From a virus: a DNA stretch of 37,881 nt. Each line of letters begins with the position of its first letter. Position 1 is the stretch's first letter. The notes under the pieces were generated by a model. The model made no database searches. It was not told the DNA's origin and was given only the letters and a program-made list of their open reading frames with translations. The stretch is taken from positions 1-37,881 of IMG/VR virus record IMGVR_UViG_3300050821_012732; one strand, 5' to 3'. Both the position numbers and the translations under genes were made by a program. Below, piece after piece: positions 1 through 37,881 of this stretch.

Positions 1-98
1 AGATCCTTAGATGGAGAGGAAAAAGGTTAGGCTGGGGTGTGGTCGCACTTGTCAAGAATAAGAAGATCATAGCTCGATACCCGGGGTCCTTAACATGA
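1..98 (+). CDS. 3' end of an unidentified upstream gene (partial)
   Basis: From base 3 an open frame runs from the left edge to a TGA at 96-98, giving about 31 C-terminal residues rich in Lys, Arg, Gly and hydrophobics (ILRWRGKRLGWG at the start). The stop overlaps the ATG of the next gene as ATGA, the tight coupling used throughout this operon, which is the main reason to believe it is real. The fragment is too short to assign a family. The alternative is that it is chance open frame. Confidence 0.45.
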   Translation, partial: ILRWRGKRLGWGVVALVKNKKIIARYPGSLT

Positions 99-340
99 CC
101 ATCTTCGTGTCGAAAGCCTACCATGAGCTACTCACAGGCGAAAGGCTCTTCGCGCCTGCAAGATACCCAATGGGCGTCTGCAGCGGCGACATGATCTGGT
201 TAGCTGACGGCCAGTGTTACTACCACATGACGTGGCCAGTAACCATCAATAACGAGGAAGAGTTCCTAGAATTCATGCGGGGGCTGAAACCAAATGGCAC
301 AGAACCAGAACCAGAACCAGAACCAGACGTTAAGCCTTAG
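95..340 (+). CDS. small hypothetical protein with Glu-Pro repeat tail
   Basis: This 81-residue protein is not recognised. Its N-terminal two thirds look globular (aromatic residues, GDMIWLADGQCYYHMTWPV), and the C-terminus is an EP dipeptide repeat (EPEPEPEPEP) just before the stop. The ATG overlaps the stop of the partial upstream gene as ATGA. The last 47 bases overlap the helicase start in another frame, and the hexanucleotide repeat there codes EP in this frame and QN in the helicase frame. Position upstream of replication genes suggests an early function, but nothing in the sequence defines it. Confidence 0.6.
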   Translation: MTIFVSKAYHELLTGERLFAPARYPMGVCSGDMIWLADGQCYYHMTWPVTINNEEEFLEFMRGLKPNGTEPEPEPEPDVKP

Positions 341-1853
341 AGCGTTCCAGGAAACTGAACTCCAACGATTCGGTTCCGCCAAGAAGTTTGGCATCGTGTG
401 GGACATGGGTCTCGGCAAGACCCCAGCGGCTGCAAGCCTCATCGGTAAGAACAAACTTCGCCGTGTGCTCATCATCTGTCCAGACAACGCGTTTGCCGTG
501 TGGTCTAAGATGGCCCCCGAATGGATCAGATCCTTCCGTCCCGAGGTAAACGTGAAAGTTTCCTTCGTACAAGGAGAACCTTGGAATCGCGACCTAGACT
601 GGAACGATCAAGGGTTCGTTGCGGACAACGAGCTGAAGATCCTCATCTGTACGCCCGACGTCTTCATCCGAGACTGGGGTAAGAACATTAAGGTTAAGTC
701 CAAGAAGTTCACTAAGTTCTTCCCCCGCAAGCAACACTACATACCTGACATGGTGATCTTCGACGAAGCTAAGCGGATGCGGAATCCGGAGTCCACCGCT
801 TTCAAGCTCGTCTCGCGCTACCTCACGTACTACAACGTACAGTGGTTCCTTCCTCTCACAGGAACTCCTGGGCATGAGCCGAAGCATTTCTGGACGATGT
901 TGAACTGCATCAACCCGAAATTGTTCGGCTCATACTGGCAGTTCCTGTATAAGTACCATGAAGTCGAACAGGGTTACTTCGGTCTCGAGGTTGGGGAGCC
1001 CAAGAACCTCGAACAATGGCACCAAGTTCTAGGTGCTCACTTTAGCGTGGTCAAGGAGGACGATCCGGGAATCTCGGATCAAAGGCCACCGATCACACGA
1101 GTACTACTACCAATCGAAATGGATCCGGACCAGAAAGCGCTCTATGATGATCTGTACAAGGAAATGCTACATTACGTTGAGCAGGATGACTCGGTCATCA
1201 TCGCGCAGAACACACTTACTCTTGCGACGCGACTCAGACAGTCTCTAATATGTCCGGCTATACTCTCGCCCGCCTTGGGAATAGGAGCAGCAATCAAGGA
1301 CTTCGTTAAGACCGTTGAGCCGGGCGAGCACGTAGTCATCTTCACACCGTTTACGAGCGCGATACCGTTCTTTTATCGGTATCTAGAATCTAAGGGGTTT
1401 GCTCATGTATATACGCTTCAGGGAGGTATGGGTACACAGGAGCGCGAGGTACGCCTCGAGGAGTTCCGAAAGAATTATGGTGTCATCATATGCTCCACAC
1501 TCTATGCACAGGCGTTCAGCTTGGAACCTGCGACGAGGTCGTTCGCCATTGGTTATGACTGGGATCCGGACAACAACCGTCAAGCTGAAAAGAGGTTACA
1601 TCGTCTTACCACGCAAAATCCAATAACCTCGTACTACTACACGATGCGTTCCACCTTCGACGAGCGTCTCTGTGAGATCCTGAACATCAAGCAGGAACAC
1701 GTTAACATGACGATTCCTAGGAATCTCAGAGAACTCCTTCGTGAGTCCGACCCCAAAGAGGACCCCGACGAGATTCAACGTAACCTTGTGCAAGAACGCA
1801 TTAACAGCGGTTATTACGACAAGGGGAGGGACCCTGATGACAAGTATGGCTGA
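294..1853 (+). CDS. SNF2-type superfamily 2 helicase/ATPase
   Basis: 519 residues with the superfamily 2 motif set in order: Walker A DMGLGKT at about residues 37-43, motif II DEAK at 157-160, a motif III-like LTGTP near 190, and motif VI QAEKRLHR at 430-437, close to the SNF2 form QxxxRxHR. Such proteins are ATP-driven DNA translocases or helicases; phage versions sit in replication-recombination operons as here. The ATG at 294 has only a weak G-rich stretch upstream and begins with a QN repeat, so translation may depend on coupling to the overlapping upstream gene. No nuclease domain is fused. The family assignment is firm; the exact role (replication helicase or branch remodelling) is inference. 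Confidence 0.88.
   Translation: MAQNQNQNQNQTLSLRAFQETELQRFGSAKKFGIVWDMGLGKTPAAASLIGKNKLRRVLIICPDNAFAVWSKMAPEWIRSFRPEVNVKVSFVQGEPWNRDLDWNDQGFVADNELKILICTPDVFIRDWGKNIKVKSKKFTKFFPRKQHYIPDMVIFDEAKRMRNPESTAFKLVSRYLTYYNVQWFLPLTGTPGHEPKHFWTMLNCINPKLFGSYWQFLYKYHEVEQGYFGLEVGEPKNLEQWHQVLGAHFSVVKEDDPGISDQRPPITRVLLPIEMDPDQKALYDDLYKEMLHYVEQDDSVIIAQNTLTLATRLRQSLICPAILSPALGIGAAIKDFVKTVEPGEHVVIFTPFTSAIPFFYRYLESKGFAHVYTLQGGMGTQEREVRLEEFRKNYGVIICSTLYAQAFSLEPATRSFAIGYDWDPDNNRQAEKRLHRLTTQNPITSYYYTMRSTFDERLCEILNIKQEHVNMTIPRNLRELLRESDPKEDPDEIQRNLVQERINSGYYDKGRDPDDKYG
301..326 (+). repeat. AGAACC hexanucleotide tandem repeat in two overlapping genes
   Basis: Four perfect AGAACC copies plus a partial copy lie inside the overlap of the 95-340 gene and the helicase. 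The unit is a multiple of three, so copy-number change keeps both frames: the upstream protein gains or loses Glu-Pro and the helicase gains or loses Asn-Gln. Confidence 0.9.
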
Positions 1854-1919
1854 CCAAAAAATAAATGAGGACCTACCATAAGATTCCCTATTGATTGACC
1901 TCTGAAAAAAATGTATAAT
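1854..1919 (+). promoter_or_regulatory. sigma70-like promoter P1 with upstream A-rich element
   Basis: A -35 TTGATT (1891-1896), 17-bp spacer and -10 TATAAT (1914-1919) stand in the gap before the nuclease gene. The 12-mer CCAAAAAATAAA begins 60 bases upstream of the -10 (1854), and CTGAAA is in the spacer (1902-1907). The same elements recur at identical spacing at 11491-11556, which makes chance unlikely. P1 would drive the recombination, queuosine-type modification and polymerase operon. Confidence 0.8.
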
Positions 1920-1950
1920 ATGGGATAACAAACACACAAGGCTCATACAC

Positions 1951-3195
1951 GTGGCCGATTCAGATACCTATATACCAGTCGATTACGGGGAGGATCTAAG
2001 TCTTGAAGAACTCAGAGCGCCGGGGGCACAAGCACAAGCTCGCGAAGGTTCCACCGCAGTCATTAGGACAAGCGATCGAATCGGCTTTAAACGTTGTAGG
2101 CGTAGTTGGGGATGGGCGTCCCATCTTCGTCAAAATCTTGGGGCTAGAGATGCGAGTAATCCGCTCTGGACAGGCACAGGAATACACTTTGCACTTGAGG
2201 ATTTCCACGGATACAACGTCTACGGAGGAGCAGTTCACGCCTTCGAAGCGTACTGCGAAGCGGCAAAAAGGATTCAAGGTGCCCCAGCGGCGCTACCCGA
2301 GCTACGAGAACTCGGACGAGGAATGATGGAGTACTATACCGAGTACTGGCTCAAGGAACGCAATCCACTGAAGACGCTATGGGTCGATGGAGTACCGCAA
2401 GTCGAGGTGCGAGCCCTCCTAGAAGTGCCCTTCAAGCCTAGGGATTTCTACCCGGACTCTCCTTACGACAAGGTTCTGTACTCGGTGACGATTGATCGTG
2501 TCGTGGAGGACGAGGATGGGCAGCTATGGCTCGTGGATTATAAAACGGCTAAACAGTTTCAGGTCATGCACTTCTCGATTGATCCCCAAGTGGGGGCGTA
2601 CTACTGGGTGGGAAACCACATTTACCCCGGAAGGAAGATTGCTGGCTTTATCTACCAACAGCACCGTAAGGATCTGGCTCATCCCCCCAAGCTCACTGCA
2701 GCTGGCCGGATCTCAACTGATTCTAGGCAGCTCACAAGTCACGCCCTCTATCGCCAAGCAATCGTGTCCATCTACGGAAGCGACGCCAACAAGTGGCCCA
2801 CAGACAACCTAAGGCTCCTCAATGAGATAGCGGAACAAGAGACACCCGACTCGGATCGCTTCGTGCGAAGGGACAGAATCTACCGTAACGAGTACTCCTT
2901 TGAGAGCGAGGGGGCAAAGATCCTTATGGAACTCGAGGACATGCTTAACCCTCGTCTCCCACTGTATCCGAATCCTACGAGGGATTGTGCTAACATGTGC
3001 TCCTTCTTGCACGCGTGCCAGTCCATCGATGACGGCTCTGACTGGAAATACGAACTCAACCTCAGCCATCAACCAAAAGAGAAGGAACAAGACTCTTGGC
3101 GACAATTTCTCCCACAGCCAGACCTACTCACATCGGAGCGTCAGCGTCAGCGGGCGTTCCACCAGCTCCAGAACCCGCAAGTGGTCCAAAAATAG
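1951..3195 (+). CDS. Cas4/RecB-like PD-(D/E)XK nuclease with predicted 4Fe-4S cluster
   Basis: 414 residues starting at GTG, nine bases after AAGG. The nuclease core shows D182 followed by D196-Y-K198 (TIDR ... VDYKT), the DxK signature of the PD-(D/E)XK fold. One cysteine near the N-terminus (C49 in RCRRSW) and three near the C-terminus (C346, C350, C356) match the four-cysteine iron-sulphur arrangement of Cas4 and AddB-type nucleases. These enzymes resect DNA ends to make single strands for recombination. It is followed directly by a RecA-fold ATPase and a DUF669-like protein, a recurrent phage recombination module. There is no sign of CRISPR in the window, so a recombination role is preferred over a spacer-acquisition role. 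Confidence 0.85.
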   Translation: MADSDTYIPVDYGEDLSLEELRAPGAQAQAREGSTAVIRTSDRIGFKRCRRSWGWASHLRQNLGARDASNPLWTGTGIHFALEDFHGYNVYGGAVHAFEAYCEAAKRIQGAPAALPELRELGRGMMEYYTEYWLKERNPLKTLWVDGVPQVEVRALLEVPFKPRDFYPDSPYDKVLYSVTIDRVVEDEDGQLWLVDYKTAKQFQVMHFSIDPQVGAYYWVGNHIYPGRKIAGFIYQQHRKDLAHPPKLTAAGRISTDSRQLTSHALYRQAIVSIYGSDANKWPTDNLRLLNEIAEQETPDSDRFVRRDRIYRNEYSFESEGAKILMELEDMLNPRLPLYPNPTRDCANMCSFLHACQSIDDGSDWKYELNLSHQPKEKEQDSWRQFLPQPDLLTSERQRQRAFHQLQNPQVVQK

Positions 3196-4127
3196 CACCA
3201 CCCTCGGCGCCAACGACATCCGAGATCCCTGCGGCGCCCAAGCTGGAGATCCCTAGGGCTGTTACAGCTGCAGCCACTGCACCTCCGTTTCGCATGAGCC
3301 CCAGGAGATCCTTCTCCGACCGGTATTTGAAGATGCTCGTGTATGGGGCACATGGCCATGGAAAATCAACTCTGGCAGGGTCGTCCGTCGATGTCGAATC
3401 CATGCGTGACATTCTCGTCATTGATGCCGAGTCGGGGGACTTGGTGCTCGAGGACAACCTTCGAGTCATTCTTGGTGACGAGATCGAACACGTACGAGTT
3501 ACGAATTTCCTACAGGTTGCTCGCGTTCAGGAATTCCTTAAGTCTCATTGCATACGTCGAGAGGCTAACGACATAGAGGGCATGCGCAAAGTGGAAGCCA
3601 TGCTGAAAGGAGTGGAGCCCAACGACATTAAGCAACCCAAGCTGTTTCGAACGGTGATCATCGATTCCCTATCGGAGGTCGAAGCGTACTGCATGTATGG
3701 CCTCCTGAAGGTGGACGAGGGCACTATTCTCACAGGCTCCGCTGACGAGATTGACGTAGCTCGCTTCGACGAGTTCCGTAAAGCCAACATGATGATCCAG
3801 ACCCTGGTTAGAGCATTCAGGGATCTGCCGATGCACGTCATCTTCGTATGTGCCGATCAGTATACACAGGACGAGATGAAGCGGTTCCACTATGGACCTC
3901 GCATGACGGGGAAACTATCCACACAAATTCAGGGCTTCGTGGACATCGTAGGGTTCTTGCGTGCCGGTGCAGCGGAAGCTAGTGGGCAGGCCCCGCGACG
4001 CCTCTTCGTGCAGCCAATCGAGCGCTTCGATGCCAAATGTAGGCGAGCCAGTTTCCGAGAACCTTACTTCGACGACCCTACAATGCTGACGATTATGAAG
4101 GCCCTCAAGCTGGACAAGCTACCGTGA
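3096..4127 (+). CDS. RecA-fold recombination ATPase (Sak4-like)
   Basis: 343 residues from a TTG start with AAGGA nine bases upstream. Walker A GAHGHGKST is at residues 84-92 and a Walker B strand VIID ends at D190. Small RecA-fold ATPases of this type (Sak4/AAA_24 group) act as single-strand annealing or recombinase proteins in phages and usually neighbour a DUF669-like single-strand-binding protein, as here. The first 66 residues are rich in Pro and Ala and look disordered; they lie over the last 100 bases of the upstream nuclease gene in another frame. The ATG at 3294 (residue 67) is an alternative start but has no visible ribosome site. Confidence 0.82.
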   Translation: MATISPTARPTHIGASASAGVPPAPEPASGPKIAPPSAPTTSEIPAAPKLEIPRAVTAAATAPPFRMSPRRSFSDRYLKMLVYGAHGHGKSTLAGSSVDVESMRDILVIDAESGDLVLEDNLRVILGDEIEHVRVTNFLQVARVQEFLKSHCIRREANDIEGMRKVEAMLKGVEPNDIKQPKLFRTVIIDSLSEVEAYCMYGLLKVDEGTILTGSADEIDVARFDEFRKANMMIQTLVRAFRDLPMHVIFVCADQYTQDEMKRFHYGPRMTGKLSTQIQGFVDIVGFLRAGAAEASGQAPRRLFVQPIERFDAKCRRASFREPYFDDPTMLTIMKALKLDKLP

Positions 4128-4339
4128 GACCCGCCCCAACTCTGAACTCTAAGCTCCATTATCGGACCGCTATCACAATGCTCAGCGAAGATGCACTCTG
4201 GCTCAGAACAACCTATGCAGAAGGGTGGACTGGAAAGGTGCGTAGCATCATCCACGAGCACGTAAAGAACGCAAAGGAGCAACCGCAGCAACACCCACTT
4301 CGGCTGCAAAAGAATCATGGGCGCTTAAAGCAAGACTAA
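4124..4339 (+). CDS. small hypothetical protein
   Basis: 71 residues from GTG, whose GTGA overlaps the stop of the ATPase gene. Residues from about 19 onward (LSEDALWLRTTYAEGWTGKV) look helical and compact, and the C-terminus is rich in Gln, His and Lys. No family is recognised. The stop-start overlap and position in a packed operon support a real gene; an internal ATG at 4178 would give a shorter form. Confidence 0.5.
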   Translation: MRPAPTLNSKLHYRTAITMLSEDALWLRTTYAEGWTGKVRSIIHEHVKNAKEQPQQHPLRLQKNHGRLKQD

Positions 4340-4376
4340 GGCTGGCTCCCTGATCGGCATGCGAACGGTCGCCGCA

Positions 4377-4389
4377 TGTGTCTGACACA
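4377..4389. promoter_or_regulatory. 13-bp palindrome TGTGTCTGACACA, possible operator
   Basis: A perfect 6+1+6 inverted repeat lies 19 bases upstream of the DUF669-like gene, in the 68-base gap after the small protein gene. A few bases upstream, CATGCG and CGCATG form another short inverted pair. It could bind a dimeric regulator such as the HTH protein encoded at 4960, or form a weak RNA hairpin. No second copy was noticed. Confidence 0.35.
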
Positions 4390-4407
4390 GACCGAAGGAG
4401 AGATCAT

Positions 4408-4908
4408 ATGCCTGCAGAAAAGAAACCATACGAAGTCGACGACGACGCCTTCAACGCAGCCATCTTCGAGGATGGAGGCAACCTCGTCGTCGACCTGGGA
4501 GGGATCCAGGAAGCTAAGTTCGAGGTAATCCCCAAGGGTATCTACACTGGAGAGATCGACTCTTGCGAGTATGGCCTCTCGAATAACTCGAACGCACCGA
4601 TGTTCACGTTGCAACTCGTGATCACGGAAGGGCAGTACACAGGACGGAAGTTGTACACCTACATTTCCTTCTCGCAGAAAGCCTTACCCTTCTCCAAAGC
4701 GACCTTGAACCGTATCGCGCCAGAACTGCTGCAGAGCCCCTTCATTCCGCAAAAGATCGCGGACGAGGGGCTCCTCTTGGGACGACCCGTTCGTATGCGG
4801 GTCTCGATCGATGACTACCAGGGCGAGCCGCGCTCTCGTGTTGGGCAACTCATGGGCGCAGCTACTGGCGATCAGGTGAACAAGGCGGCGGGCGGGAAGT
4901 TCTTCTGA
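4408..4908 (+). CDS. DUF669-like single-stranded DNA-binding protein
   Basis: 166 residues; the ATG at 4408 follows AAGGAGAG at good spacing. The protein has an acidic N-terminus, a central beta-rich core (KFEVIPKGIYTGEI, followed by MFTLQLVI and RKLYTYISF) and a C-terminus ending in Gly-Gly-Lys-Phe-Phe. This layout fits the DUF669 family of phage proteins that bind single-stranded DNA beside Sak4-like ATPases. The terminal aromatic pair could serve as a partner-binding tip, as in other SSBs, but this is inference. An in-frame GTG at 4378 lies inside the palindrome and lacks a ribosome site. Confidence 0.7.
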   Translation: MPAEKKPYEVDDDAFNAAIFEDGGNLVVDLGGIQEAKFEVIPKGIYTGEIDSCEYGLSNNSNAPMFTLQLVITEGQYTGRKLYTYISFSQKALPFSKATLNRIAPELLQSPFIPQKIADEGLLLGRPVRMRVSIDDYQGEPRSRVGQLMGAATGDQVNKAAGGKFF

Positions 4909-4910
4909 AA

Positions 4911-4937
4911 CCGTAACTCGCCGTAACTTTAGTAACT
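4911..4937. promoter_or_regulatory. three direct GTAACT repeats at helical spacing
   Basis: CCGTAACT at 4911 and again at 4921, then GTAACT at 4932, place three equal hexamers about one helical turn apart just upstream of the HTH gene. Such phased repeats are typical of operator or iteron sites. The obvious candidate ligand is the adjacent HTH protein acting on its own gene; this is untested. Confidence 0.45.
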
Positions 4938-4959
4938 ACTCTATAAGCACGAGGACTTA

Positions 4960-5337
4960 ATGACCCAATCGCCTCTAGGACCGAAAGGTACACCGCTTGG
5001 ACAAGTGGTGCAGGGACCAGATCAACAGACAACTCTGGTCGAAGCTGCGAAGGAGCGCGGTTGGGTCACGCTTCGTCAGTTCACAGAGGTAGCAGACATT
5101 ACATACATGACCGCTCTTCGTTGGTGCAAGCTGGGCATGATCAACTACGTACAGGTTGGCGGTCAGCGACGCATCTACGAAGAGGAGCTTGCTAGATTCC
5201 TAGCGTACGGAACGCTGCCAGCGGATCCCAAAGCATTCGCCGAAGAGAAACAGCGCCGGCTGGTATACAAAGAGAATGCCGCCAACCGTAGGGCTTCGGA
5301 CTTCAAAGTCAAAGGTGGCAAGTACCCCACATCATAA
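4960..5337 (+). CDS. MerR/excisionase-like helix-turn-helix protein
   Basis: 125 residues, ATG preceded by GAGGA. Residues about 35-85 carry a winged HTH of the excisionase/MerR (HTH_17) kind: TLRQFTEVADITYMTALRW is the helix-turn-helix, followed by a wing with GGQRRIYEEELARFL. The N-terminus is a flexible Gly/Pro/Gln segment and the C-terminus is basic. No integrase was found, so a transcriptional or DNA-organising role is more likely than excision. The gene is 16 bases upstream of queC and directly downstream of phased GTAACT repeats, which suggests autoregulation and perhaps control of the modification genes. Confidence 0.75.
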   Translation: MTQSPLGPKGTPLGQVVQGPDQQTTLVEAAKERGWVTLRQFTEVADITYMTALRWCKLGMINYVQVGGQRRIYEEELARFLAYGTLPADPKAFAEEKQRRLVYKENAANRRASDFKVKGGKYPTS

Positions 5338-5353
5338 GCACAGGAGATCAAAC

Positions 5354-6160
5354 ATGACTCAGATCGAACGGAAAGCCTTTTGCCTACTGTCTGGAGGCAT
5401 CGACTCTACGACTTGCCTACACAAAGCCATCTTCGACTTCAGCGAGGATACCCACGAAGACACTGTGAAGCGAATCGACTTCAATCAGGATTGTTACATC
5501 GCTAGACACCCTAACGATCCTATTCCGTGGGTTGAGGCGATCTCGGTCAACTACGGCCAGCGCCACATCAAGGAAGCCGAATACGCTAGGATGACCTGTG
5601 AAATGCTCGGCATCAAGCACCACGTGCTTAACCTTAGCAACCTCCTAAAAGGAGGGAACACGATGCTCACGAACCCAGACATCGAGATCCCCAATGTCGA
5701 TTATGCGAACCTACCGCACGGCGTCAGTCCTACGTACGTACCATTTAGAAATGGTACGCTACTCTCCGTCATTACAGCGTACGCACAAAAGTGGATCAAT
5801 GCGTCTCCCGACACCCGACAAGCTGGTGTCTACTTTGGAGCGCATTCTGAGGACGCAGCAAATTGGGCTTATCCTGACTGTACACCCGAATTCATCGGAT
5901 CTATGGCGAATGCCATACACGTTGGCACCTACTTCAAGGTGCGCTTGTATACTCCGCTACAGTGGCTCGTTAAGCACGAAATTATTACGCTGGGGGAATC
6001 TCTCGGAGTCAACTGGTATAGCACTTGGTCGTGCTACGCGGGAAACGAGATCCATTGTGGAACCTGCCCAACTTGCAGATCGCGTAGGCAAGGCTTCATC
6101 GCGGCGGACGTCCCAGACCCGACCGTGTACGCAAACCCCCTCGAGCTCCTGAGGGCTTAG
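5354..6160 (+). CDS. queC: QueC, 7-cyano-7-deazaguanine (preQ0) synthase
   Basis: 268 residues from the ATG at 5354, which follows AGGAG. QueC uses ATP and ammonia to turn 7-carboxy-7-deazaguanine into preQ0. The PP-loop SGGIDS is at residues 13-18, NYGQRH and VPFRNGT follow, and the zinc site is C227, C235, C238, C241. All expected motifs are present, so the enzyme should be active. Compared with E. coli QueC there are about 25 extra residues between the PP-loop and YGQRH (acidic, with a DFNQDCYIARH stretch). It is first of the queC-queD-queE cluster that ends in a DpdA-like gene, so its product is expected to be used for DNA rather than tRNA. Confidence 0.95.
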   Translation: MTQIERKAFCLLSGGIDSTTCLHKAIFDFSEDTHEDTVKRIDFNQDCYIARHPNDPIPWVEAISVNYGQRHIKEAEYARMTCEMLGIKHHVLNLSNLLKGGNTMLTNPDIEIPNVDYANLPHGVSPTYVPFRNGTLLSVITAYAQKWINASPDTRQAGVYFGAHSEDAANWAYPDCTPEFIGSMANAIHVGTYFKVRLYTPLQWLVKHEIITLGESLGVNWYSTWSCYAGNEIHCGTCPTCRSRRQGFIAADVPDPTVYANPLELLRA

Positions 6161-6277
6161 CAGAACCACATGGAACCAGACTCACCAGTCGTACGCAACG
6201 ACCCTCGCCTATGCATAGGTCCTAACGCACCCAAAAGAGGGTACCTCACGATCCACGAGGAGGAATCGAGGAAGCCA

Positions 6278-6739
6278 ATGACTAAGGTTTGTGCGGAGCG
6301 CTATCACGACATCTCGTGCGGCCACAGAGTTGTAGGGCACGAGGGGAAGTGTCAACATTTGCATGGCCACAACTATCGCATCACCTTCTCATGCGAGTCG
6401 GAGAGCGGTACCGACGACATCGGACGAGTAATCGATTTCGGCGTTATCAAGAGCACTCTGTGCGAATGGCTCGAGAAGAAGTGGGACCACAAGATGCTGC
6501 TGTGGGCCGAGGATCCCCTCATCGCGGGCGTCAAATACATCGACCCACTAGGAGTCGTTGCTATCCCGTTCAATCCGACTGCAGAGAATCTTGGGATCTA
6601 TCTACTCCACCTTGGGCCGAACATCCTCGGACCCGAGAACGAGCACATCCGACTCGTTAAGGTGAAGGTCGAAGAGACTCGTAAATGCTCTGCAGTCGTA
6701 GAGATAGTGCCGATAATGCCAAAGCCGGAGACCCCATGA
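6278..6739 (+). CDS. queD: QueD, 6-carboxy-tetrahydropterin synthase
   Basis: 153 residues. QueD converts dihydroneopterin triphosphate, the FolE product, to 6-carboxy-5,6,7,8-tetrahydropterin. Zinc ligands H16, H29 and H31 and catalytic C25 sit in CGHRVVGH ... CQHLHGHNY; PTAENL and VKVEET are the usual later motifs. The ATG at 6278 has GAGGA just upstream; an in-frame ATG at 6170 would add 36 residues but lacks a ribosome site and homologous sequence. The 117 bases between queC and this start hold no other convincing gene. The stop overlaps the queE start as ATGA. Confidence 0.93.
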   Translation: MTKVCAERYHDISCGHRVVGHEGKCQHLHGHNYRITFSCESESGTDDIGRVIDFGVIKSTLCEWLEKKWDHKMLLWAEDPLIAGVKYIDPLGVVAIPFNPTAENLGIYLLHLGPNILGPENEHIRLVKVKVEETRKCSAVVEIVPIMPKPETP

Positions 6740-7533
6740 CTAAGGACATAGTACTCAAGAAGATCCCGCTCGTGGAGCTCTTTGGTCCAACGGTGCAAGG
6801 CGAGGGCGCGGTCATCGGGGCGCCCACCTATTTTCTGCGGTTCGGATTGTGTGACTACGACTGCAAGCTGTGTGACTCTCGGCACGCAGTTGAGCCAGAG
6901 CAAGTTAGAGCCAACGCAGAATGGATTACGCAGACTGTGATCCACAACCAACTGGTAACGTATCGTTCGATTAACCATCCTACGTCCTGCAGGACTGTAA
7001 CCTTCTCAGGGGGGAATCCTTGCATCCACGATCTCTCAGTGCTCGTACACACGCTGAAAGACTCCGGCTGGAAGATCCATGTTGAGACACAGGGAACGTT
7101 TCACCCAGACTGGCTATTCGAATGCGACTCGGTTACATGCTCCCCGAAAGCGCCTGGTATCGGGGAGAAGTTTGACCCTAAGGCCTTCGAAGAGTTCATG
7201 GCAGCATTCGATGGCTCGATGAACTATGAAGGGCTAAGTCTGAAGATCGTCGTGTTCGACCTACCCGACCTCGAGTTCGCAGGCAACTTAGCCTTCTGGT
7301 GTGCGAACCATAACTTCCCTCTGGAGCAGTTTTACCTTTCTCAAGGCAATCCTTATCCTCCAGGCATCGCAACATACAGGCAAGACGACGGAAGTCCCAA
7401 CACGATACGAAACCTCCTCGTGACCCAATACCTCGCGCTATTCGATCAGATCCAAAAGAGCCCTCTACTATCGAGCGTCAAGTTCCTGCCCCAGCTACAC
7501 GTATGGCTGCACGGGAACAAACAAGGAGTATGA
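6736..7533 (+). CDS. queE: QueE, 7-carboxy-7-deazaguanine synthase (radical SAM)
   Basis: 265 residues; ATG overlaps the queD stop. QueE is a radical S-adenosylmethionine enzyme that contracts the pterin ring of the QueD product to 7-carboxy-7-deazaguanine. The 4Fe-4S ligands are C39, C43 and C46 (CDYDCKLC). The substrate loop VQGEG at 20-24, SGGNPC and VETQGT are the other family motifs. At 265 residues it is slightly longer than many bacterial QueE proteins. The set of motifs is complete, so activity is expected. Confidence 0.95.
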   Translation: MTKDIVLKKIPLVELFGPTVQGEGAVIGAPTYFLRFGLCDYDCKLCDSRHAVEPEQVRANAEWITQTVIHNQLVTYRSINHPTSCRTVTFSGGNPCIHDLSVLVHTLKDSGWKIHVETQGTFHPDWLFECDSVTCSPKAPGIGEKFDPKAFEEFMAAFDGSMNYEGLSLKIVVFDLPDLEFAGNLAFWCANHNFPLEQFYLSQGNPYPPGIATYRQDDGSPNTIRNLLVTQYLALFDQIQKSPLLSSVKFLPQLHVWLHGNKQGV

Positions 7534-7538
7534 GAGTC

Positions 7539-7745
7539 ATGGCTAAAAAGAGCAAGCAAGCCAAAAGGAAAGAGGCGCTCGACGAGATCAAAGATGCGGC
7601 TGACGCTATCACCGACTTGTGCGACGACGAAGAAGTCGACGCCGACCAGTTCGCAGGTCCGCTCACTGAACTACGGCAAGCCATAGCGGCGCTAGCGGAA
7701 CTTGAGGGCGACGACGACAGCGATGACGAGGAAGAGGAGGAGTGA
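7539..7745 (+). CDS. small charge-segregated protein between queE and dpdA
   Basis: 68 residues from ATG 7539 with AAGGAG ten bases upstream; an ATG at 7530 that overlaps the queE stop is possible but its ribosome site is too close. The first 20 residues are strongly basic (KKSKQAKRK), the middle is helical, and the last 14 are almost all Asp and Glu. The stop overlaps the dpdA start as TGATG. No family is recognised. Co-translation with queE and dpdA suggests a partner in the modification pathway or an acidic DNA-mimic-like protein, but only the context supports this. Confidence 0.7.
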   Translation: MAKKSKQAKRKEALDEIKDAADAITDLCDDEEVDADQFAGPLTELRQAIAALAELEGDDDSDDEEEEE

Positions 7746-8509
7746 TGGCACAGTTCTGCATCGTAGCACCTCACCAACTGTGTGAAGGCCTCAAGAAGGA
7801 CAACCTCCTGGGGACTGCACATCTTCTGCTCGCGCACGACGTCGTCAAGTACGCCACCGCGTACCATAATCTCTTCCATACCGATAACATGTGGTCAGCC
7901 CATAGGCTCATCATCCTCGACAACTCGGTAGTAGAGACTGGCAACGCCGTCGATCTAGGAATGATCAAAGAGGCTATGAGTATCGTGGCGCCTACGTGTA
8001 TAGTGTTACCTGACGTTTACGAGAAAGTTCACGAGACGATCATCTCCTGTGATAATGCCTACGATAGCTGGAGCGCCTTGTGCGTTAAGACCGAAACGAC
8101 CCTAATGATGTGTCCTCAAGGGCGTACTCTTGCAGACTTCGTCTACTGCGCAGAGAGGTTTAAGAGATACGAGGCTTTTCCTTTCATACAGTGGTGGGGA
8201 GTACCTCGCAATCTTGTCAAGAACGTCGGTAGCAGACGCGATGCAATTAAGATACTGCACGCTATCAACTCGGAGCGATCCATTCACCTCTTGGGGTTTT
8301 CGGACAACATGATCGACGACGTCCTCTGCGCGAGACTGCCCGAGGTAGCAAGTATCGACTCCGCGGTGCCTCTGCGTGTGGATAACTTTAGCATCAACGG
8401 GAGCTTTCGTCCTCGCAATCCAAACTGGTTCGAGACAGCTGAGTACGACTACGCTAGGCTCTCGACTAACCTCGACTACGTTAGAAGGCTCGTCACCACA
8501 GAAAAGTAA
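7745..8509 (+). CDS. dpdA: DpdA-like DNA 7-deazaguanine transglycosylase
   Basis: 254 residues; ATG after GAGGAGGAG, overlapping the previous stop. DpdA proteins are relatives of tRNA-guanine transglycosylase that exchange guanine in DNA for preQ0. Recognisable blocks are ILDNS at 57-61 (a conserved Asp region), VLPD ending at D90, LLGFSD at 182-187 and the ASIDSAVP block near 202-209. The protein is much shorter than bacterial Tgt (about 370-380) and lacks Tgt's zinc cysteine cluster. Its place directly after queC-D-E is the classical phage arrangement. Assignment rests on these motifs and context; which DpdA subgroup it belongs to cannot be told here. Confidence 0.85.
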   Translation: MAQFCIVAPHQLCEGLKKDNLLGTAHLLLAHDVVKYATAYHNLFHTDNMWSAHRLIILDNSVVETGNAVDLGMIKEAMSIVAPTCIVLPDVYEKVHETIISCDNAYDSWSALCVKTETTLMMCPQGRTLADFVYCAERFKRYEAFPFIQWWGVPRNLVKNVGSRRDAIKILHAINSERSIHLLGFSDNMIDDVLCARLPEVASIDSAVPLRVDNFSINGSFRPRNPNWFETAEYDYARLSTNLDYVRRLVTTEK

Positions 8510-8520
8510 AGAGGAACGTC

Positions 8521-8739
8521 ATGCTAAAGAAACAAGTTCACGACTTCGAAGGGCTCTTCCTAGGAATCTCAGCCTCCGGGAAGGCTATTAAGGTCGAGCT
8601 GAGTTCGGGCCCGAAGGACGGCGAGGAGATCTGGTTCCCTCTGTCGTTGATCGAATATACCCCTATGACTGCGGACGTTGGGGACAAGGTAGAAGTCACC
8701 GTACCTGAGTGGTGGGCGAAGCAAGAAGAGATCCTGTGA
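8521..8739 (+). CDS. small beta-rich hypothetical protein
   Basis: 72 residues with GAGGA before the ATG. The sequence alternates short strands (AIKVELSS, EIWFPLSLI, KVEVTVPEW) and ends with WWAKQEEIL, suggesting a small beta-barrel of the kind common in phage early regions. No function can be assigned. The stop overlaps the GTG start of the polymerase (GTGA), so its translation is probably coupled to that gene. Confidence 0.65.
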   Translation: MLKKQVHDFEGLFLGISASGKAIKVELSSGPKDGEEIWFPLSLIEYTPMTADVGDKVEVTVPEWWAKQEEIL

Positions 8740-11240
8740 ACGATCAATCTCCGATCACAACACTTGTTCGCTGTAAGGACTGCCCTCATGGCTTCGCGAG
8801 GATGGTCGGAAGTCGTGGGAACCAAACGAGCCCTCTAGTCATCGTCGGGGAGAGCCCCGGTAAGCAAGAGGTTAGAGCGGGCTTGCCATTCGTGGGGCCA
8901 AGCGGGAAAGTTCTTGAGCACGCGCTTGCTCAGCATCCGGAAGTGAACCCTCTCTTCCTGAACGCCATCCAATGCTATCCAGGGTCGGTGCAAAACAAGA
9001 ATGCTGACAAGATAGCTGCCGCAACCAGATGTTGCCAGAAGAGGCTCTACAATGAGATCGGTACACATCAAAGACAAGTTATACTTGCACTCGGTAACCC
9101 AGCAGTCCATTCCACTACCGGGGAATTCGGAGCGAAGATTACTCAAGTTCGGGGTAAGCGCTTCGACAGTCCCCTCGCCAGATTCGGCATCGTCGCAGCC
9201 GTCCATCCTGCCTTTCTCCTTCGAGGTGGAGGATCAATGCGGCAGTTCATGGCGGATATCGATTACGCCATGCGACTCGCCATCCATGGAGAAAGTGCTC
9301 TCAAGCGCTATACCCTCCCTAGCGTTAGGGTTATCAGAACTGCATCGGAGCTCCGACAACTTGTCGGTAGCATCAGCAAGGCAAAGTATTGCGCTGCAGA
9401 CATTGAAACGGGTGGTTACGACGGCTTCGATCACCTCCGGGATCGCATTCTTAGCGTTGCTTATTGCTGGGAGCCAAACCGTGTATTTATTGTACCAGAG
9501 CATCTCGTGCCACTAACTCGGTACATTTATACCGAAGCCCCCAACACGCGCTTCATATGGCACAACGGTAAATTCGACCAAAAGTTCCACGTAGCGCAAG
9601 GGATCCGGGCACGCGTCGACGAAGACACAATGCTCTTGAGTTACGCCATCGACGAAACTAAAGGGATCCATGACTTGGAGCAGCTAACGTCCGATATCCT
9701 GGGCGCTCCTGATTGGAAGTTCATGATCAAACCCTACCTCAAGGGGAAGGACAAGACCTATGCAGACATTCCCCCCGCAGTCCTCTACGACTACCAAGCA
9801 AGAGATACCTCTTCAACCTTACAGATCTTCCCCTTCCTGCGCAACCTAGTCAACTTGGATTCCAAGCTGGAGACTCTATACACTCGCACGCTACTTCCGA
9901 TGTCCGATTACCTACGGCGGATTGAGATGGTCGGAATCGAACCCGATCTTCCGCAGGTCGAGAAGAACCGAGTGAAGAAGACTAAGGAGGCCGACGATCT
10001 GGAAAGACGGTTCAATGAGCAAGCGATCGCAGCAGGCTACGGAGTTCTTAACCCAAGATCTCCGCAGCAGGTATCTCACTTCCTCTACGATGTACTCAAG
10101 CTTCGAGATCCTCGAAGACCTAACAGGAGACCTGTCTCTACCGATGAAGAGACCCTACTTACCCTCCAGAAGCATCCGGCCGTTGAAATACTGCTGCAGT
10201 ACCGGGGAGTTCATAAGGGACTGTCTACTTACGTTAACTCGGTCCAAGAACACATTGGAGCCGATGGACGTGTACATACCACTTACCTTATACACGGAAC
10301 TACTACGGGGCGTCTTGCCTCGCGAGATCCCAATCTCCTCAATATCCCGAGAGATCCGGAACTACGTGGCCAATTCAAGGCCAAGCAAGTCATCCTAGAA
10401 CTCCCCAACAAAGGCGGAACCGTCTGCATCCGGTATATGTTCATGGAGATTGACGTTAACCAAGCGGAGCTCAGGGTACTAGGGGAACTCGCAAAGGACC
10501 CAATACTGTTCCAGATCTACACGGACCCCCACTCCCCCTCGATCCACGAAGTTACTCGCGGAGAAATGTATGGCGACCCCAACTCGTACACCTCGGCTGA
10601 CTGGGAACATCACTATGCAAAGTTTTCAGTCGATAGCCACCCGCGGGTCCTCGAAGAGCAAAAGATGCAAGCGAAGAACGTTAACTTCGGAATCGTGTAC
10701 GGGAGAACAGCTCCAACGTTCGCTGAGGAATTCGGAGTTAGTCCTAAAGAAGCTCAGCAATGGCTTGATGCTTGGTTCAATAAGTACTCAGGAGCTCGTA
10801 CATTCCTTAACAGATGTCGCCAGGCTCCTCTCAAAGGTGAGAACCTATGTACGCCATTTGGACGCAAGAGACGCTTCCAAGTAGTAAACCAGGAGAAGCT
10901 CAAAGACATCCAGAATCAAGCGTCGAACTTCCCTATGCAAAGCATCGCCTCGGATTGCGTTACGCACACAGGCATGCGAGTGCAGGAGCGAGCAGCTCTA
11001 GAGTTCGATGCAAACATCGTGAACACCGTGTACGACTCCATCCTGTTCGAACTTCCGAACTCAATTCCCCAAGCCCTAAAATTGGGGGCATATGTTCTAA
11101 AAACACTTAGGGCTGTACCTCGCGAGTGGGGGCTCACGACAATCCCCTTCTCCGGCGACATCAAGTTAGGATCAGATTGGGGTCACCTGGAGAAGGTTCC
11201 TTTACCGCGACATCTCAAGAAGGACATCGACAATGCCTAA
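8736..11240 (+). CDS. Family A DNA polymerase with N-terminal family-4-like uracil-DNA glycosylase domain
   Basis: 834 residues from GTG. Residues 1-190 are a uracil-DNA glycosylase of the family 4 type: GESPG at 38-42, PFVGPSG, VHPAFLLR, and cysteines C13, C16, C80 and C99 or C100 for a 4Fe-4S cluster. A DEDDy 3'-5' exonuclease follows: D222/E224, N277/D281, Y353/D357. The polymerase domain has motif A with D573, motif B K643..K647..F651..Y655, and motif C V-Y766-D767-S768. There is no 5' nuclease domain. Compared with E. coli Pol I, R754 is Lys and the HDE of motif C is YDS; both metal-binding Asp residues are kept, so it should be an active replicative polymerase. F651 predicts discrimination against dideoxynucleotides. 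Confidence 0.93.
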   Translation: MNDQSPITTLVRCKDCPHGFARMVGSRGNQTSPLVIVGESPGKQEVRAGLPFVGPSGKVLEHALAQHPEVNPLFLNAIQCYPGSVQNKNADKIAAATRCCQKRLYNEIGTHQRQVILALGNPAVHSTTGEFGAKITQVRGKRFDSPLARFGIVAAVHPAFLLRGGGSMRQFMADIDYAMRLAIHGESALKRYTLPSVRVIRTASELRQLVGSISKAKYCAADIETGGYDGFDHLRDRILSVAYCWEPNRVFIVPEHLVPLTRYIYTEAPNTRFIWHNGKFDQKFHVAQGIRARVDEDTMLLSYAIDETKGIHDLEQLTSDILGAPDWKFMIKPYLKGKDKTYADIPPAVLYDYQARDTSSTLQIFPFLRNLVNLDSKLETLYTRTLLPMSDYLRRIEMVGIEPDLPQVEKNRVKKTKEADDLERRFNEQAIAAGYGVLNPRSPQQVSHFLYDVLKLRDPRRPNRRPVSTDEETLLTLQKHPAVEILLQYRGVHKGLSTYVNSVQEHIGADGRVHTTYLIHGTTTGRLASRDPNLLNIPRDPELRGQFKAKQVILELPNKGGTVCIRYMFMEIDVNQAELRVLGELAKDPILFQIYTDPHSPSIHEVTRGEMYGDPNSYTSADWEHHYAKFSVDSHPRVLEEQKMQAKNVNFGIVYGRTAPTFAEEFGVSPKEAQQWLDAWFNKYSGARTFLNRCRQAPLKGENLCTPFGRKRRFQVVNQEKLKDIQNQASNFPMQSIASDCVTHTGMRVQERAALEFDANIVNTVYDSILFELPNSIPQALKLGAYVLKTLRAVPREWGLTTIPFSGDIKLGSDWGHLEKVPLPRHLKKDIDNA

Positions 11241-11508
11241 GGATACCGAAGTGATCGCGAGCATCACAAGCCCTGAGACACTTGCCACCTACGAGCTTAC
11301 CATGCAGCTTCGTTGGCACAATGGTAGGCTGGAACAACTCGTCAAAGTAACCGTACGTGATGCGCGTACGCTTGGGCCCATGAATCAGCACCACCAATGG
11401 AAAGTGGTACCCACCGACGACAGAGACACCTCCCAGCAATTCTACAACGCAGCCGATGCATACGATCTAGATGATGACCCCCACCACCGCCCAAAAAATA
11501 AACCTTGA
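11233..11508 (+). CDS. hypothetical protein with acidic/His tail
   Basis: 91 residues; AAGGA lies upstream of the ATG, which overlaps the polymerase stop by 8 bases. The N-terminal 60 residues look like a small beta fold (YELTMQLRWHNGRLEQLVKV); the C-terminus is polar, with DDD and HH runs. It is the last gene before the second promoter. No family is recognised. Confidence 0.6.
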   Translation: MPKDTEVIASITSPETLATYELTMQLRWHNGRLEQLVKVTVRDARTLGPMNQHHQWKVVPTDDRDTSQQFYNAADAYDLDDDPHHRPKNKP

Positions 11509-11556
11509 CCGACTATCATTTTGACTCTTGCTAAAACCCTGAAACTGCTATATAAT
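11491..11556 (+). promoter_or_regulatory. sigma70-like promoter P2, same architecture as P1
   Basis: CCAAAAAATAAA at 11491-11502, -35 TTGCTA at 11528-11533, CTGAAA at 11539-11544 and -10 TATAAT at 11551-11556. Every element is at exactly the offset seen in the promoter at 1854-1919, with a 17-bp spacer. The A-rich 12-mer would lie near -70, just beyond a normal UP element, and also codes the last residues of the upstream gene. P2 would transcribe the ribonucleotide reductase-folE operon. Confidence 0.8.
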
Positions 11557-11594
11557 AAAAACAATAGAATACTATACCTAGCGAGGTCAACGCA

Positions 11595-11867
11595 ATGCAG
11601 TCGACGGGCGAATATCTAGAAGAGCTCACGAGGGAGTATTGGTTCTTATCGAACGCTTGGGAGGGAAGAATCAATCACTGCCTCACGACTTCTGGCGCGA
11701 TTCGTTTCGGCACGAGTATCGAGGAGAGCTTGGGCCCACAGCGTGCACTACGACCCAAGATCCACAAGCTGCTTGACGACATCGTCATCCGCGGGGGTAG
11801 GAACAAATATAGCTCTCCGTCGCTAGCGGACATCATCAAGTTCCCTCTCCCGTTCCCTAAGGTGTAG
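11595..11867 (+). CDS. hypothetical protein upstream of nrdJ
   Basis: 90 residues, GAGG before the ATG. The start of the protein (STGEYLEELTREYWFLSNAW) is helical and the remainder has an RIRFG-like and KIHKLLDDIVIRGG segment. It is the first gene after promoter P2 and ends one base before nrdJ, so co-translation is likely. It is not a known reductase subunit or regulator that I can recognise. Confidence 0.65.
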   Translation: MQSTGEYLEELTREYWFLSNAWEGRINHCLTTSGAIRFGTSIEESLGPQRALRPKIHKLLDDIVIRGGRNKYSSPSLADIIKFPLPFPKV

Positions 11868-11868
11868 T

Positions 11869-14250
11869 ATGACGTTGAAGAGAGATTCTCGACATTCCTC
11901 GTTCGCGAAACGCATCGCGGCCGTTCACGCTCAGATCCCTGAGCAACAGATCTGTCTAGAGATCTGGCGTGACAAGTATAGGCAGCAGAACGAGGCGGGG
12001 TTCCCGGATACTTTCGAGCGTGTCACAGAAGCAATCTACTCTAAGGATCCCAATAAGGAAGCAGCCCAACTCGCTTACGATGCGATGGTCAGTGGTTTGT
12101 GGATGCCAGGAGGCCGTATCATAGCAGGAGCGGGAACCGAGAAGCGTGTCACTCTAATGAACTGTTATGTGAACAGGAAGCTAGAAGATGATCTCGTTTC
12201 TATTATGGAGGGGCTCTCCGTTGCGGCTCGCACGCAACAACAAGGTGGTGGTATTGGTACTGATTTCTCCACGCTTCGGCCTGAAGGGGCGATCCTTTAC
12301 CGTACGGGTTCCGAGGCGTCCGGCCCTCTTCCTTTTATGGATATGTGGGATTCGATGTGCTCAACCATACGTAGTGCTGGGGATCGCCGTGGTGCTATGA
12401 TGGCGACCATTAACGACACACATCCAGATCTGCCTAAGTTCATCAAGGCGAAGCAAGTCAAGGGAAGGCTCACAAACTTTAACGTGAGCGTACTCGTCTC
12501 GGACGCCCTAATGTCCGCGATCGCAGAGGACGAGGAGTGGTTCCTACACTTCCCGATTCCACCACGACATCGTCAGGCGTCTCTAGAGGAGTATGACTTC
12601 GAGGACAACGACGGCGTACAGCAATACGTGTACTCGGTACAACAAGCCCGAGATCTGTGGGAGCTCATCACCAGAAATTCCTATGACTGGAGCGAACCGG
12701 GAATCATCTTTATCGACCGCATCAACGAGCTTAACAACCTGCACTACTGCGAGGAGATCAACTGTACCAACCCTTGTGGAGAGCAGCCGTTGCCTCCGAA
12801 TGGTACTTGCAACCTAGGAGCGATCAACCTAGCTCGTATGGTACAGTATCCGTTCAAGCCAAATGCCACCCTCGATATGCAGTTGCTCCGCGAAGTGACT
12901 GATATCGGCATGCGATTCCTAGACAACGTCATCGATGTCACACAGTATCCGATGCCTGATCAAGACGAGGAACAAACGCGAAAGAGGCGTACTGGACTAG
13001 GAGTCTCAGGCCTCGCCGATGCATTGGCCCAGCTTGGCATCAGGTATGGCGGTGCACAGGCTGTACAAGTAACCGAACGGATTATGCAACAGATCTGCTA
13101 TACGGCCTACGAGACGAGTTGCACCCTCGCGGAGGAACGTGGAGCATTCCCGGCATTCGACCCCACAGCATACCTTCTACCAGATACTTTCGCTGCCCAG
13201 CGATTACCTCCCGAGCTTCGAGAGCGTATCGCCACCACCGGAATCCGCAACTCTGTGCTCCTCACTATAGCTCCTACAGGCACCACCTCGATTCTGTTTG
13301 GTAACATCTCGTCAGGCATCGAACCGACCTTCGCTCACCACATCACGCGCAAGGTTCGTCAGGGCAACGATACCTTCAAGGAGCACGAAGTCACGAGCTA
13401 CATCTATCAGCTCTGGTGGGAGACTCGGCCTGCAACCATTACGCGTCAAGACGACCTCGAGATGCCAGCGGGTATGGTAACGACGAAAGAGCTCACGATT
13501 CGTGATCACATCCTGATGCAAGCAGCCGCTCAGCGTTGGGTGGATGCCTCGGTCTCCAAAACTATTAACGTCTCGGAATCCACAACGTACGAGGCTTTCC
13601 GAGAAGTGTACGAGCTGGCCTACGCTACAGGATGTAAAGGTTGTACTACCTACAGACCATCGGACGTCAGAGGATCCATCCTCACCGACTCGGAGGACTC
13701 TGCCCCCTTAACGCCTAGGGTACGCGATGACATTCTGGAAGGGATTACACATAAGATCAAGTGGCCAAGCTGGTCGAGTGCTCTCTACGTCACTGTCAAT
13801 CGTTCCTCAGACGGCTCGCCATTCGAAGTGTTCTTCAACAGCAAGGACGCTAGACATCAAGAGTGGATGACTGCAGTGTCGATCCTCATCACTAGCTTCC
13901 TTCGGAGGGGTGGCCAGGAAGTAGGCTTCCTCGGGAGAGAGCTCGAAGGCATACACTCTATCCAGGATACTGCTTGGATTAAGTTACCCGGCGTTGAGAA
14001 GCCAAGGTTTTTTGGGAGCCTCATAGGTTACATTGGACACATCCTTGCAGAGGATCTCATGAGGGTACAAGGAAAGACCTTAAACGGAAACGGTGTTGGG
14101 ACTGGTACGGGAGTGAATGGTAACGGTGGTGGTGACGGAGGCAAGCCAATCACAACTCCTCTAGAGCGTTGCCCCCAGTGTCTAGCGTTGGCCCTCGAGC
14201 ATAAGGAAGGCTGCAAGATCTGCATCAACTGCGACTACTCCACTTGCTAG
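11869..14250 (+). CDS. nrdJ: Class II adenosylcobalamin-dependent ribonucleotide reductase
   Basis: 793 residues, a full-length NrdJ. It reduces ribonucleotides to deoxyribonucleotides using a coenzyme B12-derived radical. The active site N301-x-C303-x-E305 lies in NPCGEQPL; redox cysteines are C99 and C314. Between about 610 and 710 is a TSCPD-type domain (LYVTVNRSSDGSPFEVF), then a Gly/Asn linker, and a terminal zinc-ribbon-like tail with CPQC and four more cysteines up to C793 that would regenerate the active-site disulphide. No small radical-generating subunit is needed or seen. Function depends on host B12. It supplies dNTPs for phage replication with the neighbouring MazG-like enzyme. 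Confidence 0.95.
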   Translation: MTLKRDSRHSSFAKRIAAVHAQIPEQQICLEIWRDKYRQQNEAGFPDTFERVTEAIYSKDPNKEAAQLAYDAMVSGLWMPGGRIIAGAGTEKRVTLMNCYVNRKLEDDLVSIMEGLSVAARTQQQGGGIGTDFSTLRPEGAILYRTGSEASGPLPFMDMWDSMCSTIRSAGDRRGAMMATINDTHPDLPKFIKAKQVKGRLTNFNVSVLVSDALMSAIAEDEEWFLHFPIPPRHRQASLEEYDFEDNDGVQQYVYSVQQARDLWELITRNSYDWSEPGIIFIDRINELNNLHYCEEINCTNPCGEQPLPPNGTCNLGAINLARMVQYPFKPNATLDMQLLREVTDIGMRFLDNVIDVTQYPMPDQDEEQTRKRRTGLGVSGLADALAQLGIRYGGAQAVQVTERIMQQICYTAYETSCTLAEERGAFPAFDPTAYLLPDTFAAQRLPPELRERIATTGIRNSVLLTIAPTGTTSILFGNISSGIEPTFAHHITRKVRQGNDTFKEHEVTSYIYQLWWETRPATITRQDDLEMPAGMVTTKELTIRDHILMQAAAQRWVDASVSKTINVSESTTYEAFREVYELAYATGCKGCTTYRPSDVRGSILTDSEDSAPLTPRVRDDILEGITHKIKWPSWSSALYVTVNRSSDGSPFEVFFNSKDARHQEWMTAVSILITSFLRRGGQEVGFLGRELEGIHSIQDTAWIKLPGVEKPRFFGSLIGYIGHILAEDLMRVQGKTLNGNGVGTGTGVNGNGGGDGGKPITTPLERCPQCLALALEHKEGCKICINCDYSTC

Positions 14251-14301
14251 TCCGAGGCAAACGTCGTTGGCGCTTACAACGCACGACGATCTGGATCGGG
14301 C

Positions 14302-14310
14302 TTATCCACA
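14302..14310 (+). promoter_or_regulatory. exact DnaA-box match TTATCCACA
   Basis: A perfect match to the bacterial DnaA box lies in the 122-base stretch between nrdJ and the next probable start. A single nine-base match in 38 kb is only mildly unexpected, and no second box or AT-rich unwinding region was noticed, so this is a weak candidate for replication or regulatory use. Confidence 0.2.
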
Positions 14311-14372
14311 AAAGCATGCTGGTCACTCTGCTCGAAGCCTACCCAAGCCATAAGAAGGAGAAGCAACCTCTA

Positions 14373-14561
14373 ATGTTCCACATACCTCACAACATGGAGA
14401 CACGCGACTGTTGCATTATGTACTTCTGCGAAGCTAGTGCTACGACACCAGTCTGTGTACGCTTCTTCAAGCGTAACATGCTCTTGTTGGCAACCGACAT
14501 ACTACAGATTAATCTTAACCTAAGCCTCACGTGGGGCGAAGATAACCTAATCGACCTCTAG
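14373..14561 (+). CDS. small hypothetical protein
   Basis: 62 residues from ATG 14373, with AAGGAG about 12 bases upstream. It contains four cysteines (DCCIMYFC, then PVC) and a hydrophobic centre. The same frame is open back to a TTG at 14244 inside the nrdJ end, but without a ribosome site. Nothing identifies a function. Moderate doubt remains that it is expressed. Confidence 0.4.
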   Translation: MFHIPHNMETRDCCIMYFCEASATTPVCVRFFKRNMLLLATDILQINLNLSLTWGEDNLIDL

Positions 14562-14584
14562 CACAAGGGAAGGAACTACCACCC

Positions 14585-14917
14585 ATGAACGAACAACAGA
14601 TGTCAATAGACGCCGAGGAGCTCGAGGAGCAGGTGAGAGAGTCCGATGAGGCGAGACTCCTCGGGCGCTCCCGGCGCCCACCCGCGCCACATCCTGAGCC
14701 TCCACCCGCAGACGATGTAAATTATCCGATGCACTATCGGATGCACCCGTCCGGAGTCGAGTGTATCCAGATAGTGGAGCATATGTCATTCAACATCGGG
14801 AGCGCCGTCCAATACCTTTGGCGTGCTGGCCTCAAGCCCGGCGATGTTGAGCGGGAGTACAGAAAGGCTATCTGGCACATCGAGCGCGAGATCCAACGCG
14901 TCTGTAACGTAAAGTAG
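14585..14917 (+). CDS. DUF3310 family protein
   Basis: 110 residues. After a polar, Pro-rich N-terminal 40 residues comes the DUF3310 pattern: VNYPMHYRMHPSGVECIQIV, then FNIGSAVQYLWRAGLK and KAIWHIEREI. DUF3310 proteins are widespread in phages next to nucleotide-metabolism genes; their biochemical role is not established. Here it is between nrdJ and a MazG-like gene, consistent with a role in nucleotide pools. Confidence 0.85.
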   Translation: MNEQQMSIDAEELEEQVRESDEARLLGRSRRPPAPHPEPPPADDVNYPMHYRMHPSGVECIQIVEHMSFNIGSAVQYLWRAGLKPGDVEREYRKAIWHIEREIQRVCNVK

Positions 14918-14929
14918 AAGGGGCACATA

Positions 14930-15271
14930 ATGCCACTTACTATGAACGAGTACCAAGAGCAAGCTCTCAAGACCGCGATCTATCCCGACAAAGGATCCTT
15001 CGCGGGCCTCGTATACTGCGCACTGAAGTTGAACGGCGAGGCGGGCGAAGTCGCCGAGAAGGTCGGGAAGACCATTCGAGACCACGACTGTGTACTCTCC
15101 GCAGAAGCTAAGATCGCTCTTGAACATGAACTAGGCGACGTGCTTTGGTATGTTAGCGCGGCGGCTGATGAGCTCGGGATTTCACTCGAACTGGTTGCGC
15201 AACTCAACCTTACGAAGCTCGCGTCTCGCCAAGCGCGCAACAAACTTTCGGGATCGGGAGACACTAGGTAA
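14930..15271 (+). CDS. MazG-like nucleotide pyrophosphohydrolase
   Basis: 113 residues forming one all-alpha MazG domain. The metal site ExxE ... ExxD is E37, E40, E67 and D70 ([10 protein letters not shown] and [10 protein letters not shown]). Such enzymes hydrolyse nucleoside triphosphates to monophosphates and pyrophosphate. Phage versions are thought to clean nucleotide pools or to alter host alarmone signalling; which one applies cannot be told. It ends four bases before folE. Given that its neighbours make a modified base, clearing unwanted nucleotides is a reasonable inference. Confidence 0.88.
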
Positions 15272-15275
15272 CATC

Positions 15276-15920
15276 ATGGAAACTTCGTACACGCTAGGGA
15301 AACTTGTACACAAACATCTCCTGAAACTTGGCATCGAGACGCCGTACGTAGGCTCCACTGGCGACGCTGGAATCCGGGAGATTGAGAAAGGCTTCCTGCA
15401 CATCCTAGGCCACCTTGGGATGGATCTCAACGATGACAGTCTACGGGATACGCCTAAGCGCATCACACAGATGTATACGCGGGAGATCTTCTACGGCCTC
15501 GACTATGTACACTTCCCGACAATGTCATCTATCGACAACGGGCTTAAGTACGACGAGATGATTCTGTGTAAATGCTCGGTAGTATCCTTGTGCGAGCACC
15601 ACTTCGTCCCCTTTATAGGAACTTGCCACGTTGCTTACATCCCAGCGTCTAAGGTTGTGGGGCTGAGCAAGCTCAATAGGGTCGTGGACTTCTTTTCGCG
15701 TCGCCCCCAAATCCAGGAGAGACTCACCCTACAAATACACGCGGCTCTCGCTTTCTGCCTAGAGACCGAAGACGTTGCCACGGTGATGTCATGCGAACAC
15801 ATGTGTGTGAAGCTCAGAGGCATTAAGGACCAAAACTCGCGCACTACCACTTCCAAGCTCTCGGGGCGCTTCATGTCAGTCCCCGCCCTTAGGGCAGAAT
15901 TCCTAGCCCTCACCAAATAG
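15276..15920 (+). CDS. folE: FolE, GTP cyclohydrolase I
   Basis: 214 residues from ATG 15276. It converts GTP to dihydroneopterin triphosphate, the first step of both folate and 7-deazaguanine synthesis. The zinc site is C106, H109 and C177 (SLCEHHF and HMC); VVGLSKLNRVV and the RG-containing C-terminal block are intact, with the usual Ser/Thr-rich Ts..G end. It is separated from queC-D-E by 7.7 kb and lies in the second operon, so flux into preQ0 may be set by promoter P2. No folate gene accompanies it, which argues for the modified-base pathway. Confidence 0.94.
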   Translation: METSYTLGKLVHKHLLKLGIETPYVGSTGDAGIREIEKGFLHILGHLGMDLNDDSLRDTPKRITQMYTREIFYGLDYVHFPTMSSIDNGLKYDEMILCKCSVVSLCEHHFVPFIGTCHVAYIPASKVVGLSKLNRVVDFFSRRPQIQERLTLQIHAALAFCLETEDVATVMSCEHMCVKLRGIKDQNSRTTTSKLSGRFMSVPALRAEFLALTK

Positions 15921-15935
15921 CAGTAGGAGGTGAGA

Positions 15936-16010
15936 CGGGGGAGAACCGGAGGCATAAGCCCTCCCCCGCACACCCAAGAGCCAGCAAGCCTGCGGGAGCT
16001 CACTTGCTGG
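15936..16010. terminator. two stem-loops between convergent operons
   Basis: CGGGGGAG (15936-15943) pairs with CTCCCCCG (15961-15968), and CCAGCAAG (15981-15988) pairs with CTTGCTGG (16003-16010); both stems are perfect 8-bp repeats. They lie between the ends of folE and the last minus-strand gene, where transcripts from both sides must stop. Neither is followed by a clear T tract, so termination may be inefficient or the hairpins may protect RNA ends. Confidence 0.5.
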
Positions 16011-16449
16011 TCTTAAGCCACCGAGCTACGTTGCCAGTTCCAATGTTCACCATATGAACTAGGAAGAAGGAACTTATGATCGCCCACTCATAGGTAGGAT
16101 AGGGTGCTGGTGGATTAGGGATGCCAATCACAGGATGACCGAAGAAGACCTTAGCCGCCAAGATGGTGTCTACGAACACGAGGGCGAAATGAATAGAAAC
16201 CGGGATACCGACAAGCTTAGTGATCAGCTGATAGGTAGGCGTCCCGTAAAGGGATACCTTCTGAGCATCGATGGCTACCTCACTGGCCGCAACTACTTGC
16301 AGGTTCGCTTGGTCAGCCGACGCTGCTGCGGCGAACCCGGCCTCCTGAGAAGTTGCGACTGTTGCTTTGTACGAGAGCCACTGCGTAAAAAAGCTCTGTA
16401 GCACACCGCCGAAGAGCCAGTTGACGAGCGGCATCACAAGAGCTAGCAT
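16000..16449 (-). CDS. holin-like membrane protein
   Basis: 149 residues; ATG with AAGGGAG at good spacing. Hydrophobic segments are near residues 3-20, 80-104 (VGIPVSIHFALVFVDTI) and 118-138, giving two or three membrane spans, with an Ala/Gln-rich helix between the first two. Size, spans and location next to a lysozyme gene fit a three-span holin such as the GTA_holin_3TM group. This is the last gene of the late operon. Assignment is from topology and context; no family signature is certain. Confidence 0.6.
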   Translation of the reverse strand: MLALVMPLVNWLFGGVLQSFFTQWLSYKATVATSQEAGFAAAASADQANLQVVAASEVAIDAQKVSLYGTPTYQLITKLVGIPVSIHFALVFVDTILAAKVFFGHPVIGIPNPPAPYPTYEWAIISSFFLVHMVNIGTGNVARWLKTSK

Positions 16450-16453
16450 CTGC

Positions 16454-16900
16454 TTAACTCCCTTGCGGCGATGTTTGCGCGGCTTTTAGTTTGCCATATA
16501 GATGGAGGAAAGCCACAAGGAACATTAGACCCGAGGTAATCCTTATAGCGATAGTTGGCGTTAACAAAGACGCCCAGGGGATCTCGGTCTGTAGCGTATT
16601 GAGAATACTCGTGTCAGAGCTGAGAACTCCTAGGAGGCTCGTCAGAAACGCCACAATGACAGTCTTAGCTCCTTCCACCTTCTGCAGGGCCCTTTGCCAC
16701 CAGGGCTCTACGGGTGGCACTGGGGCGCCGCTGACAAGAGCATCTATGATAGCCGCTTTCGTCGTAGCGGTCGTAGGAACCCCCATAGTAGTATGGATCT
16801 TCGCCAACATAGGTCTGATAAACACGAAGTAGAAGATGACCCAGGAGACCAGAACGAAGAGTGGCCAGCCCAGCCACGTAAGCAGTACGGAGCTAGTCAT
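16454..16900 (-). CDS. second small membrane protein, holin or lysis accessory
   Basis: 148 residues. A strong N-terminal membrane segment at 8-30 (LGWPLFVLVSWVIFYFVFI), an amphipathic middle with Pro, and two more hydrophobic stretches near 78-96 and 115-136. The ATG overlaps the lysozyme stop as ATGA. Two adjacent small membrane proteins beside a lysozyme suggest a holin with antiholin or a second membrane component. Which is which cannot be settled from sequence. Confidence 0.6.
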   Translation of the reverse strand: MTSSVLLTWLGWPLFVLVSWVIFYFVFIRPMLAKIHTTMGVPTTATTKAAIIDALVSGAPVPPVEPWWQRALQKVEGAKTVIVAFLTSLLGVLSSDTSILNTLQTEIPWASLLTPTIAIRITSGLMFLVAFLHLYGKLKAAQTSPQGS

Positions 16901-17817
16901 TTTGTTTCCCCTTTAGGTGGGAATGCCGTCTGCTTCGGTTGGCTAGTTATCGTAGGAGTAGGAGCAGGAGGAAACGGAGTCGGGTTCGGCTCCATAGGGT
17001 TCGGAGTTGTCTCTGGTGGTCTCCCAGGCGGAATGATAGGTGGCGTTGGGAACACCGTAGGAGTCGGAGGCAGCCTCTGAGGAGGAGGGGGCGTAGAGGG
17101 TGCTGGTTCCACAGGCACAGCCATCCGCTTGTTCTGGTTCATCTCGTTCAGGATAACTGCTCCAATAGAACCCATTGCAATAACTGACAAAGCTCCTACC
17201 ACCCACCAAGGAGCGCCAGCAGTGTGGGCCGCAACCGCACCACCTGCTACCACAGCTGCAGTCGCGGTGCCAGTGTTCCTCGCTACGTTGGGAGGCATCA
17301 CTGGAGGCTTCGGCAGGACACCGTTAGGCTTCGCTGGCCCGGGGATGTTTGGCATGAGCAGCAATACTCTCGTCGAGTTAGCTGCCGCGATGCGGCCTTC
17401 GAGGTTCTCCGTCGACTTTGCGGGGCTTTCGTAGATGTCGCAAAAGTCGGCTGTCAACGTCTCGATGCTTTTCGCCGCCTCCTCGAGGTCAGCCCACAAG
17501 TTGGGATAGTCCCTCTTGCATGACATCACAGTATAAGCTGCTTGGGCTTCCAGTGTCTTCCAAGTACCAAAGTTTTCGGTACACCAGTCTTCCATATCTG
17601 TGAGGCGGCCCAAGCGCCATTGCATAGTGCCATCCGAGCCGTGATCCTTAGCTCCAGAAGTAATAGGCTGTACCTGATTCTCCTGTGTAGCGTTGCCCAC
17701 GATTGCGGATGCGCTAACAGCATGCAGCCCCGGAATCCCCAAACGCGGACATCCTGCGATCAGGAATTGAGCGTACTGCTTCTGCCTTATCTGTAGTGGT
17801 GTCATTGCCATAGCCAT
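16897..17817 (-). CDS. membrane-anchored phage lysozyme with Pro-rich tail
   Basis: 306 residues from the ATG at 17817, chosen for the GGAGG 11 bases upstream; in-frame starts up to 17886 exist. Residues 1-130 match the phage tail lysozyme type: a probable catalytic E46 in NATQEN, then DHGSDGTMQWRLGR. After an Ala/Pro linker a membrane segment lies near 200-222 (WWVVGALSVIAMGSIGAVIL), followed by about 80 residues that are one third Pro. This is an unusual order for an endolysin. The neighbours are holin-like, so it probably acts in lysis, though a virion-borne role is possible. Confidence 0.75.
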   Translation of the reverse strand: MAMAMTPLQIRQKQYAQFLIAGCPRLGIPGLHAVSASAIVGNATQENQVQPITSGAKDHGSDGTMQWRLGRLTDMEDWCTENFGTWKTLEAQAAYTVMSCKRDYPNLWADLEEAAKSIETLTADFCDIYESPAKSTENLEGRIAAANSTRVLLLMPNIPGPAKPNGVLPKPPVMPPNVARNTGTATAAVVAGGAVAAHTAGAPWWVVGALSVIAMGSIGAVILNEMNQNKRMAVPVEPAPSTPPPPQRLPPTPTVFPTPPIIPPGRPPETTPNPMEPNPTPFPPAPTPTITSQPKQTAFPPKGETK

Positions 17818-17932
17818 AGTTTTCACTGCCTCCATGTAGATGCGAGGTGCGACTAACTCTAGGTCTTCGATCACCACTGACCGCACCAGTCACTAGCTCT
17901 CGTTGCAGGCCATCCGAATCCAGGCGGGAGTG

Positions 17933-18025
17933 CTACGCGTTGTTGTCCGCCTCCGCTATCGAGAGCGGACTGCCTTTGCCCGCTCCAAGCGTTGTGTTGT
18001 TGCGAAAGACAAGACCCCAAGTCAT
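17933..18025 (-). CDS. 30-codon reading frame, likely truncated fibre-type gene
   Basis: An ATG at 18025 with an excellent AAGGA five bases upstream opens a 30-residue frame that ends in TAG at 17933-17935. Its sequence (TWGLVFRNN and GSPLSIAEADNN) resembles the N-terminal start of phage fibre and appendage proteins, where an (L/T)xxEaDxN motif is normally followed by a long protein. Here it stops at once. It is either a genuine small protein or the remnant of a lost fibre gene. The rest of this 217-base gap holds nothing else recognisable. Confidence 0.5.
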   Translation of the reverse strand: MTWGLVFRNNTTLGAGKGSPLSIAEADNNA

Positions 18026-18034
18026 CTTTTTCCT

Positions 18035-20305
18035 TTATGGCGTCGGTAGGATCGGGAAAGTGTACCCACTTCCGGCGATTGATTGTGGTGTCATTGTGAA
18101 GCTATTGACTCCGCCAAATTGATTTTGGCCTGGATCGAAACCCCAAGTTGTGTAGAGATAGACCGTTGAATAGGTGAATGTCTGATCACCGTAAAATCCA
18201 GCAGGAAAGGAGAATTGGTCAGTGTACTCATAGTTCGGCGGGCTGGGAAAGACAGCCGTCACCGTGCCGGGAGGGCTTCCAGACACACTATAGCCATTGA
18301 GCGCCGCGCCCTCATTGGCTTGCGCTTCCCATACTCCCCATGTTGTTGTCGTCAAGGTGTAGTCGGTAAATCCTGTCCCTTCATAATCGACTCCAACGGC
18401 GACATTGCCGGGACTGGGGGGACCGTCGTGCGCAATGAAACCGCCGTCTGCCGGACCAAGCGAATCGGTATCAGGCCAACCAGGTTTAGGAGCAAAAGGC
18501 CACGGCACAATATGGACAGTGGGTGGGTCCTGTGTGACTATGTAAAAATCTGTATAACTAGGCGCTCCGGGGCTGATTATCGCTGGCGGTATTGAATTGT
18601 TCGTGTAGTCAGCCTGAAACTGCTTCGTCCAATTAACTCCGTCCGGTGATGTGTAGATTTGCAGCGGATCAGCGATTAGAACTATGGTACTTTCCAGGGT
18701 AGGTTCCCCTCCGGGGGTGGCGGCGGGACCCCACCATTGGAATGAGTACGCCGAAGCTGTGCAGGCAGTAAACACGAATAATCCGGTCTGACCTGGGACG
18801 GATGGCCCGAAACCCGGCACAAAAGTCAACAGCGCGTCGTTGAAGTTGAAATAAGGCGATGGCGTCCCTCCTCCCGGTTGGCTGGTGCTGGAATTGGGCG
18901 TGATCGACGGGATGTCACCAATGGTGCTAAGCATTGTCCAAGTTTCGTTGTCCTGACTCACGCCCACCCGCCATTCCGGACTATTGCTGTCGGAAAGAAC
19001 AGCGACGATCAATCCGTTTCCCGCCGCGATCTTTCCCTGATCAACGACCCACCCAGAAGGGAGGTTGATCGAAACTGGGTTATTGCCGTTGGCGTCGGTC
19101 AGAATGAAAGGGTTACCACCGCCAACAGCAAGGTACAGGTCATTCCACTTGAAGACTGGGAACTGAAACCCATCCTGCAAGGCGTCGGGTGGAACATCGG
19201 TCAGGTCCCATGTGTGTCCCCCGTCAATCGTCCACGGGCCACCGCCGTCATCAACAGGAGCGCCGTAGGGGCCGCCGTAGGCGTTCAAAAACCCGGTGTT
19301 CACCCAGTACTCTGGACCGGGGGACGAGTATTCAACGGTGAAGTTCTCAGCAAGCTGCCAACCGCCCGTGAACTTGGGAGTAGGCGACTTATACAAGTTA
19401 ACGGTAGTGTCGTTACTGTCGTCGCTTATTATGTATTCGGCTATTACCCAGAAGTTTTTATGAAGTAGATCACAAGTCACACCGCCTTGCCCCCATCTCC
19501 AAAGAGGATAGCCATAGTTTGCATCAAACGCTGCATCGAACCATCCTGGCAGATCAAATTCCTGCCAGTTCGTCGGATCGCTGGCGTAGAAAACCTGACC
19601 AGCGTGGGAAGTGATCACGCACGCGCCGGGAATCCCCCACTTCACGTCTACAGGGTTCTGGTAGTAATCGAAGCGCCAGGGAGGGTTAATCGTCGTCCCG
19701 TTCGAATCGGTATCGAGGTCGGTCGGGTTCGACATATCGTCGTCACGATTGACCAGACTAAACTGTGTCTCTTGGCCGTAGCTTTTCGGATCAACGAAGT
19801 CGATCTTGTCTATACGTTGCATCATTATCCAAGGAGGGTTGATCCCAGGGATTGGTGTAGGATCAGTCTTCTGTGTTGGATCCGAGCCGTTAAGGGTCGG
19901 ATCTCCTCCATTAGCATCTAAATCATAGACCTGGAAGTAATGGACTTTGTAATGCTTAGGTATATCTAGACCACCAGGGCCATCCGAATTCGGAGCGTTC
20001 CCTGTCAGTAAGGGTCTGGACTCTTGACCGTACGACTTGGGATCGATAGTAGAGAACTGATCGATCCGTTCCACCGATAGCTTCGATGTGCCATCGGAGC
20101 CCACAATGTTCACTACGTGGACCTTACGGCTCGTGTTCTTGTTGGTATTAACGAGGGTGTGCTGACTCTCTTGGCCATACGATTTCGGATCGAGGAACCT
20201 AATTCCATCGACCAGCTTAATGCTGACCCCTGAAGAGGGGTCGCTAGGATCCGTAACCTTGATCATATGTGTCTTGCGATCCGATCCCGGATCTTCGTCA
20301 GCCAT
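18035..20305 (-). CDS. fibre or adhesin with DPKSYGQE repeats and sialidase-like repeats
   Basis: 756 residues, AGGTGA before the ATG. The first 190 residues hold three copies of a module ending in DPKSYGQE(S/T) at about residues 34, 90 and 170, each after a strand-rich stretch such as KVHVVNIV. From about 210 onward the sequence is rich in Gly, Asn, Trp and Tyr, with phrases like YTSPDGVNWTK and SQDNETWTML that look like BNR/sialidase-type propeller blades. A receptor-binding or glycan-binding appendage is the likely role, with the repeats as the attachment part. No catalytic residues of a true sialidase could be confirmed. Confidence 0.65.
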   Translation of the reverse strand: MADEDPGSDRKTHMIKVTDPSDPSSGVSIKLVDGIRFLDPKSYGQESQHTLVNTNKNTSRKVHVVNIVGSDGTSKLSVERIDQFSTIDPKSYGQESRPLLTGNAPNSDGPGGLDIPKHYKVHYFQVYDLDANGGDPTLNGSDPTQKTDPTPIPGINPPWIMMQRIDKIDFVDPKSYGQETQFSLVNRDDDMSNPTDLDTDSNGTTINPPWRFDYYQNPVDVKWGIPGACVITSHAGQVFYASDPTNWQEFDLPGWFDAAFDANYGYPLWRWGQGGVTCDLLHKNFWVIAEYIISDDSNDTTVNLYKSPTPKFTGGWQLAENFTVEYSSPGPEYWVNTGFLNAYGGPYGAPVDDGGGPWTIDGGHTWDLTDVPPDALQDGFQFPVFKWNDLYLAVGGGNPFILTDANGNNPVSINLPSGWVVDQGKIAAGNGLIVAVLSDSNSPEWRVGVSQDNETWTMLSTIGDIPSITPNSSTSQPGGGTPSPYFNFNDALLTFVPGFGPSVPGQTGLFVFTACTASAYSFQWWGPAATPGGEPTLESTIVLIADPLQIYTSPDGVNWTKQFQADYTNNSIPPAIISPGAPSYTDFYIVTQDPPTVHIVPWPFAPKPGWPDTDSLGPADGGFIAHDGPPSPGNVAVGVDYEGTGFTDYTLTTTTWGVWEAQANEGAALNGYSVSGSPPGTVTAVFPSPPNYEYTDQFSFPAGFYGDQTFTYSTVYLYTTWGFDPGQNQFGGVNSFTMTPQSIAGSGYTFPILPTP

Positions 20306-20321
20306 GATTCACCTTACCTCA

Positions 20322-20609
20322 CTAACCCGTAAACGAGCCGGAGCCGTTGTCGTACTGCCCAGGCGACTGCCCAGGCGACCCTTCGTAGTCTGGAACGTCT
20401 GCGTTGGGATCCTGCTGCTCCGCAGGGTACTTGATAGTGTAGAGCGTATACTCGTAGGAGTAGGAGCCCTTGAAGACTCTTCCTTGTCCCTTTGTGCCCA
20501 CCCAAAGCCGAACTGGAGGCACGATCTGCGGTAAGTCCTCTGTCCCCTGCTTAGGGGGAGCCACCTCAGGTAGCTGGAAGGGTCTAACTAACTCTTCAAA
20601 GGTTGGCAT
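20322..20609 (-). CDS. small tail-associated hypothetical protein
   Basis: 95 residues, AGGG seven bases before the ATG. The N-terminus is Pro-rich, the middle is a short beta stretch with aromatic residues (YSYEYTLYTIKY), and the end is low-complexity Gly/Ser/Gln. It lies between the hub gene and the fibre gene, so a minor tail or linker role is likely. No family is recognised. Confidence 0.6.
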   Translation of the reverse strand: MPTFEELVRPFQLPEVAPPKQGTEDLPQIVPPVRLWVGTKGQGRVFKGSYSYEYTLYTIKYPAEQQDPNADVPDYEGSPGQSPGQYDNGSGSFTG

Positions 20610-20619
20610 AGAATTCCCT

Positions 20620-23600
20620 TTACGCCGTTGATGGTGCTGCGAGGTTGATTTGCATATCGATCTTGAGGCTAGTCACTATGATGTCGAGCTCGATGGCAAA
20701 GGGCCCATTGTCCACCGGATTGAGTACCAACTCGTACCACGTTGGAGTCGAGGCTAGAGCTTGAGCCCAAGCTTCAGCTTGCTGCTCAAACTGTATCGCT
20801 GGTGACTCGGTCTCGTAGTAGGCCGTATTGTAGTTCATCCCCGAGTAGAGATCTGCATTGAACTGTTGCTGATTCACAACTGCCTGGACTGCTAACAGCA
20901 GCGCTTCGGTCTGTGCTGGTGAAGAGGTTTGTAGCGTCTCCGAGATCACAGCGGTCGTCTTCGTGAGGGGAAACACGAGTCCGTCGTCTACTGTGAAGCT
21001 CGCAGGCGGTGTATAGCCGACAGCACCGCTCCCTACGGGAGTGTACCCTCCAGGAATGACTCCACCATTGCCAGGCGCCGAAGCTATCTGGATCTCGCAC
21101 ATCGGAGGACTTTCCTCCTTCTGCCGGAGATGATACTCCACGATCTTACCTAGTGCAACTCCTCCTGGTAGGCGACCATCCGATATTTGTGCGGACATCC
21201 TACACGAGATCCCCGAGCTGGCAGCTGCGGCAAACGGAACTTCGAAGGTTGTCCTAGCGCAACGAGACCTAAAGTCCAGCATTGCCTCCCCTTTAAGAAT
21301 AAGGTACTGCAAGGATAGATTGCCTCGACTGGTCGAGAAGTATTCCCGAGAGAGTAGATCCCCTATGATGGGTGGGTTCATCAGCATAGCGTACAGTAGC
21401 CGCCCCGTGGGATCCGTATCGAACAGTGTAAAGGTCGGAGCCGAAGTATGCCCCACAATCACCTTCATAATAAGTCCCGTGTAAGGAGACGGAGGTATAA
21501 ACATGTCCGAAGGTGCATACACAGTCCCAGGAGTCCATAGACCTCGGAAGCTCGGAATCGCTTGATACATCGGCTTGCCGGAGAACGGATTCACTCTGAG
21601 ATCATAGATCACGTTACCATTAGCATCTAAGTAATCGGGGTTGAACGAGCCTTGGGAGGTATGGGAAAGAAGAACTGCATACACCCAACCACTAGCGAAA
21701 GAGACTGGGGGGAGACTCTGGCCCGGCGGTAAATCGGACGGGAGCCCCTGGAATGAGTACTTGAGCGCATTCGCCACATCCTGGTTAACAAGATCCGACG
21801 GCGATACCCAAACATTCTCACCTGCTGCATACTGCGTATCGGGCTGCCAAAGCGTCGCGGTAGTAGAGATGTCGAACTGAGATAGAGATACGTGGTTACG
21901 AGTAGCTTGGTACGTATACTGGTAGCCAGCGATCATCACCGTGAAGTAGTCGTAGATCGAGTACGTCGTATCGGGTGCCCATTCCCCTTGCCACTGACCG
22001 TAAGGCCCCTCAAGCCCCACTTTGCCATTGATCTCGAGCAGCTCGGAGTCCTGGGCGAAGTTCGCAGCCTCACCACCTGGATCGGTAAACACTGGTTGTA
22101 GGTCTGCTACAAGGGTAAACCTAGCGTTCTCCGTACGATCCCGCTTCGCTTCCCACCGGAGCTGGAGCTGGGTCGCAAGTGACCATTGAGGAACCCAGAC
22201 GTCAGTGTAACGCGAGATCCCTTCAGGAGTATCTACGAAATTGACGTTGGTGGAAATCTGCGCCCATTGAACGAACGCAGTAGCGAGCTGTCGTTGATAA
22301 GGACCTCTAAAGTAGGGCTTAGTCCATTTCACAGACACCTTCATCGTGTCGCCAAAGTGATGCGTCTTAGAGGTGTTTTGCCAATCGTAGGACAGATCAA
22401 CCATATCCGTCTTAGCAGTGTTATAGTTATCGAAGACGGACGAGAACTCTACCGACCACCCGCCTCCAATGGACGTGAGTGGCTTCGGCCAATCGTTATA
22501 GATCGATTCCCCTGAGTAGGCCAGAATCGTCTGCGTCCCCATATCGACTACGCCGGTACCTCGCTGTTGCCACGTTACAGTCGAATTGCAGTATACACTC
22601 CTCGCCGGCGGCTTGTCGATCGTAAACCTCACCGAATAGTACAACCCCTGGTCAGCCGTAAAGACTAGAGTTCCGTCCTCCCCCACGAGGAAGTTGGATG
22701 TCGAGACTACCCCTGAGACCCTATCGATAGCCCATGCAACCGATAACGCCTCCAGAGACGTGTCGGGATCGAGGCGCTTCTCAGGAGAGATAAAAGCCGG
22801 ATCCCAGTTAGGAGGTCCAGCGTTCATAATTCCCAAAGCAATAGCTTGCTGCTGTGCGAGATAGTCCAAAGGTCTAGCCGTAAACTCAATCGTAGCACGT
22901 TCCGCAAAGATGTTGTTTGGCACAGCGATGAGACGACCCTTGAACAGTAGAACAATCTCTGTACCGTTATACCATGAGAAGTATGTCCAGTAGAGTCTCC
23001 CCGGATTGAGTAGACCAATCCTAGGGTTCTTAATCTCTACACTCAACAGAGCGAACTCACCCTCACGCTGGGACAAATCAAACGAGATGATCTCGACATC
23101 CTCTCTGTTATGTATGGTGGGCGAAAAAACCTCCGTGGGAGCGATCCAAGCAAAGAAGAACGGATAGTCATACAGCAGCGGGGCAGCAACACCTCCAGGC
23201 ACGAGGACTGCCGAAGGCGAATCACGAGCAGCTGCGGCCTCGACGACGGCTACTCCACCCCTATGCACAACTTGTGCAGAAGGATGGTCTGCAGCAGAAG
23301 CAGCCTCGTGCGCGATTGTAAGTGTCGAGCCAGTCGACTGCACAGACTGTGCATTCGCTGTCTCTACAACCCCAACGTGAAAAGAGGCTGCGAGGGCTTG
23401 TACAGAAACTGCAGTAGCGGCCTCAGTAATGGACACACCCCAACCGCCACGAGGGTGATCTACCGCAGTAGCAGCCTCAGTAGCACTCGCCCCCGTAACC
23501 CAGTTAGTCGAGGGACTGTCTACAGCAGTAGCGGCCTCAGTAACGCCAGCGTAGAAGTGTGCTTCCGCAGCAGGGTGATCCGCAGCGGAGGCCGCCTCAG

Positions 23601-23625
23601 CAATTGATACGTTGTAGACCGTCAT
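20620..23625 (-). CDS. large distal-tail/hub protein with N-terminal Ala-rich repeats
   Basis: 1001 residues. The first 145 residues comprise seven copies of an about 20-residue unit of the form EAAsAxDxPSA. After this comes a beta-rich body: DVEIISFDLSQREGEFALL and KGRLIAVPNN resemble the first domain of phage hub and tail-tip proteins, and later parts have Trp-rich motifs (WAPDTTYSIYDYF, WQPDTQYAAGENV, WTPGTVYAPSDMF) typical of carbohydrate-binding beta modules. Position two genes after the tape measure fits the distal tail or hub. The tetranucleotide repeat upstream replaces a normal ribosome site. Exact role is inferred from order. Confidence 0.72.
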   Translation of the reverse strand: MTVYNVSIAEAASAADHPAAEAHFYAGVTEAATAVDSPSTNWVTGASATEAATAVDHPRGGWGVSITEAATAVSVQALAASFHVGVVETANAQSVQSTGSTLTIAHEAASAADHPSAQVVHRGGVAVVEAAAARDSPSAVLVPGGVAAPLLYDYPFFFAWIAPTEVFSPTIHNREDVEIISFDLSQREGEFALLSVEIKNPRIGLLNPGRLYWTYFSWYNGTEIVLLFKGRLIAVPNNIFAERATIEFTARPLDYLAQQQAIALGIMNAGPPNWDPAFISPEKRLDPDTSLEALSVAWAIDRVSGVVSTSNFLVGEDGTLVFTADQGLYYSVRFTIDKPPARSVYCNSTVTWQQRGTGVVDMGTQTILAYSGESIYNDWPKPLTSIGGGWSVEFSSVFDNYNTAKTDMVDLSYDWQNTSKTHHFGDTMKVSVKWTKPYFRGPYQRQLATAFVQWAQISTNVNFVDTPEGISRYTDVWVPQWSLATQLQLRWEAKRDRTENARFTLVADLQPVFTDPGGEAANFAQDSELLEINGKVGLEGPYGQWQGEWAPDTTYSIYDYFTVMIAGYQYTYQATRNHVSLSQFDISTTATLWQPDTQYAAGENVWVSPSDLVNQDVANALKYSFQGLPSDLPPGQSLPPVSFASGWVYAVLLSHTSQGSFNPDYLDANGNVIYDLRVNPFSGKPMYQAIPSFRGLWTPGTVYAPSDMFIPPSPYTGLIMKVIVGHTSAPTFTLFDTDPTGRLLYAMLMNPPIIGDLLSREYFSTSRGNLSLQYLILKGEAMLDFRSRCARTTFEVPFAAAASSGISCRMSAQISDGRLPGGVALGKIVEYHLRQKEESPPMCEIQIASAPGNGGVIPGGYTPVGSGAVGYTPPASFTVDDGLVFPLTKTTAVISETLQTSSPAQTEALLLAVQAVVNQQQFNADLYSGMNYNTAYYETESPAIQFEQQAEAWAQALASTPTWYELVLNPVDNGPFAIELDIIVTSLKIDMQINLAAPSTA
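23170..23615 (-). repeat. Ala-rich 20-residue repeats, 7 copies, in hub protein
   Basis: The DNA coding residues 5-150 of the hub protein holds seven diverged copies of a unit encoding EAAsAxDxPSA plus about nine variable residues. On the plus strand this shows as recurring GCGGCCTCAGTAA-like words. The same unit is repeated about 14 times in the 33684-34808 gene. Confidence 0.85.
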
Positions 23626-23633
23626 AAGCTAAG

Positions 23634-23655
23634 TACCTACCTACCTACCTACCTA
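23634..23655 (-). repeat. TACC tetranucleotide repeat (5.5 units) at the hub gene ribosome site
   Basis: Five TACC units plus TA on the plus strand read as GGTA repeats on the coding strand. They begin in the stop codon of the upstream gene and end about eight bases before the hub ATG, so they supply the only AGG-like ribosome-binding bases. Length change here would shift ribosome-site spacing without altering protein. Confidence 0.9.
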
Positions 23656-24105
23656 AACCTCTTCGAAGACTATTTCCCAGGGCATCTTTCCTTTCCACTC
23701 CTCAATCTCTCCTGTTACATCCGTCACAAGGCAAACATGGATAGGTCTATAGGATACAAAGCCGTTACTTGTCACCGACGACCCCGACACTACACCACGA
23801 GAGGGCGTTCCACCAACAGCGTACGATAAAGGGAGTGTAGACCACACAGTCACAGGAGTCCCAGCGTACACCTTATCGAAGGCTGGCGGCGCTATGTCGC
23901 CGGGCGAAGTGATCTTGATCTCGTACTTCAGGAACTGAGGGGGCACAAGATTCATCAAAGTACCACCGATCGAACGAGGCAGGTCCTGCTTGTTCGCCTT
24001 GATGTCCTTGATGAGGGTACGCGTCTCCTTGAGATCCCGAGCAGAGTAGAACGGGAGACCCATCGAGATCAGTGCTAAGATCGTACCCGAATCAGTTAGT
24101 GCCAC
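23653..24105 (-). CDS. minor tail protein, unidentified
   Basis: 150 residues from a GTG start preceded by an AAGGGATGAG stretch. The N-terminal 40 residues include a hydrophobic helix (TILALISMGLPFY) and a basic region; the remainder is beta-rich and ends in WEIVFEEV. It sits between the tape measure and the hub, where a distal tail protein is often found, but no motif proves it. Its TAG stop is the first base group of the tetranucleotide repeat. Confidence 0.65.
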   Translation of the reverse strand: MALTDSGTILALISMGLPFYSARDLKETRTLIKDIKANKQDLPRSIGGTLMNLVPPQFLKYEIKITSPGDIAPPAFDKVYAGTPVTVWSTLPLSYAVGGTPSRGVVSGSSVTSNGFVSYRPIHVCLVTDVTGEIEEWKGKMPWEIVFEEV

Positions 24106-24119
24106 AGCATCTCATCCCT

Positions 24120-29813
<5,694 letters not shown>

Positions 29814-29828
29814 GATATCCCTACTTTC

Positions 29829-30410
29829 TTACCCAGGCTTGCCAGAGGAGTACGCTTGCGTATAGTAGTCTTGGAAGTGTGCCCCTACATCCGCAATTAT
29901 CTCCCGAAGGTGGAACTTCTGCGGTATTGTTACGGACGACTCACCGAAGTAGACTGCCCTATCTGACTCCGGATCCAACAGCACAGTGTTACCAGTCGTC
30001 TTAGAGGTAACTCTAATGAGGTTGATACCAAGGTCAGCGGCTCGCTGACCCTGCTCTGCTTCGCCACCGGGGATTGGAATCCAGAGCATCGGCTTACCTA
30101 CAATCACTCCACCATACTCGAAGATATTGAACGCTCCCAGCGTATTGGGAACATTCTCAATGGCGGAGATCGTCACAGCAAGTTTAATGTTCGCGCCTCC
30201 CTCAGTTATATTAACAGTTACGGCATTCTGCCAAGCACTCCCGAAAGCCCCGGCTGCAGCAATATCGGCCTTCGCGCGCTCGTGGATGTCACGCGCCATA
30301 GCTGTAGCTGTCTGGCGCATAGCATCCAGCATGCGAGCCTTAAGCGACCCCATCGAAGCCGTTAGGGTATCGCTCGCTTGCTTGCCATCATAGTACAGCC
30401 GAAGTGGCAT
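29829..30410 (-). CDS. HK97 gp10/DUF6441-like tail protein
   Basis: 193 residues. A helical N-terminus (residues 20-55, LKARMLDAMRQTATAMARDI) is followed by a beta domain containing FEYGGVIVGKPMLWIPIPGG and a C-terminal VTIPQKFHLREII. The layout resembles tail-completion proteins of the gp10 type and the DUF6441 family. These usually lie before the major tail protein; here the gene is between the chaperones and the tape measure, which weakens the match. It starts five bases after the frameshift product ends. Confidence 0.5.
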   Translation of the reverse strand: MPLRLYYDGKQASDTLTASMGSLKARMLDAMRQTATAMARDIHERAKADIAAAGAFGSAWQNAVTVNITEGGANIKLAVTISAIENVPNTLGAFNIFEYGGVIVGKPMLWIPIPGGEAEQGQRAADLGINLIRVTSKTTGNTVLLDPESDRAVYFGESSVTIPQKFHLREIIADVGAHFQDYYTQAYSSGKPG

Positions 30411-30415
30411 AGAAG

Positions 30416-31086
30416 CTAAACCTCAGCAGCTCTGATTCGCAATTTGTCCACGTAGTTATCGTGAACCTCTTGCTTATTCGACTGGGCTGTGGCAGCCGCC
30501 GAGTACATATCGGAGGCCAGCACGGCAGCCTCGTGCCCAATCAGTTCAACGTACCCTTGGAGCTGTCGGGGGGAGTAGTTCCAGGCGTCTCTGGGTGGAT
30601 GCCCGTTTGCAATGCAGCATTGAACTGCCCTTGCGATGTCGTACCCAATGCCCCGTTGGGAGGACCCTGCTCGCTGGTAGTGCTTAGAGCGGCCGTGAAC
30701 TCCTTTACCATCTCGACGAAAGGGCCGGTGCCTTCTGCGAAGGTGATCCTCATGCAGCGGGTGAGAATCTTAAGCTGGTCGCTCACGGGAAGAGCGGCAG
30801 CCCTAGTATTAGCCTTCTCGATGTGCTCGAGCCAAGCCGATTTCTTGGCGAACTCGGTTCGGTCCGTTGTCGCTAGCGCACAGATCCCCGCGACCGCATC
30901 TGGAGCCTGAAGCATTAGATCCTCAGGCTTGATGGTGATCGCGGTGCCGCCGAACATCGAGCGGACGGAGTCGAACTGCAGCAGTAGCAGCCCGACTCCC
31001 TCAGCCGTGATGGGGAACACACGCAGAGTGTGTCCCTTGATTTCGACAGTTTCGCTCTGGTCTACGATGTCAAGCAGTGATGTCAT
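30416..31086 (-). CDS. tail assembly chaperone GT, product of -1 frameshift
   Basis: The upstream product reads to 30541; a run of six C on the coding strand at 30568-30573 lets the ribosome slip back by one into an open frame that goes on for 50 codons to TAG at 30416-30418. The extension begins RQLQGYVELI and is helical, typical of the T part of G/GT pairs. Frameshifted chaperone pairs before the tape measure are a known conserved feature of long-tailed phages. The full product would be about 223 residues. The slip efficiency is unknown. Confidence 0.8.
30541..31086 (-). CDS. tail assembly chaperone G
   Basis: 181 residues from ATG 31086, with GGAGG eight bases upstream (an in-frame TTG at 31101 is less likely). 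Residues 15-120 show KGHTLRVFPITAEGVGLLLLQF and a helical body; the C-terminus is Pro/Thr/Gln-rich and flexible. The protein binds the tape measure and helps tail tube assembly. It is immediately after the major tail protein gene, the usual order. No strong homologue motif, but the order and the frameshift signal support it. Confidence 0.8.
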   Translation of the reverse strand: MTSLLDIVDQSETVEIKGHTLRVFPITAEGVGLLLLQFDSVRSMFGGTAITIKPEDLMLQAPDAVAGICALATTDRTEFAKKSAWLEHIEKANTRAAALPVSDQLKILTRCMRITFAEGTGPFVEMVKEFTAALSTTSEQGPPNGALGTTSQGQFNAALQTGIHPETPGTTPPDSSKGTLN

Positions 31087-31135
31087 AAGAGTTGCCTCCA
31101 ACTCGAGTTAAAACGGATACTTACGCTACGCTGTA

Positions 31136-31999
31136 CTACGCCGTAACGACGGCGGTTGCTACAGTCGTTCCTACCGTGCTGCCGATAAGATTCGTACCCG
31201 TCACCTTACAGGCGAGCGTATGAGTCTCGTCACCGACAACTGGCAGATACGTGTAGGAAGTTGCTCCCGCGATGTTAGCCGAAGTATCTGCCCACTCCCA
31301 CTGATACGAGTAGGAATTCGCTCCGATCCAACCACCGATGTTCACCGTCAGCGTCGGCGCCGCGGCAACGGAGACCACCACAGGCGAGGTTGTCAGAGTC
31401 GTCGAAGGTCCAACGATAAACGGCAGCAGAACGTTCTCGGGCGCGATCGTTCCAACTGCAGGCTGGAGCTGAATCGTTCCCCAAGTACCCGTAGAGAACG
31501 CGAAGTTCACCGAACCAGTCAGTTCGCAGTTAGCGAACTTCTCCGAGATAGGATCGAACGTGCCCGAAGCAAGGAACATGACCGAGGGGATCGACATGTA
31601 CCAACGAGGGCCAACGTCGTTCGTGGCGAAGAACTTGAACCACCCAGTGATCTGCACCGCCGACATGATATCGACGATCGGATAGAGGGGGGTCGTGTAG
31701 TCGACGTTGCCCGAGAACACCATACCCAGGTTCTTGACCGAGAACTCTTCGAGTTCCAGCTTCATCTCGATGTCCTGCTTGACAACGACACGAAGGTCAC
31801 GAACCAAGAGTCGAATCATCGCCGAGTAGTGATCGAGTGGCTCGGACTTGGGAGTGATCTTGAGACTCGGCACGTTACCCATGTGGAAGAAGGAGTTGCC
31901 TGTTGCAGTTGGATCCAACAAGCAAATACCCTTGCCGATGAGCAAGTTGTTCGTGTTTGGTGACCACAGACCGGGCTGTGCGCCATAATTCGAGGCCAT
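31136..31999 (-). CDS. major tail protein with C-terminal Ig-like domain
   Basis: 287 residues; AGGAGAG before the ATG. Residues 1-190 are a beta-rich tail tube core (LLIGKGICLLDPT, RWYMSIPSVMFLASGTF). From about 195 an Ig-like domain follows: SYQWEW, IAGATSYTYLPVVGDETHTL, VTGTNLIGS, a pattern of bacterial Ig-like surface decorations. Ig-like domains on tail tubes are known to bind surface sugars weakly. Placement just before the chaperone genes is standard. Confidence 0.82.
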   Translation of the reverse strand: MASNYGAQPGLWSPNTNNLLIGKGICLLDPTATGNSFFHMGNVPSLKITPKSEPLDHYSAMIRLLVRDLRVVVKQDIEMKLELEEFSVKNLGMVFSGNVDYTTPLYPIVDIMSAVQITGWFKFFATNDVGPRWYMSIPSVMFLASGTFDPISEKFANCELTGSVNFAFSTGTWGTIQLQPAVGTIAPENVLLPFIVGPSTTLTTSPVVVSVAAAPTLTVNIGGWIGANSYSYQWEWADTSANIAGATSYTYLPVVGDETHTLACKVTGTNLIGSTVGTTVATAVVTA

Positions 32000-32017
32000 A
32001 TGCTTACTCTCCTGTTG

Positions 32018-32515
32018 CTAAGTGAAGTCTAGAGGATCCCACACATATGTGATTGCGTATCGCAGATGCATGTTCCCTAGCATTGCCGCGCCTGATTGCA
32101 TATCGGTGATAGAACCAAGATACTGTATATCACCGTTAGCTCCTAGGTATTCCCACATCACCGAATCGTTAGTGATCAGGTTCGTGGTCGACATCCTGTA
32201 TGCTGATAGCAGCGGTCCTACGCCAGCATTACTCATATCCGTTGTTGGCATGAGGCAGATAAACACTTGCGGTTCGAGCCTCATCAAAGTGGGTGGTTGC
32301 GGTCCTGGACGTATCCCATGATCCCACGTCGATACTCTACCCACTCCGGACTCGTGACCGTCGAGTAATATTCCCGCCGGTAAGATTGCCTCATTGGTGT
32401 TCGAATCGAACGAAGGCAGTGGCCCCCGGTGATTGCGCCAAGTGGTCACAAGGTCAGGTACGGTGCCGAGCACCGTAAACAACCTTTGTAAGATCCACTC
32501 GCGTCTATCAATCAT
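32018..32515 (-). CDS. putative tail terminator protein
   Basis: 165 residues. A short N-terminal helix (REWILQRLFTVLGTV) leads to a beta-rich domain with PAGILLDGHES and RLEPQVFICLM, matching the general plan of tail terminators that cap the tail tube. It lies directly before the major tail protein gene, the usual place. The identity is inferred mainly from order and size. Its ribosome site is weak. Confidence 0.55.
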   Translation of the reverse strand: MIDRREWILQRLFTVLGTVPDLVTTWRNHRGPLPSFDSNTNEAILPAGILLDGHESGVGRVSTWDHGIRPGPQPPTLMRLEPQVFICLMPTTDMSNAGVGPLLSAYRMSTTNLITNDSVMWEYLGANGDIQYLGSITDMQSGAAMLGNMHLRYAITYVWDPLDFT

Positions 32516-32521
32516 GGTCTA

Positions 32522-32887
32522 CTAACTACCTCTTACGATTAGTTCCCAGTAGATGATCCTTCCAGCAGTCCCTATTCGGTTAGGTGGTTGCGAGAACCTT
32601 AACGGTGGTCTCTCCACAAGTGGGCTAGTTCCCGGTACATAGAGGATCAGCACATCCAGCTCGTGGTTCGGATCGAGCGTGAGCATTTCCGTAGATAACA
32701 ACACCAACCGATCCAGATCTGAGTACAGGCGTCCAGCATGCTCAGCAGGCGAGAAAGTTGTTTCAGCGCATATCACTGGACGATCCACTGGCAAGCTCAT
32801 AACCGTTCTTCGAAGCACACCCGGTTCGCCATAGGATCGAATCATCCTTTGGCATGTCTGGGTTGCTCTCTTGAACGAATACGGCAT
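32522..32887 (-). CDS. putative head-tail joining (stopper) protein
   Basis: 121 residues, GGAAG before the ATG. Starts with a basic helix (SFKRATQTCQRMI), and the rest is beta-rich (DVLILYVPGTSPL, RIIYWELIVRG). A small protein between the DUF4054 connector and the tail terminator is usually the head closure or stopper protein. No sequence signature proves it. Confidence 0.5.
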   Translation of the reverse strand: MPYSFKRATQTCQRMIRSYGEPGVLRRTVMSLPVDRPVICAETTFSPAEHAGRLYSDLDRLVLLSTEMLTLDPNHELDVLILYVPGTSPLVERPPLRFSQPPNRIGTAGRIIYWELIVRGS

Positions 32888-32896
32888 CCACTCTTC

Positions 32897-33310
32897 CTAG
32901 TAGTCCCAACCGTGGTGCATGCGAGTCGTACGTATCACATCGAACTGCTTAAGGCCGATCCCTATGATTGCTTGGTATCGGCGCCCATAGGAAGTGGTAG
33001 ACAAGTCCCCTAGAGCTGCTCCCGCACGTGTTTCGGAAGCTGTTGCGTACTTCACGTGAATACGCCCGAACGTTTCGGAGGCAATCTCCCTTCCCTCAGT
33101 AAGCGATGCATAGTCACCGATCGCTATGATGTGAGCCGATAAATACATGTGCGCTAGCACAGCACCACGACGGATACGGTCTGAAATGAACAGACTAGCT
33201 TCCTCGATCGCAAACTCGACGAGCGAGTCGTCAATGTCGCTAAATTCAGGGAAGCGCATCTTAACGTTCATAGCCGTTATGGGTCCGAGCGGTACAGGTG
33301 TATAAGTCAT
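32897..33310 (-). CDS. DUF4054 head-tail connector protein
   Basis: 137 residues from the ATG at 33310, which shares bases with the previous stop; a GTG one codon earlier is possible. DUF4054 marks: MRFPEFSDIDDSLVEFAIEE at residues 17-36, helical AHMYLSAHIIAI, and TSYGRRYQAI near 105-115. Members of this family are helical connector proteins that dock below the portal. The order (connector, stopper, terminator, tail tube) is the usual siphovirus series. Confidence 0.8.
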   Translation of the reverse strand: MTYTPVPLGPITAMNVKMRFPEFSDIDDSLVEFAIEEASLFISDRIRRGAVLAHMYLSAHIIAIGDYASLTEGREIASETFGRIHVKYATASETRAGAALGDLSTTSYGRRYQAIIGIGLKQFDVIRTTRMHHGWDY

Positions 33311-33684
33311 CACGTGTTCTCGCTCAGTGTTACTGTCAAGATGCCACCAACTACCGTGTCTCTGCTCTGAGATGTATCCGTAACGAGAGCCTCGTGGTAG
33401 TAGTTGCCAAACGGTGGAGTCGGAAAGGCAGCCAAATCCGCATGCGATAAGGTAACAACGAACTGCATAGGGTATAAGCTTCCGGTGATTGTGATCCCAG
33501 AACCAACTGTCTTCGTTAATAGCGGCGTCGGAGGGTCAACAAGGACTCCATACTGTTGAGCATACACTGACCACGATATCGTCGAGCCCGCCAGAGTATC
33601 CTCTGGAGAGGCCGCCGTCACGTTGATAGTGATCTGCGCATCGTTCTTCCACGGCACTGAGATATTCTGGATCTGTACAGTCAT
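33310..33684 (-). CDS. structural protein with Ig-like/beta fold
   Basis: 124 residues; GGGGAGG lies 11 bases before the ATG, which overlaps the previous TAA by one base. The sequence is beta-rich (AQITINVTAASPEDTL, QFVVTLSHADL, NYYHEALVTD, GGILTVTL), like domains on baseplate or fibre adaptor proteins. It sits between the repeat protein and the connector, so it may decorate the head or neck. No firm family. Confidence 0.55.
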   Translation of the reverse strand: MTVQIQNISVPWKNDAQITINVTAASPEDTLAGSTISWSVYAQQYGVLVDPPTPLLTKTVGSGITITGSLYPMQFVVTLSHADLAAFPTPPFGNYYHEALVTDTSQSRDTVVGGILTVTLSENT

Positions 33685-34808
33685 TACGTGTCTGCCTCCC
33701 CATCGATTGTGATCTGGGTTGGCCTCGAGCCAGACAACGTATTGGAACCTCTAGAGCCTCCATACACGTAGGCTCCTCTTGATCCAGCTATGATAGGGAG
33801 CTTCCTGATTGGATGAGAAGTTCCATGGGAAGTATCTTGAGCATTAGCAGCCTCAACGATAGCTACGCTATATCGAGCCAAAGCGGACTGGTGATCTTGA
33901 GCGGCCGCAGGTTCGCTAACGTCCGCGTTGAAGTGTGTGGAATAGAAGTAGATGTCCGAAGCAGTACAGGCCTCGAGCACTTGTGACGATTGGATTCGAT
34001 GTGCACCAGGTGAATCGGCGGCGTTCGCACTCTCATGCACCCCAGCTGATAACACTCGTACTGCGGTGGCAGTGCTCGCCGCGCTCGCAGCCTCGCTAAC
34101 GGCTGTATCCGTGAAGCCTGTAGTAGCCTGCGTCGAGGAAGCGGCAGCTGCCTCGTGAATTGATGCCGTAGTATGGAGAGAAACAGATTGTGTAGAGGTA
34201 GCCGAGGCTGCCTCATTAACCGCCGGATGCCCTACCAACTCGACAGATTGTGTCGAGGAAGCTGAGGCAGCCTCAGTAACAGCTGCGAACCTACCTCCTA
34301 GTGCCGACGTACTGTCCGCAGCAGATGCTGCCTCAGCAACGGCCGCATTAAAGTAGGCTTCAGCGGATTGTACCGACGCAGCACTTGCTGCCTCCACAAT
34401 GGCTGCTGTCTCTGCCTTCGCGGCTGTTACCGTATCAGCAGCAGCAGCAGCCTCAGTAGCTGCCGCGTTAAAGTGTGCTTCGGCCGAAGGCGTATCAGTA
34501 GCAGTGGCGGCTTCGACTCTAGCCGCCTTGAAGTTAGCTTGTGCGGAAGGCGTATCGGTCGCGCTCGCGGCCGCTGTAGTAGCCACATTGAAGTGGGCTT
34601 CAGCGGAAGGTGTATCTGTAGCCGAGGCAGCTTCGCTAATACTCGCCGAATACGTTGTAGAGGTCGAAGCAGCATGGGTTACCGGGTACCCACCGGGGCC
34701 AAGCTTTGTGTACTGCCCAGCAGCTCTAGTCGGAGTAAGCTGGATCGCCGGTTGTCCAGCGATTGGACTACCTGATATCGGACCACCTGATAGCGTACCA
34801 GAACTCAT
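33684..34808 (-). CDS. protein of about 14 Ala-rich 20-residue repeats
   Basis: 374 residues. After a Gly/Ser/Pro-rich N-terminus (about 45 residues) there are roughly 14 copies of a unit of form EAAsAxDtpSAxaxFnaAv. The end (LPIIAGSRGAYVYGGSRG) is Gly/Arg-rich. The same unit occurs seven times in the hub protein ten kilobases downstream, so both may share a structure or partner. Between lectin-like proteins and the connector, a virion surface or neck role is likely. The start has no clear ribosome site. Confidence 0.65.
   Translation of the reverse strand: MSSGTLSGGPISGSPIAGQPAIQLTPTRAAGQYTKLGPGGYPVTHAASTSTTYSASISEAASATDTPSAEAHFNVATTAAASATDTPSAQANFKAARVEAATATDTPSAEAHFNAAATEAAAAADTVTAAKAETAAIVEAASAASVQSAEAYFNAAVAEAASAADSTSALGGRFAAVTEAASASSTQSVELVGHPAVNEAASATSTQSVSLHTTASIHEAAAASSTQATTGFTDTAVSEAASAASTATAVRVLSAGVHESANAADSPGAHRIQSSQVLEACTASDIYFYSTHFNADVSEPAAAQDHQSALARYSVAIVEAANAQDTSHGTSHPIRKLPIIAGSRGAYVYGGSRGSNTLSGSRPTQITIDGEADT
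33800..34665 (-). repeat. Ala-rich 20-residue repeats, about 14 copies
   Basis: This stretch encodes the tandem EAAsA units of the 33684-34808 protein. On the plus strand GCAGCCTC-type words recur every 60-66 bases. Copies differ from one another by several residues, so they are old or selected for variation, but the Glu-Ala-Ala core is nearly constant. Confidence 0.85.
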
Positions 34809-34830
34809 CTAGATTCGATCCCTACCTAGT

Positions 34831-35742
34831 CTAGTGTTGCCACCAAGACCGCAAGGTACATGTCATTAGACCGTTATTGCCGAGTGCTCCGCTAATGTCG
34901 AAGAATCCTACGTTGGTATAGCCTCCTGAGCCGAGGTAACTGCCTGACTTAGTAATCGAGCCATACGGTAGCCAATACACACCGTCATGGCTGCCTGAAT
35001 ACGTAACGACGGTTCCGTTATCTGCGATGCGTATCCATAAGTCGCCAATGTTGAAAAGTCCGTAGCCCCCAGCGGGACCAGCATGAAAACTGCCGAGTGA
35101 ACTGTATTGATTAAGAGCTAGCACACCGAAGAGGGCGTTGTTCCCTGTGAGGTTGAGATTGAGCATCTCCACTTTGGTGCCGTCCGAGAACCCGACGCCA
35201 CACTCCAGATTGGACCCGCTGCTCACCGAAGCGATCATACTTAGATTGGCGTCTATAGTGTAGGGTGTAGAGGGCGCAGATAGAGTTATTCCGACTCCAG
35301 AAGTAGTAACGAACACATCAGCAAGGTTGATCCCATTGGAAACATCTGACCAGGTTGGAGTGGCACTACCGCCGTTCCTCTGAGTCCAGTTGGACAGCCT
35401 CGCCGGCGGGAAGATCGGAGCACAGAGTTCTTTGCGTAGGCTTACCGCTGTACGCGGCGAGAACACTATAGAGGTTCCCGAGAGGCTAATCTTGGCCCCC
35501 GAGTTCGTGGACGACAGCACAGTGTCACGGGAGAGCGTATTCGGGCTGCCGCTCGTCACCGTGCCGATCCCAATCTCTTCATCGGTTCCGTTGCCCGAGG
35601 CCAGACAGTATTCGCAGTTGTTTCCGCTTCCGATACCAGAGATGAACGATTGGCACTGGGTCGCAGCTCCAGCAAGGTTTATCGTACCGGTACCCGTTGT
35701 AGCGGTAGTCTCTTGAACTAGGTCTGCGATCTTGAAGGCCAT
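34831..35742 (-). CDS. lectin-like virion appendage protein, copy A
   Basis: 303 residues. The N-terminal 90 residues (IADLVQETTATTGTGTINL, LAGAATQCQSFISGIGSG, TVTSGSPNTLSRDTVL) form a domain common at the start of phage head-fibre and appendage proteins. From residue 150 to the end is a concanavalin-like domain with TIDANL, DGTKVEML, YGLFNIGDLWIRIADN and a final LRSWW. Its neighbour 35744-36679 has the same two-domain layout. A host-surface or sugar-binding role is plausible. Ribosome site weak. Confidence 0.7.
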   Translation of the reverse strand: MAFKIADLVQETTATTGTGTINLAGAATQCQSFISGIGSGNNCEYCLASGNGTDEEIGIGTVTSGSPNTLSRDTVLSSTNSGAKISLSGTSIVFSPRTAVSLRKELCAPIFPPARLSNWTQRNGGSATPTWSDVSNGINLADVFVTTSGVGITLSAPSTPYTIDANLSMIASVSSGSNLECGVGFSDGTKVEMLNLNLTGNNALFGVLALNQYSSLGSFHAGPAGGYGLFNIGDLWIRIADNGTVVTYSGSHDGVYWLPYGSITKSGSYLGSGGYTNVGFFDISGALGNNGLMTCTLRSWWQH

Positions 35743-35743
35743 C

Positions 35744-36679
35744 TTAGTGAACCCACCAGGATCGAAGGGTCACGTTGCCGGAACTGCCGCTGCCGAGGAA
35801 GCCCCCTTCAAAGAAGAGACCAACGTTCGTGTAACCCGACGATCCGAGGAAGCCGGATGATTTGGCTACATTGTAGATTGGCAACCACGACACGCCATCA
35901 TGACTAAGAAATGTTGATATATTTGTAGCATTGTCAGCTATCCGGATCCACAGGTCGGCTACATTAAATAACCCGTAGGCTGCATTTAGCTCGCTTGCGG
36001 CAGCGGTGAAAGTTGTGATAGTTCTTACACTCGTATGGCCGAATATGACGCTGTCAGCCTCGTAGTACACCCCCTGGTACTCTACCTTCGTGCCATCTGT
36101 CCAGCCAACTCCGAACGGAAAATACTCTGACGTCGCAGCGTTAAGCGCGATCCCGCAAAGGTTTGCGTCGATGGTGTACGGGGTCGAGGGGGCTGCTATG
36201 ACAATAGCCCGCGCCTGATTAGTGACGGCTGCGGTACTGCTGTCGAAGAGTGCTGTGCCATTAGCAACATCGGTCACCGTCGTGTTTGTGCCAAAGTTCT
36301 TCTGTGTCCAGCTAGCTGCTATCGGCGGCGGTACGATAGGAGCGCATAGAGTCTTGCGGAACGACGCAGCCGACCTGACTAAGGTGATAGTCGAGGGCGA
36401 CGTTAGGCTAATCAACGTGCCAACACCGCTTGAGCCAGCTAATACATTGGCAGCCGATATCGTCAAGGTATTAGGCGAACCGCTCGTGACTAGAGCATTC
36501 TCTATAACTTCCCATGAGGTACCGTCGCCTGATAGAACACAGATGGTACACGTATTGCCCGAACCGACGCCGTTAACAAACGACTGAAACTGCGTCGCTG
36601 CGCCAGCGAGATTGAGAGTAGTCCCACTCCCAGTAGTAGTGGTCGTTTCTTCGACTCTATCGGCGATAGCGAAGCTCAT
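35744..36679 (-). CDS. lectin-like virion appendage protein, copy B
   Basis: 311 residues, GGTGG five bases before the ATG. Same plan as copy A: IADRVEETTTTTGSGTTLNL and LAGAATQFQSFVNGVGSG at the start, then APSTPYTIDANLCGI, DGTKVEYQG, YGLFNVADLWIRIADN, SHDGVSWLP and final TLRSWW. The middle segments have diverged more than the ends. The two genes are one base apart, so they arose by tandem duplication. The stop and start with the upstream gene are adjacent (TGA ATG). Confidence 0.72.
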   Translation of the reverse strand: MSFAIADRVEETTTTTGSGTTLNLAGAATQFQSFVNGVGSGNTCTICVLSGDGTSWEVIENALVTSGSPNTLTISAANVLAGSSGVGTLISLTSPSTITLVRSAASFRKTLCAPIVPPPIAASWTQKNFGTNTTVTDVANGTALFDSSTAAVTNQARAIVIAAPSTPYTIDANLCGIALNAATSEYFPFGVGWTDGTKVEYQGVYYEADSVIFGHTSVRTITTFTAAASELNAAYGLFNVADLWIRIADNATNISTFLSHDGVSWLPIYNVAKSSGFLGSSGYTNVGLFFEGGFLGSGSSGNVTLRSWWVH

Positions 36680-37318
36680 TCAGACCACCGAAAACGTATC
36701 GCCGCTCGCGGGCGTAGCCGTTAGCGCCGCAACGGTTAAGGTCGGCGTAGCAGATGCAGTTGAAGCAGAGATCGTTGTTGATTGACCTCGTAATGCAACG
36801 GTTGTTGTCGAGGCATCGAATAAGACGGTGCGCCCATTAAGCTGGTTGGCTATTGAGGCGGATGGTGCAGGAGCGAAAGCTGATGTTGGTATCGACGTCG
36901 TCGAGGCCCCTGTTGTGACCGTGCCTCGCCCGATCGCTTGGGTGGTATCGCTGAGGTTCGTCGCCGCAGTGGTTGAGTCGTTGATGCTGGCGACGTTCGC
37001 GAGGTTAAGCGAAAACTCCCCGAGGACGAAGCCTACCATCGAGACGCCGCCGAGCGTACCCGTAGTAATGACCACCTGATAATCGTTGCCTGCCGCAAAG
37101 CCGTTGCCTGCGCTCGCGACGATACTTACATCGTTGAGGCCCGTAGTGGAATTGTAACCACCAGTGAAAGTAACGCCGGCCGTGATGGGCGTTGTTGAGC
37201 CGCCTTGGTAGACGCTGACCGCTGGAGATCCGGCGAGCGCAGTCGGAACACCGTTGACCGAGGTGGTGAATTTGAGGTCGATAGTCGAGCCGAGTGCCCG
37301 ATCCCCAAGAGAGCTCAT
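36680..37318 (-). CDS. fibre-like structural protein
   Basis: 212 residues. LGSTIDLKFTTSVNGVP, then AVSVYQGGST and TFTGGYNSTTGLNDVSIV are common to phage proteins that start with an Ig-like binding domain on head or tail fibres. The C-terminal half is Ala/Thr/Ser-rich with ATTAATN-like low complexity. The ATG overlaps the previous stop as ATGA. Function inferred from context. Confidence 0.6.
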   Translation of the reverse strand: MSSLGDRALGSTIDLKFTTSVNGVPTALAGSPAVSVYQGGSTTPITAGVTFTGGYNSTTGLNDVSIVASAGNGFAAGNDYQVVITTGTLGGVSMVGFVLGEFSLNLANVASINDSTTAATNLSDTTQAIGRGTVTTGASTTSIPTSAFAPAPSASIANQLNGRTVLFDASTTTVALRGQSTTISASTASATPTLTVAALTATPASGDTFSVV

Positions 37319-37881
37319 GGCGCGCTCCGATATGAAATGACCCAGATTTCGCCGCGTGCACCTTGGCCACCATTCCCAGCATTCGCGCCGTTCGCGGAGG
37401 AGCCACCACCACCACCACCACCGCCAGGAATGCCACCGTTACCGCCGTTTGTAGGAACTGTCGCCGACGAGTCGCCTCCGCCACCGCCACAGCCTGGGTA
37501 CCCAAAGCCAGCCGAGCCGTTGTTAGCACCATGCGTAGCTATTGGCTGATCGCGACTCTGGCCGCCAGATCCCCCAGAGCCGTAGGAACCGTTGCCTTTA
37601 CCGCAGCCACCGCCACCGCCACCTCCTCCGCGCACAGTACTACCACCAGCACCAGCAGTGGTGTTGCTCTGGGGGCTACTGCCCCCTCCTCCACCACCGT
37701 TAAGGCTCACATTGGAAGTCTGAGCGGCAACTCCGCCGTTAGCCCCAGCCGTACCGGAAGCATTCAGTCCTCCGTTACCGCCCGCGCCCGTGCTGCCGAG
37801 GCCAGCGCCCCCACCTCCGCCTGCTGCATTGCTCGAATTTCCTAACTAGCCAGCGCCGCCACCCCCAGCCGTATAAGTCAC
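37315..37881 (-). pseudogene. glycine-rich virion protein with in-frame TAG (partial)
   Basis: From 37881 an open frame codes VTYTAGGGGAG, meets TAG at 37846-37848, then goes on in the same frame and in the same style (GNSSNAAGGGGGAGLG) for over 170 residues to TGA at 37315-37317. The protein is mostly Gly with Asn, Ser and Ala, ending in GARGEIWVISYRSAP, as in phage fibre proteins with glycine-rich cores. There is no good start between the TAG and GTG 37710. It is either broken, suppressed at the amber codon or a sequencing error. Its true start is beyond the right edge. Confidence 0.6.

Follow-up and report, generated by a model that had tools for sequence, protein, structure and literature searches.

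A phage locus encoding preQ0 synthesis and a predicted small DNA-guanine transglycosylase of the CP220 type, with probable 7-deazaguanine modification of phage DNA

The DNA analyzed here, hereafter the window, is IMG/VR virus record IMGVR_UViG_3300050821_012732, positions 1 to 37,881 (37,881 bases, classed linear). Its plus strand carries replication and nucleotide genes that are all codirectional from 95 to 15920, and its minus strand carries tail genes. Matches to PHROGs comprised helicase, exonuclease, Sak4, SSB, DNA polymerase A, RNR, MazG, tail, and head-tail genes. Genes for terminase, portal, and major capsid protein were not recognized by PHROGs in the 37,881-base window. This 37.9-kb linear record is likely a fragment of a phage genome. 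Related long records reach up to about 50 to 75 kb, and about half of the genome is therefore probably missing from it.

Four genes of preQ0 synthesis, all on the plus strand, were identified by strong family matches (E values of 1e-23 to 1e-77), and their active-site motifs were checked by aligning the predicted proteins with those of E. coli, CAjan, StAshley, and BSP7; the identities given in the first-pass annotation held throughout. The queC gene (5354..6160, ATG at 5354; PF06508, 3e-51; PHROG 1550, 5e-50) encodes a 268-aa protein that is 35% identical to E. coli QueC in the alignment and keeps the motifs SGGIDS, YGQRHxxE, VPFRN, YPDC, and CY..HCGTCPTC. The canonical QueC signature consists of SGGxDS, YxQxHxxE, VPxRN, YPDC, and the zinc motif C(x)8CxxCxxC (PMC13329287). 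All of SGGxDS, YxQxHxxE, VPxRN, and YPDC are carried by the window QueC. The four zinc cysteines are present with a first spacing of 7 instead of 8, as in StAshley and BSP7, and the first spacing in the QueC of CAjan, a phage with proven dPreQ0, likewise differs from 8. The 268-aa protein has no second domain and GATase_6 is absent, so this QueC is not a Gat-QueC. Downstream, queD (6278..6739, ATG at 6278; PF01242, 1e-23; PHROG 2389, 1e-44) encodes a 6-carboxytetrahydropterin synthase that is 53% identical to CAjan QueD and keeps, in alignment with E. coli QueD, the motifs CQHLHGH (CxxLHGH), DH, and EET. The start of queE (6736..7533, ATG at 6736; TIGR03365, 3.5e-56; PHROG 2076, 2.5e-37) overlaps the end of queD by 4 bases; its product is a radical-SAM 7-carboxy-7-deazaguanine synthase with the cluster motif CDYDCKLC (CxxxCxxC). 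The gene for the first pathway step, folE (15276..15920, ATG at 15276; PF01227, 4e-56; NF006824, 4e-77), encodes a GTP cyclohydrolase I that keeps CEHH and the distal Cys and is 46% identical to E. coli FolE.

Between queE and folE, the plus strand carries a 254-aa gene, annotated here as dpdA (7745..8509, ATG at 7745), flanked by two small ORFs and followed by replication and nucleotide genes. The ORF between queE and dpdA (7503..7745) encodes 80 aa, or 68 aa if it starts at 7539, with an acidic C terminus, and its stop is overlapped by the dpdA ATG. It had no Pfam, PHROG, or NCBIfam match and no tblastn homologue among 83 related loci; in StAshley, a 60-aa ORF occupies the same slot. A 72-aa ORF between dpdA and the DNA polymerase gene (8521..8739) also had no Pfam, PHROG, or NCBIfam match, and a 75-aa ORF adjoins dpdA on the polymerase side in CAjan. 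The family A DNA polymerase (8709..11240; PF00476, 7e-61) has a 3′-5′ exonuclease domain (PF01612, 8e-10) and an N-terminal uracil-DNA-glycosylase-like domain (PF03167, 2e-17). It is followed by a single-chain RNR large subunit with a TSCPD domain (11869..14250; PF02867, 1e-121; PF12637, 2e-7) and a MazG-like nucleotide pyrophosphohydrolase (14930..15271; PF03819, 2e-10; PHROG 229, 8e-34).

The product of the 254-aa gene had no significant Pfam, PHROG, or NCBIfam match, a search for Pfam TGT found nothing in it, and querying viral contigs with its protein sequence alone returned no matches. Homologues were recovered by tblastn in the Brevundimonas phages StAshley and MaInes (34% identity), the Weizmannia phage Youna2, and Bacillus phages, and a query alignment of the window, StAshley, Youna2, and BSP7 proteins led to 80 viral loci. 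The names given to these homologues were always noncommittal or unrelated; those of StAshley and MaInes are annotated only as hypothetical proteins. In each of the three records that were opened (StAshley, Youna2, and BSP7), the homologue lies among queuosine genes and directly before the DNA polymerase gene. When all 56 aligned members were searched against PHROG and Pfam, the matches were to unnamed families or marginal, with one weak match to “queuine tRNA-ribosyltransferase.”

Across the 56 sequences, D59-N60-S61, E64, G126 (of a QG pair), R164, H181, G184, and D205 are invariant, giving the motifs DNSxxE, QG, R, HxxG, and DS, and no cysteine is invariant. The corresponding order in E. coli TGT is TDSGGFQ, FDEC, QG, YLMG, and FDCVMPTR. 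The invariant residues appear to follow this order, and D59 (DNS) and D205 (DS) are the putative counterparts of the two catalytic Asp residues of TGT, as mapped by motif order. Relatedness to TGT at the sequence level is weak. The best PDB match of the 56-homologue profile was 7ui4, a bacterial DNA-guanine transglycosylase DpdA (E = 0.0058). An AlphaFold (AF2) model of the 254-aa protein (pLDDT 94, pTM 0.91) placed TGT at rank 1 in Foldseek, with generic TIM barrels close behind and 7ui4 listed at 9e-4. In a VIA structure comparison, all 50 top rows were TGT with Z of about 16, the best (Z = 16.3) aligning 234 of the 254 residues at 3.9 Å. The bacterial DpdA 7ui4 and TGT share the TIM-barrel fold and catalytic motif order with the window protein but are much longer. 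Profile, structure, and context thus bear out the earlier reading of a DpdA-like gene, with a TGT fold, and the product of 7745..8509 is most likely a small TIM-barrel DNA-guanine transglycosylase that inserts the base into phage DNA.

To place this protein among known DpdA types, we scored reference enzymes against the family profile, with 1,600 shuffled decoys (maximum 3.8 bits) as the background. The proteins of Flavobacterium phage immuto (84 bits), Cellulophaga phage phiST (70), Campylobacter phage CP220 (66), and Chryseobacterium phage MA9V-3 (65) scored far above it, and a profile-profile comparison (hhalign) with the CP220/phiST/immuto/MA9V-3 set gave E = 2.8e-28 over 239 columns. The Vibrio nt-1 DpdA2 matched far more weakly than CP220, phiST, and immuto (10.9 bits; hhalign E = 0.023 over 67 columns). 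Scores of the CAjan DpdA1 and of E. coli TGT were within noise, and hhalign with the single CAjan sequence, the sole DpdA1 representative, gave E = 0.39 over 5 columns; hhalign with a single TGT sequence was likewise uninformative. Assignment to DpdA1 (the 9g/CAjan type) was rejected on this one representative; CAjan DpdA, a 306-aa protein of the DpdA/DpdA1 type, goes undetected by the window family profile. In a Foldseek search of a viral library with the AF2 model, the phiST protein came first (3.5e-12) and nt-1 DpdA2 fifth (5e-6). By these comparisons of sequence, the window DpdA belongs to the CP220/phiST/immuto type and not to the CAjan/9g type. The CP220/phiST/immuto enzymes have about 255 to 265 aa, match the window protein over the whole length of the profile, and carry the same DN(S), QG, H.LG, and DS/DT motifs; they differ in being only about 20% identical to it and in belonging to other phage groups with other neighboring genes. 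The immuto homologue is annotated as a DNA guanine transglycosylase. This set is presumably the “DpdA3” of Cui et al. 2023, an enzyme that reportedly allows complete replacement of guanine. Hutinet et al. describe two DpdA subfamilies, and the window type is in neither (PMC6884629).

Nearly all of the 83 related loci have their genes in the order queC-queD-queE-dpdA-polA, far more often than expected by chance, which bears out the earlier description of queC, queD, queE, and the dpdA-like gene as one coupled cluster. FolE, QueD, QueE, QueC, and a predicted DNA transglycosylase are all present, so that every step from GTP to preQ0 and on to insertion into DNA is encoded, as the first-pass annotation had proposed. 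We infer the enzymatic activities as follows. FolE would convert GTP into dihydroneopterin triphosphate, QueD would turn this into 6-carboxytetrahydropterin, QueE would produce 7-carboxy-7-deazaguanine (CDG), and QueC would convert CDG into preQ0 via ADG. After replication, DpdA would break the guanine-deoxyribose bond in DNA and swap in the deazaguanine. The final base would most likely be preQ0, giving dPreQ0, with ADG as the second candidate, and the likely benefit would be protection from host restriction enzymes; 7-deazaguanine DNA is known to protect phages from restriction. Overall, the phage very probably makes a 7-deazaguanine base from GTP, likely preQ0, and puts it in its own DNA. 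This type of pathway is already known: with DpdA, FolE, QueD, QueE, and QueC all encoded, the window has the gene set of group 2 of Hutinet 2019, the preQ0-modified phages. The analysis adds the recognition of its DpdA as a small CP220-type enzyme and of the broad, mostly uncultivated lineage that carries it. A protein called hypothetical even in cultured phages, and lacking a significant match in family libraries, is thus likely to insert the modified base into DNA across a broad phage lineage, of which StAshley and MaInes are two cultured, directly testable members.

Phages of the CAjan/Rosebush type have dpdA with folE, queD, queE, and queC and no amidotransferase, like the window; in CAjan and Rosebush, dPreQ0 accounts for about 30% of G, and deletion of dpdA abolishes dPreQ0 (PMC6884629). 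In CAjan, the preQ0 genes adjoin DNA polymerase and recombination genes; CAjan differs in having a preQ0 transporter, none of which is encoded in the window. A weak preQ0-transporter match in one relative lay inside a 2763-aa ORF and was discarded. The window and 30 related records, including the complete StAshley, Youna2, and BSP7 genomes, yielded no QueF. FolE and QueF are T-fold relatives, and nine PF14489 (QueF) matches, of which one falls in the window (15618-15758) and the other eight in relatives, were discarded since each sits at the folE of its own record. Neither GATase_6 nor TGT occurred in the window or the 30 related records, no formyltransferase occurred in the window or in 14 related records, and the StAshley annotation over 1-65000, most of that genome, lists no converting-enzyme product. 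The earlier statement that QueF and amidotransferase are lacking is therefore correct for the window and extends to 30 relatives; as a statement on this phage it is limited to the window, a 37.9-kb fragment. Because neither QueF nor GATase_6 was found in the window or the 30 relatives, dPreQ0 is, by analogy with CAjan and Rosebush, the leading prediction for the DNA of this phage.

An alternative that we consider possible, although unlikely, is that the pathway operates as proposed and ADG (or CDG) is the base that enters DNA, either straight from the QueC reaction or through an unrecognized enzyme. QueC passes through ADG on the way to preQ0 (PMC13329287), and the window DpdA is profile related to the enzyme of CP220, which, like CPt10, has 100% of its dG replaced by dADG (PMC8306585). 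In phiST, QueD and FolE genes lie beside DpdA with no QueC annotated nearby, suggesting that this type of enzyme accepts more than preQ0. Against ADG, the window QueC retains the SGGxDS, YxQxHxxE, VPxRN, and YPDC motifs of canonical preQ0 synthases, and phages with an identical gene set but a DpdA1 carry dPreQ0 (PMC6884629). At a similarity of about 20%, the substrate preference of the CP220 enzyme cannot be carried over to the window DpdA. The first-pass claim that the base is preQ0 itself thus stands as the best of several outcomes; as an exclusive claim it is weakened because QueC makes ADG and the nearest relatives of this DpdA with chemically characterized DNA, in CP220 and CPt10, come from phages that contain dADG, and the genome is incomplete.

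Further change of the base to preQ1, archaeosine, or another derivative appears improbable. Since the record is a fragment, a converting enzyme could sit in the missing part, and, near its DpdA, the related phage immuto encodes a formyltransferase as well as a second gene of cyclohydrolase-like type that is annotated as QueF. However, neither the close relatives (50 to 75 kb) nor the three complete genomes, StAshley among them, gave a family match to QueF, GATase_6, or formyltransferase. It is very unlikely that the pathway serves to enlarge the supply of queuosine precursors for host tRNA instead of modifying phage DNA, a role that Hutinet et al. proposed for phages with preQ0 genes and no recognized DpdA (PMC6884629). 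Here, a DpdA-type gene is coupled to the cluster and accompanies it in nearly all relatives, its product is no close TGT, and no QueF, TGT, or preQ0 transporter is encoded.

Modification of phage DNA with preQ0, the preferred reading, also raises the matter of extent. The preQ0 phages known so far exchange roughly one third of their guanine. By analogy, an enzyme of the CP220/phiST/immuto type such as the window DpdA could plausibly replace G densely or almost completely in this phage. Tentatively, a large, mostly uncultivated lineage that combines the complete preQ0 pathway with a small CP220-type DpdA, and in which no converting enzyme was found, may carry the cyano base preQ0 at all or nearly all G positions; if so, it would parallel, with preQ0, the full dADG substitution of the Campylobacter phages. 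Neither the CP220-type DpdA nor the resulting change in the expected extent of modification appeared in the first-pass annotation.

The folE gene lies about 6.8 kb behind dpdA, after the DNA polymerase and RNR genes. It had been assigned to a second operon, a division that our results do not support: all genes from 95 to 15920 are codirectional, and neither promoter-like (10 versus 11.3 in shuffles) nor terminator-like (11 versus 15.1) sites are in excess in the window. Among 78 records with a placeable folE, 14 have it behind the polymerase gene, i.e., the window and 13 relatives that include the complete Brevundimonas phage StAshley, and in most the gene precedes dpdA within the cluster. A single 15-row set (98%) contains all 14 of the split FolE proteins, with two changes on the tree, and the folE split is an inherited gene order. 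That this distance past the polymerase and RNR genes is a regulatory device setting flux over the infection cycle, as first suggested, is very doubtful given the chance-level sites, and with the split inherited and the other arrangement commoner, special timing need not be invoked. StAshley shares the gene order of the window, including folE behind the polymerase and RNR genes. In the Bacillus phages BSP7/BSTP and the Weizmannia phage Youna2, queC, queD, queE, folE, and a DpdA homologue likewise precede the DNA polymerase gene, but folE is inside the cluster and the DpdA is only 23 to 24% identical to that of the window. StAshley differs from the window in its RNR, which is class I and has alpha and beta subunits, and in the extra dNMP kinase and phosphoribosyltransferase that lie near its folE.

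The queD gene of the window (6278-6739) likely has a history of its own. Its product shares 53% identity with QueD of CAjan, a phage with dPreQ0 DNA, and only about 30% with the QueD proteins of loci L004 to L009, the nearest relatives by DpdA. At the DNA level, queD of the Pseudomonas Nipunavirus type is approximately 70% identical to it across some 200 bases. On this comparison, the gene was likely exchanged independently, by itself.

On either side of dpdA (7745-8509) lie two small ORFs (7503-7745 and 8521-8739), neither of which has detectable homologues among the related loci; comparable slots in Brevundimonas phage StAshley and in CAjan are also occupied by small ORFs. Among loci L002, L003, L089, L090, and L094, several relatives (phages phiST, BSP7, Youna2, and MA9V-3) have a gene of 150 to 190 aa shortly upstream of dpdA, possibly linked to nucleotide supply. 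Flavobacterium phage immuto carries a hydrolase gene near dpdA, and the window has no 150- to 190-aa gene at the corresponding position before dpdA.

The DNA polymerase (8709-11240) is ordered as a uracil-DNA-glycosylase-family domain (PF03167, 2e-17), an exonuclease, and a polymerase. The N-terminal domain contains GESPG and HPAFLLR motifs as well as cysteines, and this part is also covered in alignments with the polymerases of relatives. In the close relative L004, the polymerase reading frame (G001:C1:21437-24676, minus strand, 1094 aa) is divided into two matching parts by an in-frame extra stretch of about 800 bases, which looks like an intein.

One 793-aa chain that includes a TSCPD domain makes up the ribonucleotide reductase (11869-14250); no beta subunit was found near this gene, and the enzyme is likely of the B12-dependent type. 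In contrast, StAshley encodes a class I enzyme with alpha and beta subunits. Finally, two tail-region proteins (20620-23625 and 33684-34808) have in common long runs of an 'EAA(T/S)A.D.P/S' repeat.
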